DNA from: Cyclobacteriaceae bacterium
GTDB lineage: Bacteria; Bacteroidota; Bacteroidia; Cytophagales; Cyclobacteriaceae
Direction of reading: 5' to 3'
Assembly: GCA_019638355.1 (NCBI GenBank)
Contig: JAHBTY010000001.1
Location: 1,116,001-1,180,000, forward strand
DNA length: 64,000 nucleotides
The position numbers were made by a program, and so were the translations under genes. Positions 1 through 64,000 of this stretch are shown here, in pieces (position 1 is the stretch's first letter; every line of letters begins with the position of its first letter). Under the pieces are notes generated by a model. It did no database searches, was not told the DNA's origin, and saw only the letters and a list, made by a program, of their open reading frames with translations.

Positions 1-243
1 CCAGCTTAACATGTTAATAAAGCCGGGTGCTACCGTGAGGCCGGTTGCATTAATTTCAGTTTTGCCAACTGCCTTTGAAAGATCGCCTATAAATACAATT
101 GTATCGGCATTTATACCTACATCGGTTACTTTACCCGGTTTACCCGAACCGTCATATACAGTACCACCGCGAATGACAACATCAAATTTTTGTTGTTGAC
201 ATGCCACAAAAAGCAATAGAAGAAGAAAGGGATAGATTTTCAT
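1..243 (-). CDS. N-acyl-D-amino-acid deacylase-like amidohydrolase, N-terminal part
   Basis: Only the first ~81 codons lie in the window; the gene runs off the left edge. Reading leftward from the ATG at 243, the protein starts with a lipoprotein signal (hydrophobic Leu-rich stretch ending FVACQQQ, probable lipobox Cys), then VVIRGGTVYDGSG and APGFINMLSW. This matches the N-terminal composite beta-sandwich and first catalytic strand of D-aminoacylase/dihydroorotase-type amidohydrolases. It is a close paralogue of the gene at 7273-8898, which shares the GFINMLSW signature and lipoprotein start. As in that paralogue, the usual HxH metal motif after the PGF(I/L) strand is absent. Likely a periplasm-facing hydrolase; the substrate is unknown. 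Confidence 0.75.
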   Translation of the reverse strand, partial: MKIYPFLLLLLFVACQQQKFDVVIRGGTVYDGSGKPGKVTDVGINADTIVFIGDLSKAVGKTEINATGLTVAPGFINMLSW

Positions 244-338
244 AGAAAGCGTGTTTGAGAATACAGCGTATGGAATAAATATTTTAGTTATGAAAAAATC
301 CGAAGCCTAAAGTCGGCAACCCGTAGTTGAACAGTAGC

Positions 339-1508
339 TTACACGACTGGAAACTTAAATGTTGATTTTAAATTTATCCGCTTACCGGTTTGTTGCGATG
401 CGCGCGTGGCTTCTATTATTTCCAGCACATGCAAGGCGTGCTCGGCTGCTATCAACGGTTCGTTTCCCATTGCCAGACTTTGTGAAATTACAGAAGCACC
501 TTCCTGCCACACGTATGAACCCGTATCGGTTGCTTCGCGTCTTGTTTTTTCATTATCGTGCGTGGCCACATCTACACCAAATGGAGCCCAATCGTATCCT
601 ATTAATTGGAGGTTGCCATGTGTTCCCCAAATGGAGATGGTGGGTTTATCCTGCCCGGAACCTTCGTGACCATACGGATCAAAATAGTTAAACCCACATT
701 GCACATGCGATAAAATTCCATTGCCATGATCCATTAGCACCATGGCATTATCTTCGGCTACCACTTTTATTTTTCCTTTGTTATCAACAGTACGCTGGGG
801 TGTAACAATACTAGTCATGCCCATTACCGATTTTGCCGGACCCAGTAATCCCGTAAGGGTTGCAATGTTGTAAACTCCTAAATCGGGCAAACTACCACCA
901 CCTTGTTCGTAAAAAAAGGCCGACCACGTTGGCCCCAGGTGGCCATAATGCGCATGCGCTGCTGCTACCTTCCCAATCTTTCCTTGCTGAATCATGCGCG
1001 ACATGTGTGCAAACTGCGGGCTGTTTACCACTGCCGGAGCACCCCAGATGCGTACGCCTTGCTGCTTCGATAAATCGAGCAAAGCCTTACCTTCGGCATA
1101 GGTGTTGGCCATTGGCTTTTCACTCCATACATGTTTCTTTTTTAATAAGGCTTGTTTATTCAGGCGCCCATGCTCCTGCATGTCAGTTAGGTTTACCAGC
1201 AAATCGAAAGGCGCACCGGCCAATTGTTGTTCGATATGTGTGTAATGATTGGGTACACTATATTCTTCAGCTGCACGCTTAGCCCTTTCCGGAATAATAT
1301 CGCAAACGCTTACCAATTCCACATAGGGCGATTTGGACAGATGGGGCAGGTACATACCGGAAACACTACCGCAACCAATTAAGCCGATTTTTATTTTTTT
1401 TGTTTGATAGAGGTCGGCTCCCTGCGTAATGAATGGTGCCAGCATGCCGGCTATCATTAATTTAGTACTACGATCCAGAAATTGCTGCCGGGTAATTTTG
1501 CGTTCCAT
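339..1508 (-). CDS. Gfo/Idh/MocA family oxidoreductase
   Basis: 389 residues. The N-terminus has basic residues and a hydrophobic stretch (about residues 14-30), resembling the exported members of this family common in Bacteroidota. It is followed by a Rossmann dinucleotide fold with IGLIGCGSVSGMYLP (about residues 40-54) and a C-terminal Gfo/Idh/MocA substrate domain. The EKP motif (WSEKPMANT), typical of the family's catalytic lysine region, is present. The family uses NAD(P) to oxidise or reduce sugars and inositols; the substrate cannot be told from sequence. It is monocistronic and transcribed leftward, away from the methyltransferase. The ATG at 1508 gives the expected family length. 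Confidence 0.85.
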   Translation of the reverse strand: MERKITRQQFLDRSTKLMIAGMLAPFITQGADLYQTKKIKIGLIGCGSVSGMYLPHLSKSPYVELVSVCDIIPERAKRAAEEYSVPNHYTHIEQQLAGAPFDLLVNLTDMQEHGRLNKQALLKKKHVWSEKPMANTYAEGKALLDLSKQQGVRIWGAPAVVNSPQFAHMSRMIQQGKIGKVAAAHAHYGHLGPTWSAFFYEQGGGSLPDLGVYNIATLTGLLGPAKSVMGMTSIVTPQRTVDNKGKIKVVAEDNAMVLMDHGNGILSHVQCGFNYFDPYGHEGSGQDKPTISIWGTHGNLQLIGYDWAPFGVDVATHDNEKTRREATDTGSYVWQEGASVISQSLAMGNEPLIAAEHALHVLEIIEATRASQQTGKRINLKSTFKFPVV

Positions 1509-1611
1509 AATAAGTTTGTTTGAAAGTACTTTAACAGTAAGTGAAATGCTTTGCTTACACTTTGAAAGTAGGTATTCTATGCGAAAACCAAAAGCGAAAT
1601 TTGCCGACTGG

Positions 1612-2340
1612 CTAATGTACGCGGCCTATTCGCAAAAAAAGTGGAAAAGTTACTTCAACATTATTTAGCCAGTGTGTTTGAAGTTGCTTAATCAATCTAT
1701 CTACTGGGTTGGTGTGATGAAGTTGGATATACTTGCGCACAGCCGACCAGGTGTTGAGGTACCCGTGCAGTTGTTCCAGTGGCCATTGAAACGAAAATGA
1801 AAAGAGAGGTGCTTCTATTTCTGAAAATGGAAATGGAATTGTGCGGTAATGATCATCAATCATTTTTCGTTCCGGATCCCAGAACGAACCAATTACATTG
1901 TAATAGAAGTTATCGATTATTGAATCCACTGTTGGATTGATACGCAACAAGCCATAACCCCATACGGCTATAATTGCATCGGGTTTGCCAACTTTTTTAA
2001 CACATTCAAAAAATCTGGTACGATCAAACCAATGAATAGCTTGTGCTACTGTTATTAAATCAACTGATTTTAATGGATGATTGATAACTTCATCGGCTAC
2101 AGAATACTGAATATTATGATGCCTGATTGCCTGGTTAAGTTGTGCCGAACTGATATCGGTTGCGAGAACTGTTATAAATTTTTTTGCCAGTTCATTAGCA
2201 GCTTGCCCATTGCCCGTTCCTGCATCCCACGCGCACCCGAAATGTGTTACATGGGCATAAATGAAATCGTACAACTCTTTGGGATACACCGGTCGGAATT
2301 GGGCGTATTGCGAAGCATGTTGAGAAAACAGGTCTTTCAT
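1612..2340 (-). CDS. Class I SAM-dependent methyltransferase
   Basis: 242 residues. Motif I appears as WDAGTGNGQAANELAKKF (about residues 39-56), the glycine-rich SAM-binding loop of the Methyltransf_11/25 type. An acidic strand end follows (VLATDIS), then a motif IV-like DLITVAQAIHWFD. The length and the N-terminal FSQHASQYAQFRPVYPKELYDFI are typical of small-molecule methyltransferases related to the ubiquinone/trans-aconitate group. The acceptor substrate is unknown. It lies just upstream of the LytTR pair on the same strand but is separated from it by about 45 bp, so shared transcription is possible, not shown. Confidence 0.8.
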   Translation of the reverse strand: MKDLFSQHASQYAQFRPVYPKELYDFIYAHVTHFGCAWDAGTGNGQAANELAKKFITVLATDISSAQLNQAIRHHNIQYSVADEVINHPLKSVDLITVAQAIHWFDRTRFFECVKKVGKPDAIIAVWGYGLLRINPTVDSIIDNFYYNVIGSFWDPERKMIDDHYRTIPFPFSEIEAPLFSFSFQWPLEQLHGYLNTWSAVRKYIQLHHTNPVDRLIKQLQTHWLNNVEVTFPLFLRIGRVH

Positions 2341-2385
2341 ACCTGAAATGCTGGTGATTGTTATGGGGTTTGAGTTATGATAAGG

Positions 2386-3090
2386 TTATTTACTTTTTAG
2401 TGCCGTTATAAAATTCTGCTTATAAACCCTGCCAACTGGAATTTCACGATTACCAATGTGCAAACTATCGTGATTAAATCGATTAATTTTATCCAATGCA
2501 ACAATATATGATTTGTGTACTCTTAAAAAATGCATGTCAGGAAGTTTTTCTTCCATGTAGCCAAGCCGGTCGTATGCTACCAGCATTTTATCGATGGTAT
2601 GCACTTTTATATAATCCTTAAGGCCTTCAATGTATTGAATATCTTTTAAATAGACTTTTACTTGTTCTTTACCCACTTTTAAAAAGATATAGGTTTGTTC
2701 GTAAGCCGATATTTCGGGTTGCGTAAGGGGCTTATCGGTGTAGGAGTGAAATTTTGAAATTGATTTTAAAAATCGGTTTTGCGAAATGGGTTTTAACAGA
2801 TAGTCGATCACATCCAGTTCAAAAGCATCAAGTGCATAATCGCGAAACGCTGTGGTAATTATAACTTTGGGTGGATACTTTAATGAGTGTAACAACTCCA
2901 GGCCACTCATGCGCGGCATTTGAATATCCAGAAACATCAGGTTTACATGGTTTGTTTGTAAAAATGTAAACCCGCTAAAGGCGTTGTCAAATGTGCCAAT
3001 TACTTCTAATCCGGGTATTTGTTCAGCGTACAGTAGTAGCAACTCGCGGGCCGGTTGTTCATCATCAATAATAATGCATTGGCATTTCAT
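2386..3090 (-). CDS. LytTR-family response regulator
   Basis: 234 residues with a receiver domain (about 1-115; phospho-acceptor Asp55 in MFLDIQMP, acidic pair Asp9-Asp10) and a C-terminal LytTR DNA-binding domain (about 130-234, with FLRVHKSYIVALDKI and the terminal basic segment). It is the cognate regulator of the histidine kinase at 3087-4109: the genes overlap by 4 bp (ATGA), so translation is coupled. LytTR regulators usually act on direct repeats upstream of target promoters. The divergent DUF5916 gene at 4315 is the nearest candidate target, by inference from position only. Confidence 0.92.
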   Translation of the reverse strand: MKCQCIIIDDEQPARELLLLYAEQIPGLEVIGTFDNAFSGFTFLQTNHVNLMFLDIQMPRMSGLELLHSLKYPPKVIITTAFRDYALDAFELDVIDYLLKPISQNRFLKSISKFHSYTDKPLTQPEISAYEQTYIFLKVGKEQVKVYLKDIQYIEGLKDYIKVHTIDKMLVAYDRLGYMEEKLPDMHFLRVHKSYIVALDKINRFNHDSLHIGNREIPVGRVYKQNFITALKSK

Positions 3091-4109
3091 TGTTTTATTT
3101 TCAGAATTACCATAAATGTATTTTTTTCATTGAGTAGCCGAAAGTCATGTTTGTTCCCATAAATCAACTCCATTCGTTTCTGTACATTGGCTATCCCTAA
3201 TCCCTGGCTCTTACCATTGTTTTTGCCTGTACCTTCTTTGCTGTTCTCTATTTTTATGGTTATTTCATTTTCTTTTCTGGAAATATCTACGCGTATCCAA
3301 GCCTTATCTAATGACGTATCGGCTCCGTGCTTAAAGCTGTTTTCAATCAGGGGCAGCAACAATAGTGGTGCTATGGTTAAACCTTCCACTGTATTATGCA
3401 CATTAAGCGCAACATCTACCCGGTTGCCATACCGTAGTTGTTGTAATGTAAGGTAGTTACGAATGTACTCCACTTCTTCAGCCATGGGTACTTTATCCTG
3501 CCGGGCATTGTACAGGTTATAATCCAGGAAGGACGCAAGCTTTAATAAATAGTTTGCCGTATCAGGACTTTTTTTAATAGTTACAGAATAAATATTGTTT
3601 AAGGTATTAAAAATAAAATGCGGGTGTACTTGCATTTTTAGCAATTCTAGTTCAGCATTTGTCTTCTGCTGTTGAAGTTCTTGTAAAGCTCGTTGCTGTT
3701 CGCTCCACGTTCTCACAAAATAAAACATGGCATAAAGCGAAACAAAAACATATAAATTTACAAACTCAATGATAAGTTTTGGTAAAAACAGTAGCGGTTG
3801 TACCTCGGTTGCTATAGGGTAATAGAGCGGGTACGTGTAATAATAGTTGAAAGTTCTTCTTATCAATACGATGGCTATGGCCACAGCTATTTGACCTATC
3901 CAGAACACATGTTTTTGTGAATAAAAGAACCGAGGCAGATAGTGCACGCTTAGATAAGCTGTTACAAAAGCCGTAGGAATAACCATGCATGCGTTAATGA
4001 AATAGCGGTTATACTCATCGTCCAACACACCATTGCCCAGCCACTCATAAAGAAAGTAGAGTAACCAAAATATTGTATTGAACAGAATGTTTCTGTTTCG
4101 ATTATTCAT
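3087..4109 (-). CDS. LytS-like sensor histidine kinase (His_kinase/PF06580 type)
   Basis: About 340 residues from the ATG at 4109 (MNNRNRNILF); an upstream in-frame ATG at 4208 would add 33 residues of little family character, so the shorter start is preferred. Four to five membrane segments fill the first ~150 residues, then a coiled coil (EQQRALQELQQQKTNAELELLKMQ). The phospho-acceptor His lies in VHPHFIFNTLNNIYS, the hallmark of the PF06580 family. The HATPase domain follows, with PLIENSFKHG (N box) and GLGIANVQKRMELIYG (G box). It forms a membrane sensor pair with the LytTR regulator immediately downstream. The signal is unknown. Confidence 0.9.
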   Translation of the reverse strand: MNNRNRNILFNTIFWLLYFLYEWLGNGVLDDEYNRYFINACMVIPTAFVTAYLSVHYLPRFFYSQKHVFWIGQIAVAIAIVLIRRTFNYYYTYPLYYPIATEVQPLLFLPKLIIEFVNLYVFVSLYAMFYFVRTWSEQQRALQELQQQKTNAELELLKMQVHPHFIFNTLNNIYSVTIKKSPDTANYLLKLASFLDYNLYNARQDKVPMAEEVEYIRNYLTLQQLRYGNRVDVALNVHNTVEGLTIAPLLLLPLIENSFKHGADTSLDKAWIRVDISRKENEITIKIENSKEGTGKNNGKSQGLGIANVQKRMELIYGNKHDFRLLNEKNTFMVILKIKQ

Positions 4110-4314
4110 GTGTTTAAAAATACAAAACTGTAGAATAGTTGCTTGTATTAATTTAAGAATGGTTACTACAAGCATTAAATTAGACCAACAACTTCCATCA
4201 ACCACCAACTACATTGGTGCGGTATATGAGACGATAGTCTAAAAATAACCTGGGTTAGGCTAATAAAAAATTTTCGTGTTGCGTCTGGGTATATGTTTGA
4301 GACAAATACTTGAT

Positions 4315-6507
4315 ATGGCGCGTCTTGCATTTTTATTTCTGTTGCTCCTGAACCTGAACACATTTGCACAAAACGAAATATTAACGGCTGAGCCAACTAC
4401 GGAAACCATTGTGATTGATGGAAACCTTAACGAAGCAGTTTGGCAGCAAGAGCCGGCCATTAAAACATTTTTCAGAAACTTTCCTGATAACGATTCTATT
4501 GCGGCTTACAGTACAGAAGTTTGGATAACCTATAACAACGAGTTTGTTTATGTGGCTGCCAGAATGTTTCGAAACCCGCGTGCTACGTATTCCATTACTT
4601 CGTTGCAGCGCGATTTTATGGTGTTGGATAATGATGCATTTGGAATTATTGTTGATCCGTTTCGCGATAAAACAAATGGATATGGTTTTTATGTAAACGC
4701 AGGTGGTGCCTGGCGCGATGAACAAATAGCCCAGGGTACAATTGCCAATGCAACCTGGGATACAAAATGGAATGCCGAGGTGACGCGTACGCCCGAATAC
4801 TGGATTGCTGAATTTGAAATTCCATTTCGCTATTTCCGAAACAGTGGAGGCACTGAATGGAACATTAATTTCGTTCGCAACGATAAAGGTGCGAACGAGC
4901 GCAGCGCTTATGCACGCGTGCCCATTAACTTCTTTCTTCACAACCTTGCTTTTACAAGCTCTATTGTATGGACTTCGGCTATTCATGAACAGAAAAAGAA
5001 TATTTCCCTTATTCCAAGTATAACCACACGTGTAGTAAATGAAACTGACAAACCCACTACGTTAGCCTCACAAGCTTCGTTAGATGCTAAAATTGCATTG
5101 TCTTCGGCTGTTAACTTAGATGTTACAATCAATCCGGATTTTTCGCAAACGAGTGCCGATGTGTTTCAGCTTAACCTTACCCGATTTGAATTGGTTTATC
5201 CTGAGAACCGGTTCTTCTTTATTGAGAATAGTGATTTGTTTGCAAGCTTTGGCGATGAGTCGTGGGGCAATCCGATAATACGCCCGTTCTATTCCAGGCG
5301 TATCGGCCTTAACTACGATGCTCAAAGCGGAAACTTTTTACCTTCTCGCATTTTAGGTGGCGGACGGCTTTCTGGGAAAATCACCAACAATTTGCGCTTC
5401 GGAGCAATGACCATGTTTACGGAAAGTAAAGCACGGCCAGATTCGTCTGGCTACTTGCCAGCACAGAGTTATTCAGTTATAGCAGCACAACAAAAAGTAT
5501 TTTCCCGTTCCAACCTTGCGGTAATGGTGGCCAACCGGCAAGCATTTGGGACAACTCAAAGCCAGGATTTTAGATTTAATAAAAATGATTTTAACCGGAT
5601 GGCCGCACTGGAGTACAACTTTGCTTCCCCTGATGATAAGATTTCGGGTAAAGTTTACCATCATTTTGAATTTAAGGATCAAAATCAAAAGCTGGAGTTT
5701 GCACGCGCCATTCTATTAAATCATAACACGCGGCATTGGCGAAATAATTTTCATTTCACACAAGTAAGCGATAACTATAATCCACAAATTGGTTTGATCT
5801 CGCGTAATAATGTTAAGGATATGAATATACACCTGGGTTATAGTTTTTACCCTAAACATAGTTTTATAAATCAATTTGAATTGTTAACCAACCAGCAAAG
5901 TTTCTGGAATAATCATGGGCAATACACCGATTACTTTAACATCAGTGGTATTCATACCATTCTTAAAAACACACACGATTTTTGGCTGGTGTACATTTGG
6001 GAGAAGAACACTTTGCGCGAACCGTTCGATCCCTCCTTTAAAAATATACAGAAGTTAGACTCAGGGTTTGTGAGCACATTTGGATACTGGCGGTTTAGTT
6101 ATGCATCGGACACGCGCAAAGAATTTTACTGGCAAGTAGATGGTGATTTCGGAACATACTACCAAGGTACGCAAAACAAGTTTAATGGTGTTGTGCGGTA
6201 TCGCTTTCAGCCATTTGTAAATATTGGTTTAAACTGGAACCTGGTGCAGTACCGGATGCCCGAACCTTATCAAGTTGTAAACATTAACTACCTGGGGCCA
6301 CGAGCCGATATTACCTTTAACCGCAACCTGTACTGGACAACCTTAATCCAATACAATACATTATTCGAAAACCTAAACATGTATAGCAGGTTACAATGGC
6401 GCTTTATGCCTTTAAGCGATTTGTTTATCATCTACTCCAACAATGCGAATATGAAAGATAATCGTTATACCCGTAATCTAAGCGTGAAGGTGAGTATATG
6501 GCTATAA
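4315..6507 (+). CDS. DUF5916 protein: CBM9-like domain plus outer-membrane beta-barrel
   Basis: About 730 residues from the ATG at 4315 (MARLAFLFLLLLNLNTFAQNE, a good signal peptide); the in-frame ATG at 4276 would place 13 extra residues before the signal and is less likely. Residues ~30-220 form a carbohydrate-binding module family 9-like domain (TIVIDGNLNEAVWQ, VWITYNNEFVYVAARM). The remainder is the DUF5916 region, with many alternating aromatic strands ending in a C-terminal amphipathic strand (RNLSVKVSIWL), consistent with an outer-membrane beta-barrel. The function of the family is not established. It is divergent from the LytTR two-component operon. Confidence 0.8.
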   Translation: MARLAFLFLLLLNLNTFAQNEILTAEPTTETIVIDGNLNEAVWQQEPAIKTFFRNFPDNDSIAAYSTEVWITYNNEFVYVAARMFRNPRATYSITSLQRDFMVLDNDAFGIIVDPFRDKTNGYGFYVNAGGAWRDEQIAQGTIANATWDTKWNAEVTRTPEYWIAEFEIPFRYFRNSGGTEWNINFVRNDKGANERSAYARVPINFFLHNLAFTSSIVWTSAIHEQKKNISLIPSITTRVVNETDKPTTLASQASLDAKIALSSAVNLDVTINPDFSQTSADVFQLNLTRFELVYPENRFFFIENSDLFASFGDESWGNPIIRPFYSRRIGLNYDAQSGNFLPSRILGGGRLSGKITNNLRFGAMTMFTESKARPDSSGYLPAQSYSVIAAQQKVFSRSNLAVMVANRQAFGTTQSQDFRFNKNDFNRMAALEYNFASPDDKISGKVYHHFEFKDQNQKLEFARAILLNHNTRHWRNNFHFTQVSDNYNPQIGLISRNNVKDMNIHLGYSFYPKHSFINQFELLTNQQSFWNNHGQYTDYFNISGIHTILKNTHDFWLVYIWEKNTLREPFDPSFKNIQKLDSGFVSTFGYWRFSYASDTRKEFYWQVDGDFGTYYQGTQNKFNGVVRYRFQPFVNIGLNWNLVQYRMPEPYQVVNINYLGPRADITFNRNLYWTTLIQYNTLFENLNMYSRLQWRFMPLSDLFIIYSNNANMKDNRYTRNLSVKVSIWL

Positions 6508-6560
6508 ACTACCCAACTCTAAATTTTAGTATTAAAAAACGAACACTTAAATAACCATTT

Positions 6561-6986
6561 ATGAAAACTCAACTAATTGCAGCATTATTAGTCATAGGCT
6601 ATTTCACAACGTACAGTCAGGAAAAGCAACCGGGTAAAGTAAAGAACCAAGCCACCATAGTTTCAGAAAAAGGCTTGATCAAAATTTCAATTATGTATCC
6701 CTTTGCAGAAGGCAAAACTTTTAACATGGAATATTATGAAACCAAACACATGCCTATGGTTGCCGGATTTTTAGGATCAAACCTGATAATGTACACTATA
6801 GAAAAAGGGATGGCAAGCGGTATTCCAAACACGCCACTGCCTTTTATTGCCATTGGTACCTTTTATGTTAAAAGTCTCAGCGACTACCAGGCTGCTATAG
6901 CGCCAAACAGAGAATCTATTCGTGCAGATTTCCCCAACTATACAAATGCTAGCCCAGTTATTTTCATCAGCGAAGTAGTGCACTAA
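6561..6986 (+). CDS. Exported EthD-family protein
   Basis: 141 residues. A short signal peptide (MKTQLIAALLVIGYFTTYSQ) is followed by an EthD/dimeric alpha-beta barrel domain: LIKISIMYPFAEGKTFNMEYYETKHMPM carries the typical HxP-like H(M)P loop, and FYVKSLSDYQAAIAPNRESIRADFPNYTNASPVIFISEV is the C-terminal half. EthD-like proteins are small ferredoxin-like dimers, associated in some hosts with ether degradation or as putative reductases or monooxygenases. Here the signal peptide suggests an extracytoplasmic location. It lies 53 bp after the DUF5916 gene and may be cotranscribed with it. Confidence 0.75.
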   Translation: MKTQLIAALLVIGYFTTYSQEKQPGKVKNQATIVSEKGLIKISIMYPFAEGKTFNMEYYETKHMPMVAGFLGSNLIMYTIEKGMASGIPNTPLPFIAIGTFYVKSLSDYQAAIAPNRESIRADFPNYTNASPVIFISEVVH

Positions 6987-7064
6987 AACCGTACTATAAA
7001 CGGCAGATCGTCAAAATTTAAACCAAACTACTTAACGCTAAACGATTTGAAATTTGATTCATAA

Positions 7065-7283
7065 ATGATTCAACAGACTAAATTCAATCAAATGATCGAA
7101 CAGGAAAATCATCCGAATAAACGCCTTACGTTATTAAAAACTGAAATAAAAGAACTTCTTGCCAAGGTTGATAAACAAACCGGTTTTTATGCCCGAAATG
7201 AGTTATTAAACTGGGGACATGTGGGAAGTTTGGAGTATGTGAAGAAAGAGCTAACCCGGATTATTAAATTTCTTAATCCATAA
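7065..7283 (+). CDS. Small protein of unknown function (72 aa)
   Basis: 72 residues, rich in Lys, Glu and Asn, with no signal peptide or membrane segment. The central part is predicted helical (MIEQENHPNKRLTLLKTEIKELLAKVDKQ), followed by GFYARNELLNWGHVGSLEYVKKELTRIIKFL. I do not recognise a family. A second in-frame Met lies at codon 10. It converges with the amidohydrolase gene on the other strand, and the stop codons overlap by about 11 bp. The codon pattern looks coding and it fits neatly between its neighbours, so it is probably real. Confidence 0.55.
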   Translation: MIQQTKFNQMIEQENHPNKRLTLLKTEIKELLAKVDKQTGFYARNELLNWGHVGSLEYVKKELTRIIKFLNP

Positions 7284-8898
7284 GTGTTTTAAGATTCCAC
7301 CCCGGCCCACGTACACATTTACCCGGTTTAGCACCGGTGTGGTTTCCATCTTTCAAAACCTGTACACCATTCACAAAAACATGAACCACACCTTCTGCGT
7401 ATTGATGCGCATCTTCAAATGTGGCCACATCCTTAATAGTATCGGGATCAAACACAACCACATCAGCATAGTTTCCAATAGCAAGACTTCCGCGCTTTTG
7501 TATTTTCAAATTTGCTGCGGGTAGTGAAGTCAATCTGCGAATAGCTTCTTGTAGTGTCATAATTTTTTCTTCACGAACATACTTACCGAGCAGTCGCGCA
7601 AAACTACCATAAGCCCGTGGGTGCGTGGGGTCACTATTATAAGGTTCTTCATCGGCAATAGAGCCTGCATCCGAGCAAATACTTACATAAGGCAAGGCCA
7701 GCATGCGTTTCACATTTTCTTCTGAGATTAAAAAGAAAATTGCTGCAATGCCTGATTTGTCAGCCACGATTAAATCAAGCATGGTTTCATCAGCACTCTT
7801 TCCGTGCAAAAGGGCCACTTCATTTAGTCGCTTGCCGCGATACAATTCGTTAAGAGAATCTTTTCTGAAATTCAACAACATCACATCTTGGGGGTCGGAA
7901 TTTCGTGAGGGGATGCCCATTTTCAATTCATGTAAAACCCGTGCCCGTAGCGCTCGATTTTTTAATCGCTTACGCATGGCGGGAGCCCCGCCTTCTTGCA
8001 CCCACGTGGGCAAACGTGCCGTAAGCGAAGTGCCACTTGCATGATACGTGTACATATCGGCTGTAATTTTCAAGCCAGCTTTTTGTGCGCTGTCAATTTT
8101 AAATAACATTGTATCAATCTTATTCCAGTTCCACGTGTTATTGATCTTAAGATGATAAATCTCGGCTGGTACATTTGCATCTTGTGCAATACGGAAAACT
8201 TCATTCAATGCAGGAAGAATCTTATCACTCTCGCTGCGCATGTGCGTAATGTATATACCGTTATATTTGGAAACCACTTTGCACAATTCAATCAACTCTT
8301 CGGTAGAAGCATAATCTGCCGGAGCATAAATTAAAGACGAGCCCAGGCCCATCGCCCCTTCGCGCATCGCTTCATCCACCAATTGTTTCATTTGTTCCAA
8401 CTCTTGTGGCTCAGGCGCACGGTTTTCATAACCCAAAACATAATTGCGTATTGAAGTTGCGCCCACAAACGATGCAAAGTTTGTGCTGACACCTTTCTTT
8501 TCGAGCATGGCAAAATACCCACCCAGAGTAGTCCATAAAGTATCCTGATCATTTTTCTTTTTACGTGGCCCCGGGCTCCATCCCTCACCAAATACCTCCA
8601 GTGTAACACCTTGTTTAATATCGCTCATGGAACGTCCGTCTTTCAGCAACGAACCATCGGCCCAACTTAACATGTTTATAAAACCTGGTGCAATAGCATT
8701 ACCATGCACATCAATTTCTTTTTCGCCTATCGCATTAAAAGATCCAATGGCGACAATTGAATCGCCCCGAATTGCCAGGTCGCCTTTATACGGAGCGGCA
8801 CCACTACCATCGAAAATTAAACCGTTGCGAATAATAAGCGGATACTGTTCTTTGATAGCACAGCCCATAAAAAAAATAAATCCAAAAAATATGCGCAT
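7273..8898 (-). CDS. N-acyl-D-amino-acid deacylase-like lipoprotein
   Basis: 541 residues from the ATG at 8898 (MRIFFGFIFFMGCAIKEQ, a lipoprotein signal with probable lipobox Cys at 13); the upstream ATG at 8946 is less likely. Overall architecture is that of D-aminoacylase: an N-terminal IIRNGLIFDGSGAAPYKGDLAIRG strand set, a TIM-barrel core (EIYHLKINNTWNW, ITADMYTYHASG, VSICSDAG), and a C-terminal LAIGNYADVVVFDPDTI with a trailing FVNGVQVLKDG. The first metal motif (usually HxH after PGF) reads GFINMLSWAD, so those histidines are missing. The region where classical enzymes have a zinc-binding Cys reads FGEGWSPGP. It is a paralogue of the partial gene at 1-243. Confidence 0.82.
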   Translation of the reverse strand: MRIFFGFIFFMGCAIKEQYPLIIRNGLIFDGSGAAPYKGDLAIRGDSIVAIGSFNAIGEKEIDVHGNAIAPGFINMLSWADGSLLKDGRSMSDIKQGVTLEVFGEGWSPGPRKKKNDQDTLWTTLGGYFAMLEKKGVSTNFASFVGATSIRNYVLGYENRAPEPQELEQMKQLVDEAMREGAMGLGSSLIYAPADYASTEELIELCKVVSKYNGIYITHMRSESDKILPALNEVFRIAQDANVPAEIYHLKINNTWNWNKIDTMLFKIDSAQKAGLKITADMYTYHASGTSLTARLPTWVQEGGAPAMRKRLKNRALRARVLHELKMGIPSRNSDPQDVMLLNFRKDSLNELYRGKRLNEVALLHGKSADETMLDLIVADKSGIAAIFFLISEENVKRMLALPYVSICSDAGSIADEEPYNSDPTHPRAYGSFARLLGKYVREEKIMTLQEAIRRLTSLPAANLKIQKRGSLAIGNYADVVVFDPDTIKDVATFEDAHQYAEGVVHVFVNGVQVLKDGNHTGAKPGKCVRGPGWNLKTLMD

Positions 8899-8977
8899 AG
8901 CGGTAAACCTCAAGGTACAAATTAGCCAGCCGGATAAATACACCACGTAAGATTTTATATATTAGTTTTGTTTTATA

Positions 8978-9499
8978 ATGGAAGTACAACAAAAAGTAAT
9001 GCCCACCAGCTTGGCAGATCGGGAAATAATTTTTGCGTTGTTCGAGCAATCTATTCACTATCAGCAAACGAAAGGCTATAATGTATGGAAAAATTACGAC
9101 CGTGGTGTCATCCTACTCGATATTGAAAACACCCGACAGTATAAAATCGAAATTGATAACCAGATTGCAATTGTGTTTAGCATCGCCTACGAAGACAAGA
9201 TAATCTGGCGCCATCACGACCAGAGTAAATCAGTTTACCTGCATCGGATTGTGGTAAACCCGGCATTTAAAGGCAGAAAATTGTTTGGTAAAATTCTGGA
9301 ATGGGTTATTGCACATGGTAAAGCAAAACACCTGGATTCCATTCGCATGGATACATGGGCCGATAATCCTACCCTGCAAAAGTACTATCAACAATTTGGT
9401 TTTCGGGTGGTGGAAAATTTTATCACTCCCAATAGTACCGACTTGCCCACACACAACAGAAACCTGGCAATTACGTTACTGGAGTATTCGCTTAACTAA
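8978..9499 (+). CDS. GNAT family N-acetyltransferase
   Basis: 173 residues. The GNAT core is visible in YLHRIVVNPAFKGRKLFGKILEWVIAHGKAKHLDSIRMDTWADNPTLQKYYQQFGFRVVENF: beta4, then the acetyl-CoA pyrophosphate loop (a degenerate R/Q-x-x-G-x-G/A, here KGRKLFG), and the NPxLQKYYQQFGF segment typical of motif B. The acceptor substrate is unknown. The stop is 6 bp before the esterase gene, so the two form an operon. It is divergent from the amidohydrolase at 7273-8898. Confidence 0.85.
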   Translation: MEVQQKVMPTSLADREIIFALFEQSIHYQQTKGYNVWKNYDRGVILLDIENTRQYKIEIDNQIAIVFSIAYEDKIIWRHHDQSKSVYLHRIVVNPAFKGRKLFGKILEWVIAHGKAKHLDSIRMDTWADNPTLQKYYQQFGFRVVENFITPNSTDLPTHNRNLAITLLEYSLN

Positions 9500-9505
9500 A
9501 ACATT

Positions 9506-10219
9506 ATGTTGAGAATTATGCTCTTGGTTATACTCGCCTTGCAAGCTGCAGCACAAGTACCACTTACTTCAAAATATTCCAACTATAGCGAAAATAAATA
9601 TAAGGATATGGCTTATGGATTGTTTAAGCCCATCGGTTACGATCCTACCACGTCTTATCCATTAATAGTGTGCCTGCATGGTAGTAACGATCTTGTTTCG
9701 CGCGATTTGTTGTGGTATCAACCAGAAGTACAAAAGCATTACCCGGCATTTGTGCTTACACCCAAATGCAAAGAAACAAATCAAGGTTGGGGCAATACAT
9801 GGACTACCAAACACACAGAAGCAACAGCTACCACACTCGCCCTGGTAGATTCATTGGTAAAGCAGTATAAAATTGATACAAAGCGATTATACCTGTATGG
9901 TATTTCGATGGGTGGCTTTGGTGTATTTTCTATACTAGAAAAAGAACCTGGAAAATTTGCAGCAGCGTTTGCCATTTGTGGTGGCAGTGATGCGAAAGCA
10001 GCAAACAAGTTGTTGCACACTCCGCTCTGGATTTTTCATGGCGCTGAAGATGATATTGTGCCGGTACGTTTATCGCGCAATGTGTACGAAGAAATGATGA
10101 AGCTTGGCGCAACCAATGTGAAGTACACCGAATATCCGGGTCTTCAACACAATAGTTGGGATAGCGCCCTTGCCGAAAAAGCATTACCGGAGTGGTTGTT
10201 TTCGAAGCGAAGGCAGTAA
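9506..10219 (+). CDS. Secreted alpha/beta-hydrolase (PHB depolymerase/esterase D-like)
   Basis: 237 residues with an N-terminal signal peptide (MLRIMLLVILALQAAAQ). The alpha/beta hydrolase fold shows the oxyanion strand PLIVCLHGSND, the nucleophile elbow GISMGGFG (GxSxGG), the acid in WIFHGAEDDIVP, and the catalytic His in GLQHNSWDSAL. The spacing matches the phospholipase/carboxylesterase and feruloyl/acetyl-esterase-like exported enzymes annotated in Bacteroidota. Likely periplasmic ester hydrolysis; the substrate is unknown. It is the second gene of an operon with the acetyltransferase. Confidence 0.85.
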   Translation: MLRIMLLVILALQAAAQVPLTSKYSNYSENKYKDMAYGLFKPIGYDPTTSYPLIVCLHGSNDLVSRDLLWYQPEVQKHYPAFVLTPKCKETNQGWGNTWTTKHTEATATTLALVDSLVKQYKIDTKRLYLYGISMGGFGVFSILEKEPGKFAAAFAICGGSDAKAANKLLHTPLWIFHGAEDDIVPVRLSRNVYEEMMKLGATNVKYTEYPGLQHNSWDSALAEKALPEWLFSKRRQ

Positions 10220-10566
10220 GGGCAGCGCTTTAAAAGTTTTATATCCCGGTTTTACCACTGTAAATCGAAAGAATCTGTACTCACTTGAATTATCAAACTG
10301 TTATTAGTAGACTGGAGGCTACCAGTATCGAACCAGTTTCTTCAAAACTTGATCAGATTTTTAGATTTTAAGGTTCGATAAGTTTCGGTTGGTAGGTTGT
10401 CAAAGATCGTTTGTGGAAAGCAAATCACAACACCATGACATCAGGGCGTAATGGTTATATCCACCTCCAGCACCCAGGTTTTTTGTTTACAGTAACCAGA
10501 CATTGTGCTAATGCATCATGCGTACTTCTGCCAGGCCTGTAGCGAAATGAGCTTAGATGAATCCTG
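10220..10566. other. Intergenic region (347 bp) carrying repeat copy A
   Basis: No convincing coding sequence on either strand. The stretch separates the esterase (rightward) from the NarL regulator (whose gene ends at 10567 reading leftward), so it lies between two convergent gene ends. It holds the palindromic repeat at 10303-10395; nothing else was recognised. Confidence 0.7.
10303..10395 (+). repeat. Dispersed palindromic intergenic repeat, copy A
   Basis: This 93-bp segment aligns without gaps to 16883-16975, with about 8 mismatches. It contains nested inverted repeats: CTACCA (10319-10324) with TGGTAG (10390-10395), and TATCGAACC (10326-10334) with GGTTCGATA (10372-10380). Both copies lie outside genes, one on each side of the NarL/lipoprotein block. 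It resembles a REP- or MITE-like element; no transposase is present in the window. Confidence 0.8.
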
Positions 10567-11196
10567 CTACTTTTCTTCAATCGCTATCAACTCAAAATAA
10601 AATGCTTGCCGCACCAAACTCGCGGTATTGTTTGCATTAAGCTTATGCAGCAGATTCTTTCGATGCGATTCTATCGTGGTGATGCTCACAAAAAGTTGTT
10701 CGGCTATCTGGGGATTTGTTAATCCTTGCGCGATGCATTCGAGTACTTCTTTTTCTCTTCGGGTAATAATCGGGCGGTCGGGTTGCCGCTGACGTAACGT
10801 TTGTACTACCTCCGCGCTTACCCAGGTTTTACCAATGGCCACTGCGCGGATGGCTTGCCATAACTCTGATTGCGTAACATTTTTAAGCACGTATCCCTTC
10901 GCTCCGTTGTCGAGCATGTCTTGAATAAAGCTACGTTGGTTGAATGAACTCACCGCCAGCACAGCTATTTCAGGATAGTTATCCATAATATGCTTACTCA
11001 ACTCAATGCCCGATTGATCCGGAAGATTAATATCCATCAGGATAACATCGGGTTGTTCCTTTTTTAAATATGCCAGGCATGAAGCTGCGTTCATGGCATG
11101 CCCCACATAGTCGATATCCTCGGCACCTTGCAGCAAGGCGCGAAGGCCCTCAATGACCATAAAGTGATCGTCAACGATGAAAACATTTATCTTCAT
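10567..11196 (-). CDS. NarL/FixJ-family response regulator
   Basis: 209 residues. A receiver domain (acidic pair at residues 9-10, phospho-acceptor Asp55 in VILMDINLPD, Lys in GYVLKNV) is followed by a LuxR-type helix-turn-helix (ITRREKEVLECIAQGLTNPQIAEQLFVSITTIESHRKNLLHKL, about residues 142-185). It is the partner of the TPR-containing histidine kinase just upstream: the genes overlap by 4 bp. It controls transcription; targets are unknown, although the lipoprotein genes divergently transcribed from 13277 are obvious candidates by position. Confidence 0.92.
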   Translation of the reverse strand: MKINVFIVDDHFMVIEGLRALLQGAEDIDYVGHAMNAASCLAYLKKEQPDVILMDINLPDQSGIELSKHIMDNYPEIAVLAVSSFNQRSFIQDMLDNGAKGYVLKNVTQSELWQAIRAVAIGKTWVSAEVVQTLRQRQPDRPIITRREKEVLECIAQGLTNPQIAEQLFVSITTIESHRKNLLHKLNANNTASLVRQAFYFELIAIEEK

Positions 11197-13145
11197 GCTA
11201 CCGGAAATTCAATGAGTACCGAAGTGCCGCTGCCCCCGGATTGTAAATGAATTCTCCCTTTTAAAAACGCTACCCTGCTTTTAATATTCTCCCACCCAAT
11301 GCCACCGGCCTGTTCAAGCACGCGCGTGTCAAAACCTTTTCCATCGTCTTCCACGGTTAGCGATAATGAATTCTTATCGAGCGTAAGCTGTACAATTACC
11401 TGGTTGGCCTTCGCATGTTTAATGCTGTTGTTCACCAACTCTTGTACAATGCGGTAAATGGCAATGCTCATGCTTTGATCCAGATCAGGTTTCGCCTCCA
11501 TGCCGATGCTCTGGTAATTCAGTTGAACCACATTGATCTGATCGATCTCGTCACAAAAATCCTGTAAAGCTTTGTTCAGCCCAAACCGCACCAACACTTC
11601 GGGCATCATATTGTGTGCAACGCGTCTCATTTCCTTTATGGAACTGTCGAGCATATCAATGCTGCGCTCAAAAGCCTGCGCATTGTCAGGCGTCATAATT
11701 AAATTTCCTTTCATAGTTTGCATAGAGTGTTTAATGCCGCTGAGCATGCCGCCTAGTCCATCGTGGAGATCTTTGGCCAGCCGGGTGCGTTCCTGTTCTT
11801 CGCCTTTTAATACTGCTTCGGTGGCTGCGAGTTGTTTTTCGGTTTCTAGTTCAACGATGCGTTGGTGTTGCAGTTTTTGTCGCTGCTGGTACATCCTGTA
11901 GATGAAAATCGACACCACGATCAGGGAAACCACAACCACAATCAGCAGATAGTTGTAAATGCTTTTTTGTTTGATTGTGGCTTGTTGTAAGTGGATCTGA
12001 GTTTCTTTTTTTTCCGATTCGTATTTCGTGTTCAGCTCGGCAACCGTTTTGGCAACCGCTTGCAGTTGGATCAGGTGCTCGATAGAATCTTCCTTGTTGA
12101 GGTAGTTGTTCATGCCGCGATAATCGTGGGCTTGCTGCGCGATGTCTGAAAGAACCTGGTAGGTCTTTCCTATTTCGTGCAGTAGCTTCAGTTCAGTACT
12201 CAGGTCGAGTGCCTGCCGTGCATAGTAATATGCAGAGTCATTTTGCTCCTGATAGAACCAATAAATACCCAGTCCGCGCAGGGCTATCGCTTCAAGTTCT
12301 TTTATTCCGAGCTTCTTTGAAAGTGTTAAGGCTCTTGAAAAATTCATTTTTGGTTTCTTAAACTGCCCTGTTACGATGTAGCTATGCCCCATGTTCAGCA
12401 GGGCATGGGCCAGTGTAAAATCATCACCGTTGGTTTCCGCTATTCTGCGCGACTCATCCAATACCTCAATCGCTTTATCAAATTGCAGTAAGTAATTATA
12501 CACTACACCCTGGTTAAGTAACGCCTGCGAGAGTAGCAACGGATTATTGTTATCGCGCGCATAGGCAACTGCCGTAGTTAAGTATGTTAGGGCCTTATCG
12601 TATTGTTTCAGGTCGGTATAACAAGACCCCAAGTTTTGATTGAGCAGTAATAGCAAGTAAGGATCTCGCAGGTCACGGATGACTTTTTCTGCTTCCAGAT
12701 AATACTTTACCGCACTATCGGGTTTCTCCAAATAGAGATAGGAGGACGCTACATTGCCCAGACAAGCTGAAAACATTCTCCGGTTTCCATATTCACGAGC
12801 CAATGCCACACTTTCGAGGTTCAATTGTAATGCTGAATCCAGCAGCGCCTTCAGGTTGAGTACATACGTGAAGTTACTAATGAATTTTATTTTGCCTGCG
12901 GTATAATCCAGTTCATCAGCCAGTGTTTTGCATTGCAAATAATAATAAGCAGCGCTCTCAAGACTGGTACCTTCATATTGCTGGCCGATGTTGATCAGCA
13001 ACAACACTTTGTTTGTGTCTTCCTTCGCTTGGGGCAATAAATGCAGCAGGCTGTCCAGGTTCATAGGAGTTTGTGCCATCAGAATTGTATTTCCAACTAT
13101 CAATATGACCGTGAGAATCTTTCGCATGAACCGGTGTTTTTTCAA
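11193..13145 (-). CDS. TPR-containing sensor histidine kinase (HisKA_3)
   Basis: 650 residues: signal peptide (residues ~1-25), a periplasmic tetratricopeptide-repeat array (about 30-370, with repeated A-x-x-Y-x-x-A-L helical pairs such as YDKALTYLTTAVAYA), one membrane helix (YNYLLIVVVVSLIVVSIFIYRMYQ, about 400-420), a coiled coil, then HisKA_3 with the phospho-acceptor His in LAKDLHDGLGGMLSG. The HATPase domain has VQELVNNSIKHAKA and VEDDGKGFD. This layout is frequent in Bacteroidota, paired with NarL regulators as here. An alternative Met at codon 7 (13127) would also give a good signal peptide. Confidence 0.92.
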   Translation of the reverse strand: MKKHRFMRKILTVILIVGNTILMAQTPMNLDSLLHLLPQAKEDTNKVLLLINIGQQYEGTSLESAAYYYLQCKTLADELDYTAGKIKFISNFTYVLNLKALLDSALQLNLESVALAREYGNRRMFSACLGNVASSYLYLEKPDSAVKYYLEAEKVIRDLRDPYLLLLLNQNLGSCYTDLKQYDKALTYLTTAVAYARDNNNPLLLSQALLNQGVVYNYLLQFDKAIEVLDESRRIAETNGDDFTLAHALLNMGHSYIVTGQFKKPKMNFSRALTLSKKLGIKELEAIALRGLGIYWFYQEQNDSAYYYARQALDLSTELKLLHEIGKTYQVLSDIAQQAHDYRGMNNYLNKEDSIEHLIQLQAVAKTVAELNTKYESEKKETQIHLQQATIKQKSIYNYLLIVVVVSLIVVSIFIYRMYQQRQKLQHQRIVELETEKQLAATEAVLKGEEQERTRLAKDLHDGLGGMLSGIKHSMQTMKGNLIMTPDNAQAFERSIDMLDSSIKEMRRVAHNMMPEVLVRFGLNKALQDFCDEIDQINVVQLNYQSIGMEAKPDLDQSMSIAIYRIVQELVNNSIKHAKANQVIVQLTLDKNSLSLTVEDDGKGFDTRVLEQAGGIGWENIKSRVAFLKGRIHLQSGGSGTSVLIEFPVA

Positions 13146-13276
13146 AGGTATTAAATCTTTGCGGTGAACAATCTCCTGTTTTCAGGGGATAAATATGAAA
13201 TCAAAAACCTGTAAAAACAGGATTGTCGCGCAGGGGGTTATCACGCAGCTTTACATAAATTTTAAATAGTACTTCT

Positions 13277-14605
13277 ATGAAAAAGTTGTTTAGTCTCGCC
13301 ATTCTTTTCATTACACTTCTGGCTTGTGATTCGAATGATCCGGATACACCAAAACCAAACATACCCTTACCCGAACTAACAACAACAGTTGTTTCAGCAA
13401 TTACCCAAACCGATGCAACTTCCGGTGGCACCGTGACAAATGCGGATAAAGTAGAAGTAACAGCAAAGGGAGTTGTGTGGAGCACCACAGCAAACCCCAC
13501 TATAGCGCTAACCACAAAAACCAGTGAAGGTGCCGGAACAGCATCGTTTGCCAGCGTGCTGGATAATCTCACACCGGCTACAACCTACCATGTACGTGCC
13601 TATGCCACGAGTGAAGCCGGTACTGCTTATGGTGATGAAAAAACATTTACTACACTACCGCCAGCACCTCCCAAGGTTTATGTGGCGGTACAACTACAAA
13701 ACGCGATCAACAAAGCACTCTACTGGCAGGATACGGACATCGTGCCACTCTCCGATGGAAGCAAACATGCTTTTGCAAAACGTATTGCTGTGAATGAAAC
13801 AGGTGTGTATATCGCGGGTAACGAACATAATGCTTCCAGCAAGTATGTGGCGAAGTATTGGAAAGACGGAGTAGCCGTAGAGCTTTCTGATGGCACGCAG
13901 CATGCGTTCGCAGATGGTCTCTTTGTAAGCGGAACCAATGTATACGCTGCCGGATCGGAAGAAACTGCCCAACAACGAAGAGCAAAATATTGGGTGAATG
14001 GCGTTGCAACTAACCTGACAGATGGTTCCAAACATGCTGTAGCCAATAGTGTGTTCATGAAAGATATTAAAGTGTATGTTTCCGGGTATATGAATGAACC
14101 CATGGAAACAGCGCGCTATTGGGTAGATGGAGTCGAAGTAATCTTAGCGCAATCCGATAATGCTGTGCGATCGGTGGCCAATGGAATTTTTGTAGTGGGC
14201 ACCGATGTCTATGTATCCGGCTACCAGCAAATCAACATTAGTGGAACAGGGCGCTACGTGGCCACTGTATGGAAGAACGGTGTGATTACACTTCTTGGAA
14301 ACACGGCCAACAACAGTTACGCTACCGGTGTGGTGGTGAGCAATAGTGATGTGTATGTATCCGGTTACGAAAACGAGAACAGCATTAACGTAGCAAAGTA
14401 CTGGAAGAATGGAACAGCCATACCACTTTCCGATGGCACCGTTGACGAACATGGGTCTTCGATTTTTATTTCCAGCGCAGGCGATGTATATGTGTCGGGC
14501 TATAGCGGAAATGTGAACACAGGCATTCAAGCCAAATACTGGAAGAATGGCGTGAGCCACACCAACAACTCCGGTACGTATGCCTGGTCTGTTTGTGTTT
14601 ACTAA
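13277..14605 (+). CDS. Lipoprotein with FnIII-like domain and tandem surface repeats
   Basis: 442 residues. The lipoprotein signal is MKKLFSLAILFITLLACDS (lipobox Cys at 17). Residues ~35-125 form a fibronectin-type-III-like unit of the kind common in Bacteroidota (GVVWSTTANPTI, LTPATTYHVRAYATSEAGTAYGDEKTFTT). Residues ~135-442 are about six tandem units of ~45-50 residues, each with a variant of YWxDGVxxxLSDGTxHA followed by I/V-xVxGxDVYVSGY. The periodicity suggests a beta-propeller or solenoid. The function is unknown; it is probably surface exposed and a binding protein. It heads three lipoprotein genes on the same strand. Confidence 0.75.
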   Translation: MKKLFSLAILFITLLACDSNDPDTPKPNIPLPELTTTVVSAITQTDATSGGTVTNADKVEVTAKGVVWSTTANPTIALTTKTSEGAGTASFASVLDNLTPATTYHVRAYATSEAGTAYGDEKTFTTLPPAPPKVYVAVQLQNAINKALYWQDTDIVPLSDGSKHAFAKRIAVNETGVYIAGNEHNASSKYVAKYWKDGVAVELSDGTQHAFADGLFVSGTNVYAAGSEETAQQRRAKYWVNGVATNLTDGSKHAVANSVFMKDIKVYVSGYMNEPMETARYWVDGVEVILAQSDNAVRSVANGIFVVGTDVYVSGYQQINISGTGRYVATVWKNGVITLLGNTANNSYATGVVVSNSDVYVSGYENENSINVAKYWKNGTAIPLSDGTVDEHGSSIFISSAGDVYVSGYSGNVNTGIQAKYWKNGVSHTNNSGTYAWSVCVY

Positions 14606-14636
14606 AAGCTTTTAATCCTTCTTAAAAAATAAACTT

Positions 14637-15347
14637 ATGAAAGTACGTAAGATCATGTCGGTTGGTTATTTGATACTGATTTTAACAGTAGCGTGTGGAT
14701 CTGATGATGATACTTTTCGTTACGATGTTGATTCGTTGGGCGGTGTGTGGATGAGCTTTAAAGCGGGCTCTGGTTTCGACAATGTTAAGTGGATTGTCTT
14801 TGATGGTGAAGGCTACATTATTGATGACTTACCGCGCATGGGGCTTTATGAAATAACAGAAGCTGATCTTTCCAATTACACACTTGGCACTTATGCTGTT
14901 AACGGTCGTAATGTTCAAGCCAGCACAGCATACAACAGCTATACCTTCAACTGGGCGGATATGAACACCCTTACGCGTGAAGGACACACCTACAAATTTT
15001 ATCGCTGCACGGTAAAAGACAACATGCGGTTGAACGGATCGTGGACTACCTACTCCAACACCAGTGATCCTTACCTCGATCAGGATGGTGCACGCCCCGT
15101 ACTTACACTTGGCAGCGATGGTACGTTTATCGATCGTGGACTTTGGGTTACAAACTTTACCGATCCTTACGCCAATGCTGAAGCCGTTCCGGGTAACGGC
15201 ACGTATAAAATTTTGAACTATACACTCCTTTTAACCTATAGCGATGGCCGCGTAAGAAAACGCTCGTTCACAGGCACCGTTAATCAAGACCCATCCAACA
15301 ATGCTGATCTTCTTTACATCGGCAATAATCCGGTACATAAACGCTAA
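14637..15347 (+). CDS. Lipoprotein of unknown function (lipocalin-like)
   Basis: 236 residues with a lipoprotein signal (MKVRKIMSVGYLILILTVACGSDDD, Cys at 20). The body contains two similar halves with G-x-W motifs (LGGVWMSFKAG and LNGSWTTYSNTS) and short beta-strands ending in threonine-rich segments, which resembles lipocalin-like lipoproteins of Bacteroidota, but I cannot assign a family firmly. It is the middle gene of a three-lipoprotein set, 31 bp after the repeat lipoprotein and 7 bp before the next. Confidence 0.6.
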   Translation: MKVRKIMSVGYLILILTVACGSDDDTFRYDVDSLGGVWMSFKAGSGFDNVKWIVFDGEGYIIDDLPRMGLYEITEADLSNYTLGTYAVNGRNVQASTAYNSYTFNWADMNTLTREGHTYKFYRCTVKDNMRLNGSWTTYSNTSDPYLDQDGARPVLTLGSDGTFIDRGLWVTNFTDPYANAEAVPGNGTYKILNYTLLLTYSDGRVRKRSFTGTVNQDPSNNADLLYIGNNPVHKR

Positions 15348-15354
15348 CAGCGCT

Positions 15355-16785
15355 ATGAAAAAAATCACATTACACCATCCGGCAATTTTTATTGCATTCG
15401 TAATTCTCATCTCCTCTTGCGTAAATGACGAACCCGGCATCAACAATAAACCCATTGTAACCGACCGCGGAACGGCTCAAGGCAATGCCACTACTACCTC
15501 TATTGGTTCAGGCGGAGGCACACTTTCATCTGCCGATGAAAAACTTACGGTAACCATTCCTGCCGGTGCGTTAACTTCAACCACCATCATTTCGATACAG
15601 CCGATCAGTAACGAAGGCCCTCTTGGTTTAGGATTGGGTTACCGGCTCTCGCCCGAAGGCACAACCTTTGCGCAACCGATAACCCTTACCTTTACTTACG
15701 ATGATGATTTACTAGACAACACCAACGAAGATTTTTTGTGGATAATCACGCAAGCTGATGATGACAGTTGGAATGCCGTATTAAACAGTGAAGTTAACAC
15801 CAGCGCCAATACCGTTACCGTAACCACCACACACTTCAGTGACTGGGCATTAGGACGGTTCATTGATCTCAACCTCGAGCCGGCATCAAAAACAGTATTG
15901 AAAGGAAAATCTGTTGGCTTGAAACTCAGTGGCTTTTCACGCGATCAAGCTCCCATTGAAGATGATCTGGTACCGCTTGCACCCATCGATCCCAACACCG
16001 ATGTACTGCAACCGTTAACCACCATTCCTTCTAACGAAGAACAACTGCTGGACTTTCGCATCACAAGCTGGTCGCTTAACGGAGCATCCGCACCTGTATC
16101 CAACAGCAATGGTTCACTCAGCGCTTCAAAAAATACAGCCACGTATAAAGCGCCAACTGCCAAACCATCCACTAATCCGGTGGCCGTATCCGTTCACCTG
16201 GAAGCACAGCAAAGCGGAACTTCACAAACCACACACTACACCGTTACATCCAGTATTTCAGTTATCGACTCAGACTTATATGTACTGGTACATGTTGATG
16301 GCGAAACGCACGAGTACTACCAGTATGGTTTCAATGGCAGTACACCGCCCGATCCAAATAACATCAGCATTGCTAATTGTGGTACGGATGGAAATGGCGG
16401 CCTGGCGATAAGCGGATCGTTCATCCAAAATGCCACCACGGTGGTTTCAGGCTTCGTCCTTGAAGTTGCTGCTCCGGCAGAAGGAACCGTTGCGTTAACC
16501 TGCCTGCAAAACGATGGCGAAGATGATGCCTCCTTTCAATTGGCCAACGGTGAAAAATATTATTCACTGGATTACGCCACGCGAACACCAGTCAATCAAA
16601 ACTGTGATTACAATTACCTGTGCAGCAATTTTTCAGTTACGTTCATTACCTACGAAGATGAACAGATGGGTAATGTGCGCGGCTATTTTTCGGGCACGTT
16701 GTACGAACCCGGAAATGCAGAGGCCTGTCAATCGGATATTGCCCATAGTATTGAAGGTGAGTTCTGGCTAAAACGGGCGAACTAA
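15355..16785 (+). CDS. Lipoprotein with ZU5-like domain
   Basis: About 476 residues from the ATG at 15355 (MKKITLHHPAIFIAFVILISSCVNDEPG, lipobox Cys at 22); an upstream in-frame ATG at 15301 lies inside the preceding gene and is rejected. Residues ~45-165 show a ZU5-like beta-sandwich (GGTLSSADEKLTVTIPAGALTSTTIISIQPI, YRLSPEGTTFAQPITLTFTYDDD, VTTTHFSDWALG). The rest is low-similarity, with an Ig-like segment and cysteines in the last 120 residues. ZU5-like domains occur in surface adhesion or autoproteolytic proteins; here the role is unknown. Last gene of the lipoprotein set. Confidence 0.7.
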   Translation: MKKITLHHPAIFIAFVILISSCVNDEPGINNKPIVTDRGTAQGNATTTSIGSGGGTLSSADEKLTVTIPAGALTSTTIISIQPISNEGPLGLGLGYRLSPEGTTFAQPITLTFTYDDDLLDNTNEDFLWIITQADDDSWNAVLNSEVNTSANTVTVTTTHFSDWALGRFIDLNLEPASKTVLKGKSVGLKLSGFSRDQAPIEDDLVPLAPIDPNTDVLQPLTTIPSNEEQLLDFRITSWSLNGASAPVSNSNGSLSASKNTATYKAPTAKPSTNPVAVSVHLEAQQSGTSQTTHYTVTSSISVIDSDLYVLVHVDGETHEYYQYGFNGSTPPDPNNISIANCGTDGNGGLAISGSFIQNATTVVSGFVLEVAAPAEGTVALTCLQNDGEDDASFQLANGEKYYSLDYATRTPVNQNCDYNYLCSNFSVTFITYEDEQMGNVRGYFSGTLYEPGNAEACQSDIAHSIEGEFWLKRAN

Positions 16786-16882
16786 CTTACGTTCAATCCA
16801 ATACTTGCTCTAACGCATTCATTTTCAGAAGCACTCAGACAAAATAAAAGCGGACAGCAAGATGAAAATTCTTTGCTGCCGC

Positions 16883-16975
16883 ATTAGTAAACTGGAGGCT
16901 ACCACTATCGAACCAGTTTCTGCAAAATTTGATCAGATTTTTGGATTTTAAGGTCTGATAAGTTTCGGTCGGTAG
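16883..16975 (+). repeat. Dispersed palindromic intergenic repeat, copy B
   Basis: Gapless partner of the repeat at 10303-10395 (offset 6580 bp, about 91% identity by hand alignment). The outer CTACC/GGTAG arms are kept; the inner TATCGAACC arm is intact, but its partner reads GGTCTGATA, so this copy's inner stem is partly decayed. Confidence 0.8.
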
Positions 16976-17159
16976 AGATCACAACAGGTGTACTGCCTGA
17001 AAAGCTTACGTACATACACGAGCGTAAGCAGCTACTTGCCGGTAATCATCGTGGCCAGATGATACGCTACGATTGTAACCTAACAAGAAATTCCCTTTGA
17101 CTTGCTGCCGTACTTCATCCTCCACCGGAGGAGCAAAAGCTTTTTTTATCGCCTATGTC

Positions 17160-17185
17160 GGTAGGGTCTCAGTCAATCTGCGTGT
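17160..17185 (+). promoter_or_regulatory. Candidate ECF promoter, copy 1 (upstream of sigma gene)
   Basis: GGTAGGGT at 17160-17167, then exactly 14 nt, then GTGT at 17182-17185 (followed by CAC rather than AAT). The same two boxes at the same spacing occur upstream of fecR and rteC. Interpreted as -35 and -10 elements read by the sigma factor encoded 180 bp downstream, which implies autoregulation. This is the weakest of the three copies. Confidence 0.5.
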
Positions 17186-17366
17186 CACATAGATGACTTA
17201 GCACAATAAAATTCAACCGGGAGCAATCGTTTGTTTAGGCTCTATAAAGGTTTAGGCAAGGGCACCAACCGGCTACTGACATTTATCAGTTTTTAAGCGG
17301 CTGCTAAATTATTATTTTAAGAAGCCGTTCTCAATATCAATTCATTAAACACTGTTGGCGACATGA

Positions 17367-17954
17367 ATGATTGATGAGCATAACGATACCGATAACCTAA
17401 TCCTAAACCTGCTCGCAGCAGACGATACCGCTGCGTGCTCACTGCTCTACAAGTGTCATAATAAAGCCGTTTACGACTATGTCAAGGACTTCATTCCCGA
17501 TCATGATGCAGCCAAAGATATTGTTCAAGAATTATTCACAGCGATCTGGATCAAGCGACACTCTTTAAACTTAGTGCTGCCTCTGCGTAAATATCTCTTC
17601 CGCGCTGCCCACAATAAGGCCATCAATTACGACCGCGACAGAAGGACGCGCCACCGGCTTATGGGTGAGATCGTAAATCGTTCCGGACACGGACGAGTGG
17701 CTCCACCCGCAGATACAGAATTAGAAACTCGTGAACTGGAAGACCAGATCAAGCATGCGTTAGCCCGACTGCCGATGCATGCCCGGAAAACATTTCTGAT
17801 GAGCCGAAAGCAAGGAATGACCTACAAGGAAATAGCGGATCACTTTCATGTCACCGAAAAAGCGGTCGAGAAAAATATGAGCAAGGCACTGAGTCTATTG
17901 CGGCAGTATTTAGGTATCTACATTAAGATACTCCTGATCGCATTAATTGAATAA
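17367..17954 (+). CDS. ECF RNA polymerase sigma factor (FecI-like)
   Basis: 195 residues. Sigma region 2 spans about residues 20-90 (LLYKCHNKAVYDYVKDFIPDHDAAKDIVQELFTAIWIKR, with the conserved D-A-x-D-I-x-Q-E). Region 4 spans about 125-180 (LPMHARKTFLMSRKQGMTYKEIADHFHVTEKAVEKNMSKALSLLRQYL, a clear helix-turn-helix). Length and the Bacteroidota-type wording fit the sigma factors partnered with FecR anti-sigma proteins, and a FecR gene follows 72 bp downstream. It would direct RNA polymerase to a small regulon; the shared motif upstream of this gene, fecR and rteC is the suggested target. Confidence 0.9.
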   Translation: MIDEHNDTDNLILNLLAADDTAACSLLYKCHNKAVYDYVKDFIPDHDAAKDIVQELFTAIWIKRHSLNLVLPLRKYLFRAAHNKAINYDRDRRTRHRLMGEIVNRSGHGRVAPPADTELETRELEDQIKHALARLPMHARKTFLMSRKQGMTYKEIADHFHVTEKAVEKNMSKALSLLRQYLGIYIKILLIALIE

Positions 17955-17979
17955 TTTTTTGAACAAACCCTGCCTTGAT

Positions 17980-18008
17980 GGTAGGGTATCACGATGACTA
18001 TGTGTAAT
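17980..18008 (+). promoter_or_regulatory. Candidate ECF promoter, copy 2 (upstream of fecR)
   Basis: GGTAGGGT at 17980-17987, 14 nt, GTGTAAT at 18002-18008, ending 18 nt before the fecR ATG. The longer stretch CCTTGATGGTAGGGT (17973-17987) is identical to that upstream of rteC (20918-20932). The intergenic region is only 72 bp, so the sigma and fecR genes need not share one transcript. Confidence 0.65.
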
Positions 18009-18026
18009 AGAGGTAAATAAGCACTT

Positions 18027-19013
18027 ATGCCAAACATGGATTACAATATCCTTATCCATAAATACTTGACCGGTGAAATTTCACCGCAAGACAAGAAGCT
18101 TCTGGAAGAATGGCTTGCTGCGTCTGAGGAGAATCAGCAGATATTTGATGAACTCAAACAGATCTGGGAAAGTGCCGATGACGAAGAAGAAGAAATGGCG
18201 GATCACACTTTTCAGGAAGAAATGGAAAAGCTGGAAAGTGCCGTTCAGGATTCAGTCAACCAGGACAAGCTGATAAGAAGATACCAACGAACAAGCCGGA
18301 TCAGAAATCTTGTGCTTCTCGCTGTTGTGGTGGTTGCAGGTGCTTTCGCTGCTACGCTCTACTTTAAAGAAACCCCCGTGAATTCCTTGAGCTTTTCAAA
18401 TACCGAAAATAACTTGCTCGTCTTACCAGATAGTTCCAGGGTTCTCTTGAACAGGAATTCGTCCCTTACATTTAATAGTGGTGAGACCATAAGAGAGGCA
18501 ATCCTCCATGGTGAGGCCTTGTTTGAAGTGAAAGAAGAAACAAGACCGTTCACTGTTTCAACAGGTGGAGTATCGGTGAGGGTTGTGGGCACTTCTTTCA
18601 TAGTGAAGTCTTATGCAGATTCTACGGTTCAGGTAACTGTTATTTCAGGCAAAGTCAAAGTGCAATTTAACAATCAAGAGACAACGCTTGTCCCTGGTCA
18701 GAAATCCTTAACAACGCATTCCGGGACATTAACAAAGTCTGTTAATGATGACCCCAACTTCAATTCTTGGTACACACGAAAATTGGAGTTTAAGAATACC
18801 GAATTGGAAACAGTCCTCAAACTCGTGGAAGAACTATATCAGGTAACCTTCCGGGTCAACGAGAAAAAAATACTGGGCTGTCGCTTTACTGGAAAATTTG
18901 ATAACACCCGACTGGAGGATGTTTTGAAAACACTTGCCTTTAGTCTGGATATAGAATTCACTTCACAGCTTGGAAACTACTACCAGGTTTCCGGCTCTGG
19001 TTGTGTGCCATGA
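18027..19013 (+). CDS. FecR-family anti-sigma factor
   Basis: 328 residues. The N-terminal cytoplasmic anti-sigma region (ILIHKYLTGEISPQDKKLLEEWLAASEENQQIFDELKQIW) is typical of Bacteroidota FecR proteins. One membrane helix is at about 92-112 (RNLVLLAVVVVAGAFAATLYF). The periplasmic FecR domain contains LPDSSRVLLNRNSSLTF, ALFEVKEETRPFTVSTGGVSVRVVGTSFIV and SGKVKV, and the C-terminal STN-like DUF4974 region contains LEFKNTELETVLKLVEELYQVTFRV and GCRFTGKFDNTRLEDVLKTLAFSLDIEF. It holds the sigma factor inactive until a periplasmic signal arrives. The next gene encodes a separate STN/barrel protein that is the likely signal source. Confidence 0.92.
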   Translation: MPNMDYNILIHKYLTGEISPQDKKLLEEWLAASEENQQIFDELKQIWESADDEEEEMADHTFQEEMEKLESAVQDSVNQDKLIRRYQRTSRIRNLVLLAVVVVAGAFAATLYFKETPVNSLSFSNTENNLLVLPDSSRVLLNRNSSLTFNSGETIREAILHGEALFEVKEETRPFTVSTGGVSVRVVGTSFIVKSYADSTVQVTVISGKVKVQFNNQETTLVPGQKSLTTHSGTLTKSVNDDPNFNSWYTRKLEFKNTELETVLKLVEELYQVTFRVNEKKILGCRFTGKFDNTRLEDVLKTLAFSLDIEFTSQLGNYYQVSGSGCVP

Positions 19014-19026
19014 AAACTATTTACCT

Positions 19027-20238
19027 ATGCGGATACTTTTACTGACACTCTCACTTTCCGGAACATTGACATTGTATGCACAGGTTGACCTTACAAAAAG
19101 AATCTCAATTGACGTCAACCATGTACGGCTGGATAAACTTTTCGAGATGCTGGAAAGCCAGCACGGAGTGATCATTTCTTTTGGTATTGATAACCTGCCC
19201 TCAGACCTTACCATAAGTCTATCTGCAAAGGACAAATCCATTTATGAAATACTGCAAATGATCTGTACGCAAGCGGGACTCATTTATCAGATCATCGACA
19301 ACGCCATTGTATTTAAACACGCACGGCCTACGAACGTATCGAGAACAGGACGTGGTCCGGATTCCAGCAGTATATCCTTTACACCAAACGGAGATTCAAC
19401 TATTCAATCACAAGCAGACAGCATAGCGAAAGTTATCGTTAGCATACCCACGACTGCGCAGCCCATGGACTCGTCACAAGATTCTTTGCAATCCCCAGAT
19501 CAAACAAATTATCATAAGCCCAAAGACTCTACGCATCAAGTGGTCAACCAATTCAAAGACGTTGAGCTTGCTCCGGTTCCCTCATTATTTTCAACGGCAA
19601 AAAAGAAATCTCGGGTCGGCTTGTATGGAGCAGGTGTATTTTTCAGTTATGCAGTGGATTATAACCGTTTTCAATTCTTAGATCGGGACATCGCCTTTCA
19701 ACAATATGAAGTGGATTGGAATCACAGCCTAAGCACGGGAGGATATGTTATTGTTTCTTCAAAGCTTTATGTCTCGCTGGGCGTTGGGTATGCGACAAAA
19801 GATTTTATTTTGAACTATCATTATCGTGTCCTTGACCCAGATGATCCCTTTCCAATACCGGACAAGACCAAAGTAGAAATTCGGTACCTGGAAGTACCCC
19901 TGACCATTGGTTACGGGATACTCAACAAAAGAAAATACTCGCTATGCATTGCTGCTGGTTTCTATCCGTCTTACCTGATTGAGAAAAGTGAACGTACCAC
20001 CTACCTCAACAACGGCAATCCATCAACAAGTTATTTCGTCAATGCAAATCGTTCTACCATCTACAGCGGCACGATTGGGTTTATTGCACATTATTCGATT
20101 GGCAATAGCTGCGGAATCTTTATTGAACCCGGATACCTGTACTTCATCGGTGCCGTCAATAAAAATGCGATGCAAGCAAACTCATCCCTTTACAGGATAA
20201 AGACCGGAATTCAATTCTCACTGTTTCGAAAAAAATAA
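19027..20238 (+). CDS. STN-domain outer-membrane beta-barrel protein
   Basis: About 403 residues from the ATG at 19027 (MRILLLTLSLSGTLTLYAQ, a signal peptide); an upstream in-frame ATG at 18970 lies inside fecR. Residues ~22-100 form an STN (secretin/TonB N-terminal) domain (RISIDVNHVRLDKLFEMLESQHGVIISFG, LSAKDKSIYEILQMICTQAGLIYQIIDNAIVF). A low-complexity Ser/Gln/Asp linker (~100-190) follows, then a PorT-like beta-barrel region ending in a C-terminal strand (LYRIKTGIQFSLFRKK). STN domains usually pass signals to FecR proteins. It is not a full TonB-dependent transporter: no plug is seen. It is placed directly after fecR, so it probably acts as the sensor. Confidence 0.8.
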   Translation: MRILLLTLSLSGTLTLYAQVDLTKRISIDVNHVRLDKLFEMLESQHGVIISFGIDNLPSDLTISLSAKDKSIYEILQMICTQAGLIYQIIDNAIVFKHARPTNVSRTGRGPDSSSISFTPNGDSTIQSQADSIAKVIVSIPTTAQPMDSSQDSLQSPDQTNYHKPKDSTHQVVNQFKDVELAPVPSLFSTAKKKSRVGLYGAGVFFSYAVDYNRFQFLDRDIAFQQYEVDWNHSLSTGGYVIVSSKLYVSLGVGYATKDFILNYHYRVLDPDDPFPIPDKTKVEIRYLEVPLTIGYGILNKRKYSLCIAAGFYPSYLIEKSERTTYLNNGNPSTSYFVNANRSTIYSGTIGFIAHYSIGNSCGIFIEPGYLYFIGAVNKNAMQANSSLYRIKTGIQFSLFRKK

Positions 20239-20249
20239 CCCCCGTTCCT

Positions 20250-20903
20250 ATGAAAACAATTTTACTATTGCTGGTGCTGCAATCTGTTTCGATGATTCAA
20301 AGTATGGCGCTAAGTGTTACGATCAATCAGACCGGCACAGGTGCAAATTCTTGTTCGCGTTCACTGGCAGCAGTCGTTAGTGGAGGTTCCGGCAGTTATG
20401 CTTACACATGGTCTATTGTTACGCCCGCCATCGCCTGGCCAACTACCAATGGAGTTGCCAATGTTAGTCTCGCGTTGAACCAAACTGCAGACGTGAACGT
20501 GTCCGTACAAGACTTGAATACTAATCAGATGACTTCAACTACTGTAACGGTGTACCGTGTGTTAACGGGAAGTTTCGATACGTTTATACCTAATCTTATT
20601 ACACCGAATGGCGATGGCTATAATGACAATTGGATCGTCACCGATTCAGGTAAAAACTATAGCCCGATTAATGCATACAGTTATACGCTTACCATCAAGA
20701 ACGCAAGCAACGTTCAGGTGTTTGCTGCCAGTGCTACAGTCTCTGCAAATCACTTGGGAGTCATCGGTGGCGACATAAACTGGAACGCGAGGGTGAATGG
20801 ATCGGGTAGCATTGTTCCTACAGGCGTATACACCTACCAACTCACGCTTGTGAATTGCTCGCAGTCCACAGCTTACAACGGACAACTGAATGTCCTTTAT
20901 TGA
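20250..20903 (+). CDS. Secreted protein with CHU_C-like (T9SS type B) C-terminal domain
   Basis: 217 residues with a signal peptide (about 1-22). The first half is an Ig/PKD-like strand set (SGGSGSYAYTWSIVTP). The second half has FIPNLITPNGDGYNDNWIV and PTGVYTYQLTLVN, the hallmarks of the gliding-motility-associated C-terminal domain used as a type IX secretion signal. The usual basic end is replaced by AYNGQLNVLY. It is probably exported by T9SS and held at the cell surface. It sits 11 bp after the STN/barrel gene, so it looks like the surface component of this sensing block. Its ligand is unknown. Confidence 0.72.
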   Translation: MKTILLLLVLQSVSMIQSMALSVTINQTGTGANSCSRSLAAVVSGGSGSYAYTWSIVTPAIAWPTTNGVANVSLALNQTADVNVSVQDLNTNQMTSTTVTVYRVLTGSFDTFIPNLITPNGDGYNDNWIVTDSGKNYSPINAYSYTLTIKNASNVQVFAASATVSANHLGVIGGDINWNARVNGSGSIVPTGVYTYQLTLVNCSQSTAYNGQLNVLY

Positions 20904-20924
20904 TTGAACGATTTGCACCTTGAT

Positions 20925-20953
20925 GGTAGGGTGATCGATGCTATTTGTGTAAT
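20925..20953 (+). promoter_or_regulatory. Candidate ECF promoter, copy 3 (upstream of rteC-like gene)
   Basis: GGTAGGGT at 20925-20932, 14 nt, GTGTAAT at 20947-20953, located 63 bp before the rteC-like ATG at 21016. It matches copy 2 in both boxes, in the spacing, and in the preceding CCTTGAT. This places the RteC regulator under probable control of the upstream sigma factor. Confidence 0.65.
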
Positions 20954-21015
20954 GGAAGTACAAGAACACCCGGATTCCTTCCGCGTGTGCGGCTCATTAC
21001 TTTCATCGATCATGC

Positions 21016-22200
21016 ATGAATGCAGTGCTAAAATATGAACTGGAGAAGTTGGAGCATGTCATTACCAACGAACTACTCGCTGTACGTGAGCAAGGAGTTC
21101 ATATCACGCTTGATCAATTGGAGTCATGTAAAAATATTCTGCGTGATGAGACGGACAGAATTAAAAAGAAGTTTGTTCACGAGATATATGCTTTTGAGGA
21201 TGAACGCCACTTAGAGCGGCACATTCAATTACATCAGCAGGAACTGATTCGCTTGATGGATCAGTTGGCAAAGGTCATGGATAGCACCAATGATGATCAA
21301 TACTATCACGAACTCCATAGGCTTGCATGTACGGCCGTTGAAGAACTACTGACCTTCATTGAGCGGCACTTCACTAAATACTTTGATCAGGACACGAAGG
21401 CACCAGAAAGCTATATCACATTGGCCGGTAGCGACATTGTCAAAACGTATGGAGAGCTTCAGGATCATCTTACTCAGTTAAAGGCTGATGCTCTCCTTAT
21501 TGACCTGGTCTTATATCCCATGAAGAAATTCATCGAGACCATCCCCACCGGGCAAATCACCTACCGGAAGATTATTTACATGAAGGAAATTCAAAAGGAG
21601 ATACAACGTATAATCACCTTCAGGAAAGATGAAAACAGTATTGATGATTCCCTTCGCGCTGAATTGCTTTACCTGAACTATAACACCATTAAATACTTCC
21701 GCTACTATACCAATTATGTTGTTGCGCAGTTGGAAACGGTCGATTCATCATCCGGTAGAATTGAACGACTTTCCTATTTTCTAAAGATGGTGAACCAGAC
21801 TCAGGTGAAACCCGGTGTGGGTTATAACCGGACTATTCATTCGTTAAAAGAGCAATTAGCAGAGTGGATTGCTGAAGAAGTTTTCTATCTGGAAAAGATG
21901 CATAAGCTAAACGAGAAAAATGCTGCGGGCACGGCACTGGCGGAAGACTTTAAATTGAAAACCGAGATGTCTGTTTCTCAACTCGCCTATTTACTGCGGG
22001 TGTTTATCGAAACAAAATTCATCAACAACAAGAACGTATCTGATCTGATCCGTTTCTTTTCCCGATTCTTCCAAACTAAAAGACTGGAAAGTATTTCGTA
22101 TGAAAGTTTCCGCGTACGCTATTACAATACGGAAGATGGAACCAAACGGAGCGTTCGAAATATGCTCTTGCTCATGGTTGACTACATAAACAAGAACTAA
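21016..22200 (+). CDS. RteC-family regulator of conjugative element excision/transfer
   Basis: 394 residues, predicted largely helical. The C-terminal third (MSVSQLAYLLRVFIETKFINNKNVSDLIRFFSRFFQTKRLESISYESFRVRYYNTEDGTKRSVRNMLLLMVDYI) is the RteC signature. In CTnDOT, RteC is a DNA-binding activator of the excision operon; that role is inferred here from family and from the transfer genes further right. The start ATG at 21016 is preceded by an alternative out-of-frame ATG at 21012. A lipoprotein gene follows immediately (stop and next ATG 2 bp apart), and the pair ends at a terminator at 22678. Confidence 0.85.
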   Translation: MNAVLKYELEKLEHVITNELLAVREQGVHITLDQLESCKNILRDETDRIKKKFVHEIYAFEDERHLERHIQLHQQELIRLMDQLAKVMDSTNDDQYYHELHRLACTAVEELLTFIERHFTKYFDQDTKAPESYITLAGSDIVKTYGELQDHLTQLKADALLIDLVLYPMKKFIETIPTGQITYRKIIYMKEIQKEIQRIITFRKDENSIDDSLRAELLYLNYNTIKYFRYYTNYVVAQLETVDSSSGRIERLSYFLKMVNQTQVKPGVGYNRTIHSLKEQLAEWIAEEVFYLEKMHKLNEKNAAGTALAEDFKLKTEMSVSQLAYLLRVFIETKFINNKNVSDLIRFFSRFFQTKRLESISYESFRVRYYNTEDGTKRSVRNMLLLMVDYINKN

Positions 22201-22201
22201 C

Positions 22202-22633
22202 ATGACACGACAGATTTTCTTATCATTCGTACTGATCATTCTTTTTCAAGCCTGTTCAAAAAAAGAAGTGACGCCAGAACAGATCGTTGGGCGATATGTC
22301 AAAGAGGTGGAGTTTGAAGTACCGCACCCATTCACTGATCGCAAGTTGGGTATGGGCAAGATACGCGATACCATTTTCATTTTCCCCAAACAGAACGGAT
22401 ACGAGATCGTCAATAACAAGTGGCGGCAGAATGATTACGATACGCTGGGATGGCAAAATCTGCAACTGGAGGACAATCACCCAATGCCAACTTATAGGGC
22501 TACGTTTGACCCTACGGACAGCACCCTCAACTCCGAATTATCCGGTTTATTTTTATCTTTGAAACTTGATCTGGTGAATAATCGCCTTCGAAAGGGAAAA
22601 AGTGAACGCAATGTTTATGTGAGGATCAATTGA
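22202..22633 (+). CDS. Small lipoprotein of unknown function
   Basis: 143 residues. A lipoprotein signal (MTRQIFLSFVLIILFQACSKKE; Cys at 18) is followed by VTPEQIVGRYVKEVEFEVPHPFTDRKLGMGKIRDTIFIFPKQNGYEIVNNKWRQNDYD and beta-rich sequence reminiscent of small lipocalin-like lipoproteins on Bacteroidota mobile elements. It is translationally close-coupled to the RteC gene. No function can be assigned; it could be an entry-exclusion-type surface protein, which is only a guess from genomic position. Confidence 0.6.
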   Translation: MTRQIFLSFVLIILFQACSKKEVTPEQIVGRYVKEVEFEVPHPFTDRKLGMGKIRDTIFIFPKQNGYEIVNNKWRQNDYDTLGWQNLQLEDNHPMPTYRATFDPTDSTLNSELSGLFLSLKLDLVNNRLRKGKSERNVYVRIN

Positions 22634-22677
22634 AGGCGGCATTAAAAATAAGATTCAGGGGAGCCCAAACTTGGATA

Positions 22678-22715
22678 AGGCAGGATGATCGAAAGATTTC
22701 CTGCCTGTTTTTTTT
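22678..22715 (+). terminator. Rho-independent terminator after rteC/lipoprotein operon
   Basis: Perfect 8-bp stem AGGCAGGA (22678-22685) with TCCTGCCT (22699-22706), 13-nt loop, followed within 2 nt by eight T residues. It ends rightward transcription 45 bp after the lipoprotein stop. Confidence 0.85.
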
Positions 22716-22902
22716 GCACCAAGTTCGGCCTTTCCGCTGACTCCTGTTGGGAGACTACGGCATAAACGCTCAACCCTTCCCGCACTTCCATTTATTCCGT
22801 TTCCTCCCACCATGAGCGCACAAGGATTTCATCCCTTGTGCTGTCATCGTAAAGACCAGTGTAGTCGCGCATAAAAAATGTTCAACTTAAACATGATGCG
22901 TT

Positions 22903-23238
22903 ATGATAGACTACATCGAATTAGTAACAACAACACCTGTAGATGAACCTTGTGCACAGGTAGGAATGGAAGACTACATGAACCAAGCAAGGCTTGAAGC
23001 GCGTACCTACATAGCACAGTTGCAACGCGTGTATGGCGCACCTCCGGTTGGAGCTCACTTCAAGATCATTCGTTGTCCTCATGATTTTGGCACGTACCTC
23101 GACATCCGGTTTTACTATGATGACGAAGATCAACGGCACGTGGCTTACATGGATAATATCGAACAAGGTTGTGAGCGATGGGATGAAGTTGCTCTGGCAG
23201 AACTGGAAAAACAAGGCTATTGCTTGCTGCACAGCTGA
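22903..23238 (+). CDS. Conserved-looking small acidic protein, unknown function
   Basis: 111 residues, soluble, acidic. Contains PPVGAHFKIIRCPHDFGTYLDIRFYYDDEDQRHVAYMDNIEQGCERWDEVALAELEKQGY, which looks like a compact alpha/beta fold with a Cys-Pro-His-Asp segment. Proteins of this appearance occur in Bacteroidota mobile regions, but I cannot name a family. It has its own ~270-bp upstream region with the preceding terminator, so it is a separate transcription unit. Confidence 0.55.
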   Translation: MIDYIELVTTTPVDEPCAQVGMEDYMNQARLEARTYIAQLQRVYGAPPVGAHFKIIRCPHDFGTYLDIRFYYDDEDQRHVAYMDNIEQGCERWDEVALAELEKQGYCLLHS

Positions 23239-23342
23239 GTTGTCTCAGAATCGAAGTAACAGGAGTTTATTTCAATCTCCTGCTACTTCATTTATTGTAG
23301 AGAAGCCGGGACTCGTATTGGGTTTTATTATCTTGCCATGAC

Positions 23343-23681
23343 ATGAGAGAAGAGGAAAACACATCCGTAGATGAGAAAAAACAAACACCTGATACGATTG
23401 ACAGAATCCGTATGCTAAGAAACGATCTGATCAAGAGTTTGCTGGTTGATGAAAATCTGCTGAAGTATCTTTTTGAAAGACATGGTCTGCCGGATGTTTC
23501 CAAAGTAAGACTGGAATTTATAAAGCGCTCACTTCAAACGTTGCTCATTTCTCCGGTCGATCTGGCGCACTACGGTCAAATGATACTGGAGATGAGAAAA
23601 GATAATGGGACTCTACCAGAAAATTACCAGACGCTTTTCTATCAGGATATTGACAAGACGATTAAGAGTTTTGTGTATTGA
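23343..23681 (+). CDS. Small helical protein, unknown function
   Basis: 112 residues, charged and helical (IDRIRMLRNDLIKSLLVDENLLKYLFERHGLPDVSKVRLEFIKRSLQTLLISPVDLAHYGQMILEMRKDN). No signal peptide or membrane segment and no recognised family. It lies rightward of the 111-residue protein and converges with the CBASS-like operon, whose last gene ends at 23717. Confidence 0.5.
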   Translation: MREEENTSVDEKKQTPDTIDRIRMLRNDLIKSLLVDENLLKYLFERHGLPDVSKVRLEFIKRSLQTLLISPVDLAHYGQMILEMRKDNGTLPENYQTLFYQDIDKTIKSFVY

Positions 23682-23716
23682 GATTATGCTGAACAACAGC
23701 ATTATTTGTTTTGCTT

Positions 23717-24424
23717 TTACTTTACGCCTGAAGCCAACATCGCCTGCATTGGATAGAGCCGTTTGAAAATATTTGAATTGACAAGTTGCATAATGAAGTA
23801 TCGCAATTCCTCGTCTGTGAACTTGATGACTGTCCGATATGCTTCCCGATGACACCTGCGGTATTTCTCTTTGCTCCCGCAAAAGCAATTTTCAGTCCGG
23901 CTTGGCTCAATACGTTTAGCAACGTGTGATATCAATTCATAAAGTCTGAGCAGATCCTTTGTCTTAAACAAGTCAAAGAAGAATTCAAGTTCTCCTAACA
24001 AACCGTGTGATCTCTCCTGAAGAAAGTACCCATGCTTCTCCCTGAATAGCTGATTGAAGAAATACGGCTTAACTTCTTTCTCGATGAAGACCTGAAGGGT
24101 GATGCCCGCTTTACAAAGAAGGATTTCCTCAGGTTGATTTTTTACACAGCAATGACCATCACTTTCAAATATATGCCAATCAATATTGCGCGGAATTCTT
24201 CCACCCGTTTCAAAGACAAATGGAAACCGATAAGGATATTCTTCGACCGCATGAATCTCGATGAAATAACTTCCATGTTTTACACCTTCAGCGTCTATGA
24301 GTTCAAGCTCTCCGGCAACAATGGGCTTCCCATCCTGTTCAAGAAATGACAGGCTGGGAAACGCATCGCTGATCTGAATTGCCTCCGCTCTGAAAAGTGA
24401 TATGCCATCAACTACTTCGCCCAT
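23717..24424 (-). CDS. CBASS E2-like protein fused to a SEC-C zinc motif
   Basis: 235 residues. Residues ~1-120 resemble a prokaryotic E2/UBC fold: EEYPYRFPFVFETGGRIPRNIDWHIFESDGHCCV has the order of an E2 active-site region (YPF..P..F, then His, DG, Cys), with Cys92 or Cys93 as the likely catalytic residue. Residues ~176-195 are a SEC-C motif (Cys180, Cys182, Cys191, His192), a zinc-binding module. In type II-short CBASS an E2 without an E1 or JAB peptidase modifies the CD-NTase. The gene overlaps the CD-NTase stop by 13 bp, so translation is coupled. The SEC-C fusion is unusual in my experience. Confidence 0.75.
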   Translation of the reverse strand: MGEVVDGISLFRAEAIQISDAFPSLSFLEQDGKPIVAGELELIDAEGVKHGSYFIEIHAVEEYPYRFPFVFETGGRIPRNIDWHIFESDGHCCVKNQPEEILLCKAGITLQVFIEKEVKPYFFNQLFREKHGYFLQERSHGLLGELEFFFDLFKTKDLLRLYELISHVAKRIEPSRTENCFCGSKEKYRRCHREAYRTVIKFTDEELRYFIMQLVNSNIFKRLYPMQAMLASGVK

Positions 24425-25353
24425 GGTCTTGAGGTAGCCGCACCCGTGGCGATCCCGATAGATGACAATCGGTTTTCATCTTGGTCTTCACCTTCCGGAA
24501 AACGTTCACCAAGATGCTTTCTCCAAAGCTTACTGGCCTTTAATTGATTGGGTTCCTTTAAGGCCTTGTCTGCATCTTCAATAAACTCATCAAGGGCCGT
24601 GAGGAAATTCTTTTCGCGTTCCGATGTGTAGTCAGCAAACAGGTCGTCCTTTGGGGTGACCGGAACAAAACATTCAAACTTTGCATCTAAAGCCTTTTTG
24701 ATTTCCTTGAGCGTATCGCGAAGCGTGATGTCTTCACGTTCATTGTAAACGATTTTTGCTTTTGCATTGGCAGCAAGAATGGTCATGGCAATTCCACTTG
24801 GCATCTTGTTGCGCTTGTGGTCGCACCATGCTTTGAGATCCTTCACATTATTGACAAGCATACCGTTCTTGTCCTTTCGTGCATTGAACCAGTCCACCAT
24901 CGCTTTTGGGTCGCTGTCTTCAAAGCCGTTATCTTTCACGGCAAGCTGATACTCCTGTCCATCTACCTTATAGTAAACAGGCATATCGATTTCATAATCG
25001 CTGGTGAAAATATTGCGGATACATTTCTTACGATGTTCAGGTTCTGTATCGGTGTATCCGTTAACAGCATCCTTCACCCATTGCTGAAGGGTGGTTGCGG
25101 TCACATCCGGTTCACGCATGAAATAAACTCCATCATCCAAGTCACAGATGTCATCTTTGGTACGAATCGGGGTTTTCATCTTGTCAGAGCCCTGAACATA
25201 AAACTTGGGACTATATCCAGGATGCTTCTCTTTAAAATCCTTTCTGATACGGTCGCGAAGTCCTTTCTTGGAGGTCATCATACGCTCCTTCTTCTTTGCC
25301 GGGATGGATATCTCCTCCTGGAACTTTTTAAATAAGTCATTACAGTTAGCCAT
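24412..25353 (-). CDS. CD-NTase (CBASS cyclic-oligonucleotide synthase)
   Basis: 313 residues with the nucleotidyltransferase signature: Gly55-Ser56 after YVQ, metal-binding Asp71 and Asp73 in CDLDDGVYF, and the third acidic residue Asp123 in YEIDMPVYY. The rest is helical with AWCDHKRNKMPSGIAMTILAA and PVTPKDDLF, typical of DncV/CD-NTase core proteins. On phage infection such enzymes make cyclic di- or trinucleotides that switch on the effector, here the patatin encoded next door. The C-terminus reads ATSRPWAK; CD-NTase tails are the E2 substrate in related systems. Operon order and spacing (5 bp after the phospholipase) support the role. The product nucleotide is unknown. Confidence 0.88.
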   Translation of the reverse strand: MANCNDLFKKFQEEISIPAKKKERMMTSKKGLRDRIRKDFKEKHPGYSPKFYVQGSDKMKTPIRTKDDICDLDDGVYFMREPDVTATTLQQWVKDAVNGYTDTEPEHRKKCIRNIFTSDYEIDMPVYYKVDGQEYQLAVKDNGFEDSDPKAMVDWFNARKDKNGMLVNNVKDLKAWCDHKRNKMPSGIAMTILAANAKAKIVYNEREDITLRDTLKEIKKALDAKFECFVPVTPKDDLFADYTSEREKNFLTALDEFIEDADKALKEPNQLKASKLWRKHLGERFPEGEDQDENRLSSIGIATGAATSRPWAK

Positions 25354-25358
25354 ATTGT

Positions 25359-26402
25359 TTACAGTTGTTTTACAGGTTTAAAATCTTCCTTCTTCTCGGT
25401 GAGAAACTGTTTCCATATTTCCGCACCATGTTCTTTATAGCTGTTGAGCGCAATGGCTTCCAGCTTCATAAGTTTCTGGGGATCGGTCTCATCGAGTTTG
25501 ATGTCTTCATTGTTGCCGAAGTAATGTTGTATGCGCTTGTAGTAGAACTTTGGCAGTTCCCCTTCGCCAACACCATTGTTGAGAAACTTGACGAGGTTAT
25601 CTGTGTTCTGGGATTGCGCACTGAACATCAGATCTACCAGCCGCACCTTCTTGTTCCCCCAATACCAGAAGCCAAAGCCCTTTTCGGTTTTGTGCTCGGT
25701 AAAGACTTTGTGTCCTGTTCCAAGTGAGAGAACGCGGATATCAGCAAGCGGTACACCGAGCGTATTGTGTGCTTCCACAATGCCTATGTGTGTTGGATTA
25801 TTGGCTATCACGCCACCATCAATATTCATATTGACTTCCACCAGATTAGCGGAATCAACCGGAGTATAGGTAAATGAATGAGGTGGAAAGAATACGGGAG
25901 CCGCAGCGGTGGAGAGTGCCACATGATGCGCAGGGATCTGGTAATCCCTGAAAAGCTTATCGTGATGTGCTGTCTTATATACGTTAGCTTTACCGGAAGC
26001 CGAGTTGTATGTAGGAATACATACACGGGTTTTCGCGTGACCGAGTCTCGTATCTCCGTTGCTGGAATATTTGGCAAAGGTTTCCTTCAGTAAATCGTGA
26101 AGAAAATCATTGGAATACATAGACCGAAACAGGCCGAACCGGAGTGCTTTCTTCTTGAAAATATTCGAAGCATTATCCCGATACAATTTTAGAATGTCCT
26201 GTGCTGGCATCCCCAGGGCAAGACCAATAGCAATAATCCCACCCGTGGACGTACCGCAGATCAGGTCGAAATAGTCACACAGCCTGGAGCCATTGCCATT
26301 TCTTGCAAGTTCTTCTTCCATTTCGCAGAGTAGCCGGGTCGGAAACATGCCCCGTATGCCACCGCCATCAATCGACAGAATTTTGAATGACCTTTTTTCC
26401 AT
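25359..26402 (-). CDS. capV: Patatin-like phospholipase, CBASS effector (CapV-like)
   Basis: 347 residues. The oxyanion motif DGGGIRG lies at residues 12-18, the nucleophile elbow GTSTGG at 50-55 (Ser52), and the catalytic Asp of the dyad in IDGGVIANNP near residue 195. These define a bacterial patatin. In CBASS, CapV is triggered by the cyclic nucleotide of the CD-NTase and degrades the inner membrane, killing the infected cell. It is 3 bp downstream of the HNH gene and 5 bp upstream of the CD-NTase gene, in a tight four-gene operon. The role is assigned from family and context. Confidence 0.88.
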   Translation of the reverse strand: MEKRSFKILSIDGGGIRGMFPTRLLCEMEEELARNGNGSRLCDYFDLICGTSTGGIIAIGLALGMPAQDILKLYRDNASNIFKKKALRFGLFRSMYSNDFLHDLLKETFAKYSSNGDTRLGHAKTRVCIPTYNSASGKANVYKTAHHDKLFRDYQIPAHHVALSTAAAPVFFPPHSFTYTPVDSANLVEVNMNIDGGVIANNPTHIGIVEAHNTLGVPLADIRVLSLGTGHKVFTEHKTEKGFGFWYWGNKKVRLVDLMFSAQSQNTDNLVKFLNNGVGEGELPKFYYKRIQHYFGNNEDIKLDETDPQKLMKLEAIALNSYKEHGAEIWKQFLTEKKEDFKPVKQL

Positions 26403-26405
26403 CGT

Positions 26406-26825
26406 TTAGACCCTCGGTGAGTTTTCGCTTCCAATCATTCCGCCCAGCGTTGCCCCGATCACAACTCCCCACGGTCCTCCGATAAGTCCGATCAGGCTGC
26501 CCACAAGAATGCCTGTACCCGTGTTGTCATCTTTCACTTTCTGCTTCTTTGTTCGGCTGTAAGGGGCACGTGTATTTCCGCAGGAACTTCTTGCCGTGCG
26601 GCTGCTCACAATTCCTTTATCCAGATTGCAGCCTATGCAGGCCGGGAAAAGGTTATTGAGATGATTGGTACCTCCACAGGCGCGTGGTACGGAGTGCTCG
26701 ATATGCCAGGCGCCCTTGGCACCTGTTTTTCCATGATTGTCGAAGCTGAGGCGGCAGTGGCAGATATGACAGCGGCCGTCAGTCTTTTTGAAAATCTGTT
26801 TGAGTCGTAGTAAATCTTTTGCCAT
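26406..26825 (-). CDS. HNH nuclease-like domain fused to glycine-zipper membrane segment
   Basis: 139 residues. Residues ~15-70 form an HNH/Cys-rich treble-clef domain: Cys19-x2-Cys22, HIEH at 41-44, NNLFPACIGCN with Cys63-x2-Cys66. Residues ~85-102 are a basic linker (YSRTKKQKVKDD) and ~104-133 a glycine-zipper hydrophobic segment (LVGSLIGLIGGPWGVVIGATLGG). It is the first gene of the CBASS-like operon, 3 bp before capV. Unlike Cap5 it has no SAVED sensor domain. It could be a second effector or a membrane-anchored nuclease accessory; this is inference. The ATG at 26825 is preceded by a dyad at 26844-26860. Confidence 0.7.
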   Translation of the reverse strand: MAKDLLRLKQIFKKTDGRCHICHCRLSFDNHGKTGAKGAWHIEHSVPRACGGTNHLNNLFPACIGCNLDKGIVSSRTARSSCGNTRAPYSRTKKQKVKDDNTGTGILVGSLIGLIGGPWGVVIGATLGGMIGSENSPRV

Positions 26826-26843
26826 AGGCTTTTACGTGTTTAA

Positions 26844-26860
26844 GTTGTCCTGATGACAAC
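26844..26860. promoter_or_regulatory. Dyad upstream of the CBASS-like operon
   Basis: Perfect 6-bp arms GTTGTC and GACAAC separated by 5 bp, 19-35 bp upstream of the HNH gene ATG. The TGTC/GACA half-sites recur in the dyad in front of the XRE-ImmA gene, but with different spacing, so a common binder is only a possibility. Confidence 0.5.
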
Positions 26861-26991
26861 CCAACCGTTCAGAAATGGCGCAGAAGCTTTGAATTCAGCC
26901 CGGCTGGACTAAATTTGCAAATACAAAAGCGCCAAGTCATCCCGGTCGGGGATGCCATGCTATACCAATAGTAACCGTGCGTTTTGTCAAG

Positions 26992-27017
26992 AGGGCCACT
27001 TCCAATGGCCCTTTTTT
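26992..27017 (+). terminator. Rightward intrinsic terminator in intergenic region
   Basis: Stem AGGGCCA (26992-26998) with TGGCCCT (27006-27012), 7-nt loop, then a T-tract to 27017. No annotated gene is transcribed rightward into it, so it either ends an unannotated short transcript that begins after 26826 or insulates the XRE gene. Confidence 0.65.
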
Positions 27018-27144
27018 AGTTGACAAAATTGGGAAATTATACTCAAGTGTTGTGCCAATTCCCCGGTTTACAGAATAAAGGACATCTTGTCACAAAAAGT
27101 TCCCAATTTCTTATTGAAAAGTGATTTTAATTAGAAAATAACCG

Positions 27145-27165
27145 CCTGTCAGGGTTTCTGACAGG
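27145..27165. promoter_or_regulatory. Operator-like inverted repeat upstream of XRE-ImmA gene
   Basis: Perfect 8-bp arms CCTGTCAG and CTGACAGG with a 5-bp spacer, 13 bp before the TTGACA of the promoter. A further TGACAG half-site occurs at 27180-27185, 22 bp (about two helical turns) after the second arm, overlapping the -33 region. This is typical of an autoregulatory XRE operator. Confidence 0.65.
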
Positions 27166-27178
27166 TTTACATACTTAA

Positions 27179-27209
27179 TTGACAGTATCTCCAATAATTG
27201 CTACTTTTG
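27179..27209 (+). promoter_or_regulatory. Bacteroidetes-type promoter for XRE-ImmA gene
   Basis: TTG at 27179-27181 and TACTTTTG at 27202-27209 match the Bacteroidetes -33 TTTG / -7 TAnnTTTG pattern with a 20-nt spacing. The start codon is 82 bp downstream. The operator-like dyad lies immediately upstream. Confidence 0.6.
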
Positions 27210-27290
27210 TAAACCTATTTATTGTGTTACCTGTTAAACCAGTAGTACTATCAAGAACACTAACTACAGAAACACTAACTATAAAATCCT

Positions 27291-28352
27291 ATGACTCAAT
27301 TTGCTGAACGGCTAAAGTCAGCCCGCACCATGGCTGGACTTTCGTTGCAGGATTTGGCCGAAAAGCTCCAAAATCGTGTAACCCGGCAAGCTCTTCATAA
27401 ATACGAGAAGGGTGAGATCATGCCGGATAGTGAAATGGTAGGCCTCTTGTGTGAAGCACTCGGGGTACGCCCGGACTATTTCTTCCGTAAAGCGGAAGTG
27501 AACCTGGAAAAGGTTGAATTCCGGAAACACCAGAAATTTCCAGTGAAAGAAAAGAAGAGCATTATCGAGAAAACCCGCGATTTCCTGTCGCGCTATATTG
27601 AACTGGAGGAGATTCTGGGGATTAACACCGCGTTTAAACTCGGCTTTACTATCGATCCGATTACTTCGAAGGAGGACGTGGAGAACGCAGCCATTGCTTT
27701 GCGAAAGCACTGGAAGCTGGGCACAGACCCTATTTTCAACTTGATCGAACTATTGGAGGATAACCATATCAAGGTAATCGAAATCGAAACTGAAGATGAT
27801 GGCCTGGAGGGTGTATCCGCTATGGTGAATGGATCAATCCCGGTGATCGTCTTGAATCGTGGTACCGCACAACGCAAAAAGCCGCTGGACCGGATCAGGT
27901 TTACTGCCATGCATGAATTGGCGCACGTGATTCTTCCGCTTGATAGTTTCACTGAAAAGGAGAAAGAGAAGTTCTGCCATTATTTTGCTGCTGCCATGCT
28001 ATTGCCGAAAGACATTGTGGCAAAAGAGATAGGTGAATCACGGTCAAAACTGATGATACAAGAACTGGGTGGCTTGAAGTTGCAGTACGGTATCTCCATA
28101 CAGGCAATCGCTTACCGGTTAAAAGACCTGAAAGTAATTTCCGAGTCTTACTTCAAGCAGTTCATGTTCATGATGACTCACCTGGGATACCGGGTGGACG
28201 AACCTTTCCCGTATCCAGGTTATGAAGAGTCTAATCGGTTTAACCAACTCCTCTTCAAAGCCCTTGGCGAAGAGTATATTTCTATGAGCAAAGCGGCATC
28301 GCTGAAAAATAAGAAACTGGCGGAATTCAGATCCGAGTACCTTGTGGCATAA
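27291..28352 (+). CDS. XRE-family regulator fused to ImmA/IrrE metallopeptidase
   Basis: 353 residues. An N-terminal Cro/CI helix-turn-helix (residues ~5-60, ERLKSARTMAGLSLQDLAEKL, QALHKYEKGEIMPDSEMVGLLCEALGV) is joined to an ImmA/IrrE peptidase domain with the zinc motif HELAH at 208-212 and the downstream FCHYFAAAMLLP segment. Such proteins are repressors that can be inactivated by proteolysis. In CBASS the separate CapH (HTH) and CapP (peptidase) do this job; here both functions are in one chain and the gene is divergent from the CBASS-like operon. Its stop overlaps the start of the PIN gene by 1 bp (TAATG). Confidence 0.88.
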   Translation: MTQFAERLKSARTMAGLSLQDLAEKLQNRVTRQALHKYEKGEIMPDSEMVGLLCEALGVRPDYFFRKAEVNLEKVEFRKHQKFPVKEKKSIIEKTRDFLSRYIELEEILGINTAFKLGFTIDPITSKEDVENAAIALRKHWKLGTDPIFNLIELLEDNHIKVIEIETEDDGLEGVSAMVNGSIPVIVLNRGTAQRKKPLDRIRFTAMHELAHVILPLDSFTEKEKEKFCHYFAAAMLLPKDIVAKEIGESRSKLMIQELGGLKLQYGISIQAIAYRLKDLKVISESYFKQFMFMMTHLGYRVDEPFPYPGYEESNRFNQLLFKALGEEYISMSKAASLKNKKLAEFRSEYLVA

Positions 28353-28864
28353 TGAAACTCGTTGTTACCGATGCGTGCATCTTCATCGATGTAATAGAAC
28401 TCCAGCTCACGTCTGAGTTTTTCGGACTTGAGCTGGAGATTCATACTACGGTGGATGTCATCAACGAGTTATTTCCGCACCAACAACAGTTACTTCGGGC
28501 GTACGAACACGGTGGTAAATTGACTGTCCATGTTCTTACTCCGGCAGATCAGGAAGCGATAAACAAAGAGAATTTTCCGAGGGCTCTTTCTCCGGAAGAT
28601 TGCTCCGTGATTTACATCGCCCGGAAACTCAACGCCACTGTACTGAGTAGTGATAAACCTGTACGAACACATGCCCGAAACCTTTCCATTGAGTATCATG
28701 GTATGTTTTGGATCTTTGACAAACTGGTGGCCGCGAAAATATTGACTGGTGCAACGGCAACGGTCAAGCTCAACGTATTGATGGAATCAAACATCATTTA
28801 TAAAGGAAATCAGGAGATGGTAAAGGAAGCGGAGAAGAGATTTCGTGTTTGGAAGGCGCTCTAA
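28352..28864 (+). CDS. PIN-domain protein partnered with XRE-ImmA
   Basis: 170 residues. A PIN-like RNase fold is suggested by the N-terminal VTDACIFIDVIE (acidic Asp7, Asp13), TVDVINELFP (Glu near 41), and LSPEDCSVIYIARKLNATVLSSDKPVRTHARN (acidic residues near 92-93 and 109), in the order of the PIN acidic active site. It is translationally coupled to the XRE-ImmA gene (TAATG). This pair resembles a toxin-antitoxin-like cassette in which the regulator controls or neutralises the nuclease. The target RNA is unknown. Its stop is 4 bp from the converging recombinase gene. Confidence 0.72.
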   Translation: MKLVVTDACIFIDVIELQLTSEFFGLELEIHTTVDVINELFPHQQQLLRAYEHGGKLTVHVLTPADQEAINKENFPRALSPEDCSVIYIARKLNATVLSSDKPVRTHARNLSIEYHGMFWIFDKLVAAKILTGATATVKLNVLMESNIIYKGNQEMVKEAEKRFRVWKAL

Positions 28865-28868
28865 TTAA

Positions 28869-29465
28869 TTAGTTCAATCTTTCTTTTACAAAACTGCTAA
28901 CTGTTAATCGGTGTACTCCCAAAATTCTTCCGATAGCCGAATACGAAACATTCTTTTCAAGCAATTCCTGTATTTTTTTCTCATGACCTGTGAGTTTTGT
29001 CTTTAAGGATTTTCTGCCAACAGGACGACCTAAAATAACACCTTCTGCTTTCTTTCTTGCCAAAGCTTCCTTGGTTCGTTGAGAAATTAAGTTACGTTCA
29101 ATTTCAGCGGAGAGACCGAATGCAAAAGCCAAAACTTTAGAATTGATGTCACTGCCCAGACGATAATTGTCTTTGATAGTCCATACTTGAATATCACGGT
29201 TCATACATTCATTAAGAATGCCCATGATCATCAAAAGATTTCTGCCCAGACGCGATAGCTCAGAGCATATCAAGATGTCGCTTCTTTTCATTTTTTTTAA
29301 AAGCTTGCCGAGCTTTCTCTCTTGCAGGTCTTTTGAGCCCGAAATAGTTTCTTCAATCCATTTATCAACTACGAGTGTGCTTCGTTGGCAAAACTGGTTG
29401 AGTTCATAACGTTGGTTTTCTACTGTTTGTTTGTCGGTGCTTACCCGAATGTAGCCGTAAATCAT
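28869..29465 (-). CDS. Serine recombinase (Hin/resolvase family DNA invertase)
   Basis: 198 residues. The catalytic Ser9 lies in IRVSTDKQT. The family motifs LSRLGRN and AFAFGLSAEIERNLISQRTKEALARKKAEG are present, and the C-terminal helix-turn-helix is VSYSAIGRILGVHRLTVSSFVKE. The size equals small DNA invertases (Hin, Gin, Mpi). Such enzymes recombine short dyad sites and invert the DNA between them. It sits next to the inverted repeats that divide the alternative methylase tails (29697-30483), so those repeats are the expected substrate. The ATG at 29465 lies at the edge of an 8-bp inverted repeat (29468-29510) that may be its operator. Confidence 0.9.
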   Translation of the reverse strand: MIYGYIRVSTDKQTVENQRYELNQFCQRSTLVVDKWIEETISGSKDLQERKLGKLLKKMKRSDILICSELSRLGRNLLMIMGILNECMNRDIQVWTIKDNYRLGSDINSKVLAFAFGLSAEIERNLISQRTKEALARKKAEGVILGRPVGRKSLKTKLTGHEKKIQELLEKNVSYSAIGRILGVHRLTVSSFVKERLN

Positions 29466-29467
29466 TG

Positions 29468-29510
29468 TATATCCATTTAGTTAAAATTGTCTAATAAAAT
29501 AGTGGATATA
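29468..29510. promoter_or_regulatory. Inverted repeat in the recombinase promoter
   Basis: TATATCCA (29468-29475) and TGGATATA (29503-29510), perfect 8-bp arms around a 27-bp AT-rich centre, directly upstream of the recombinase ATG. It may be an autoregulatory operator or a second recombinase site. Confidence 0.5.
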
Positions 29511-29549
29511 AATTATGCATGAAATTAAAATGCAGTAAAAATCCATTTC

Positions 29550-30083
29550 TTGTTCAAGAGATTCGTTTCCATATCCCAACATAAAAAAGGGAGGTTTAAT
29601 ATTGACGGAGAGTGGTTTCAGTTTGGAAGAAAACAGGGAATTAATTTTGCCGAGAAAGAAAAACTGGTAGCTCCTGAGATTTCCCTCGGAGGAAATTTTT
29701 CGTATGACGAAAAGGGTGAATTTTATTCGACTACTACAATTTATGGTTACATCAAGAAACAGGGGGTAACCGATAGTTATAAAGTGCTTATGGCAATACT
29801 TAATTCGCAATTGTGTTGGTGGTATTTAGTGAATACTGGAACAGTATTGTCAAATGGATACTTTCGGTACAAACCAAACTATATTAAACCCTTTCCTATT
29901 CCAATAATTCCTCCAGCAACAACTGAGATATTGGACGAGCTTGTCACTCAAATTATAGAAAGTAAAAGGACCAACAATAATATTCGAATCATTGAGCTAG
30001 AAAATAGAATAAACCAAACAGTATATAATTTATACCAACTCAGTGAAACTGAAATCGAAGAAATAAACCTAATTAATCATTGA
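29550..30083 (+). pseudogene. Silent methylase 3' cassette (alternative target-recognition tail)
   Basis: Open frame of 177 codons with only a TTG start. The product matches the C-terminus of the methylase at 30106-33390: shared EKLVAPEISLGGNFSYDEKGEFYSTT, then a diverged tail (TIYGYIKKQGVTDSY...NSQLCWWYLVNTGTVLSNGYFRYKPNYIKPFPIP...YNLYQLSETEIEEI) matching the TaqI/Eco57I C-terminal specificity region. It has no methylase core and converges with the active gene. Inversion at the 38-bp repeats would join this tail, in frame, to the methylase. About 50 codons before the repeat are also homologous (NIDGEWFQFGRKQG...), the remnant of an older full copy. Confidence 0.82.
29697..29734 (+). repeat. 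38-bp inverted repeat, left copy (recombination site)
   Basis: Perfect inverse copy of 30446-30483, in the same codon phase (encodes FSYDEKGEFYST). It starts with a dyad TTTTCG-TATGA-CGAAAA (17 bp), a plausible serine-recombinase core. Flanking homologous DNA on both sides is only about 70-75% identical, so the perfect identity is restricted to this segment. Confidence 0.88.
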
Positions 30084-30445
30084 TAATCAATTGTTTACGA
30101 TAAATTCATTTAATCAAACCAATGTCACTCTCTGTAAGCTGATAGAGTTTATAAATATGCGTATCAATCTCATTTTCGTATTGAGTGGTGTCCGAATCAG
30201 TTCCCTCTTTCTTTATTGAGAGAATTCTTTTTACAAGTTCCTCAATAGAACTGGATATGTCGTTTGGTATCATTTCGGGTACAGGAAATGGTAATATATA
30301 ATTTGTTTTAAAGGTGTAGTAGCCACCTCTTAATACATATCCCGTATGCTGAATGAAATACCAAAATAGTCTTGAGTTAAATAGACCAAGCCAAAACAAA
30401 TAGCTCTCCATTGTTTTACTTTTTTTGATGTATCCGTAAATTTTT
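29735..30445. other. Invertible 711-bp segment with two convergent methylase tails
   Basis: Segment between the two 38-bp inverted repeats. On the plus strand it holds the silent tail (to the stop at 30083) and on the minus strand the active tail (30445 down to 30106). Inversion swaps the last ~112 residues of the methylase without altering frame. The present orientation was fixed in the assembly; mixed orientation in a culture is predicted. Confidence 0.8.
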
Positions 30446-33390
30446 GTAGTCGAATAAAATTCACCCTTTTCGTCATACGAAAAGTTGCCACCCAATGAAA
30501 TTTCTGGAGCAACTAATTTTTCATTGCTAAAAAGTGTAAGATTCTTTGGATAGATATACTTGTACCAAGCACTGTCATTTTTTAACCTCCCATTTTCTCT
30601 ATCACGTAATTCATTCTCGCATTTTTTGAGATAGGAGTATGCATGAGGAAATGATTCCGATATTTCCTTTTCACTATACAACTCTGCATTCCCATTAATC
30701 AGCTTATAAGGAAAAACAACTGCTCTATCAGTTTGAATTGGTTCGTATCGATGTACACCATCCCCTTTCAATAGTGGTTTGGTAAAATCTTTTTCAATGG
30801 TTACCAATTCATCTAATTGTTTGGACAGACCTGTTACGAATGTTCCTTCATATTTGCAGTCATACAAAAAATAGACGTCATCTTTACTGGTGGCAAGCCC
30901 TTGAAATATTTTTTCAAAAACATCACTGATTCTCCTGGGGAAGCTATTTAATTTATCAATTATTTGTGATGAACTCTTTCCAGTTAATGTCCAGACCTCT
31001 CTAGTAAGTTTGTCTTTTGGTAGGTAAGTGCCGCTCGAAGGAGCTAACGAGCCTAAGTAGTCGGCAAGCTCGTCATTCGACTTCAAATCTCGGTTCAACT
31101 CGTGGTACAACAGATTGCCTGAATTAAATTTAAACCACTGCAATCCTGTATAAGTAGATGCATTGAATACTTGGTACGCACTAAAGTTTATAATTTTGTT
31201 AGCTGCATTTTTTTCAGAGATCACTTGTCTTAGCCCCGCTCCAAATGCTGCATTTGTCCACTTTGTGGGCATAATGAAATTGACCAGCCCATGCTGATTA
31301 ATCAACCTAAGAGATCTTTCAACAAAAACGACATATAAGTCAAATGACCCGCTTGCTGACTTATACTCTTTTGTAAGTGCATTAGCTAACTCAGGGTTTG
31401 AATCTCTTATTCCTTGAATTCTCAAATAAGGTGGATTGCCAATAACTATGTCAAAACCGTTATTGATACCAAACATCCACCAGGGGTCAAACCATGAACA
31501 GGATTTGTCTTCAAAAGGACTATACTCATAAAGCTTTAACAGAATGCCTTGCTCTTCTGTATTTGCCCATTCTTTTACCTTCAATAAATCCTTTTGCAAC
31601 GACTTGAATTTCTTTTCGAGTTCACTTTTCTCATCCATGCTTGCGCTGAAATAATCGTGGCGCACGCGCTGCATCTCATGAATGATGTCGTTAAGCCCAC
31701 CTATGTTGTAATTCTTAATTTGACCTAACGGTATCAGCGTATTAGCACAAACAATTTTGAAGTCGAGATTAGGCAAAGGTTGGGGTACTTCTTCATCTAC
31801 TACGAGACTTAACCAAAAACGTAAGCGTGCAATATCCACAGCGCCAGCGTCAATATCTACTCCATAGATGCTCTCCTCAATGATGTGCTTTTTAATATCG
31901 GCATCTGTTACACCTTTTTTGAACCCTTTTAATTCCTGCAAATAAATCTGCGTGTTAAAAATTTCGAGAAGCAAACCCATTGGGAATGCACCAGAACCAA
32001 TTGCCGGATCGCAGATCTTCACTTTTTCTAATGCGTCAATAATTTTATACGCATTCTTTTCAGCAAATTGTTTTTCGGCACTTGTTAATTCATTCTGCTG
32101 AATAATTTTATCGATGGTGCTGAGTGCAAGTTCATTGCCAGAAAAATGTAAATAATCTTGTTCCAACAAAAATGTTTTCAAACTCTCCTGACACATGTAA
32201 TGGACAATTTCTTTAGGGGTATAAAAAGCCCCTTTGTCTTTGTTATCTTCTAACAAGTTTTCAAAAATATGTCCTAACATTTCTGGATCAACTGCTACAG
32301 TATGTTCATCTGGCGAATCTTCGTAAACAGTGAAGTTGTAGTTATTAAATGTTTCAAATAGATGCTCAAAAATTTGCTGGGGCAATTGAAGTTTATTGTA
32401 TTTCCGATCGTGGCTGTCATCAAACAAACCACCATTCAGATAAGGAAATCTATACGCATTACTTTCTTTTTCTGAATCGACATTGTTGAGTGTTTTAAAG
32501 AACAATGGAACTAACTCACGATGATAAAAGTCATCTTTGTTTTTGGAAGAGTTAAAGAGGTCGTATAAATAGTTAGGATTCCCTTCACTCCATTTTTTGT
32601 CTTTCGCTACTGCGAGCCAACCTTTCTTTTGAATGAAATATAGAAATACAATTCTACCCAGCATTCGCTTGCAGAAATCGCGTGCTTGCTTTTCATCCTT
32701 ACCAAATAGATTGGCAAGTTGCCAGTCAGGTTCTTTTGTAATTTTTTCCTCGTACTTATTGCCTTTTTTTACGTATCGTTTACCTGTAATAAACTCAACG
32801 AACTCCTCGTATGTCTCTTTGTAATTACTGAAAAATTCTTTGCTGAGTTTTTCTACTGAGAAAGCTTCTTCAAAATCATCGAGAGACAGGAATTGGTACA
32901 GATTGTCCTTTTGCTTTTGAATGAGCTTGTCAAAACGCTGTGCAGCAGTTAGTGCTTTTTCGTTTTTACCAAACAAATAAGTGTAACGCTTGGGTGCCGT
33001 TTCACTGTCTTGAATTGCATTAGTCTCTTTGTTCTTTACCTTTCGTTTGCTGATATAACTGAAACGCCATCTTTCGCCTTGTACAAATACCACCATCGCT
33101 CCCGCTACTTGCTTGGTCAGATCCTTGAGGAGGTTTCGTAAAGCAACACGATTACGAGTAATGTTAACCTTCTCGTTTAACTCTATCTCGAAAATCCCGA
33201 TTTTCGTGTATTCATTGATTTCATAATTACCCAAACTAAGACATTGCTTGCTTAGTGTTTTGTCCGACAAGGATATTGCACGGTCCTCTGCATTCAGTTT
33301 ATTGTTAGTAAACTGTGTTTGAAGGAAGCCTTTCCAAACTTTTCTGTCGTATGGAAGTTCGAGAATATCTCTTATTTCTTGTATTGTCAT
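30106..33390 (-). CDS. Eco57I-type DNA adenine methyltransferase, phase-variable specificity
   Basis: 1094 residues. N-terminal ~350 residues precede the methylase core: KGAFYTPKEIVHYMCQE, SAM motif I in ICDPAIGSGAFPMGLL (about residues 460-470), and motif IV NPPY (about 651-654), which indicates N6-adenine methylation. The C-terminal ~350 residues are a TaqI/Eco57I-like target-recognition region. Codons 970-982 lie in the 38-bp repeat; the following tail is exchangeable with the silent cassette at 29735-30083. The gene follows the PLD-helicase by 14 bp, forming a restriction- or exclusion-type pair. No PglZ, BrxC or other BREX gene is adjacent. Confidence 0.88.
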   Translation of the reverse strand: MTIQEIRDILELPYDRKVWKGFLQTQFTNNKLNAEDRAISLSDKTLSKQCLSLGNYEINEYTKIGIFEIELNEKVNITRNRVALRNLLKDLTKQVAGAMVVFVQGERWRFSYISKRKVKNKETNAIQDSETAPKRYTYLFGKNEKALTAAQRFDKLIQKQKDNLYQFLSLDDFEEAFSVEKLSKEFFSNYKETYEEFVEFITGKRYVKKGNKYEEKITKEPDWQLANLFGKDEKQARDFCKRMLGRIVFLYFIQKKGWLAVAKDKKWSEGNPNYLYDLFNSSKNKDDFYHRELVPLFFKTLNNVDSEKESNAYRFPYLNGGLFDDSHDRKYNKLQLPQQIFEHLFETFNNYNFTVYEDSPDEHTVAVDPEMLGHIFENLLEDNKDKGAFYTPKEIVHYMCQESLKTFLLEQDYLHFSGNELALSTIDKIIQQNELTSAEKQFAEKNAYKIIDALEKVKICDPAIGSGAFPMGLLLEIFNTQIYLQELKGFKKGVTDADIKKHIIEESIYGVDIDAGAVDIARLRFWLSLVVDEEVPQPLPNLDFKIVCANTLIPLGQIKNYNIGGLNDIIHEMQRVRHDYFSASMDEKSELEKKFKSLQKDLLKVKEWANTEEQGILLKLYEYSPFEDKSCSWFDPWWMFGINNGFDIVIGNPPYLRIQGIRDSNPELANALTKEYKSASGSFDLYVVFVERSLRLINQHGLVNFIMPTKWTNAAFGAGLRQVISEKNAANKIINFSAYQVFNASTYTGLQWFKFNSGNLLYHELNRDLKSNDELADYLGSLAPSSGTYLPKDKLTREVWTLTGKSSSQIIDKLNSFPRRISDVFEKIFQGLATSKDDVYFLYDCKYEGTFVTGLSKQLDELVTIEKDFTKPLLKGDGVHRYEPIQTDRAVVFPYKLINGNAELYSEKEISESFPHAYSYLKKCENELRDRENGRLKNDSAWYKYIYPKNLTLFSNEKLVAPEISLGGNFSYDEKGEFYSTTKIYGYIKKSKTMESYLFWLGLFNSRLFWYFIQHTGYVLRGGYYTFKTNYILPFPVPEMIPNDISSSIEELVKRILSIKKEGTDSDTTQYENEIDTHIYKLYQLTESDIGLIK
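30446..30483 (-). repeat. 38-bp inverted repeat, right copy (recombination site within methylase gene)
   Basis: Perfect inverse copy of 29697-29734. It lies at codons 970-982 of the active methylase gene, at the start of the variable tail. It contains the same TTTTCG/CGAAAA dyad. Confidence 0.88.
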
Positions 33391-33404
33391 TGGGTAGTCG
33401 TCTT

Positions 33405-36400
33405 TTAAGAAACAAACGTTTCGGAGATGATGATTTTGGGCTTCAAGGGTTCAATATCTTTTTTAGTCTGTCTCTTTATTTTGGAAGTGTATTTTTTTGA
33501 AAGCATTATCAATTCAGCTTCCAGTTTTAGCGGGTTTGTTTCGTTTCTTAATTTATAAACTTCATTCGTCAAATTGTTGTAAGTGCCGTGTTTAAGTAAA
33601 GGCAACAGATTGGTTCCGGCTTCTATGGCTTCCGGTGCTGAGATAATTTGGCTGGCTAACCAGTTACTTAAATCATTGATTGCTTTGTTTGATCGTATAT
33701 CCAGTTTGTCTTCAGCTCCGCCAATCATTTCTGGCGTAGTAATGTCGCGCTCAAATTGCTCTAAAACGTGGTTAATGTGTTTGTAATGTACATCTGGCAC
33801 TGGCAGGATGCCTTCCTCTGATTTCAGCGCTTCAAAAATATTTACTGCTTTTTCAAATGGTAGAGCAAATGACTTGCCTTCTGAATGTAGGTAGATATTT
33901 TTATACTCTCCGTTCTTTACGAAGGCAACACTGATTTGCTTTTCAGTTGCTTTGCGTACGCAGCGAACCTTTAGAGGCATTTTCCGAATAGTATTAAAAT
34001 GCTCTTCGTTTTGCTCTCTGAACTTTCTAAGCCACTCTAAATATTCAGTTCGTAAATCCTTGTCTTCGTTCTTCTCTTCGAACATGCGGAACTGATCTAT
34101 GATCTCATCCAACGTATAAATTTTGTTATCCTCACCAAAAGTACTGTGACTACTTTGTAGTTTTACCAATGATTTCTGGCGAAGGTTGATTCTATTGTCA
34201 CCATGTTCCGAAGGGTAGAAATTGTAATTGTAAATCTTTTGGGCTTTTGTTCCGATTCGATTGATACGACCTAATCGTTGAATCAACTTTGTCGGATTCC
34301 AAGGCGTGTCATAGTTTACGATTACATTAGCGCGGTGCAAGTTAATGCCCTCAGCAAGCACATCGGTTGTCAAAATGATGTCATAATCATTTTTGAAAGT
34401 GCCTTCATAGTTGGCATCAAAGTTTTCACGAATAACTTCAAATTGCGCATTTCTATTATCTGAGGTTATACTTAAGACTTTGTAGCTGGTTTCCCTCTTC
34501 AATCTGTCAGTCAGGTAATTTAATGTGTCTGCTGATTCAGTGAATATTACCAGTTTACCCAGTTCGTTTTTGTCTTTATCGAAATATTCGTTTTTAAGTA
34601 GCGTTATAAACACGTTCCACTTAGGGTCGTTATGCTCCTCAACGGCTTGCCATCTTTGATTTAGAGAATGTAGATGCTCATAATCATTTCGTAAGCCTTC
34701 TAAAAACCCTTTCTTGAAATCAGTTTGCTTGAATTTCTTATTCTTTGGTTTCTCGTCATCAATCTTCAGAATTTCAATTTCAATTTCTTCGTCAGTGTAA
34801 CCCTTGCTCAGCAAATCTGAAATATCCAGATCGGGAGCAATGAATACGCTATCCCGTTCATACATTTCAATCATCTGACTTGTAGACTCGGTTATTTTAT
34901 TTAATGATTTTTTGAATGCATAAAAACTACTTTCCAGGCGCTTGATCAATTGCGTTTGCATAATGAAAGCCAATGAACGCGATATTGTCTGAGCACTTTG
35001 ATACAGACCGTTATTAGCATCATCAGTCAGGTAAGCAATTGCCTGATAGCGAAAAAAATCAACTTTATTTTTGTCAATTATGCTATTGGCCGTATCAAGA
35101 AATAATGTTGCTAAATCATGAGGTAGCTCGTATTCATTTGCAAATGGGTCAGCCACCTTTGGAAAAATGATTCCCTGTTCTTGCAAGTCCTTTGCATAGC
35201 GTTCATTATTCTTCAAATCAGTCCTTGTTCTCCTAATAGTAATGTCTTTAATTACCTTGTCTCGTATGTCTGTGAATATATCCTGGATTCCCTGTAGGTC
35301 AAGCGGTGTTTGCTGAATTAAAGTTTTGTACCGGGTGATGTGAGGATAAAAAAACTTTTGCAGATTAGTTTGATTTAAGTTGCTGTTACGAACATCTTGA
35401 AATGTTTGTAATAGGTTGTAAATATCTTCAGGGCGATTGTTAAGTGGCGTGGCTGAAATTAAGACAACCTTCTTTTCAAAGCCTTCAATACCACCAATAT
35501 TTTCCCGACCAGATTTGCAAACGATTTGTAAGTTCTGAAATTGTTGGCTTCTATGGTTTCTGAATTTGTGGGCTTCATCTACAAGGACTAAATCGTAACG
35601 TTCTTTGTCTGCGTAATTGTGGTCACCTTCTACAATCTTATTCAAACTACCATTCGCAATGAAATGACATTTGTCATCAATCCTGAATTCTTTGAAAGTG
35701 CTTTTCCAGTTCTTTTCAAGAGTAGGTGGGTAGACAATGAGGATCTTGGTTTTAGGTCCATTGTTGATAATGAATTTCTTTGCCAGCAAGGCAGCCATGA
35801 CAGTCTTGCCAGTCCCTACTACATCGGCCAAAAAGAAGCCATTGTGTTTTAAAAGTAATTCATATCCCTGGTTAACGGCATCGATCTGATAACTGAGTTT
35901 CTTAAATTTCTTTAATGGAATGTCGCTTATACTTTCCGGATCGTATTCAATGTTTTTACCGAAAAATTCGATTAAGAATTTTACATACAGTTCAAAAGGC
36001 GTGGGAGTAGCATCTAAATAAGTTTTCTTAATTAATGAAGGCGCGTCTACTGGAAGTATCGGAGTGCTTTGCTCCCACAGCATTTCAAACTCCGTATTTG
36101 CAAACTTTACGTTGTCATAATCTCTTAATTCAATATTCATTTCGTAGTTATGCTCCACATACTCAAGTCCCAAGCCTTGTGCTGAAAGATTTGATGAACC
36201 CATAATCACCATTCCGTTGGGATTATGTTCGTTGAAATTTGGAGAAAGAAAAATGTAAAATTTAGAGTGAAGTTTCTTTGAGTTGTGTGCTCTTATCTCA
36301 ATTCTGCCATCGGCAATATCACCGATGAGTTGAATAATCCCTTCTTCAATGTTTTTGCCATATTTCGAATTGACTATATCTTCCTGTATGGATTCAATGA

Positions 36401-36665
36401 ATGATTGCTTGGTGTCTTTTGCATTAAGGTTAAATAAGAGACCTTGCTTTTGAGCTAATGCGATAAATGGGTCAACATTTATTCCTGCAATGATTTTTAC
36501 TTTTAAGTTCGCAGGAAAATGCTTGCGGATTGCAAAATAACCTGATGCTCGGAAATAGCCGATAACAGATTTGAAGTACTCGATATTTTGCATGTGCTCA
36601 AATACACCTACAAATTTTTTGTAGAGCGTATTCTCGCCTTGATTGGTGAAGAAGTTTGAGGCCAT
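33405..36665 (-). CDS. PLD nuclease-SNF2 helicase fusion, defence system subunit
   Basis: 1086 residues. Residues ~1-180 form a phospholipase-D-type nuclease domain with His133-x-Lys135 (LHSKFYIF) and GSSN at 156-159. Residues ~255-900 are an SF2/SNF2 helicase: Walker A GTGKT at 284-288, DEAH at 363-366, SATPLNNRPEDIY (motif III), and QRLGRINRIG (motif VI). Such PLD-helicase proteins occur next to Eco57I-type methylases in phage-exclusion systems, where the methylase marks self DNA and this protein acts on unmarked DNA. That division of labour is inferred. It is preceded on the same strand by a small XRE regulator, 28 bp away. Confidence 0.85.
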   Translation of the reverse strand: MASNFFTNQGENTLYKKFVGVFEHMQNIEYFKSVIGYFRASGYFAIRKHFPANLKVKIIAGINVDPFIALAQKQGLLFNLNAKDTKQSFIESIQEDIVNSKYGKNIEEGIIQLIGDIADGRIEIRAHNSKKLHSKFYIFLSPNFNEHNPNGMVIMGSSNLSAQGLGLEYVEHNYEMNIELRDYDNVKFANTEFEMLWEQSTPILPVDAPSLIKKTYLDATPTPFELYVKFLIEFFGKNIEYDPESISDIPLKKFKKLSYQIDAVNQGYELLLKHNGFFLADVVGTGKTVMAALLAKKFIINNGPKTKILIVYPPTLEKNWKSTFKEFRIDDKCHFIANGSLNKIVEGDHNYADKERYDLVLVDEAHKFRNHRSQQFQNLQIVCKSGRENIGGIEGFEKKVVLISATPLNNRPEDIYNLLQTFQDVRNSNLNQTNLQKFFYPHITRYKTLIQQTPLDLQGIQDIFTDIRDKVIKDITIRRTRTDLKNNERYAKDLQEQGIIFPKVADPFANEYELPHDLATLFLDTANSIIDKNKVDFFRYQAIAYLTDDANNGLYQSAQTISRSLAFIMQTQLIKRLESSFYAFKKSLNKITESTSQMIEMYERDSVFIAPDLDISDLLSKGYTDEEIEIEILKIDDEKPKNKKFKQTDFKKGFLEGLRNDYEHLHSLNQRWQAVEEHNDPKWNVFITLLKNEYFDKDKNELGKLVIFTESADTLNYLTDRLKRETSYKVLSITSDNRNAQFEVIRENFDANYEGTFKNDYDIILTTDVLAEGINLHRANVIVNYDTPWNPTKLIQRLGRINRIGTKAQKIYNYNFYPSEHGDNRINLRQKSLVKLQSSHSTFGEDNKIYTLDEIIDQFRMFEEKNEDKDLRTEYLEWLRKFREQNEEHFNTIRKMPLKVRCVRKATEKQISVAFVKNGEYKNIYLHSEGKSFALPFEKAVNIFEALKSEEGILPVPDVHYKHINHVLEQFERDITTPEMIGGAEDKLDIRSNKAINDLSNWLASQIISAPEAIEAGTNLLPLLKHGTYNNLTNEVYKLRNETNPLKLEAELIMLSKKYTSKIKRQTKKDIEPLKPKIIISETFVS

Positions 36666-36693
36666 TAATTTTTTGCTGCTATCAAATAATCCG

Positions 36694-36924
36694 TTATGAA
36701 TCTTTTTCCAAAGTCAGGTGTCCACAAACATATTCCAGCAGCTCACCAGGATTAACCTCCATTGCCAACGCAATTAAATACAGCTCTTCCGCTGTAAGCC
36801 TTGCCGTATCACTAGTTGTGATTGCAGTAAGCCTGTTTTTCCCCAGTCCGGTCTTTCGAGCCACGCTCGCTTTGTTGACGGACTTCTTTTCGAAATACTC
36901 CCCTAATCGGGTCAAATCACTCAT
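36694..36924 (-). CDS. Small XRE-like helix-turn-helix regulator
   Basis: 76 residues from the ATG at 36924 (MSDLTRLGEYFEKKSVNKASVARKTGLGKNRLTAITTSDTARLTAEELYLIALAMEVNPGELLEYVCGHLTLEKDS), a Cro/CI-type fold filling the whole protein. An in-frame start at 36966 would add 14 residues and is less likely. It lies 28 bp upstream of the PLD-helicase gene on the same strand, the position of a controller (C) protein that delays nuclease expression after horizontal transfer. The AT-rich region upstream (36925-37043) holds repeated GTAC-containing elements that may be its operator. Confidence 0.82.
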   Translation of the reverse strand: MSDLTRLGEYFEKKSVNKASVARKTGLGKNRLTAITTSDTARLTAEELYLIALAMEVNPGELLEYVCGHLTLEKDS

Positions 36925-36951
36925 ACGTCTAAATATTTGGTATATAAATAT

Positions 36952-37040
36952 AGTATTTGGGTACACTAATCACATAAAATGGTACTAAAAGTTGTATTTA
37001 GTACTATAAAACAGTACATTAGTGTAATAATGCAGTACAT
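36952..37040. promoter_or_regulatory. Divergent operator-like region with GTAC repeats
   Basis: The stretch between the XRE gene and the rightward 81-residue gene contains five or more GTAC/AGTAC elements. TACACTAA (near 36963) is mirrored by TTAGTGTA (near 37018), and ATAAAATGGTAC by GTACATTTTAT. The arrangement suggests cooperative binding of a dimeric repressor to control both directions. Confidence 0.5.
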
Positions 37041-37043
37041 TTT

Positions 37044-37289
37044 ATGGCTGAGAGTAATATTAACGGTAAGGAAAAATTGCTAACAATTCCTGTCATGGGC
37101 ATTGAAAAGCTTATGAGCTATGAACGTGGCATAAGGGGCATCCTTGGTAAAATCGAAGTCGGTAAATGTGAGCCAGAATTAATGGAGCATGTTAAGTCAG
37201 TTTATGAGTTGCTTGCGCAGCTTCAAATGATAACAAAGTCAATGAGAGCTGAATGTTCAGAGCAAAAACAATCTATGCTTCAATCATGA
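37044..37289 (+). CDS. Small helical protein divergent from the XRE regulator
   Basis: 81 residues, soluble and helical (IPVMGIEKLMSYERGIRGILGKIEVGKCEPELMEHVKSVYELLAQLQMITKSMRAECSEQKQ). No family recognised. It shares an operator-rich intergenic region with the controller gene of the restriction-type system and so may be part of that module. The ATG at 37044 sits inside the last GTAC repeat cluster. Confidence 0.5.
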   Translation: MAESNINGKEKLLTIPVMGIEKLMSYERGIRGILGKIEVGKCEPELMEHVKSVYELLAQLQMITKSMRAECSEQKQSMLQS

Positions 37290-37399
37290 CTCGCGCTCAC
37301 GAAATATTCATTCACTGTAAACGGCCTCCAAGCTAATCCACCTGCGCAAATGCTTCGGTGGACTCGAAGTTTAGGTTAATAATAGATGGAGTCCATCAG

Positions 37400-37446
37400 C
37401 CGGGTTGACATCACAGCATTCTCTTCAGTGCTGGTGAGTCACCCGG
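37400..37446 (+). promoter_or_regulatory. Leader hairpin upstream of the tlpA-susCD operon
   Basis: Imperfect long stem: CCGGGT at 37400-37405 pairs with ACCCGG at 37441-37446, continuing inward through GAC/GTC and TCAC-AGCA/TGCT-GGTGA around a ~10-nt loop. It is followed by a T-rich stretch (37452-37466) and lies about 40 bp before the ATG. It could be a leader attenuator or the terminator of an upstream transcript. Confidence 0.4.
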
Positions 37447-37487
37447 TTCTATTGTTTCAATTTTTTAAATCTTAATCTCTATCGAGC

Positions 37488-38774
37488 ATGAAACGAAAAA
37501 TATGCTTGCTGGCACTGCTTTGTCTTTTTGGTAGTGCAGTAGCTCAAAACAAGAATTCCGGTCTGGTCATTGGTGACCGTGTGCCGGATGTGGTGCTCAC
37601 CGGAGTGATCAATCATTCCTCGGATCAGATCAGGTTGTCGGAATACAAAGGCAAACTGTTAATCATTGATTTTTGGGCAACGTGGTGTTCGCCCTGTATT
37701 GCCATGTTTCCGAAGACAGATTCGTTGCAGAAGAAGTTCTCGGATAAGGTAGTATTTCTTCCGGTGACGTATCAGTCGAAAGAAGAAGTCACCAAACTTT
37801 TCTCGAAAGCTTCGCGCCTGAAAAACATTCGCCTGCCCATGGTGACAGGTGATAAAACGCTTCACGAACTTTTTCCGCACAAGGAACTTCCGCACTATGT
37901 ATGGATCGGTAGAGATGGTGTGGTAAAGGCAATCACCGGACATCATGAAGTGAATGAGGCCACCATAAACAAGATGTTAACGGAACCTTCACAGTCGCTT
38001 ACCGAAAAGAAGGACGCGATGAAGGTGTACAATCCAGAAGTGCCGTTGCTCTTTCAACCTATTGGTATAGAGCAAGAACACATGCTCTTCCAGTCTATGC
38101 TCACCCGTTACGTGGAAGGTGTGCAGAGTCGCTTTGATGTGATTCGCGATGAGCAAGGATCTGTCACAAGGATCACGATGGCGAATGCATGGATACAATT
38201 GATGTTCGCGCTGGCGTGGAGTGACGAAACACGCTACTTCAGTCGCAACCGGATTGTGTTGGACGTGAAAGATCCTTCCGGAGTGATCTCGAACCAGGAA
38301 GGTGCTCCGTTCAAAGCGTGGCTTCGTGATCATGCCTGGTGTTATGAACTGATCGTGCCATCACACTTGTTGGCAAATGTTTTTGAGATCATGCGCAGTG
38401 ATATGACGCGATTGTTTCCACAATACATCGCCTCCGTGGAGAAACGTGCTATGCCTTGCCTCGTATTGGTACGGACTTCAGACAATGATAAAATAAAATC
38501 CAGTCAGGCTTCTGCTGTTACTAACGTGGATGCATTTAGTCTATCCATTACCAACAGCAGCATTCAACTGCTCGTCTCGCAGCTTAACCATTACCTCCAG
38601 CACCTGAACAAACCGGTGATCGATGAAACCGGGTACAAAGGCAACGTGGACATAAATCTCGATGCCAGGTTGAGCAGCGTGGACGATCTGCGAAGAGCAT
38701 TGAAGGCGTATGATCTCGACCTGATCGAGAAGAAGCATGACATCGAAGTGCTCGTTATCCGCGATGCGAATTAA
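37488..38774 (+). CDS. Exported TlpA-like thioredoxin with DUF3738-like C-terminal domain
   Basis: 428 residues. Signal peptide (~1-20), then a TlpA/AhpC-TSA thioredoxin fold (GDRVPDVVLTG, LIIDFWATWCSPC with Cys67 and Cys70). The C-terminal ~250 residues end in VSQLNHYLQHLNKPVIDETGYKGNVDINLDARLSSVDDLRRALKAYDLDLIEKKHDIEVLVIRD, the pattern of the DUF3738/TIGR03435 domain. It would act as a periplasmic thiol-disulfide protein. It is the first gene of an operon with susC and susD (32 bp before susC), a common Bacteroidota arrangement of unknown substrate. Confidence 0.85.
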   Translation: MKRKICLLALLCLFGSAVAQNKNSGLVIGDRVPDVVLTGVINHSSDQIRLSEYKGKLLIIDFWATWCSPCIAMFPKTDSLQKKFSDKVVFLPVTYQSKEEVTKLFSKASRLKNIRLPMVTGDKTLHELFPHKELPHYVWIGRDGVVKAITGHHEVNEATINKMLTEPSQSLTEKKDAMKVYNPEVPLLFQPIGIEQEHMLFQSMLTRYVEGVQSRFDVIRDEQGSVTRITMANAWIQLMFALAWSDETRYFSRNRIVLDVKDPSGVISNQEGAPFKAWLRDHAWCYELIVPSHLLANVFEIMRSDMTRLFPQYIASVEKRAMPCLVLVRTSDNDKIKSSQASAVTNVDAFSLSITNSSIQLLVSQLNHYLQHLNKPVIDETGYKGNVDINLDARLSSVDDLRRALKAYDLDLIEKKHDIEVLVIRDAN

Positions 38775-38806
38775 ACATTGACTCATTAACCTAAAACGAA
38801 TAACCT

Positions 38807-41800
38807 ATGAAAAATCAATTACTCATTTTACTGATTTTGTATTGCAGTCACGATGCATTATGTCAGTCGCAGATAAGTGGACGCGTCACATCGGCTACAG
38901 ATAACCAGCCATTGCCCGGTGTAAACGTGATTGTGAAAGGAACCACCGTTGGTACCACGACAGATGCCGATGGTCGCTACAGTATCCAGGCGCGTGATAA
39001 AGACGCTCTCATATATTCTTTTATTGGATATGCGTCACAAGAAGCCATTGTAGGAAACATGACAGAGATCAACATCGCGATGACGGAAGACATTGCCACG
39101 CTGGACGAAGTAATGATTGTATCCACGGGCTATCAGGAGATTCCGAAAGAACGCGCCACGGGTTCATTCGCCCAGGTTGACAATGAACTTGTCAACAGGC
39201 GCATCAGTACAGATGTATTGAGTCGTCTGGAAGATGTTACCAGCGGCTTGATCTTTAACCGGAATGTGGAAGGCAACACGAATGATATCAGCGTTCGCGG
39301 AAGGAGCACCATCTTTGGCAACGCCAGTCCGCTGATCGTGATTGATAACTTTCCGTATGATGGCGATATCAACAACATCAATCCCAATGATGTTGAGTCA
39401 GTGACCGTGTTAAAAGATGCAGCTGCTGCTTCCATTTGGGGAGCCCGCGCAGGAAATGGTGTGATCGTGATCACTACCAAAAAAGGAAAGCGCAATCAGG
39501 CTCCGCGCATTTCTGTTAACTCCAATATCACCATCGCACAGAAGCCGGATGTGTTTTATGCACCGCGCATGACAACGAGTGACTTTATTGATGTGGAGCG
39601 AATGCTCTTTGACAAAGGGTACTATGAAAGTGCTGAAGTATCAGATGGGCATGAACCACTTACCCCGGTTGTGGAATTACTAATTGCGCACCGTGACGGA
39701 CTGATAGAGACAGATGAAATCGAACAGCAACTGTCGCTACTGAAGCAAAACGATGTGCGCAGCGATTATGAGAAGTACCTCTATCAAAATGCCGTTAACC
39801 AACAATACTCCATCAGCATCCAGGGCGGATCAGATTCACATCGCTACAATGTGTCAACTGGCTTTGACAGGAATATGGAGAACTTGGTGCATAATGATTT
39901 CAGTCGCTTTACACTGAATGCAAATAATACGTGGTCATTTTTCAATGATAAACTGGAAGTGAGTGCAGGATTGTACTACGCACAATCGAAACGAAACAGG
40001 AACAATGATGGCTTCACAAACCTGCGATTTAATTCTACTTCACCCATGTATCCGTATGCGAGATTAAAAGATGATGAAGGCAACAACACCACGCTGATCA
40101 AAGACTATCGGTCGGGTTTTGTTGAACAGGCTCAGGCGGATGGATTGCTCAACTGGAAATATTCGCCACTCGATGAGATCAACATCCGCGACAATACTTC
40201 AAAGGTACAGGACTACAGAATCAATACACGTTTGCAATACAAGATTATCAAAAGCCTGAACGCTGAAATACTTTATCAATACTGGAACAGTACAACGGCA
40301 ACGAGGGACAATCAGACAATAGGATTATATTCCACGAGAGATCAGATCAACAAGTTCACGCAGATGGATGTGGATGGAAACTTAACGCATCCCGTTCCGA
40401 TGGGAGGAATACTGGATAGGTATGACCAACGTTCAACCAGTTACAATTTCCGTGGACAACTTAATTTGAATCATGCCTGGGATAATCACGGTGTATCGGC
40501 ATTGGCAGGATATGAAGTAAAAGAACTGAACTCGGATGCGAACTACTACCGATACTATGGCTACAATGATGACTTGGCAACGACACAGCGGGTAGATTAT
40601 ACTTCGTTCTTTCCGGCCTACAACAATCCAGGCCAATACATTTCCATTTACAACCGTGATGGAATTAGTTCGATGACCGATCGTTTCATTTCGTATTTCG
40701 CGAATGCGGCTTACACATTTAAAAGCAGGTACACGCTTTCAGCCAGTGTAAGAAAAGATCAATCCAATCTTTTTGGTGTGAAAGCAAATCAGCGCGGAGT
40801 GCCGTTGTGGTCAACCGGATTGGCATGGACGATAAGCGATGAACCATTCTATAAATTGGCGTGGATGCCTTATCTGAAGGTACGCACCACCTACGGGCAC
40901 AATGGTAACATTGATAAATCGGTAACAGCTTACACAACAGCGGTCAGTCTGGGATATAATGCACTGACCGGATTGCCGTATAGCACGATCATTAATCCAC
41001 CCAATCCAGAATTGCAATGGGAACGTGTGAAGATTTGGAATGCAGGTATTGACTTTGAAACAAAAGACAGAATACTGAGCGGAAGTATTGAGTATTATAC
41101 CAAGTGGGGAATCGATCTGATCGGTTCGATGCCGTATCCACCATCGACAGGCGTTACAGTTTTCCGTGGTAACAATGCCAATACCAAAGGACATGGTGTT
41201 GATCTCGTACTGAATGCTGCGATCATCAACCGTGCGTTTAAATGGAATGCGAATGTTCTCTATAGTCACCTGACAGAGAAAGTGACTTCGTATAAGATAG
41301 AGGCTCCGGCAGTTAAGTATGTATATGATGGAAGCGGAAGTGCGCTGATCTCATATCCGCTCGAAGGAAAACCACTATTCGGCATCTACAGTTTCGAATG
41401 GGCAGGACTTGAGCCGGAAACTGGTAACCCACAAGGTTATGTTGATGGTGCTGTTAGTAGCGACTATACCACCATCATAAGTAATGCTACTACCAAATCA
41501 ATAGTGTATCACGGCTCAGCAAGACCTACTTCGTTTGGCTCATTACGAAATACATTTTCCTGGAAAAATATTTCCTTGTCGGTGAATGTAAGTTACAGAC
41601 TTGGATATTATTTCAAACGAAGTTCGTTGAGGTATGGTAACATTCTGAAAGGCCAAGTTGATCATGGTGATTATGCAAACCGGTGGCAGAATCCCGGTGA
41701 CGAACAATCAACATCGGTTCCTTCAATGCCGGAGTTCATTGATCAGAACAGGGACAACTTTTATCTGAACTCTTCCGAACTGGTGGAGAAAGGTGATCAT

Positions 41801-42001
41801 ATTCGTTTACAAGATATCAACCTTACCTACACACTGGATAGAAATCAGTTCTCACGTTTGCCATTCAACAGAGTTCATCTGTATGTCTATGCCAACAACC
41901 TCGGCATACTTTGGAAAGCAACCGATAGTGACCTTGATCCGGACTATCCGACAATGAAGCCGGTACGAAGCATCGCTGCGGGATTGAAGATTGATTTCTG
42001 A
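38807..42001 (+). CDS. SusC/RagA-family TonB-linked outer-membrane transporter
   Basis: 1064 residues. Signal peptide, then a carboxypeptidase-D regulatory-like domain (QISGRVTSATDNQPLPGVNVIVKGTTVGTTTDADGRYSI, about 22-100). A TonB plug follows, with DEVMIVSTGYQEIPKERATGSF and SVRGRSTIFGNASPLIVIDNFP...GARAGNGVIVITTKKGK. The rest is the 22-strand barrel with the typical end LDPDYPTMKPVRSIAAGLKIDF. It imports a substrate captured by the SusD protein encoded next. No STN domain is present, so it does not signal to FecR itself. The substrate is unknown; no glycosidase gene is nearby, which makes a peptide or other small substrate plausible. Confidence 0.93.
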   Translation: MKNQLLILLILYCSHDALCQSQISGRVTSATDNQPLPGVNVIVKGTTVGTTTDADGRYSIQARDKDALIYSFIGYASQEAIVGNMTEINIAMTEDIATLDEVMIVSTGYQEIPKERATGSFAQVDNELVNRRISTDVLSRLEDVTSGLIFNRNVEGNTNDISVRGRSTIFGNASPLIVIDNFPYDGDINNINPNDVESVTVLKDAAAASIWGARAGNGVIVITTKKGKRNQAPRISVNSNITIAQKPDVFYAPRMTTSDFIDVERMLFDKGYYESAEVSDGHEPLTPVVELLIAHRDGLIETDEIEQQLSLLKQNDVRSDYEKYLYQNAVNQQYSISIQGGSDSHRYNVSTGFDRNMENLVHNDFSRFTLNANNTWSFFNDKLEVSAGLYYAQSKRNRNNDGFTNLRFNSTSPMYPYARLKDDEGNNTTLIKDYRSGFVEQAQADGLLNWKYSPLDEINIRDNTSKVQDYRINTRLQYKIIKSLNAEILYQYWNSTTATRDNQTIGLYSTRDQINKFTQMDVDGNLTHPVPMGGILDRYDQRSTSYNFRGQLNLNHAWDNHGVSALAGYEVKELNSDANYYRYYGYNDDLATTQRVDYTSFFPAYNNPGQYISIYNRDGISSMTDRFISYFANAAYTFKSRYTLSASVRKDQSNLFGVKANQRGVPLWSTGLAWTISDEPFYKLAWMPYLKVRTTYGHNGNIDKSVTAYTTAVSLGYNALTGLPYSTIINPPNPELQWERVKIWNAGIDFETKDRILSGSIEYYTKWGIDLIGSMPYPPSTGVTVFRGNNANTKGHGVDLVLNAAIINRAFKWNANVLYSHLTEKVTSYKIEAPAVKYVYDGSGSALISYPLEGKPLFGIYSFEWAGLEPETGNPQGYVDGAVSSDYTTIISNATTKSIVYHGSARPTSFGSLRNTFSWKNISLSVNVSYRLGYYFKRSSLRYGNILKGQVDHGDYANRWQNPGDEQSTSVPSMPEFIDQNRDNFYLNSSELVEKGDHIRLQDINLTYTLDRNQFSRLPFNRVHLYVYANNLGILWKATDSDLDPDYPTMKPVRSIAAGLKIDF

Positions 42002-42021
42002 TTACCAAACACTGAAATGCT

Positions 42022-43374
42022 ATGAAAAAATACATCAACTCGATACTAATTGTTTCCTGCCTGATCGCAGCAGGATGCAGTGATGACTTTTTGGAGAAGA
42101 AGCCGGATAAATCGCTTGTAGTTCCTACTACACTGGAAGACTTGCAAGCCCTGCTTGATAATGCTGACCGCGTCATGAACATCGTTCCTGCTATCGGCAT
42201 GGTAGCTTCAGATGATGCCTTTACTACTGACAATGCCTGGCAGGGATTATTCACGGCAACAGAACGGAACAGTTATATCTGGAAGGATAACATTTATGAA
42301 GGTGAAGCGTGTGCGGATTGGAACATTCCGTATCAGCAAGTGTTCTATGCGAATGTTGTGTTGGAAGGACTTGAGAAAATAGAGCCTACATCTGCCAATG
42401 AAGTACAAAGGAAAAGTATAAGAGGAAGTGCATTGTTCTTTCGCGCACATGCCTTTCATCAGCTTCTCGAACTTTTTTCAATGCCAGTTGGCGAAAGTTC
42501 TGCTTTAGGAATTCCTGTTCGGTTAACGGCAGATGTAAATGCAGAGGTGAACCGAGCTTCGAGAACAGAAACACTAAACCAAATTATCAATGACCTCACC
42601 GAAGCATTGCCATTGCTTCCCGTGAATTCATCGTACAAGACACGACCTACTACTGCGGCTGCGAAGGCATTGTTGGCACGGGTGTATTTGATTATGGGAG
42701 AATACGGAAGTGCAGAAAGTTGGGCGAGTGAATCGTTGAGTGAGAATGATTACTTAATGGATTACAACACACTGAATGCGGCAGCAACGCGGCCAGTGGC
42801 TAGAATGAACGATGAGATTTTATTTCATGGCCAGATGATCACGTATGGTTATACAGTATTCTCAACAACGTATGTGGATACACTATTGTATGCGTCTTAT
42901 GAGAATGATGATTTGCGCAAGCAGGTCTTCTTCAGGCTTCGCAGTCCGAACCGATATACCTTCAAAGCGAACTACACAGGAACATCTACGCTGTTCGGTG
43001 GTATTGCTAACGATGAAGTTTATCTGATTCGTGCAGAATGCAGGGCAAGGCTTGGAAATATTGCCGGAGCATTAGATGATTTGAATGCACTACTTGAAAA
43101 ACGATGGAAGACTGGAGCCTTTGTTCCCGTAGAAGAAACAGATCCGGAGATTCTTTTGGTGCGTATCCTGGAAGAGCGAAGAAAAGAATTACTCTTCCGC
43201 GCCACGCGATGGAGCGATCTGAAAAGATTAAATCAGGATAACCGCTTTGCAATTACGTTACATCGAAAGTTAAACGGAACGGAATACAGTTTAGCTCCCA
43301 ATGATGTACGCTACGCATTCCCGATTCCAGATCAGGAAATACAGACGAGTGGCATTGAACAAAACCCACGCTGA
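42022..43374 (+). CDS. SusD/RagB-family substrate-binding lipoprotein
   Basis: 450 residues with a lipoprotein signal (MKKYINSILIVSCLIAAGCSDDF, Cys at 19). The SusD fold shows FLEKKPDKSLVVPTTLEDLQALLDN at the start, helical TPR-like repeats in the middle (RGSALFFRAHAFHQLLELF, TTAAAKALLARVYLIMGEYGSAESWA), and LVRILEERRKELLFRATRWSDLKRLNQDNRFAI near the end. It partners with SusC 20 bp upstream. It is somewhat shorter than polysaccharide-type SusD proteins (about 500-550), in line with a small substrate. Confidence 0.92.
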   Translation: MKKYINSILIVSCLIAAGCSDDFLEKKPDKSLVVPTTLEDLQALLDNADRVMNIVPAIGMVASDDAFTTDNAWQGLFTATERNSYIWKDNIYEGEACADWNIPYQQVFYANVVLEGLEKIEPTSANEVQRKSIRGSALFFRAHAFHQLLELFSMPVGESSALGIPVRLTADVNAEVNRASRTETLNQIINDLTEALPLLPVNSSYKTRPTTAAAKALLARVYLIMGEYGSAESWASESLSENDYLMDYNTLNAAATRPVARMNDEILFHGQMITYGYTVFSTTYVDTLLYASYENDDLRKQVFFRLRSPNRYTFKANYTGTSTLFGGIANDEVYLIRAECRARLGNIAGALDDLNALLEKRWKTGAFVPVEETDPEILLVRILEERRKELLFRATRWSDLKRLNQDNRFAITLHRKLNGTEYSLAPNDVRYAFPIPDQEIQTSGIEQNPR

Positions 43375-43384
43375 TGTTTTGCTT

Positions 43385-43789
43385 ATGACCCTCAAACGAA
43401 ATGTAATGGTAGTGGATGACGATGACCTTGTTCATTTGATGAGCAAACGAATACTCTCCATGTATGCGTGTGTGAGTAATGTTTACAGTGCCTACAATGG
43501 GCAGGAGGCTCTGGATATACTTCACCAGGGTTGTGAAGGTGCGATGAATCTTCCTGCGGTAGTATTACTCGATTTGCACATGCCCATCATGAACGGGTTT
43601 CAGTTCTTCAGCGAGGTGAAAGAAATGGAATGCCTCAAAGACAGCAAGCTGGTGACGATCATGTTTTCGTCAACGCTCGATCCGGCTGACATTGAACAGG
43701 CACAGTCGCTCGGTATTGACTACTTTTTTTCCAAGCCGATTTTGCTGGAGAAAATAGAATCCGTTTTTAGAAAAGAGTTTACTTCTTAG
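43385..43789 (+). CDS. Stand-alone receiver-domain response regulator
   Basis: 134 residues from the ATG at 43385 (MTLKRNVMVVDDDDLVHLMSKR); the in-frame ATG at 43301 lies inside susD and is rejected. A CheY-like receiver only: acidic cluster VVDDDD, phospho-acceptor Asp in VVLLDLHMPIMNGF, Thr/Ser in IMFSSTLD, Lys in FFSKPI. No output domain. It is the last gene of the tlpA-susC-susD unit (10 bp after susD) and is followed by a perfect terminator, so it belongs to that transcript. Receiver-only proteins usually act by protein contact. Confidence 0.85.
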   Translation: MTLKRNVMVVDDDDLVHLMSKRILSMYACVSNVYSAYNGQEALDILHQGCEGAMNLPAVVLLDLHMPIMNGFQFFSEVKEMECLKDSKLVTIMFSSTLDPADIEQAQSLGIDYFFSKPILLEKIESVFRKEFTS

Positions 43790-43796
43790 GTAAAAG

Positions 43797-43832
43797 GCAT
43801 GGATGAATGAGAATCATCCATGCTCTTTTTTT
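43797..43832 (+). terminator. Rho-independent terminator of the tlpA-susCD-receiver operon
   Basis: Perfect 10-bp stem GCATGGATGA (43797-43806) with TCATCCATGC (43814-43823), 7-nt loop, then a T-tract (43826-43832). It also lies just beyond the stop of the converging gene at 43851 (stop reading leftward), so it may serve both strands. Confidence 0.9.
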
Positions 43833-43850
43833 ATGGAACTAAATGGCGGC

Positions 43851-44105
43851 TTAGTCCGCATCGTAGGTTCCGGGAACCAACGTGCCAGGTATCATCTGGT
43901 TTTGCTGGTTGAACCGTGCAACACATTCATCAGAGCTACTAACACAGGTGTACGACTGCGTTTCACTGATGGGCTGCCAGGCACCATCGACCTTGGCTTT
44001 CAATGTTCCTACGGGAGGAGCATCAAAGGCTTGTGTAACGAACGCTGCACCAATCGCAAAGAGGAAGGCCATTGCAGGCAGAAATTTTCCAAAGAACTTT
44101 TTCAT
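43851..44105 (-). CDS. DUF6520-like exported small protein
   Basis: 84 residues with a signal peptide (MKKFFGKFLPAMAFLFAIGAAFVTQA) and a short mature part with two cysteines (TQSYTCVSSSDECVARFNQQNQMIPGTLVPGTYDAD). This is the pattern of the DUF6520 small secreted proteins found next to MauE/DoxX-like membrane proteins in Bacteroidota. It lies downstream of the MauE-like gene on the same strand, separated by ~134 bp, possibly with its own promoter. The role is unknown; the Cys pair and the neighbour suggest disulfide chemistry. Confidence 0.65.
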   Translation of the reverse strand: MKKFFGKFLPAMAFLFAIGAAFVTQAFDAPPVGTLKAKVDGAWQPISETQSYTCVSSSDECVARFNQQNQMIPGTLVPGTYDAD

Positions 44106-44239
44106 ATTACAGGATACTTTTTTAACAACTCAAAAAGCATCAAACCGTCTATCGAGTTTTCGAAAGTGCCTACTCTGTTTCAGGTTTTCAGCGTTCCCCT
44201 GCGCCCGGTGATCAGTCAGGCATCTGCGCAAATATTTTT

Positions 44240-44665
44240 TCAGGTTATCAACTGTCTTCGCTTTCGCTCGATGATGATTCCGGCAAGAGCCAGAAGAGTA
44301 AAGACAATGTTGAAGATGAGGTGTGCTTCCCAGGACAGGGTATTAAGTATGCCACCACACGAACAGGGAATATAGGCGAATGTATTTGCCAGTATCAGAC
44401 TTACATATAAGGTAAAGGCAAGCATCAGAAGAAATGCCAGTACGAATCCATGAAGCCGTAGCGGTTTAAGGATCAGGAAAATCGAGGTTGTTATTTCGGA
44501 GACAGGAACTAACCAAACCAGATTTTGACTGAGGGTTTCCGGTAACGGCTGGTTCAGCATCTGTTTGCGAAATGTATCCACATCCAGAATCTTGCTGAGA
44601 GCCGTATAGGTAAAAAGAATGACAAGCAGAGTTGTGATCAACTCCGCAAGATGTTTTCGGATCAT
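44240..44665 (-). CDS. MauE/DoxX-family redox-associated membrane protein
   Basis: 141 residues with four membrane helices (LITTLLVILFTYTALSKIL; LVWLVPVSEITTSIFLIL; GFVLAFLLMLAFTLYVSLIL; LIFNIVFTLLALAGIII) and a periplasmic/loop motif PCSCGG between helices 3 and 4, the MauE/DoxD-like signature linked to disulfide formation. Together with the DUF6520 protein it forms a two-gene group frequent on Bacteroidota elements. It may feed or accept electrons for the TlpA-type protein encoded nearby, which is inference. Confidence 0.78.
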   Translation of the reverse strand: MIRKHLAELITTLLVILFTYTALSKILDVDTFRKQMLNQPLPETLSQNLVWLVPVSEITTSIFLILKPLRLHGFVLAFLLMLAFTLYVSLILANTFAYIPCSCGGILNTLSWEAHLIFNIVFTLLALAGIIIERKRRQLIT

Positions 44666-44765
44666 GGTAAAGAGTTTAGGTGCTGGATTACTCTCTCTTT
44701 ACCTCTATAACAGTTGCAACGGAATGTACCCTACTGTTAAAAACGAAAAATTGAACTCGTTTATA

Positions 44766-45080
44766 TCAAGTAAGTTCTTCGACAATGAAAACAACATCAA
44801 GAGTAAACGGAAAATCTTTGCCGTGCCCTCTGAAGCTAGTTCCTTCGACATGGTATTCGTCACCGATTTCAACCGCGACTTCCACGATGCGTCCCTTTCC
44901 TTCAGGTCCAAAATCAACCACTACACCCTTTTGCATGAAAAATTTATCATGCTCTGGCTTAAGGCCAAGTTTATGAAGTTCTGCTAGATCGGTCGAGTAC
45001 CAAAACGGTTTATCTTCGTACCCTTTCCAGGCAAAGCACACGCGCGCGCCAATGCCGACTGATTCGTCTATTAATTTCAT
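44766..45080 (-). CDS. Small soluble protein of unknown function
   Basis: 104 residues from the ATG at 45080 (MKLIDESVGIGARVCFAWKGYEDKPFWYSTDLAELHKLGLKPEHDKFFMQKGVVVDFGPEGKGRIVEVAVEIGDEYHVEGTSFRGHGKDFPFTLDVVFIVEEL); a start at 45119 would add 13 residues. The central GVVVDFGPEGKGRIVEVAVEIGDEYHVEG looks like a small beta-barrel (SH3-like). No family recognised. It lies in the cargo part of the element, 110 bp from a PD-(D/E)XK-like gene on the same strand. Confidence 0.5.
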   Translation of the reverse strand: MKLIDESVGIGARVCFAWKGYEDKPFWYSTDLAELHKLGLKPEHDKFFMQKGVVVDFGPEGKGRIVEVAVEIGDEYHVEGTSFRGHGKDFPFTLDVVFIVEELT

Positions 45081-45190
45081 ATTGCAAAGATCCTCATAAT
45101 TGCGCCTATTCCCTAACAAACTGATATGCGTTCGTTGCTCTGAATTAATTTAACCAACAGTCTAACACGATATGAATTCATTGGGGGAAC

Positions 45191-46282
45191 CTATCCAGTA
45201 TGGACATTATAAATGACGTGATAAATTATTTTGTCCTGACTAAATGTGTGGATTGACTTATAGTATTTGAAGCCAGTCTCCATGTAGGGTAGTTCATCCC
45301 AAGAGATGATCTTGGTCTCTGGGCTACTAACCATATCTTTGTATTCTTGAACGATGTTTTTGCTCTTGAGATTATTGATTAAGAAGATGTACCCTTCGTT
45401 GTTGAATTCGGTTAAATAACCTGTAAGTTGTTCGACTATCGTTTTTTTATCACTATTCCACCAACCTTTAAACTCTATAATCTTGGTTCCGATGGATGGA
45501 TCTTCAATTTTTAGATCAATCCTGCCATTACCTTTCACCGGTTCTGCAGAAACAGAGGAATATTTTGACTCGAACCATGGAACAAACCAGTTTCTGAATT
45601 CATGCTCATTCTTAATTTTTCCATCTTTAATGGTACGTACACAATTCGCATTCACATCTTGTTTTTGAAGTGAGTAAAGTCCACGGATAAAGAAATAAAG
45701 GAACTCTTCATCGCTTTTTCTTTGCTGTGGCTCGAAGAGTGACTCAAATGCTTGATGATTTTCTAGGATTATGTACCAAGCCCTGTAAAAATATCCCATT
45801 TCCAAACCGGCTTGTCCCCAAGCCGAAAATACGTGCTTACCACCACCGATGGTTTCCGGATAGCCACCTGGAATGGTGGTGTGACTCATAGCATAGTCAA
45901 AGATGGTTTTACAAAAGTCTGATCTCTCTGTAAACATTGAAGATTTCGTTCTGACTATGTCCGTTTCAAAGCTATCGAAACCAATAATGAATTGTTTACC
46001 ATATTCCTTTAAAGCTGTCTGAATATCTTCCTCAGAAACTCGGTACGTCTTCTGATAGTACCCATCACGTATTTGATAGTCCAACAATTCATAGTAGTGC
46101 TTTAAATGGTAAGCTCCGTAAACACGATATTGAAATGGATTATTGTATCGATGTAATTTGCCTACATAACCTGGTGTGATTTCAGCAATGTCTCGAGGTT
46201 GGTAAGTTAACCCATAGTAATAGTTTAAAATGGTATCGGAGATGGTTCCGTTAATTAACTCGGCTATATACTTCTGTTCCAT
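45191..46282 (-). CDS. Protein with C-terminal PD-(D/E)XK nuclease-like domain
   Basis: 363 residues. The N-terminal two-thirds is of unknown fold, with many aromatics (NPFQYRVYGAYHLKHYYELLDYQIRDGYYQ). The C-terminal ~130 residues show a restriction-nuclease-like core: NGRIDLKIEDPSIGTKIIEFKGWW gives Asp, then E-x-K after a short beta-hairpin, followed by IVEQLTGYLTEFNNEGYIFLI, the Q-x-x-x-Y helix and final strand typical of PD-(D/E)XK enzymes. Likely a DNA-directed defence or repair nuclease; the substrate is unknown. It sits upstream of the 104-residue gene and downstream of the DUF2971-like gene on the same strand. Confidence 0.6.
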   Translation of the reverse strand: MEQKYIAELINGTISDTILNYYYGLTYQPRDIAEITPGYVGKLHRYNNPFQYRVYGAYHLKHYYELLDYQIRDGYYQKTYRVSEEDIQTALKEYGKQFIIGFDSFETDIVRTKSSMFTERSDFCKTIFDYAMSHTTIPGGYPETIGGGKHVFSAWGQAGLEMGYFYRAWYIILENHQAFESLFEPQQRKSDEEFLYFFIRGLYSLQKQDVNANCVRTIKDGKIKNEHEFRNWFVPWFESKYSSVSAEPVKGNGRIDLKIEDPSIGTKIIEFKGWWNSDKKTIVEQLTGYLTEFNNEGYIFLINNLKSKNIVQEYKDMVSSPETKIISWDELPYMETGFKYYKSIHTFSQDKIIYHVIYNVHTG

Positions 46283-46400
46283 TTCAAATTCCTTTTGTCA
46301 CTTGATAAATCCCTGTTTCTCCTCAGCTCATAAATTGCTCAACATCCATTCCGATAACTATTGTTTCAAACGCTATGACGCTCTTTGGTGAACAGATAGC

Positions 46401-47165
46401 TTAGCTGATATCTATAGTATACCGATTCTTTTTGAAATAGGTGGATTGCGTTATCTGCGTTGGCTTGAAACCGTATTGCTTCACAAGCCTGTCTTTATGT
46501 GTTTTGAATTCCTGATACTCCATGCCTGGATCGAAACGAACAGAGGAAATGAAATCTTTAGGGTTCAAAGCAAGACGGAATAGGTGCTTTTCACTTTTGC
46601 TAGCACTGATTTTCTCGGGGATTGCGAACAGCCTTATTTCATTTTCGAATGAGTAGCATTTTCTCTTTAGCAAAAGTGTTTCCAGATGTTTCTTGTCGGG
46701 AGTTGTAATACGCAAAGCCTCTCGTATCTGTCTGCTCTTCACTAGCTGATCCAGTTCATATTTCCATTTGTAGTCGATCACTCCGTAGAAATACTGGCCG
46801 TTATTGAGTTTGGAAAGTTGATTCAGCCGGTCGAGTCTGGTTGTGATTCGTACACCCATATGCCGCTTGACAATGCCTTTGTCATCGGCCTTAGTGGTGT
46901 ATATTTTCCATATCCCATACGAATCACCTTCGTAGCTCCAACATTGTGAGAATATCTTTTCCTTCGCTGGATTCTGAAAAGATTTCCCATCCTTGATAAC
47001 CCTGGCATTGAAGATGAGATTTTCAAGCGGATCTTCCCATTTGTCTGGATTGACAAAAACCAGCTCTTTGTTGTCAAGAAGTTTATAAAAACGGTCAAGA
47101 AGTTCGATACGATAGATGTATGGCTTTTCGATTAAGCTTGGAGGAAGTTTGCCTATTCGTTTCAT
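46401..47165 (-). CDS. DUF2971-family protein
   Basis: 254 residues. YRIELLDRFYKLLDNKELVFVNPDKWEDPLENLIF carries the N-terminal L-x-F-x-(N/S)P-x-x-W-x-DPxE pattern of DUF2971, followed by IFSQCWSYEGDSYGIWKIYT and RKCYSFENEIRLFAIPE (the family's F-x-x-E-x-E-x-R segment). The molecular function is unknown, but the family is often found in mobile and defence regions. It lies 118 bp upstream of the PD-(D/E)XK-like gene on the same strand. Confidence 0.75.
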   Translation of the reverse strand: MKRIGKLPPSLIEKPYIYRIELLDRFYKLLDNKELVFVNPDKWEDPLENLIFNARVIKDGKSFQNPAKEKIFSQCWSYEGDSYGIWKIYTTKADDKGIVKRHMGVRITTRLDRLNQLSKLNNGQYFYGVIDYKWKYELDQLVKSRQIREALRITTPDKKHLETLLLKRKCYSFENEIRLFAIPEKISASKSEKHLFRLALNPKDFISSVRFDPGMEYQEFKTHKDRLVKQYGFKPTQITQSTYFKKNRYTIDIS

Positions 47166-47214
47166 TGATAAACTTTCGGTTTAGGGTTCGGTTTGTTTCC
47201 GCTTAGAATGAGAC

Positions 47215-47442
47215 TCAATTGTCCACCAATTCACTCAGTCCATGCTCTTCCAAGATACCCAAAAACTCCCTTAACATCCGGTATCCCGACTGCGGTTTAT
47301 AGGGAAGTTCGTGCAACGGCATGCCTAAAATATCCTGTAATGTTTTGTATCCGTTGGCCTTGGCCATCACCTTAAACTCCTTGCTGACGTCCAGATTTTT
47401 GATGGTTTTTTGGAGGATGGGATGAGTAATTTCCTGTGTCAT
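47215..47442 (-). CDS. Small helix-hairpin-helix protein resembling RNA polymerase alpha CTD
   Basis: 75 residues. LDVSKEFKVMAKANGYKTLQDILGMPLHELPYKPQSGYRMLREFLGILEEHGL resembles the alpha-CTD pattern: a helix followed by G-x-x-T-L-x-x-L and a terminal amphipathic helix. Alone on a mobile element, such a domain could bind DNA or polymerase. It is divergent from the excisionase-like gene at 47651, so the intervening 208 bp is a shared control region. No firm family is assigned. Confidence 0.6.
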   Translation of the reverse strand: MTQEITHPILQKTIKNLDVSKEFKVMAKANGYKTLQDILGMPLHELPYKPQSGYRMLREFLGILEEHGLSELVDN

Positions 47443-47547
47443 AGCGTAAAATATTTTGGGTTGTTGAGGTGAAAAAACCGACAGGAATTTTCGCGCATTG
47501 CAAAAGTAGTCATCCCTGTTTTTAGAAAATCTTAAAATTATTTCTTA

Positions 47548-47582
47548 CTGACTGTCAGATACTTAGCAGGTGTCCTGGGACA
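47548..47582. promoter_or_regulatory. Palindromes upstream of the excisionase-like gene
   Basis: CTGAC-T-GTCAG (47548-47558) and TGTCC-TG-GGACA (47571-47582), about 70-100 bp before the ATG at 47651. Candidate operators for control of the mobilisation operon; the TGTCAG half-site also occurs in the XRE operator at 27145. Confidence 0.4.
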
Positions 47583-47650
47583 GCTGTGACTGTTTTAATA
47601 GCGGGTTACAACCGTGATTTGAACCATCGATTTACAAAGCAGAACAAATC

Positions 47651-47959
47651 ATGGCAACCAATATTATTACCCCGGAGGACTTGCAGGCTTTCAAAGTAGA
47701 GTTACTCGAAGCCATAGAAAAGTTGCTGTCACAACGACAGGCAGGTCCGGTGCAACGATGGCTCAAATCTCCACAAGTAAGAAGGCTCCTGAACCTTTCT
47801 CCAGGAACATTACAGAACCTGCGCATTAACGGTACGCTGCCCTTCTCCAAAATCGGAGGCGTGATCTTCTATGATTATGAAGACATCGAGCGAATCCTTC
47901 AGGAAAGGAAACGCAATACAGAATCTTCTCTTACAGAAAATCAACTACGAAGAACATGA
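47651..47959 (+). CDS. Helix-turn-helix (excisionase/MerR-like) protein
   Basis: 102 residues. An N-terminal helix (DLQAFKVELLEAIEKLLSQ) precedes a winged helix-turn-helix: WLKSPQVRRLLNLSPGTLQNLRINGTLPFSKIGGVIFYDYEDIERILQER, the helix_turn_helix_17/Xis-type pattern (L-S-x-x-T-L-x-x-x-R-x-x-G-x-L-P-x-x-K-I-G-G-x-x-x-Y). On Bacteroidota elements such proteins are recombination directionality factors or regulators of mob genes. It precedes the presumed oriT and mob genes, so it may control mobilisation. Confidence 0.82.
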   Translation: MATNIITPEDLQAFKVELLEAIEKLLSQRQAGPVQRWLKSPQVRRLLNLSPGTLQNLRINGTLPFSKIGGVIFYDYEDIERILQERKRNTESSLTENQLRRT

Positions 47960-48006
47960 AAGTGGAAAGCAAAAGTTTGTCGGAATATGAAAAACTGCAC
48001 GTTACA

Positions 48007-48113
48007 CCCTGCGGCTTTCCGCAGGGAGCAAGATGTACAAATGTTAACACATTTGGCATCTTGCCTCATCGCGTGCCCGCTCTTCGGGGAACGAAGCCTC
48101 GGAACTCGGCTTC
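48007..48113. other. Candidate origin of transfer (oriT)
   Basis: Three stem-loops between the HTH and mobC genes. Stem 1: CCCTGCGG-CTTT-CCGCAGGG (48007-48026). Stem 2: GCAAGATG (48028-48035) with CATCTTGC (48057-48064), plus the inner CAAATGT/ACATTTG arms around TAAC. Stem 3: GAAGCC (48093-48098) with GGCTTC (48108-48113). This position, directly before mobC and the relaxase, and the clustered perfect dyads are typical of oriT. The nick site was not identified. Confidence 0.6.
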
Positions 48114-48138
48114 TGTGGTTCGCTAAAATGTATCAAGT

Positions 48139-48528
48139 ATGAGCCAGCGAAAATATAACACGGAAGAGCCGCTTAATCACCTGATCGGTGTACGGGTATC
48201 GGAAGCGTTCTACAATAAACTGGAAGGCCTTCGCAAGAATTCCAACTGCCAGACACTCGGAGAATTTGCACGGATGATTTTACAAAAAGAGGAGATCATC
48301 TGGTATCACAAGGATGCATCCTCGGATACCGTCACTGTCGAACTGACAGCGATCCGTAAAGAACTTAAGGCCATTGGAACAAACGTCAACCAGGTTACGC
48401 GGTACTTCAACGGCAGCACCATTCCGAATCAAAAAATATTTGATGCCTTGAAAATACTCGATGAGTATAAAAGGGTCACTTCGCAGGTGGATAAACTGTT
48501 AACTCTGCTGGATAATATGCTGAAATAA
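48139..48528 (+). CDS. mobA/mobC-like: MobC-like relaxosome accessory protein
   Basis: 129 residues. The N-terminal half has a ribbon-helix-helix-like pattern (EPLNHLIGVRVSEAFYNKLEGLRKNSNCQTLGEFARMILQKEEIIWY). The C-terminal half is the helix-rich MobC segment (ELTAIRKELKAIGTNVNQVTRYFN...ILDEYKRVTSQVDKLLTLLDNML, with the I-G-x-N-x-N-Q pattern). It binds oriT and helps the relaxase nick. The stop precedes the relaxase ATG by 1 bp, so the two are coupled. Naming differs between Bacteroidota elements (MobA in some). Confidence 0.85.
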   Translation: MSQRKYNTEEPLNHLIGVRVSEAFYNKLEGLRKNSNCQTLGEFARMILQKEEIIWYHKDASSDTVTVELTAIRKELKAIGTNVNQVTRYFNGSTIPNQKIFDALKILDEYKRVTSQVDKLLTLLDNMLK

Positions 48529-48529
48529 A

Positions 48530-49783
48530 ATGGTAGCCAGGGTGATCAGCGGAAAAGATATACGGGGAGCATTGAATTACAATGAACACAAAGTGATGGA
48601 AGGAACAGCCACATGCATACAGGCGAATCTCTTTAAGAAGGAGGCAGACCGACTGAACTTCCATGAGAAACTGGATCGGTTCACGGAGTTGAACGAACGC
48701 AATCGCAGAACGAAAACAAATACGCTTCACATCTCCCTCAATTTTGACGTGGGTGAAAAACTTGGCGTTGATGATGTGAATAAGATCGCGTCTTCTTATA
48801 TGACCAAGATCGGTTTTGGCGATCAGCCCTATCTGGTGTATGAGCATCGTGATGCTGCCCATCCGCATGTTCATATCGTGTCAACACTCATACAGGAAAA
48901 TGGTAAGCGGATACCCATCCATTATCTCGGAAAAAATCAATCTGAAAAAGCGAGGAAGGAAATTGAAATCGAGTTTGGATTAGTGCAGGCTGAAAGCAAA
49001 GACAAACAACAGAAGGAATCGCTCATTCCTGTCGATGTTAAGAAAGCCGTCTATGGCAGATCAGAAACGAAACGGAGTATCTCCAACATCGTGCGGATGG
49101 TGGCCAGATCATATAAGTACACATCGCTACCCGAACTCAATGCTGTGCTACACCTATACAATGTTCACGCTGACCGTGGCACGGAGAAATCGAAAATGTT
49201 TTCCAAAGGTGGTCTGATGTATAGCCTGATTGATGAAAAACAAAAACGTGTTGGCATACCGGTGAAGGCAAGTTCCATACACGGCAAACCTACACTGGCA
49301 TTTCTGGAGAAACAGTTCAAGCTCAATGCGGCACTGAGACACCCCTTGAAAGAATTTGTGAAAAAGAGGATTGACTCCATCCTCCGTCATCATTCGGTTA
49401 GCTCAAAGCAATTATTTGTTGATGCTCTTTCAAAGAAAGATATCGCTGTGCTTTTCAGAACGAATGCAGAAGGAAGAACATACGGAGTCACGTTCGTAGA
49501 TAACAAACTACGTGTGGTCTTCAATGGCAGTGACTTGGGTAAGCAGTATGGCGCTGTCGCTATACTTGAAAAAATATCGCTCAATGCGGACACTGTCAAA
49601 CCGTTTCGTCCGGGCTTCACGAAACTATCACTGCCTAACGAAGAGAAGGGCGAGAAAGGTAATGCGACAATGACTGATGCCATTTCGGATATGGTCACAG
49701 CGAATGAATTGGATTTCAGTTCACCGGAAGCAGCGCTTAAGCTTCCGCGAAGGAGAAAAAGAAGAAGAGGGTATCGGATATAA
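48530..49783 (+). CDS. mobB: MobP-type relaxase
   Basis: 417 residues. The N-terminal relaxase domain has Tyr17 in ALNYNEHKV (candidate nicking Tyr), His67 in TLHISLNF, and the three-histidine metal motif His111, His113, His115 (HPHVHIV) with preceding YLVYEHRD. The C-terminal part (about 170-417) is basic and less conserved. It cleaves oriT, becomes covalently attached to the 5' end, and guides the strand into the transfer channel with the VirD4-like coupling protein. The oriT-like dyads lie 470 bp upstream. Confidence 0.92.
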   Translation: MVARVISGKDIRGALNYNEHKVMEGTATCIQANLFKKEADRLNFHEKLDRFTELNERNRRTKTNTLHISLNFDVGEKLGVDDVNKIASSYMTKIGFGDQPYLVYEHRDAAHPHVHIVSTLIQENGKRIPIHYLGKNQSEKARKEIEIEFGLVQAESKDKQQKESLIPVDVKKAVYGRSETKRSISNIVRMVARSYKYTSLPELNAVLHLYNVHADRGTEKSKMFSKGGLMYSLIDEKQKRVGIPVKASSIHGKPTLAFLEKQFKLNAALRHPLKEFVKKRIDSILRHHSVSSKQLFVDALSKKDIAVLFRTNAEGRTYGVTFVDNKLRVVFNGSDLGKQYGAVAILEKISLNADTVKPFRPGFTKLSLPNEEKGEKGNATMTDAISDMVTANELDFSSPEAALKLPRRRKRRRGYRI

Positions 49784-49795
49784 AACAATATAATT

Positions 49796-51733
49796 ATGCA
49801 AACCGGAGAAAACGACCAGGCGCTACGCAAGATCATTGACCTGACCAGGATATGCAGCATGGTGCTGTTGATGATGCACTTTTATCATTTCTGTCACCAG
49901 GCATTGAATGAGTGGGGTTATACGCATTCGTTCATTGACAGGATCATGATCAATGCCGGAAGCACAGGTTTGTTTGCTTCCATCTGGACATCTAAACTTT
50001 TAGCCTTGCTCTTACTGATCGTGTCCCTTGTGGGAGCGCATGGGAAGAAGGATGAAAAGATCAGTCTTTCGTATGCGCTTGTTCTGATTGTTTCCGGGCT
50101 GACAATATTCCTCTTTGCTCATTTTTTATTCCACCTGAAAAGTTCGGCTGACGTTTTATGTAGCATATACATAGTATTGGTTCTTACTGGTTACATTTTA
50201 ATACTCACCGGAGGCACCTGGTTGAGCCGGTTGATTAAACTCCAGTTACGAAATGATGTTTTTAACAAGCTCAATGAATCCTTTCCGCAGGAAGAAAGAT
50301 TGTTGGAGAATGAGTATTCAATCAACCTGCCAGCTCAATACACATTAAAGAATACACTCAGGAGAAGTTGGATCAACTTCATTAATCCATTCCGTGCATT
50401 ACTTGTCATTGGCACACCGGGGGCGGGTAAGTCGTACTTCGTTATTCGTCACATCATCACGCAGCACATTCGCAAAGGGTTCAGCATGTTCATCTATGAT
50501 TTCAAGTTTGATGATTTGTCTGTCATTGCTTACAATACACTACTGAAGTTTGGACACCACTACGCGGTTACACCAAAGTTCTATGTCATTGACTTTGATA
50601 AGATATACCATCGGTGCAATCCACTTGATCCAATAACGATGGAAGACATTACGGATGCCAGTGAGTCATCACGTACCATCATGCTTGGACTCAACCGCGA
50701 CTGGATCAAAAAGCAAGGAGACTTCTTTGTAGAGTCACCGATCAACTTTGTTACGGCCATCATCTGGTTCTTGCGCAAGTATGAGAATGGAAAGTACTGC
50801 ACACTTCCGCATGTAATCGAACTCATGCAACTGGAATATAAAATACTCTTTCCCTTGCTGCGCACTGAGCCGGAGATTGATGTACTTATCAATCCTTTTG
50901 AATCAGCCTATAAACATTCCGCCTGGGAACAACTGGAAGGTCAAATTGCGTCTGCCAAGATCGGAATGGCGCGGCTCTCTTCCCCGCAGTTGTACTACGT
51001 GTTGTCAGGCAATGACTTCACATTGGATATCAACAATCCGGATGCTCCCAAAGTGGTGTGCATGGGTAACAATCCGCAGAAGCAGCAGATCTTTGGGGCT
51101 GTACTCTCCTTGTACATATCACGCGTGATCAAGCTCGTGAACAAGAAATGCAAGATGAAGAGCAGCCTGATCTTCGATGAATTTCCGACTGTCTATTTCA
51201 ATAACATCGATAGCCTCATTGCCACAGCCCGATCTAACAAAGTGGCGACCACATTGGCGGTTCAGGATTATTCACAGCTCAAGAAAGATTACGGACGTGA
51301 TCAAGCCGAAGTCATCATGAATATTGTTGGCAATGTGATCTCTGGACAAGTGGTTGGAGATACTGCCAAGTTTTTGTCCGAACGGTTCGGCAAGATCGTG
51401 CAGGAGCGTGAAAGTGTTTCGATCAACCGCACCGATACGTCCGTAAGCAGGTCAACGCAATTGGAGGCCGCTATTCCACCTTCGAAGATAGCTTCACTTT
51501 CTTCCGGTGAATTTGTGGGGATGGTAGCCGATGATCCTGAACAGAAGATAGCACTCAAGGTATTTCATGGAGAAATACTCAACGATCACGCAGCGTTGAA
51601 GGAAGAAGAGAAAAATTACCAGCCTATTCCTGCCGTTCGAACTGCCAGTCATGACGAAATACAAAATTGTTATCAACGAATTAAAGAAGACATCCGCTAC
51701 ATCATTGAAGATCGTCTGCCGGATGCCGCATAA
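49796..51733 (+). CDS. mobC: VirD4/TraG-like type IV coupling protein
   Basis: 645 residues. Three to four membrane helices in the first ~140 residues. The P-loop is GTPGAGKS at 206-213, and Walker B lies in SLIFDEFPTVYF. DYSQLKKDYG is a motif III-like segment in this family. It couples the relaxase-DNA complex to the type IV secretion channel built by TraG, TraE, TraF and others. The name mobC is the Bacteroidota usage for this protein, not MobC of the relaxosome. It lies 12 bp after the relaxase. Confidence 0.92.
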   Translation: MQTGENDQALRKIIDLTRICSMVLLMMHFYHFCHQALNEWGYTHSFIDRIMINAGSTGLFASIWTSKLLALLLLIVSLVGAHGKKDEKISLSYALVLIVSGLTIFLFAHFLFHLKSSADVLCSIYIVLVLTGYILILTGGTWLSRLIKLQLRNDVFNKLNESFPQEERLLENEYSINLPAQYTLKNTLRRSWINFINPFRALLVIGTPGAGKSYFVIRHIITQHIRKGFSMFIYDFKFDDLSVIAYNTLLKFGHHYAVTPKFYVIDFDKIYHRCNPLDPITMEDITDASESSRTIMLGLNRDWIKKQGDFFVESPINFVTAIIWFLRKYENGKYCTLPHVIELMQLEYKILFPLLRTEPEIDVLINPFESAYKHSAWEQLEGQIASAKIGMARLSSPQLYYVLSGNDFTLDINNPDAPKVVCMGNNPQKQQIFGAVLSLYISRVIKLVNKKCKMKSSLIFDEFPTVYFNNIDSLIATARSNKVATTLAVQDYSQLKKDYGRDQAEVIMNIVGNVISGQVVGDTAKFLSERFGKIVQERESVSINRTDTSVSRSTQLEAAIPPSKIASLSSGEFVGMVADDPEQKIALKVFHGEILNDHAALKEEEKNYQPIPAVRTASHDEIQNCYQRIKEDIRYIIEDRLPDAA

Positions 51734-51752
51734 ACATTAAACAGATACGAGT

Positions 51753-52544
51753 ATGGATATGATTACATTTTCTGAAGGCCTACAGAAGCGCATGAAAGAG
51801 ATCAATGCTGCCGGATCGGATGACCTGGTCGCGATGGGAAAAGCGCTGTCGACTATGCGCGAGATAATATCGGAGTTGAAGCAATTTACGGTGCGCTATA
51901 AGTTTGTGAATGACCAGGAAGAGGTTCAATTTTTTAAAGAGATAAAACCCGTGCTGTTGAGTCAGTATTACTATTACAAAAAGAAATTCGAGATACTCTT
52001 GTTTGATTCTTTTCGTGACAGGAAAAGCCGAATGGAAAACTATTTCAAAATCATGCGCAAGCTCCAGCAGTTTGCCTACAAGAACGAAGCTTTCTACGAG
52101 TACTGCATGTCTGGATCATCGTATCTGGACATTCAGTATTTCACGCGACATACCGCCCGCTACATGCCCGTTGGAACGGACGAGACATTCTCAACAGTGT
52201 ATGATGTGAAGCTGGCAAAGATTCTCTCACATACCTTGCTAAAGGATTATATTCTTCATGCTGTCCGGCAAACTGAGTTTTCAACAAAGGACTCTCCCTC
52301 ACAGGTGCTTCAATGGACCAGTCAAAAAGTGGCGTTGGTGGAGTTAATCTATGCACTGCACGCAACGGGTGTGTTCAACTATGGTAAAGCTGATCTCAAG
52401 CAGATTGTAAATGTATTCGAGGAGATGTTTTCTGTTGATCTTGGGAATTACGCCAGGGTTTTTTCGGAGATACGGATCAGGAAGAGTGGGCAAGCAAATT
52501 TCTTGAAGTTGCTTACTGAAAGGCTTTTAGAGCAGGTAGAGTAA
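51753..52544 (+). CDS. Second RteC-domain protein
   Basis: 263 residues, helical. The C-terminal KVALVELIYALHATGVFNYGKADLKQIVNVFEEMFSVDLGNYARVFSEIRIRKSGQANFLKLLTERLLEQ is the RteC/DUF family end. It lacks the ~130 residues of N-terminal extension of the copy at 21016. It is 19 bp after the coupling-protein gene in the mob operon, so the element carries two RteC-type proteins, one with the mob genes and one beside the sigma-factor block. It may control excision or tra expression. Confidence 0.75.
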   Translation: MDMITFSEGLQKRMKEINAAGSDDLVAMGKALSTMREIISELKQFTVRYKFVNDQEEVQFFKEIKPVLLSQYYYYKKKFEILLFDSFRDRKSRMENYFKIMRKLQQFAYKNEAFYEYCMSGSSYLDIQYFTRHTARYMPVGTDETFSTVYDVKLAKILSHTLLKDYILHAVRQTEFSTKDSPSQVLQWTSQKVALVELIYALHATGVFNYGKADLKQIVNVFEEMFSVDLGNYARVFSEIRIRKSGQANFLKLLTERLLEQVE

Positions 52545-52612
52545 CTTAGTTCATCAGCTTTCACCTGTTGCCCACAATAGCTATATTGAACTTAACCAGC
52601 TATTAATACACC

Positions 52613-54163
52613 GTGAAGCTTAACAAAGATCAGTATCAGGAAGTATTAGACCGATTCTTGACTGAATGGCCCGCAAGTCGGGTATCAGCCATGACACTTT
52701 CAGAATATACGGATGTCGGAAATGAAAGCACCTTTTGTTATCAGGTCGAATGGGGTACAGAGAAATTGGGAAGTATCAGTGGAGTTTCTTTGGTCAAATT
52801 TGGAATTTGGAAACGAAAGGCAAATAAGATTTACAAGAGAGCCTCCATATTGCAGGATGCCACATATTCCTGGCTAGAGAAGTATGGCCCCGATGCCGAC
52901 ACAGCCTTTGAGAAAATTCGTTCACTTATTGTGGAAATCGTGCAGTTGGCACAGCGGGGTGATTTTGCCAGAATTGATGCAATCGACTTACACAGTATGG
53001 CAAAATGGAAAATTGCATTCCTCTACTCGGAATATAGGATTCTTCCTTTATATAGTAGGGGCGCTCTTGTGGCCATTTCTCAGGGCCTGGGAATCAACGT
53101 GAACTCTGATACAAACACTTTTGCTATTCATACCCGAATACTTGAACGAAATGATTTGAATGAAGGTGTGGTTCAGTTTGCATTCGGTTTGTGGCACAAG
53201 TTCGTAGAAGACGCCCAATCGAATAGTTACTATGTTGTCGGTAGCAAGTACTGGAGTGAAGAAGAGAATCGTTATGTGGACATGTTTCCTGAAATGCTAA
53301 AGCAACGTGTCATTGCGACTGGATTTTTGTGGGACATCGACCTAAACGAACACATCGGAAAGCCGAAAAGCGTGATAGATAAATTGATAGATTCTTTAAG
53401 GGATCAAATTTCTGAAGATATCACATCGGTAAAAACCACCATTTCTATTCTTACATCTTTAGTGCCTGGCGACATCATAGCCATCAAATCAGAAGGAGCA
53501 TACAATAATCTTACGATCATTGCGTATGCTCAGGTCGTTCAGCGAGAAGGTAAGATATACAAATCCGACCCTGTGCTGGGTCAATGCATTTTCGTTGATT
53601 ATCTTGAGCACGACCTTAATCACAAAGTTGGCCTTAACTATCCAAATACCATTCATAAAGTTGATCCAATAAAGAAGCCAGAGGATTTTATGAAAATATT
53701 TGGATCATACTCACTCATACGCTTGCCGATATATTCTGAGCCTATTTCAAATAGCGGTGATAAACGTAAGAACACTGAAAGTTATTTGCGCAAACCAATC
53801 GAAGGAACAACAGTAAATAGAATTCATAATCAGATACAGAATGCCTTTTTTGACTTGCTAAATTCGGAGTATCCGAACTCGGTACAAATGGAGTATGAGA
53901 ACCGAGTCGATTTACTAAGAGAGAATAAGGATGAAATATTTTTTTATGAGGTCAAGCCTTATAATTCAGTGCAGATGTGTATCCGCGAGGCGTTAGGACA
54001 ACTTTTACAATATCATTTTCTGTTTACAGGCAAAGGAAAGAAAGTATACCTCCGAGTTGTAGGAATGGCCAATCCAACGGAGGGCGATGATGAATTTATC
54101 AGCTATCTGAAATCATCACTTACGTTTGACTTTGATTACGAGTATTTCAATCCGTTTGAGTAG
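52613..54163 (+). CDS. McrB-N/EVE-like plus PD-(D/E)XK nuclease candidate
   Basis: 516 residues, GTG start. The N-terminal ~240 residues resemble McrB-type N-terminal helical domains, and the middle region (YYVVGSKYWSEEENRYVDMFPEMLKQRVIATGFLWDIDLNEHIG ... VPGDIIAIKSEGAYNNLTIIAYAQVV) looks EVE/PUA-like, as in McrB-like modified-base sensors. The C-terminal part (NRIHNQIQNAFFDLLNSEYPNSVQMEYENRVDLLRENKDEIFFYEVKPYNSVQMCIREALGQLLQYHF) is a PD-(D/E)XK core (Asp, E-x-K, and the Q-L-L-Q-Y helix). A candidate modification-dependent endonuclease inserted between two ICE backbone units; no database check was made. Confidence 0.6.
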   Translation: MKLNKDQYQEVLDRFLTEWPASRVSAMTLSEYTDVGNESTFCYQVEWGTEKLGSISGVSLVKFGIWKRKANKIYKRASILQDATYSWLEKYGPDADTAFEKIRSLIVEIVQLAQRGDFARIDAIDLHSMAKWKIAFLYSEYRILPLYSRGALVAISQGLGINVNSDTNTFAIHTRILERNDLNEGVVQFAFGLWHKFVEDAQSNSYYVVGSKYWSEEENRYVDMFPEMLKQRVIATGFLWDIDLNEHIGKPKSVIDKLIDSLRDQISEDITSVKTTISILTSLVPGDIIAIKSEGAYNNLTIIAYAQVVQREGKIYKSDPVLGQCIFVDYLEHDLNHKVGLNYPNTIHKVDPIKKPEDFMKIFGSYSLIRLPIYSEPISNSGDKRKNTESYLRKPIEGTTVNRIHNQIQNAFFDLLNSEYPNSVQMEYENRVDLLRENKDEIFFYEVKPYNSVQMCIREALGQLLQYHFLFTGKGKKVYLRVVGMANPTEGDDEFISYLKSSLTFDFDYEYFNPFE

Positions 54164-54188
54164 TTAAAGATTAAATATTCCAGACACA

Positions 54189-54257
54189 ATTCTGCCAGAC
54201 TTGTGAACATGACATCTTACCCATTCTCACATTAGGCTTCTTAAAGCAAGAAGCCTA
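54189..54257 (+). promoter_or_regulatory. ICE leader element 1: TTCTGCCAGA motif plus start-codon hairpin
   Basis: ATTCTGCCAGACTTGTGAAC at 54189-54208 is nearly identical to 59612-59631. A perfect 10-bp hairpin TAGGCTTCTT (54233-54242)/AAGAAGCCTA (54248-54257) follows, its 3' arm ending on the A of the ATG. The arrangement (motif, ~25 bp, hairpin at the start codon) recurs before the gene at 59684. Confidence 0.7.
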
Positions 54258-54529
54258 TGATCGATCCTACAAACGATATATCCAATCTTGACCTTCCAGT
54301 CGCCAAGGTGATCAGGCAGGCATTGTCTGATTTATCTTCTTCTTCACAGATTGCCCTTCTTCAGTCAACATCTGCTGATGAGTTTTTTTCTCATCGGGTA
54401 GATATATACCTCCAGTCGCTGGAGGACGCCATGCACGCTGGCTATGATGAGTCCGGTGCGAAAGAGATTGCGTTAAAAGAATGCCTTCACGGTTTGATGC
54501 CTGACGATGGAGAAGTTCTCGAAACGTGA
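54257..54529 (+). CDS. DUF1896-like small protein
   Basis: 90 residues. VAKVIRQALSDLSSSSQIALLQSTSADEFFSHRVDIYLQSLEDAMHAGYDESGAKEIALKECLHGLMPDD has the F-x-x-x-R-x-D-x-Y...Y-x-x-A-x-x-x-G pattern of DUF1896 proteins that precede the large methylase-helicase on Bacteroidota conjugative elements, but it is shorter than usual. Its start codon is sequestered by a perfect hairpin. It overlaps the next gene by 23 bp. The role is unknown, possibly antirestriction-related. Confidence 0.55.
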   Translation: MIDPTNDISNLDLPVAKVIRQALSDLSSSSQIALLQSTSADEFFSHRVDIYLQSLEDAMHAGYDESGAKEIALKECLHGLMPDDGEVLET

Positions 54530-57500
54530 GGCATACCGGAACGGACTTGCCTTGCTGGAAACCCTTCTTGATCGGGAGAATGGAAGTGATCTTAATGGCA
54601 CACACGCAATTTCATTTCATGGTTTCGGTGCGCTGAAGGAATTGCTTCTGCCATTGGACAACCTTTCCGCGTGGAGTAATGAAGACCTTCGTTATGAAAA
54701 GGAAGTCAGGCAGTTTCATGAACTTCTTCAACAACATTTCAATGGCACGTATAAGGATGCGCTGGCAAGCCTGAAGAATAGTATCCTGTCTTCATTCTAC
54801 ACGCCTGAGTTTGTCATCCAGCCTATCGTTGAATCACTAAAACAACAAGACTTGCAGATCAAGTCTATACTGGAACCGGCTGCGGGCACGGGCAACTTTG
54901 TTGTTGAACTGAAAAAGCAGTTTCCTCTTGCTTCAATTACGGCTATTGAAAAAGACGACACCACATTCAAAGCACTCAAGTCGCTGCATCCGGATATTGA
55001 GACCATCCATTCTGGCTTTGAGAATTTTAAGAACCGTAGCTATGACGCGGTGATCAGCAACATTCCATTTGGTAACGTGAATGTGTTTGATGATGCCATG
55101 TTTCGCGAAGCCGTTCCGGCAAAGATCAAGGCTACCACCCGCATTCATAATTACTACTTCGTCAAGTCACTCGACAACTTGAGAGAAGGTGGTGTGCTGG
55201 CATTCGTTGCACCGGCCGGTGTGATGGATAGTCCAGGCAACAAAGAAGTACGCGAATATCTGATGAAAAATGCTGAACTGCTTTCAGCCGTGCGGTTACC
55301 CAATACGGCATTTGAACAGGCAGGCACTTACCCGGTAACGGATATTATTTTACTTCAAAAGAATTCTCAGAAGAAGAATCTTTCTGCCAGTGATAAGCTG
55401 TTTACAACGTCTGATAAAGTTGAAGTACTGAATGACAAAGGTCATTCAGTGTCGGTGGACATCAACAGCTATTACCTGGAGAATCGCAGTCACATATTGG
55501 GTACTCTCTCTGCCGGAGGCCAATATGATGGACGATCTTTGGATGTTAATCCGCTTGAAGGAGCTTCTTCTGAAACGATCCGGAACGGAATAGCAACCAT
55601 TCTTCCCAAACATGAACTAAGACAACGGACTCAGTCCACTATATCTTCACCTGCGGTTGATCGTTCCGATTCTCTGAATGTCCTATCGCGTGATCTTCCG
55701 GATTATGAACTACTCAAGCGGGGTAATCTCATCGTTCACAAGGGCAAGGTTGGAACGGTGGACTTTGAAGGAGTTGAAAAGGTTGTCCGGCCTCAACCCA
55801 TCATCAAAGACCTTGATCGGACATTTCTTTTTACGGGCTTACGCAATGCTTTGAATAGGCTTGTGCAAGCTGAGCTCGATGGCAAGGCAATCGAGATGAA
55901 AAAGCAGCGCAGCGAACTCAATGCCCGCTATGATCTTTTTGTTTTCCGCTACGGCAATCTCAATCATCCTTCCAACAAAAAACTTTTGTTACTCGATGCT
56001 GAAGGGTTCAAGATTCTTTCACTGGAACGGCTCCAGGGGAAATCCTACAGTAAGGCTGACATCTTCGAGAAACAGGTTAACAACGTAGAGCGTGTTCATG
56101 AAAAACCACAGTCACTCAAGGATGCTATACTGCTCTCGCTGAATGCGCACAATGGCATTGACATGAACTTCATCAGTTCGCTACTGGAAAGAGATAAAAC
56201 TTTGGTGATCCGGGAAGGATTAGATACCGAACTATTGTTTCGTGATCCGGAAGACAGAGCAGGTGAATCCTATGTGACGCGTGATGAATTTCTAAGCGGC
56301 AATGTAGTGCGTAAGATGGAATTGCTGGAAGAACTTGGTAAGACAGGGTTCTCACGTGAAAATAGTTTCTTGCAGAGTGATGTGGATCATCATCTTGAAC
56401 GACTACAGGAAGTTCGTCCTGCTTTCCTGAAGCGTGAACTGATCGATATCAATATTGGTGAACGATGGATTCCGATGGACATCTACGAAAGTTTCGCGGA
56501 GCATCTTTTCAAACAACCAACAACGATCAACTACATGGGTTCTTCCGATATGTTCCTGGTGAATGTGAAAGGATATTCCAATGAGGAGGAAATTACCTAT
56601 GCAGCGAGTACGCACAATGGTAAGATCACGGGTAGTAAAATCATGGAGTATGCCATGGCGGATACACAACCGTATTTGCAGATACGCGTGCCAGACACCG
56701 AGCCGCCACAGTATATTCCGGATGCAGACGGAATGAAGAATGTGGAAATGAAAATCAAGGAAGTAAAGGAAGCCTTTGAAACTTTTCTGAATGATCGCAA
56801 AGACATATCCCAACGCATCGAAGAACTTTATAACCGAAACATCAACAATAGTTTCAGACGGAATTATGATGGGTCGCATCTGCGACTTGCCGGACTAAGA
56901 CATTTCTCGCCTCGTCCGCATCAGAAGGATGCACTGTGGATGATTCTTCAACAAGACGGTGGAATCATTGATCACAAAGTAGGTGCTGGAAAAACACTGG
57001 TGATGATTACCGGGGCAATGGAAATGCGCAGGCTGGGTATCGCTCAGAAACCATTGCTACTTTGTATGAAAGCTAATGTCGCTGACATCGCTTCGGATTT
57101 TCTCAAAGCTTATCCATCGGCCAAGATACTGGCACCCGATCCGCAGAAAGACTTCACCCGCCAAAAGCGTCAGGGAATTTTTGCCAGCATTGCGGCCAAT
57201 GACTGGGATGCCGTTATCATGACCCATGATATGTTCCAGGCGATTCCGCAGTCCCCGCAGATTAAGAAAGAAGTACTGAGTCGTGAGTTGGAGAACCTTG
57301 AAGATGACTTGCGAATTCTTTCCGACAATAAAACATTGTCAAAGCGTATTCTCAAAGGATTAGAAACTCGAAAACAAAACCTGACCGTACGCCTGAAAGA
57401 AGCAGATGCTTCCATTAGGCGCGATGAAAATATCCTTGACTTCGGCAAGATGGGTTTTGATCACATCTTTGTGGATGAAAGTCAGGAGTATAAAAATCTT

Positions 57501-59450
57501 CACTTCACTACACGTCATCAGAAAGTTGCCGGTCTTGGTGATCCGGAAGGAAGTCAGCGTGCACTGAACCTCGAGTTTGCCATACGCACCATACAGGAAA
57601 AGAAAGGAGCAGACAAGGGCGTGACATTTCTTTCAGGCACAACGATCAGCAACAGTCTTGTGGAGATGTACCTGCTCTTTAAGTATCAAAGGCCGCAGAA
57701 ATTGGAGGAACTCCGGATCAATTCATTTGATAGTTGGGCAAAGATGTATGCCCGGAAAAGCGCCACCTATGAATTCTCGGTTACCAATGAACTCAAGATG
57801 AAAGAACGCTATCGCGAGTTTATCAAAGTACCGGAACTGGCGAGATTTTATGCAGAGATCTCCCACGTAGTCACTGATGCCAATCTGAAAGTGGATAAAC
57901 CAAAAGTGGAAAATGTAGTGGTCAACATCGAGCCCACATTGCATCAGCAAGAGTACACACAAAAGCTCATTCAGTTTACTAAGACCAAAAATCCTGCGTT
58001 TGTGGATTTACCATTATCTGAAAAGGAAATGAGTGCCATGATGCTCATTGCCACTAACCTTGCCCGGAAGATGAGTATTGATATGCGGTTAATCGATGCT
58101 GCGAAGTATCCTTATGAGGCTGATGGAAAACTGAATAAACTTTGTGAAGTCGTAAGTAAGGAGTACAAAACAAGTACTTCCTTTAAAGGAACACAGCTGA
58201 TCTTTAGCGACATCGGCACTCCCGGAGGTATTGGATTTAATCTCTATGCGGAGATCAAACAGATTTTGGTGCAGAAGCATGGAGTAGCAGCCGATGAAAT
58301 TCAATTTATTCATGATCACGATTCAAAGAAGAAGCGTGAAGAACTTTTCAGGAAGGTCAACACAGGTGAAGTTCGTATATTGATTGGTAGCACCAAGAAG
58401 TTAGGAACGGGTGTGAACGTTCAGGAGCGTGTGATTGCCATGCATCACCTGGATATACCGTGGCGGCCCAGTGATCTTGAACAACGCACTGGCCGTGGTG
58501 GACGGCAGGGGAATGTGGTTGCTAAGGAGTTTCGGGATAACAAGGTAATGAACTACATCTATGCCGTGAACCGAACATTGGACTCCTATCAATTCAATAT
58601 CCTTTCCAACAAGCAAAAGTTTATCAGCCAGATCAAAAATAATTCCATCGATCAGCGCAAGATTGATGAAGGCGCATTTGATCAGGAAGGAGGAATGAAT
58701 TTCGGGGAGTATGTTGCCTTACTTAGTGGCAACACAGATTTGCTGGAAAAGGTAAAGCTGGAAAAGAAACTATACGACCTGGAACGCAGCTACCAGGTGT
58801 TTATGAAACGCAAGTCGGAAGCTGAATTTGAGATCGGGCTTACCAGACGCGATATAGCCGTTAAGGAAAATGCATTGACAAGGCTCCAAGCCGACTGGAA
58901 GCACATTCAACCTATCGATCTGGAAAAGGTGTCTATGTTCATCAATGGCAATCCGTTGGATGATCGAAAACTTGCAGGAGAACTTTTACTAAATAAAATA
59001 CAAGACATCAAGCGGGAAGGCACTGGAATTCGAGATACCGTGCTGGCCAAACTGCAGGACTTTGAACTCTTGTATGATCCGAAATTACTCCGCGTCTATG
59101 TAGCCGGCAAGAGTGGTCAGGTCTATAACTATGCGGATGGAAAGTTGAATGAATCCCCTGCACTGGCGGGCCGATATATGATCGATTCGATCAAACGGAT
59201 TCCAAAAATAATTGAGAATACAGTTTCCAGTATTGATGAGAATAAAAAACGCATTGTGGTTTACGAGAAAGAAATTTCAACAGAGTTTAAAGACAAGAAT
59301 ACGATCAAGGGGATCAAACATCAGATTGACGAACTCAATCTTCGCATTGAGAAAGCCATGTCAAACACTTTCGGGAATGAACAAAAGTTGGAAGGCAAAG
59401 AACAAGCAAAGGAAGTGACGGTGTCCACGCAACGGAAATATCGCAGGTGA
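54507..59450 (+). CDS. Giant DNA methylase-helicase fusion (DarB-like)
   Basis: 1647 residues. Methylase domain: SAM motif ILEPAAGTGNFV (about residues 121-132), and motif IV DAVISNIPFGN near 184, which reads NIPF rather than NPPY/F. A ~500-residue connector follows. Helicase: Walker A VGAGKT near 824, DESQ near 988 (FVDESQEY), and motif VI QRTGRGGRQGN near 1324; the tail is helical and charged. This gene is a constant of Bacteroidota conjugative elements and resembles phage P1 DarB, an antirestriction protein. It may protect the entering strand by modification. It overlaps the DUF1896-like gene by 23 bp. Confidence 0.85.
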   Translation: MEKFSKREAYRNGLALLETLLDRENGSDLNGTHAISFHGFGALKELLLPLDNLSAWSNEDLRYEKEVRQFHELLQQHFNGTYKDALASLKNSILSSFYTPEFVIQPIVESLKQQDLQIKSILEPAAGTGNFVVELKKQFPLASITAIEKDDTTFKALKSLHPDIETIHSGFENFKNRSYDAVISNIPFGNVNVFDDAMFREAVPAKIKATTRIHNYYFVKSLDNLREGGVLAFVAPAGVMDSPGNKEVREYLMKNAELLSAVRLPNTAFEQAGTYPVTDIILLQKNSQKKNLSASDKLFTTSDKVEVLNDKGHSVSVDINSYYLENRSHILGTLSAGGQYDGRSLDVNPLEGASSETIRNGIATILPKHELRQRTQSTISSPAVDRSDSLNVLSRDLPDYELLKRGNLIVHKGKVGTVDFEGVEKVVRPQPIIKDLDRTFLFTGLRNALNRLVQAELDGKAIEMKKQRSELNARYDLFVFRYGNLNHPSNKKLLLLDAEGFKILSLERLQGKSYSKADIFEKQVNNVERVHEKPQSLKDAILLSLNAHNGIDMNFISSLLERDKTLVIREGLDTELLFRDPEDRAGESYVTRDEFLSGNVVRKMELLEELGKTGFSRENSFLQSDVDHHLERLQEVRPAFLKRELIDINIGERWIPMDIYESFAEHLFKQPTTINYMGSSDMFLVNVKGYSNEEEITYAASTHNGKITGSKIMEYAMADTQPYLQIRVPDTEPPQYIPDADGMKNVEMKIKEVKEAFETFLNDRKDISQRIEELYNRNINNSFRRNYDGSHLRLAGLRHFSPRPHQKDALWMILQQDGGIIDHKVGAGKTLVMITGAMEMRRLGIAQKPLLLCMKANVADIASDFLKAYPSAKILAPDPQKDFTRQKRQGIFASIAANDWDAVIMTHDMFQAIPQSPQIKKEVLSRELENLEDDLRILSDNKTLSKRILKGLETRKQNLTVRLKEADASIRRDENILDFGKMGFDHIFVDESQEYKNLHFTTRHQKVAGLGDPEGSQRALNLEFAIRTIQEKKGADKGVTFLSGTTISNSLVEMYLLFKYQRPQKLEELRINSFDSWAKMYARKSATYEFSVTNELKMKERYREFIKVPELARFYAEISHVVTDANLKVDKPKVENVVVNIEPTLHQQEYTQKLIQFTKTKNPAFVDLPLSEKEMSAMMLIATNLARKMSIDMRLIDAAKYPYEADGKLNKLCEVVSKEYKTSTSFKGTQLIFSDIGTPGGIGFNLYAEIKQILVQKHGVAADEIQFIHDHDSKKKREELFRKVNTGEVRILIGSTKKLGTGVNVQERVIAMHHLDIPWRPSDLEQRTGRGGRQGNVVAKEFRDNKVMNYIYAVNRTLDSYQFNILSNKQKFISQIKNNSIDQRKIDEGAFDQEGGMNFGEYVALLSGNTDLLEKVKLEKKLYDLERSYQVFMKRKSEAEFEIGLTRRDIAVKENALTRLQADWKHIQPIDLEKVSMFINGNPLDDRKLAGELLLNKIQDIKREGTGIRDTVLAKLQDFELLYDPKLLRVYVAGKSGQVYNYADGKLNESPALAGRYMIDSIKRIPKIIENTVSSIDENKKRIVVYEKEISTEFKDKNTIKGIKHQIDELNLRIEKAMSNTFGNEQKLEGKEQAKEVTVSTQRKYRR

Positions 59451-59683
59451 TTTGCTTCCATAATTCCACATGAAACAATCACAAAAGCATCCAAATGAAA
59501 TCAACTGAAATGGATGTCTGTTGCTATTCATTATGTATGTGTGCTTTTAATTGTGACGCCTACAGCTGATCATCCATCTCCATTCAAACAGTAAAAAATA
59601 TTTTAATCCGTATTCTGCCAGAATTGTGAACACGGGAATTTGATCTCCTGCACTTTAGCCTTCGAAATCAAACACGAAGGCTT
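59451..59683. other. Leader of the tra operon (233 bp)
   Basis: No gene. The first part holds an AT-rich stretch with AAAAGCA and TGCTTTT pairing outside CATCCA/TGGATG arms near 59480-59550. The second part holds ICE leader element 2 (59612-59684). Confidence 0.55.
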
Positions 59684-59684
59684 A
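59612..59684 (+). promoter_or_regulatory. ICE leader element 2: TTCTGCCAGA motif plus start-codon hairpin
   Basis: ATTCTGCCAGAATTGTGAAC at 59612-59631, whose core ATTCTG-C-CAGAAT is palindromic. Perfect 8-bp hairpin AGCCTTCG (59657-59664)/CGAAGGCT (59675-59682) two bases before the ATG. Layout as in element 1 at 54189-54257; distance from motif start to ATG is 72 versus 68 bp. Confidence 0.7.
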
Positions 59685-60262
59685 TGTTCAGTTCTATTAC
59701 CTGGGAATTATTTCTCACTACCGCATGTGTAATCATTGGCAGCTACTACGGCATCACTACGCTGCTGCTCTATCACCGCGAGATTACGCAATGGATCAAG
59801 TCAAGGGGACAACAACCTGTGGTGAAGGATACACCTACTACAGTTTCTGCATCACCGTTCGGAGTGATGGGTAATATTCAGGAGGCATCAACACAGGCAC
59901 TTCGTTCTTCAGTCGGGACCGCTTCGGAAATCAACGTGGCTGAAAGCGATGAACAACCTGATACAGTGTATTCACCCGAAGCCTCTTCGTCCGAAGAGCA
60001 TCTCTTGATTGGAAGCATAGCAGACCTGCTTCAGGAAGTCAAAACAGTTTCCCAACTCATAGCAGAATGCAAATCGGACAAGGCGGAGGGTGAATCACTT
60101 TTCAGAACACTATTGCTTCGTTATCCACATCTGCGAAGTACTACGTACCGTGAGGCTATCAATTTCTACATTCTGGATGCCGCCCGCAATCAATTTTCTT
60201 TTGATCTGTCTTCTTCCGAGGTGAACACCTGGTGGGAAGAAGAACGCCCTTCTAAAAAATAA
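59684..60262 (+). CDS. Transfer-operon protein of unknown function (TraD-like position)
   Basis: 192 residues. One N-terminal membrane helix (WELFLTTACVIIGSYYGITTLLLY), a Ser/Thr/Glu-rich low-complexity middle, and a C-terminal helical domain (LLIGSIADLLQEVKTVSQLIAECKSDKAEGESLFRTLLLRYPHLRSTTYREAINFYILDAARNQFSFDLSSSEVNTWWEEE). It heads the tra operon, 25 bp before traE, in the position of TraD or a similar accessory protein in Bacteroidota elements. The leader carries the motif-hairpin element. Confidence 0.6.
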   Translation: MFSSITWELFLTTACVIIGSYYGITTLLLYHREITQWIKSRGQQPVVKDTPTTVSASPFGVMGNIQEASTQALRSSVGTASEINVAESDEQPDTVYSPEASSSEEHLLIGSIADLLQEVKTVSQLIAECKSDKAEGESLFRTLLLRYPHLRSTTYREAINFYILDAARNQFSFDLSSSEVNTWWEEERPSKK

Positions 60263-60287
60263 CTCATCCTAAAAAATTCAACGCATT

Positions 60288-60617
60288 ATGAAAACAAAGT
60301 TCTATTCAACAATCAGAAAAGGAAAAGCATTCGCACTGGCGTTTGCTGTTTACTGCCTCACGTACCTGTATAGCTATGCACAGGATGGCAATGCCGGTAT
60401 CAACGAAGCCAATACGCGAGTGCGCAGTTACTTCGATACAGGAACAAACCTGATGTATGCCATCGGTGCTGTACTCGGATTAATTGGTGCAGTGAAAGTA
60501 TATCAGAAGTGGAACAGCGGTGATCCGGACACCGGGCGCGTAGCGGCTGCATGGTTTGGCAGCTGCATTTTCCTGGTGGTAGTAGCCACCGTGCTCAAAT
60601 CATTCTTCGGTGTGTAA
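60288..60617 (+). CDS. traE: TraE/DUF4134 conjugal-transfer pilin-like membrane protein
   Basis: 109 residues: signal segment (AFALAFAVYCLTYLYSYAQ), then GNAGINEANTRVRSYFDTGTNLMYAIGAVLGLIGAVKVYQKWNSGDPDTGRVAAAWFGSCIFLVVVATVLKSFFG, two membrane helices with a G-x-x-x-x-V-Y-x-K-W-x-x-G motif that defines DUF4134 (TraE of CTnDOT). It is comparable to VirB2/VirB3-type subunits of the transfer channel. It lies in a contiguous tra cluster with TraF and TraG. Confidence 0.88.
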   Translation: MKTKFYSTIRKGKAFALAFAVYCLTYLYSYAQDGNAGINEANTRVRSYFDTGTNLMYAIGAVLGLIGAVKVYQKWNSGDPDTGRVAAAWFGSCIFLVVVATVLKSFFGV

Positions 60618-60628
60618 ACGATGCTGCT

Positions 60629-60838
60629 ATGAACTCAGACAAACCAGGCAAAGACAAAACCATTGATGCGGATCAAGAGCAACGCGCTATCGACAAGTTG
60701 GAAGAAATGTGGGATCGTGAACTGGCCAAAGGTGATGATGAATTCTTTGAAAGTACTGACCGGTACAGGGCTACGGAGAGCAAAGACAATGAGCAGCAGG
60801 AAGAACAACAACCTCGCAGAAAAGGAAGACGAATGTAA
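60629..60838 (+). CDS. Small charged protein between traE and traF
   Basis: 69 residues from the ATG at 60629, highly acidic then basic (MNSDKPGKDKTIDADQEQRAIDKLEEMWDRELAKGDDEFFESTDRYRATESKDNEQQEEQQPRRKGRRM). The in-frame start at 60551 lies inside traE and is rejected. No family recognised; probably soluble and unstructured. It is embedded in the tra cluster with 11- and 9-bp gaps, so it is a real gene of the operon. Confidence 0.6.
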   Translation: MNSDKPGKDKTIDADQEQRAIDKLEEMWDRELAKGDDEFFESTDRYRATESKDNEQQEEQQPRRKGRRM

Positions 60839-60847
60839 ATCTCGATT

Positions 60848-61186
60848 ATGAATAGCGTCTATAAAATCAACAAGGGCATTAACAAGCCCATTGAGTTTAA
60901 GGGGTTGAAAGCGCAATACATCGGCTACCTCGGTATCGGTGTGTTGCTGCTACTTATTGTGTTTGCTGTACTCTATATCAGTGGGGTAAATATGTTCGTG
61001 TGCCTTGGCATTATCCTGCTTCTTGGCACGCTACTCTTCATGGCGATCTATAAGTTAAGCGACACTTACGGTCAGCATGGGCTGGTAAAAAAGTTAGCCA
61101 AACGAAATATACCGGAGTATGTCGTATGCAGGTCACGCAAAATGTTTACGATTCTCTGCCAAAGTTCTACAGGTGATAAATCTTAA
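60848..61186 (+). CDS. traF: TraF/DUF4133 conjugal-transfer membrane protein
   Basis: 112 residues. YKINKGINKPIEFKGLKAQYIGYLGIGVLLLLIVFAVLYISGVNMFVCLGIILLLGTLLFMAIYKLSDTYGQHGLVKKLAKRNIPEYV: the N-terminal K-G-I-x-x-P-I-E-F-x-G-L-K-x-Q-Y and two membrane helices are the DUF4133/TraF signature (VirB3-like). It sits immediately before traG, 12 bp away. It would anchor the TraG ATPase at the inner membrane. Confidence 0.9.
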   Translation: MNSVYKINKGINKPIEFKGLKAQYIGYLGIGVLLLLIVFAVLYISGVNMFVCLGIILLLGTLLFMAIYKLSDTYGQHGLVKKLAKRNIPEYVVCRSRKMFTILCQSSTGDKS

Positions 61187-61198
61187 TCTATACCAAGT

Positions 61199-63676
61199 AT
61201 GTCACAGCCAATTCCAATATTAAAAACATTTCCGGTGTATAAAGTGGAGCATGATTGCATCCTCTCCAAACAAGGTGATGTCAGTCTGGCTTTCGAAGCG
61301 ATACTGCCGGAAATATTCACGCTGTCTGATCAGGATTACGAAGCCTTTCATCAAATACTGATAAAAGCAATTAAAGTACTTCCTAAGAATTCTGTATTTC
61401 ATAAACAGGACTGGTTCTTTGCTCATAAGCATAAAGCAGATTTTGAGAACAGCGACTTGTCTTTCCTGACAAGATCAAGTGAGCGATTCTTTAATGAGCG
61501 GCCTTATCTGGATCACCGCTGTTATGTCATGCTTACGCAAAAACCGGTTGACCGAAAGATTTCAACCTCCATGTTTTCCAATTTGATCCGCAGCAGTGTA
61601 GTACCCAGTGAAATGATCAATCCACAGAAGATGCAGGAGTTTCTTGATAGTGCCGGGCAGTTCGAGCGCATCTTAGGTGATAGTGGCTTTGTAAAACTCA
61701 AGCGCATCAATAGCGATGGCCTTGTCGGCTCTGATCGTCATGCGGGGCTACTGGAACGTTACTGCTATCTGCTATCCGAATCGGACAACCCCATGATCAA
61801 GGATATTCATTTTAAAGATGGCATTAAGATCGGTGATGAGTATTGTCAACTATACGCACTCTCGGACGTAGAAGACCTTCCTACGCTCTGCGGTTCACGT
61901 ATCAACTACGATAAATACTCAACAGACAAAACCAAGTTCAGTGTCGGCTTTGCCTCACCGTTGGGACAATTGCTCTCGTGCAATCACATCTACAACCAGT
62001 ACATCTTTATGGAAGATGTAAACAAGACGATCAAACAACTGGAGAGTAAGCGGCTGCGGTTACAATCACTCTCAACCTACTCGCGTGAGAACGCCATCAG
62101 CCGTGATGCTACCAATGATTTCCTCAATGAAGCGATTGGCCAGCAACGTCAACCGGTGAAAGCGCATTTCAATGTGATGCTCTGGACAGACAACAAATCT
62201 GAGCTGAAAGAGCTGAAGACGCAAGTATCATCTGCCCTTGCACAAATGGATGCAGTTGCCAAACAGGAATCCGATGGAGCACCTCAAATATTTTGGGCAG
62301 GCATACCAGGCAATGAAGCGGACTTTCCAATCAACGACACCTTTGATACGTTTGTGGAGCAAGCTACATGCTTTCTCAACCTTGAAACTTCATACCGTTC
62401 TTCATTAAGTCCGGTTGGTATTCGTCTCGGTGATCGTCTTACAGGTAAACCCGTGCATGTTGATATTTCAGATGAACCTGTGAAGCGGGGCATCTGCACC
62501 AACCGTAACAAATTTATTCTCGGTCCTTCGGGATCGGGAAAGTCATTCTTCACCAATCACATGGTCCGCACATATTATGAACAAGGCACACACATCGTGC
62601 TCGTGGACGTAGGCCATTCCTACAAAGGACTGTGTGATTTGGTGATTGGATATTATTTCACCTACGATGAATCCAACCCGATCAAATTCAACCCCTTCTT
62701 CATCAGTGATGGTGATGTGCTCGACACCGAGAAGAAGGAAAGCATCAAGACGCTGCTGTTAGCGCTGTGGAAGAAGGACGATGAAACCTTTAACCGTTCG
62801 GAGTATGTGGCCTTGTCGATCTCTCTTCAAATGTATTATGAAAAGTTGGGCAAGGATAAAAAGCTGTTCCCATGTTTTAACACCTACTATGAATTCTTGC
62901 GTGATGAATTTGTATCGATACTCAAAGCAGACAAGGTAAAGGAGAAAGACTTCGATGCAGAGAATTTCCTGTACGTACTCCGTCCATACTATAAGGGCGG
63001 TGAGTTTGACTACTTGCTGAATGCCACAGAGAACCTCGACCTGCTTCGTGAACGGTTTATTGTATTTGAACTTGACAACATCAAAGATCATCCGATTCTC
63101 TTTCCGGTCGTGACCATCATTATCATGGAGGTGTTCATCTCCAAGATGCGCAAGCTGAAAGGTATACGCAAAATGATTCTCATTGAAGAGGCATGGAAAG
63201 CCATTGCCAAGGAAGGAATGGCGGAGTACATCAAGTACTTATTCAAAACGGTTCGGAAGTTTTATGGCGAAGCAATTGTCGTCACACAAGAGGTGGAAGA
63301 CATTATCAGTTCACCCATTGTCAAGCAAGCCATCATTAACAACTCCGACTGCAAGATCCTGCTCGATCAGAGTAAGTATCAAAACAAGTTTGATCAGATT
63401 CAGGAATTGTTGGGGCTCACTGAAAAGGAGAAAGCACTTGTGCTTTCCATTAACAAGAGCAATGATCCATCACGCAAATACAAAGAAGTATTTATCAGCC
63501 TGGGTGGAGTGCTTTCGAAAGTATATGCAACAGAAGTATCACTGGAAGAGTACCTGGCGTACACCACAGAAGAATCGGAAAAGATGAAGGTGCAAGCCTA
63601 CACGAAGAAATGGGGCGATATCCGCAAAGGGATTGCCGCACTGGCTAATGATATCCGCATGGGAAACATAGCTTAA
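61199..63676 (+). CDS. traG: TraG-family conjugation ATPase (VirB4-like)
   Basis: 825 residues. An N-terminal VirB4-like region (TFPVYKVEHDCILSKQGDVSLAFEAILPE) is followed by the P-loop LGPSGSGKSFF (about residues 440-450), Walker B in KMILIEEAWKAIA, a motif III region (VTQEVEDIISSP), and the C-terminal IINNSDCKILLDQSK. This is TraG of Bacteroidota conjugative elements, the ATPase that powers assembly of the transfer apparatus. It follows traF directly and precedes the TraI-like gene by 18 bp. Confidence 0.93.
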   Translation: MSQPIPILKTFPVYKVEHDCILSKQGDVSLAFEAILPEIFTLSDQDYEAFHQILIKAIKVLPKNSVFHKQDWFFAHKHKADFENSDLSFLTRSSERFFNERPYLDHRCYVMLTQKPVDRKISTSMFSNLIRSSVVPSEMINPQKMQEFLDSAGQFERILGDSGFVKLKRINSDGLVGSDRHAGLLERYCYLLSESDNPMIKDIHFKDGIKIGDEYCQLYALSDVEDLPTLCGSRINYDKYSTDKTKFSVGFASPLGQLLSCNHIYNQYIFMEDVNKTIKQLESKRLRLQSLSTYSRENAISRDATNDFLNEAIGQQRQPVKAHFNVMLWTDNKSELKELKTQVSSALAQMDAVAKQESDGAPQIFWAGIPGNEADFPINDTFDTFVEQATCFLNLETSYRSSLSPVGIRLGDRLTGKPVHVDISDEPVKRGICTNRNKFILGPSGSGKSFFTNHMVRTYYEQGTHIVLVDVGHSYKGLCDLVIGYYFTYDESNPIKFNPFFISDGDVLDTEKKESIKTLLLALWKKDDETFNRSEYVALSISLQMYYEKLGKDKKLFPCFNTYYEFLRDEFVSILKADKVKEKDFDAENFLYVLRPYYKGGEFDYLLNATENLDLLRERFIVFELDNIKDHPILFPVVTIIIMEVFISKMRKLKGIRKMILIEEAWKAIAKEGMAEYIKYLFKTVRKFYGEAIVVTQEVEDIISSPIVKQAIINNSDCKILLDQSKYQNKFDQIQELLGLTEKEKALVLSINKSNDPSRKYKEVFISLGGVLSKVYATEVSLEEYLAYTTEESEKMKVQAYTKKWGDIRKGIAALANDIRMGNIA

Positions 63677-63694
63677 CATCAAAACACGTCAGTC

Positions 63695-64000
63695 ATGAAG
63701 AAGATATTCTTAATAGTTTTTCTAACCACGGTTTGCCTGACAACAACACCTACACCGGAAGCTCAGGCTGCCATACCGATTGCCAAGATCATCAAGGAAG
63801 CAGTCAAAAAAGTAATCAAAGCTGTTGACCTGATGATCCAACGCTTGCAAAACAAAACCATCTGGCTTCAGAATGCCCAGAAGGTACTCGAGAACAAACT
63901 TTCAGAACTCAAACTCACCGAGATCGCACAGTGGACAGAGAAGCACCGTAAGCTCTACGAGCAGTACTACGATGAGTTGTGGAAAGTAAAAAATACACTG
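63695..64000 (+). CDS. TraI-like conjugal transfer protein, N-terminal part
   Basis: The ATG at 63695 opens a frame that runs off the window end (102 codons seen). Signal peptide (MKKIFLIVFLTTVCLTTTPTPEAQA), then AIPIAKIIKEAVKKVIKAVDLMIQRLQNKTIWLQNAQKVLENKLSELKLTEIAQWTEKHRKLYEQYYDELWKVKNTL, a helical coiled segment as in DUF4141/TraI proteins of this operon. The position after traG also fits. The gene is cut by the window edge. Confidence 0.7.
   Translation, partial: MKKIFLIVFLTTVCLTTTPTPEAQAAIPIAKIIKEAVKKVIKAVDLMIQRLQNKTIWLQNAQKVLENKLSELKLTEIAQWTEKHRKLYEQYYDELWKVKNTL

Follow-up and report, generated by a model that had tools for sequence, protein, structure and literature searches.

Several described systems come close to the locus reported here. 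In the available parts of the literature on Type I hsdS systems, inverted repeats within coding sequence accompany silent specificity pieces, and their in-frame swap changes methylation (PMC4948785, PMC4190663, PMC7394358, PMC7096588, PMC6620402, PMC5903667, PMC11892184). For spnIII hsdS, recombination without any known site-specific recombinase is reported. The Mpi promoter invertons of Bacteroides use the recombinase family found here, and their repeat ARACGTTCGTN, as given in the excerpts at hand, resembles the core ACG-NN-CGW of the present family (PMC4747536, PMC8375218). CamA, described as an orphan enzyme in the part of the source available (PMC8187626), and BseCI resemble the present methylase in the catalytic and recognition region. 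The window analysed in this study is a stretch of 64,000 nucleotides from a Cyclobacteriaceae bacterium, and its locus is very probably a module for programmed inversion, joined to a system of two genes that encode a PLD-helicase and an adenine methylase. In the BREX PglX methylases of lactobacilli, inversion of the ends reportedly changes the specificity region within a fused adenine methylase. To our knowledge, no switch is known for CamA or BseCI.

Layout of the proposed switch locus

The features of the locus, with strands, are as follows.
28869..29465, minus: predicted switch recombinase, a 198-aa serine DNA invertase of the Mpi family (NCBIfam NF009949, Pfam Resolvase)
29584..29606, plus: silent-cassette arm of the putative outer crossover site (site 2), with GA at 29591-29592 as its predicted centre (from a four-locus comparison)
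29593..29696, plus: silent upstream module U, type y (approximate, deduced borders)
29697..29734, plus: silent 38-nt arm of the inner crossover site (site 1), with GT at 29716-29717 as its predicted centre
29735..30083, plus: silent downstream module D, type beta, up to the stop codon (cassette ORF matches TaqI_C)
29735..30445, no strand: segment between the 38-nt arms, 711 bp, predicted to invert
30106..30445, minus: active downstream module D, type alpha, up to the stop codon
30446..30483, minus: active-gene arm of the inner crossover site (site 1)
30484..30587, minus: active upstream module U, type x (approximate, deduced borders)
30574..30596, minus: putative outer crossover site (site 2), active-gene arm, 19 of 23 nt in common with the silent arm
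30106..33390, minus: 1094-aa adenine DNA methylase of the Eco57I type, carrying a TaqI_C specificity region (Pfam, PDB relatives)
33405..36665, minus: partner PLD-nuclease/SNF2-type helicase, 1086 aa (Pfam PLDc_2, SNF2-rel_dom, Helicase_C)

An earlier note on this DNA had described perfect 38-nt inverted repeats that encode the same peptide in the same codon phase and enclose 711 bp. All of this was recovered: the plus strand of 29697-29734 equals the minus strand of 30446-30483 at all 38 nt, both arms encode FSYDEKGEFYST in one phase, and the intervening segment has the length given. The core sits in 105-nt arms that are 84% alike overall. Because all 17 arm mismatches fall outside the core, the flanks are about 75% alike, in agreement with the 70-75% homology claimed. 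When 17 mismatches were placed at random in 105-nt arms, a clean run of at least 38 nt appeared in 0.36% of shuffles. The repeat is also the longest exact inverted repeat in the 13 kb scanned (exact matches of at least 16 nt, arms 20-6000 nt apart). The alternative in-frame C-termini are likewise present, with 114 aa after GEFYS in the active gene and 117 aa in the silent cassette. The window thus has the layout of an invertible specificity gene, in which in-phase inverted repeats join alternative open C-termini. The assembly of this strain holds the predicted switch in one orientation.

The putative outer site was overlooked in the earlier note, whose reading as an inversion is otherwise upheld. 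Its arms are weaker than those of site 1 and lie about 42 codons upstream of it, and the swappable part would reach there. The predicted centre of site 2 is GA in three loci and CA in L016.

The adjacent serine recombinase of the earlier note proved to be a full-length member of the Mpi family, scoring 338 bits against NF009949 (cutoff 272) over positions 1-196 of 203. Its N-terminus reads MIYGYIRVST, and the gene is the only match in its own genome (E<=1e-3). This invertase presumably performs the predicted inversion. No common motif was recognised in exact repeats of at least 13 nt lying up to 3.5 kb from 15 Mpi genes without a complete methylase adjoining. The consensus for the sites was therefore drawn from the methylase loci together with the published ARACGTTCGTN.

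Methylase, recognition domain and predicted states

The methylase matches the Pfam families Eco57I (3.9e-37) and TaqI_C (6.1e-8). Its relatives in the PDB are CamA, BseCI, PglX and BrxX, with profile matches of 6e-71 for CamA and 1e-53 for BseCI. In the alignment, base-contact positions of CamA fall within U, at site 1 and within D, and some, such as Gln346 and His171, lie upstream of U. U and D are parts of one recognition domain, a point beyond the reading in the earlier note.

The proposed mechanism is as follows. The Mpi-family invertase would recombine inverted pairs of sites of about 30 bp inside coding sequence. Crossover at site 1 would swap the last ~115 residues in frame, and crossover at site 2 would swap U and tail D together. 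With the second, outer pair, four active genes are predicted: x-alpha (now active), x-beta, y-alpha and y-beta. The alignment of U and D with the parts of CamA that contact bases leads to the expectation that each state methylates its own motif and that the partner helicase-nuclease would then tolerate another modification pattern. Both states are in frame, and the arrangement is therefore not an on/off switch.

The presence of base-contacting positions in both swapped pieces makes a change of methylation specificity likely on the CamA alignment. In a rather unlikely alternative, a real inversion affects the activity, the contacts with the partner or just a portion of the recognition surface and leaves the DNA motif little changed. 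The far C-terminus of such methylases is helical, and only one of the three contacts in D, Arg1021 (Ser or Ala in beta), differs between alpha and beta throughout; Tyr1024 never differs and Lys1028 does so in one of eight sequences. Against this alternative, the equivalents of CamA Gln438/Trp439/Arg441 fall in U and read Ile/Tyr/Lys in x but Gly/Arg/Gln in y in all eight sequences. The D loop around Arg1021 differs too (LRGGY versus L-S/A-NGY), and the in-frame nature of both states also argues against it.

The methylase N-terminus has no Pfam nuclease domain, and the nuclease-like domain of the pair is the PLD domain of the partner. The PLD-helicase lies beside the methylase in most linked loci and was not found at locus L035. 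The best PADLOC matches of the methylase are Type IIG profiles, with best stretches at 445-1093 and 230-556. For BREX (PglX), the methylase scored 91.5 bits against a cutoff of 500 (BREX-1) and 68 against 400 (BREX-2). Besides the methylase, the sole BREX profile among the matches listed for the ten ORFs scanned was BrxHI for the helicase (92 bits), which is below the HmaA and DrmD scores of the same protein. For DISARM, the helicase reached 157.6 bits with DrmD against a cutoff of 610. On these scores, neither BREX nor DISARM was retained as an assignment. The methylase/helicase pair may serve in defence, including against phages.

Exchange of modules and recurrence in relatives

In four loci, each of which has a single x, y, alpha and beta piece, the pieces before the site (x/y) and after it (alpha/beta) give incompatible splits, each with 100% UFBoot. 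The window is the reciprocal recombinant, in a short stretch that holds the 38-nt site. In Lactococcus, the active module of pJM1F and the silent module of pUCCL629A are 99.2% identical over 496 bp, and the reverse pairing is 85% identical over 535 bp. Silent tails are as constrained as active tails: dN is 0.33-0.41 for silent-silent and 0.31-0.38 for active-active pairs, with dS of 1.9-2.1 in the two of six tail pairs where it was computable. Both states occur across lineages, and L107 and L108, from the same genus, carry their modules in the same orientation. Switching may also take place within one culture.

The methylase with a convergent spare C-terminus and Mpi was found in the window and 17 further loci, with one more cut by a contig end. 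The hosts are Bacteroidota, apart from two Lactococcus plasmids. Downstream sequence was sufficient in 56 methylase homologues; 5 of these carry the cassette together with Mpi, and the other 51 lack the two (Fisher 2.6e-7). The recombinase of L114 lies on the strand opposite to that in the other loci. Viral contigs scanned for 25 nt of the core gave no match.

The crossover cores of the relatives have a common DNA motif in all three reading frames, and exact identity is limited to short cores in most linked loci. The consensus was built from 20 hand-chosen cores (40 arms), in which exact identity forces both arms to agree, with centres placed by hand according to the dyad of L016 and the core in the literature; the long identical blocks of L105, L114, L140 and L145, as well as L054, L151, L157 and site 2, were left out. 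Site 1 of the window fits the family half-site at five of seven positions. Codon-level constraint at the cores is clear in other site classes, only with Mpi present, and codon bias is not significant for the site class of the window; the p-values for half-site and codon bias are too small, as linked and control sequences are related by descent. Counted over all linked sequences aligned, site or not, the centres are AC in 17/22 (RPIL), GA in 19/29 (WDDF), GT in 11/29 (GxFYS) and AG in 8/19 (SVF), with AC in 25/73 and GA in 21/71 controls. L145 departs from the RPIL pattern with TC. At the NEAF position the half-site is not enriched (2/22 linked versus 5/73 controls).

Ordinary homologous recombination or gene conversion, keeping gene and duplicate C-terminus alike with no dedicated switch, is an improbable explanation. 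A length of 38 bp suffices for low-level RecA exchange, RecA or module transfer could in principle produce reciprocal exchange across genera, and conversion is suggested by identical stretches of 212-284 bp at L105, L140 and L145 and of 96-111 bp at L114. What argues against it is that the silent cassettes are open and constrained like active ones and co-occur with Mpi, that identity lies mostly in short cores with one motif across three frames, that codon bias at some cores accompanies Mpi, and that the exchanges are reciprocal. That a second methylase was deleted and left the spare tail as an isolated relic, beside an unrelated recombinase, fits a cassette without a catalytic domain of its own (Pfam) but is hardly credible and, on the comparative layout, largely refuted by the truncated convergent cassette with Mpi in 18 other loci, one cut before its methylase.

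The inversion interpretation is supported by the reciprocal recombinants across genera, the Lactococcus module swap, the co-occurrence with Mpi and the constrained silent tails. With swapped ends seen in relatives, the cell can probably change which DNA is marked and attacked. More tentatively, and with somewhat less than even confidence, the loci may form a mobile and widely distributed family of shufflons inside genes. A single Mpi-type invertase would then serve several site classes within one target-recognition domain, with position-specific centres that keep the register and nested pairs that rebuild the domain module by module. The two arms of a pair would have the same central dinucleotide, which tends to vary with position (GT, AG, AC, GA), so that only register-keeping, in-frame partners would recombine, and n site pairs could yield as many as 2^n states.

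Comparison with known systems

If the proposed reading is right, bacteria recombine parts of one DNA-reading domain and gain more specificities from less DNA than by whole-domain swaps. The loci would offer naturally occurring chimeras of recognition domains whose seams are marked, a help in studying how these enzymes read DNA, and would suggest bet-hedging of restriction against phages that bear the host methylation pattern.

Among the matches listed in open-licence literature, hsdS and promoter invertons were present, and neither an Mpi-linked fused methylase nor the invertible PglX ends of lactobacilli was; given this scope, the lack of the former is weak evidence of novelty. A survey of gene-altering programmed inversions (Milman 2023, cited in PMC11892184) is, going by its title, a catalogue of coding-sequence inversions. 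Unlike BREX PglX, the window methylase scores below the NCBIfam cutoffs of the PglX profiles. In the parts of the hsdS literature available, the pieces come from an S subunit that is a separate protein, and work on the recombinase concerns a tyrosine-type enzyme (PsrA), whereas in the window the swappable pieces are parts of one recognition domain in a fused methylase, with an adjoining Mpi-family serine invertase. The Bacteroides Mpi invertons, in the excerpts at hand, flip promoters, many of which lie at a distance from the gene, whereas the sites of the present family are local, lie in coding sequence and fall into several classes (PMC4747536, PMC8375218). Invertible specificity is thus already known, and the Mpi form described here, with several sites and pieces smaller than a domain, seems to be a new variant of it.

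Inverted repeats and genes of the window

An earlier note on the window claimed perfect 38-bp inverted repeats encoding the same peptide in phase, an adjacent serine recombinase and a PLD-helicase partner, all of which were recovered:

28869-29465, recombinase of the NCBIfam Mpi family (338 bits; cutoff 272)
29550-30083, plus strand, spare tail reading frame with a TaqI_C domain only
30106-33390, minus strand, methylase with Eco57I and TaqI_C domains
upstream of the methylase, partner with PLD and SNF2-type helicase domains
29697-29734 and 30446-30483, inner site (site 1), inverted arms matching exactly over 38 nt
29584-29606 and 30574-30596, predicted outer site (site 2), the window's copy of a second short repeat that marks the start of the cassettes in the four loci with a crossover at the GxFYS motif

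Both 38-nt arms have the same codon phase. They are the cores of 105-nt arms with 17 mismatches, none within the core; when 17 mismatches were placed at random in 105-nt arms, only 0.36% of shuffles kept 38 or more consecutive positions free of mismatches. The recombinase is the sole match of its kind in its own genome (E≤1e-3). The earlier finding is real and its interpretation as an inversion switch is supported.

Evidence for past inversion

The four loci with a crossover at GxFYS, namely the window, L016 (Pedobacter montanisoli), L031 (Mucilaginibacter) and L035 (Dysgonamonadaceae), were typed in their active and silent copies for the piece before the inner site (U) and the piece after it (D). 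U is of type x in the active copies of the window and L031 and the silent copies of L016 and L035 (62-85% identity), and of type y in the other four copies (71-88%; x versus y 33-50%). D is of type alpha in the active copies of the window, L016 and L035 and the silent copy of L031 (59-64%), and of type beta in the others (51-58%; alpha versus beta 40-47%). Each split has 100% ultrafast bootstrap support and the two are mutually incompatible, so exchange occurred in the short conserved stretch containing the 38-nt site. The state now active is x-alpha for the window, x-beta for L031 and y-alpha for both L016 and L035; every locus holds one x, one y, one alpha and one beta, as conservative exchange predicts, unlike one-way conversion. 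The in-frame tail swap proposed earlier is supported by these splits and this composition. L031 departs from L016 and L035 in U as well as in D, which exchange at site 2 would account for. The dinucleotide predicted as the centre of site 2 is CA in L016 and GA in the other three loci, and the two arms of any one locus agree.

In the Lactococcus plasmids, the active-gene block of pJM1F from the SVF core to the WDDF core and the silent cassette of pUCCL629A, in opposite orientation, share 99.2% identity over 496 bp; for the reciprocal pair the figure is 85% over 535 bp. Past this block the tails differ, which requires more than one exchange. RPIL-WDDF module types in L113 are reversed relative to L107, L108, L109, L111 and L112, L107 and L108 being concordant. 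In L123, L126 and L141 the contig stops 115, 541 and 157 nt, respectively, from the invertase gene; such assembly breaks would be consistent with both orientations having been present in the culture that was sequenced.

The dN of tail pairs is 0.33-0.41 between silent copies and 0.31-0.38 between active copies, which argues that the spare tails are not decaying. The dS was 1.9-2.1 in two of six same-class pairs and not computable in the other four (six of ten among all tested pairs).

Predicted recognition contacts in the exchanged segments

The best solved relatives of the window methylase are CamA (6e-71) and BseCI (1e-53). According to PMC8187626, the CamA residues that read the first bases are Arg425, Gln438, Trp439 and Arg441, those touching the fourth pair are Ser472, Ala473 and Tyr521, and those contacting the rearranged A5:T6 are Ser514 and Ile517; Gln346, Ile349, His171 and Lys172, which lie further upstream in the chain, also make base contacts. 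These residues were mapped by hand from a HMMER alignment, whose chain numbering is one above that of the publication. Gln438/Trp439/Arg441 correspond to Ile946/Tyr947/Lys949 in U, Ser472/Ala473 to Ser980/Thr981 at site 1, and Ser514/Ile517/Tyr521 to Arg1021/Tyr1024/Lys1028 in D; Arg425 falls just outside U. Types x and y differ at all three U positions in all eight sequences (Ile/Tyr/Lys versus Gly/Arg/Gln). In D, beta sequences have Ser or Ala in place of Arg1021, whereas Tyr1024 is constant and Lys1028 differs in one sequence. Judged from these sequences, U is therefore a good candidate for altering specificity and D a plausible one.

Crossover cores across the family

Most exact cores coincide with one of a small set of protein motifs: SVFVRQ, NEAFII, RPILRG, W(D/E)DF and GxFYS. 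They share a right half-site, C/G-G/A-A/T-TTTT...T..GAC, found in all three codon phases; the L016 core is a full dyad, AAAAACG-GT-CGTTTTT. The Mpi repeat of Bacteroides fragilis is given as ARACGTTCGTN in PMC8375218. Matches to at least six of seven core letters were compared between sequences with Mpi (linked) and without it (control). Counts were 8/19 linked versus 5/65 control for SVF, 12/22 versus 8/73 for RPIL, 17/29 versus 4/71 for WDDF and 4/29 versus 0/66 for GxFYS; NEAF showed no enrichment (2/22 versus 5/73). The window's own site has five of the seven letters, below this threshold. Core-creating codons were more frequent in Mpi-linked sequences at Pro207 (CCG, 12/24 versus 4/47), Asp275 (GAC, 6/6 versus 2/8), Glu275 (GAG, 11/13 versus 4/13) and Asp276 (GAT, 17/17 versus 2/5); the remaining 8 of the 12 codon tests, among which were the three for GxFYS, gave differences that were non-significant or marginally significant.

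In a chosen set of 20 cores, the centre was GA in 10/10 WDDF arms, AC in 10/10 RPIL arms, GT in 8/8 GxFYS arms and AG in 7/8 SVF arms. Because serine recombinases need matching 2-bp overlaps, each centre may serve as an address that blocks out-of-register exchange. In L054 (Capnocytophaga periodontitidis), a crossover-like repeat of 52 nt (10207-10258 and 12472-12523) lies at the catalytic NPP motif, so that the entire recognition domain would be exchanged.

Recurrence of the layout

Genome contigs were scanned for the methylase, yielding 79 loci, in which convergent cassettes on the opposite strand were sought with an HMM of methylase C-termini. Cassettes were found in L016, L031, L035 and the Capnocytophaga loci L032 and L054, and the same five carry a recombinase that shares 58-87% identity with that of the window; a resolvase in L092 (25% identical) was left out of the count. 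In 56 loci the methylase frame is complete and is followed by 2.5 kb or more of sequence; of these, 5 have both elements and 51 have neither (Fisher p 2.6e-7).

Searching with the recombinase (E≤1e-50) gave matches in 9/395 phylum, 11/395 class and 10/291 order genomes, the own genome being counted in each set. These matches represent 27 distinct places, all inspected, including the L031 and L016 loci (as L110 and L124). Methylase and convergent cassette are present at 11, and at L126 the cassette is cut by the contig end. The other 15 include L123 and L141, each less than 160 nt from where its contig ends, L150 on a 4.8-kb contig, and two places with stop codons (G418, G793). Two same-genus genomes reached via the methylase (G008, G024; L107, L108) also show the layout, as do pJM1F and pUCCL629A, with helicase, methylase, convergent cassette and Mpi ordered as in the window. 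In total the layout occurs at 17 loci besides the window, and L126 has as much of it as its contig spans. The recombinase is on the opposite strand in L114, unlike in the other layout loci; no helicase was found in L035, and L113 has a weakly matching one elsewhere in the locus.

The recombinase also had 15 plasmid and five phage matches. Eight of the plasmid matches were inspected, those beyond the Lactococcus pair by annotation, and these six did not show the layout. One from Prevotella nigrescens (L155) has Eco57I-domain methylase genes directly after the Mpi gene, perhaps another switch arrangement. The second helicase-methylase pair of the own genome (L106) has neither cassette nor recombinase. 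L017, L018 and L020, with helicases 89-91% identical to the window's, have no cassette or invertase in the available DNA, which makes the switch seem an optional addition to the helicase-methylase system. Near kin of the Lactococcus system on pUCCL635A and pLLUC147A (L159, L160), with no annotated cassette or invertase, may be locked derivatives or ancestors of it.

Genomic context and comparison with known systems

A CBASS-like operon at 23717-26402 comprises an E2-type protein, a DncV-like cyclase and a patatin phospholipase effector; an HNH gene lies beside it (26406-26825). The switch sits in a likely defence island. Adjoining the invertase, 27291-28864 holds an RmrA-like HTH/IrrE regulator and, after it, a small gene that is PIN-like in our own reading and for which Pfam, PADLOC and NCBIfam gave no match at 1e-3. 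The serine-invertase, multi-site, sub-domain form of switching in a helicase-methylase pair was not met among the literature matches listed, a limited comparison; invertible specificity in restriction-modification is itself already well known.
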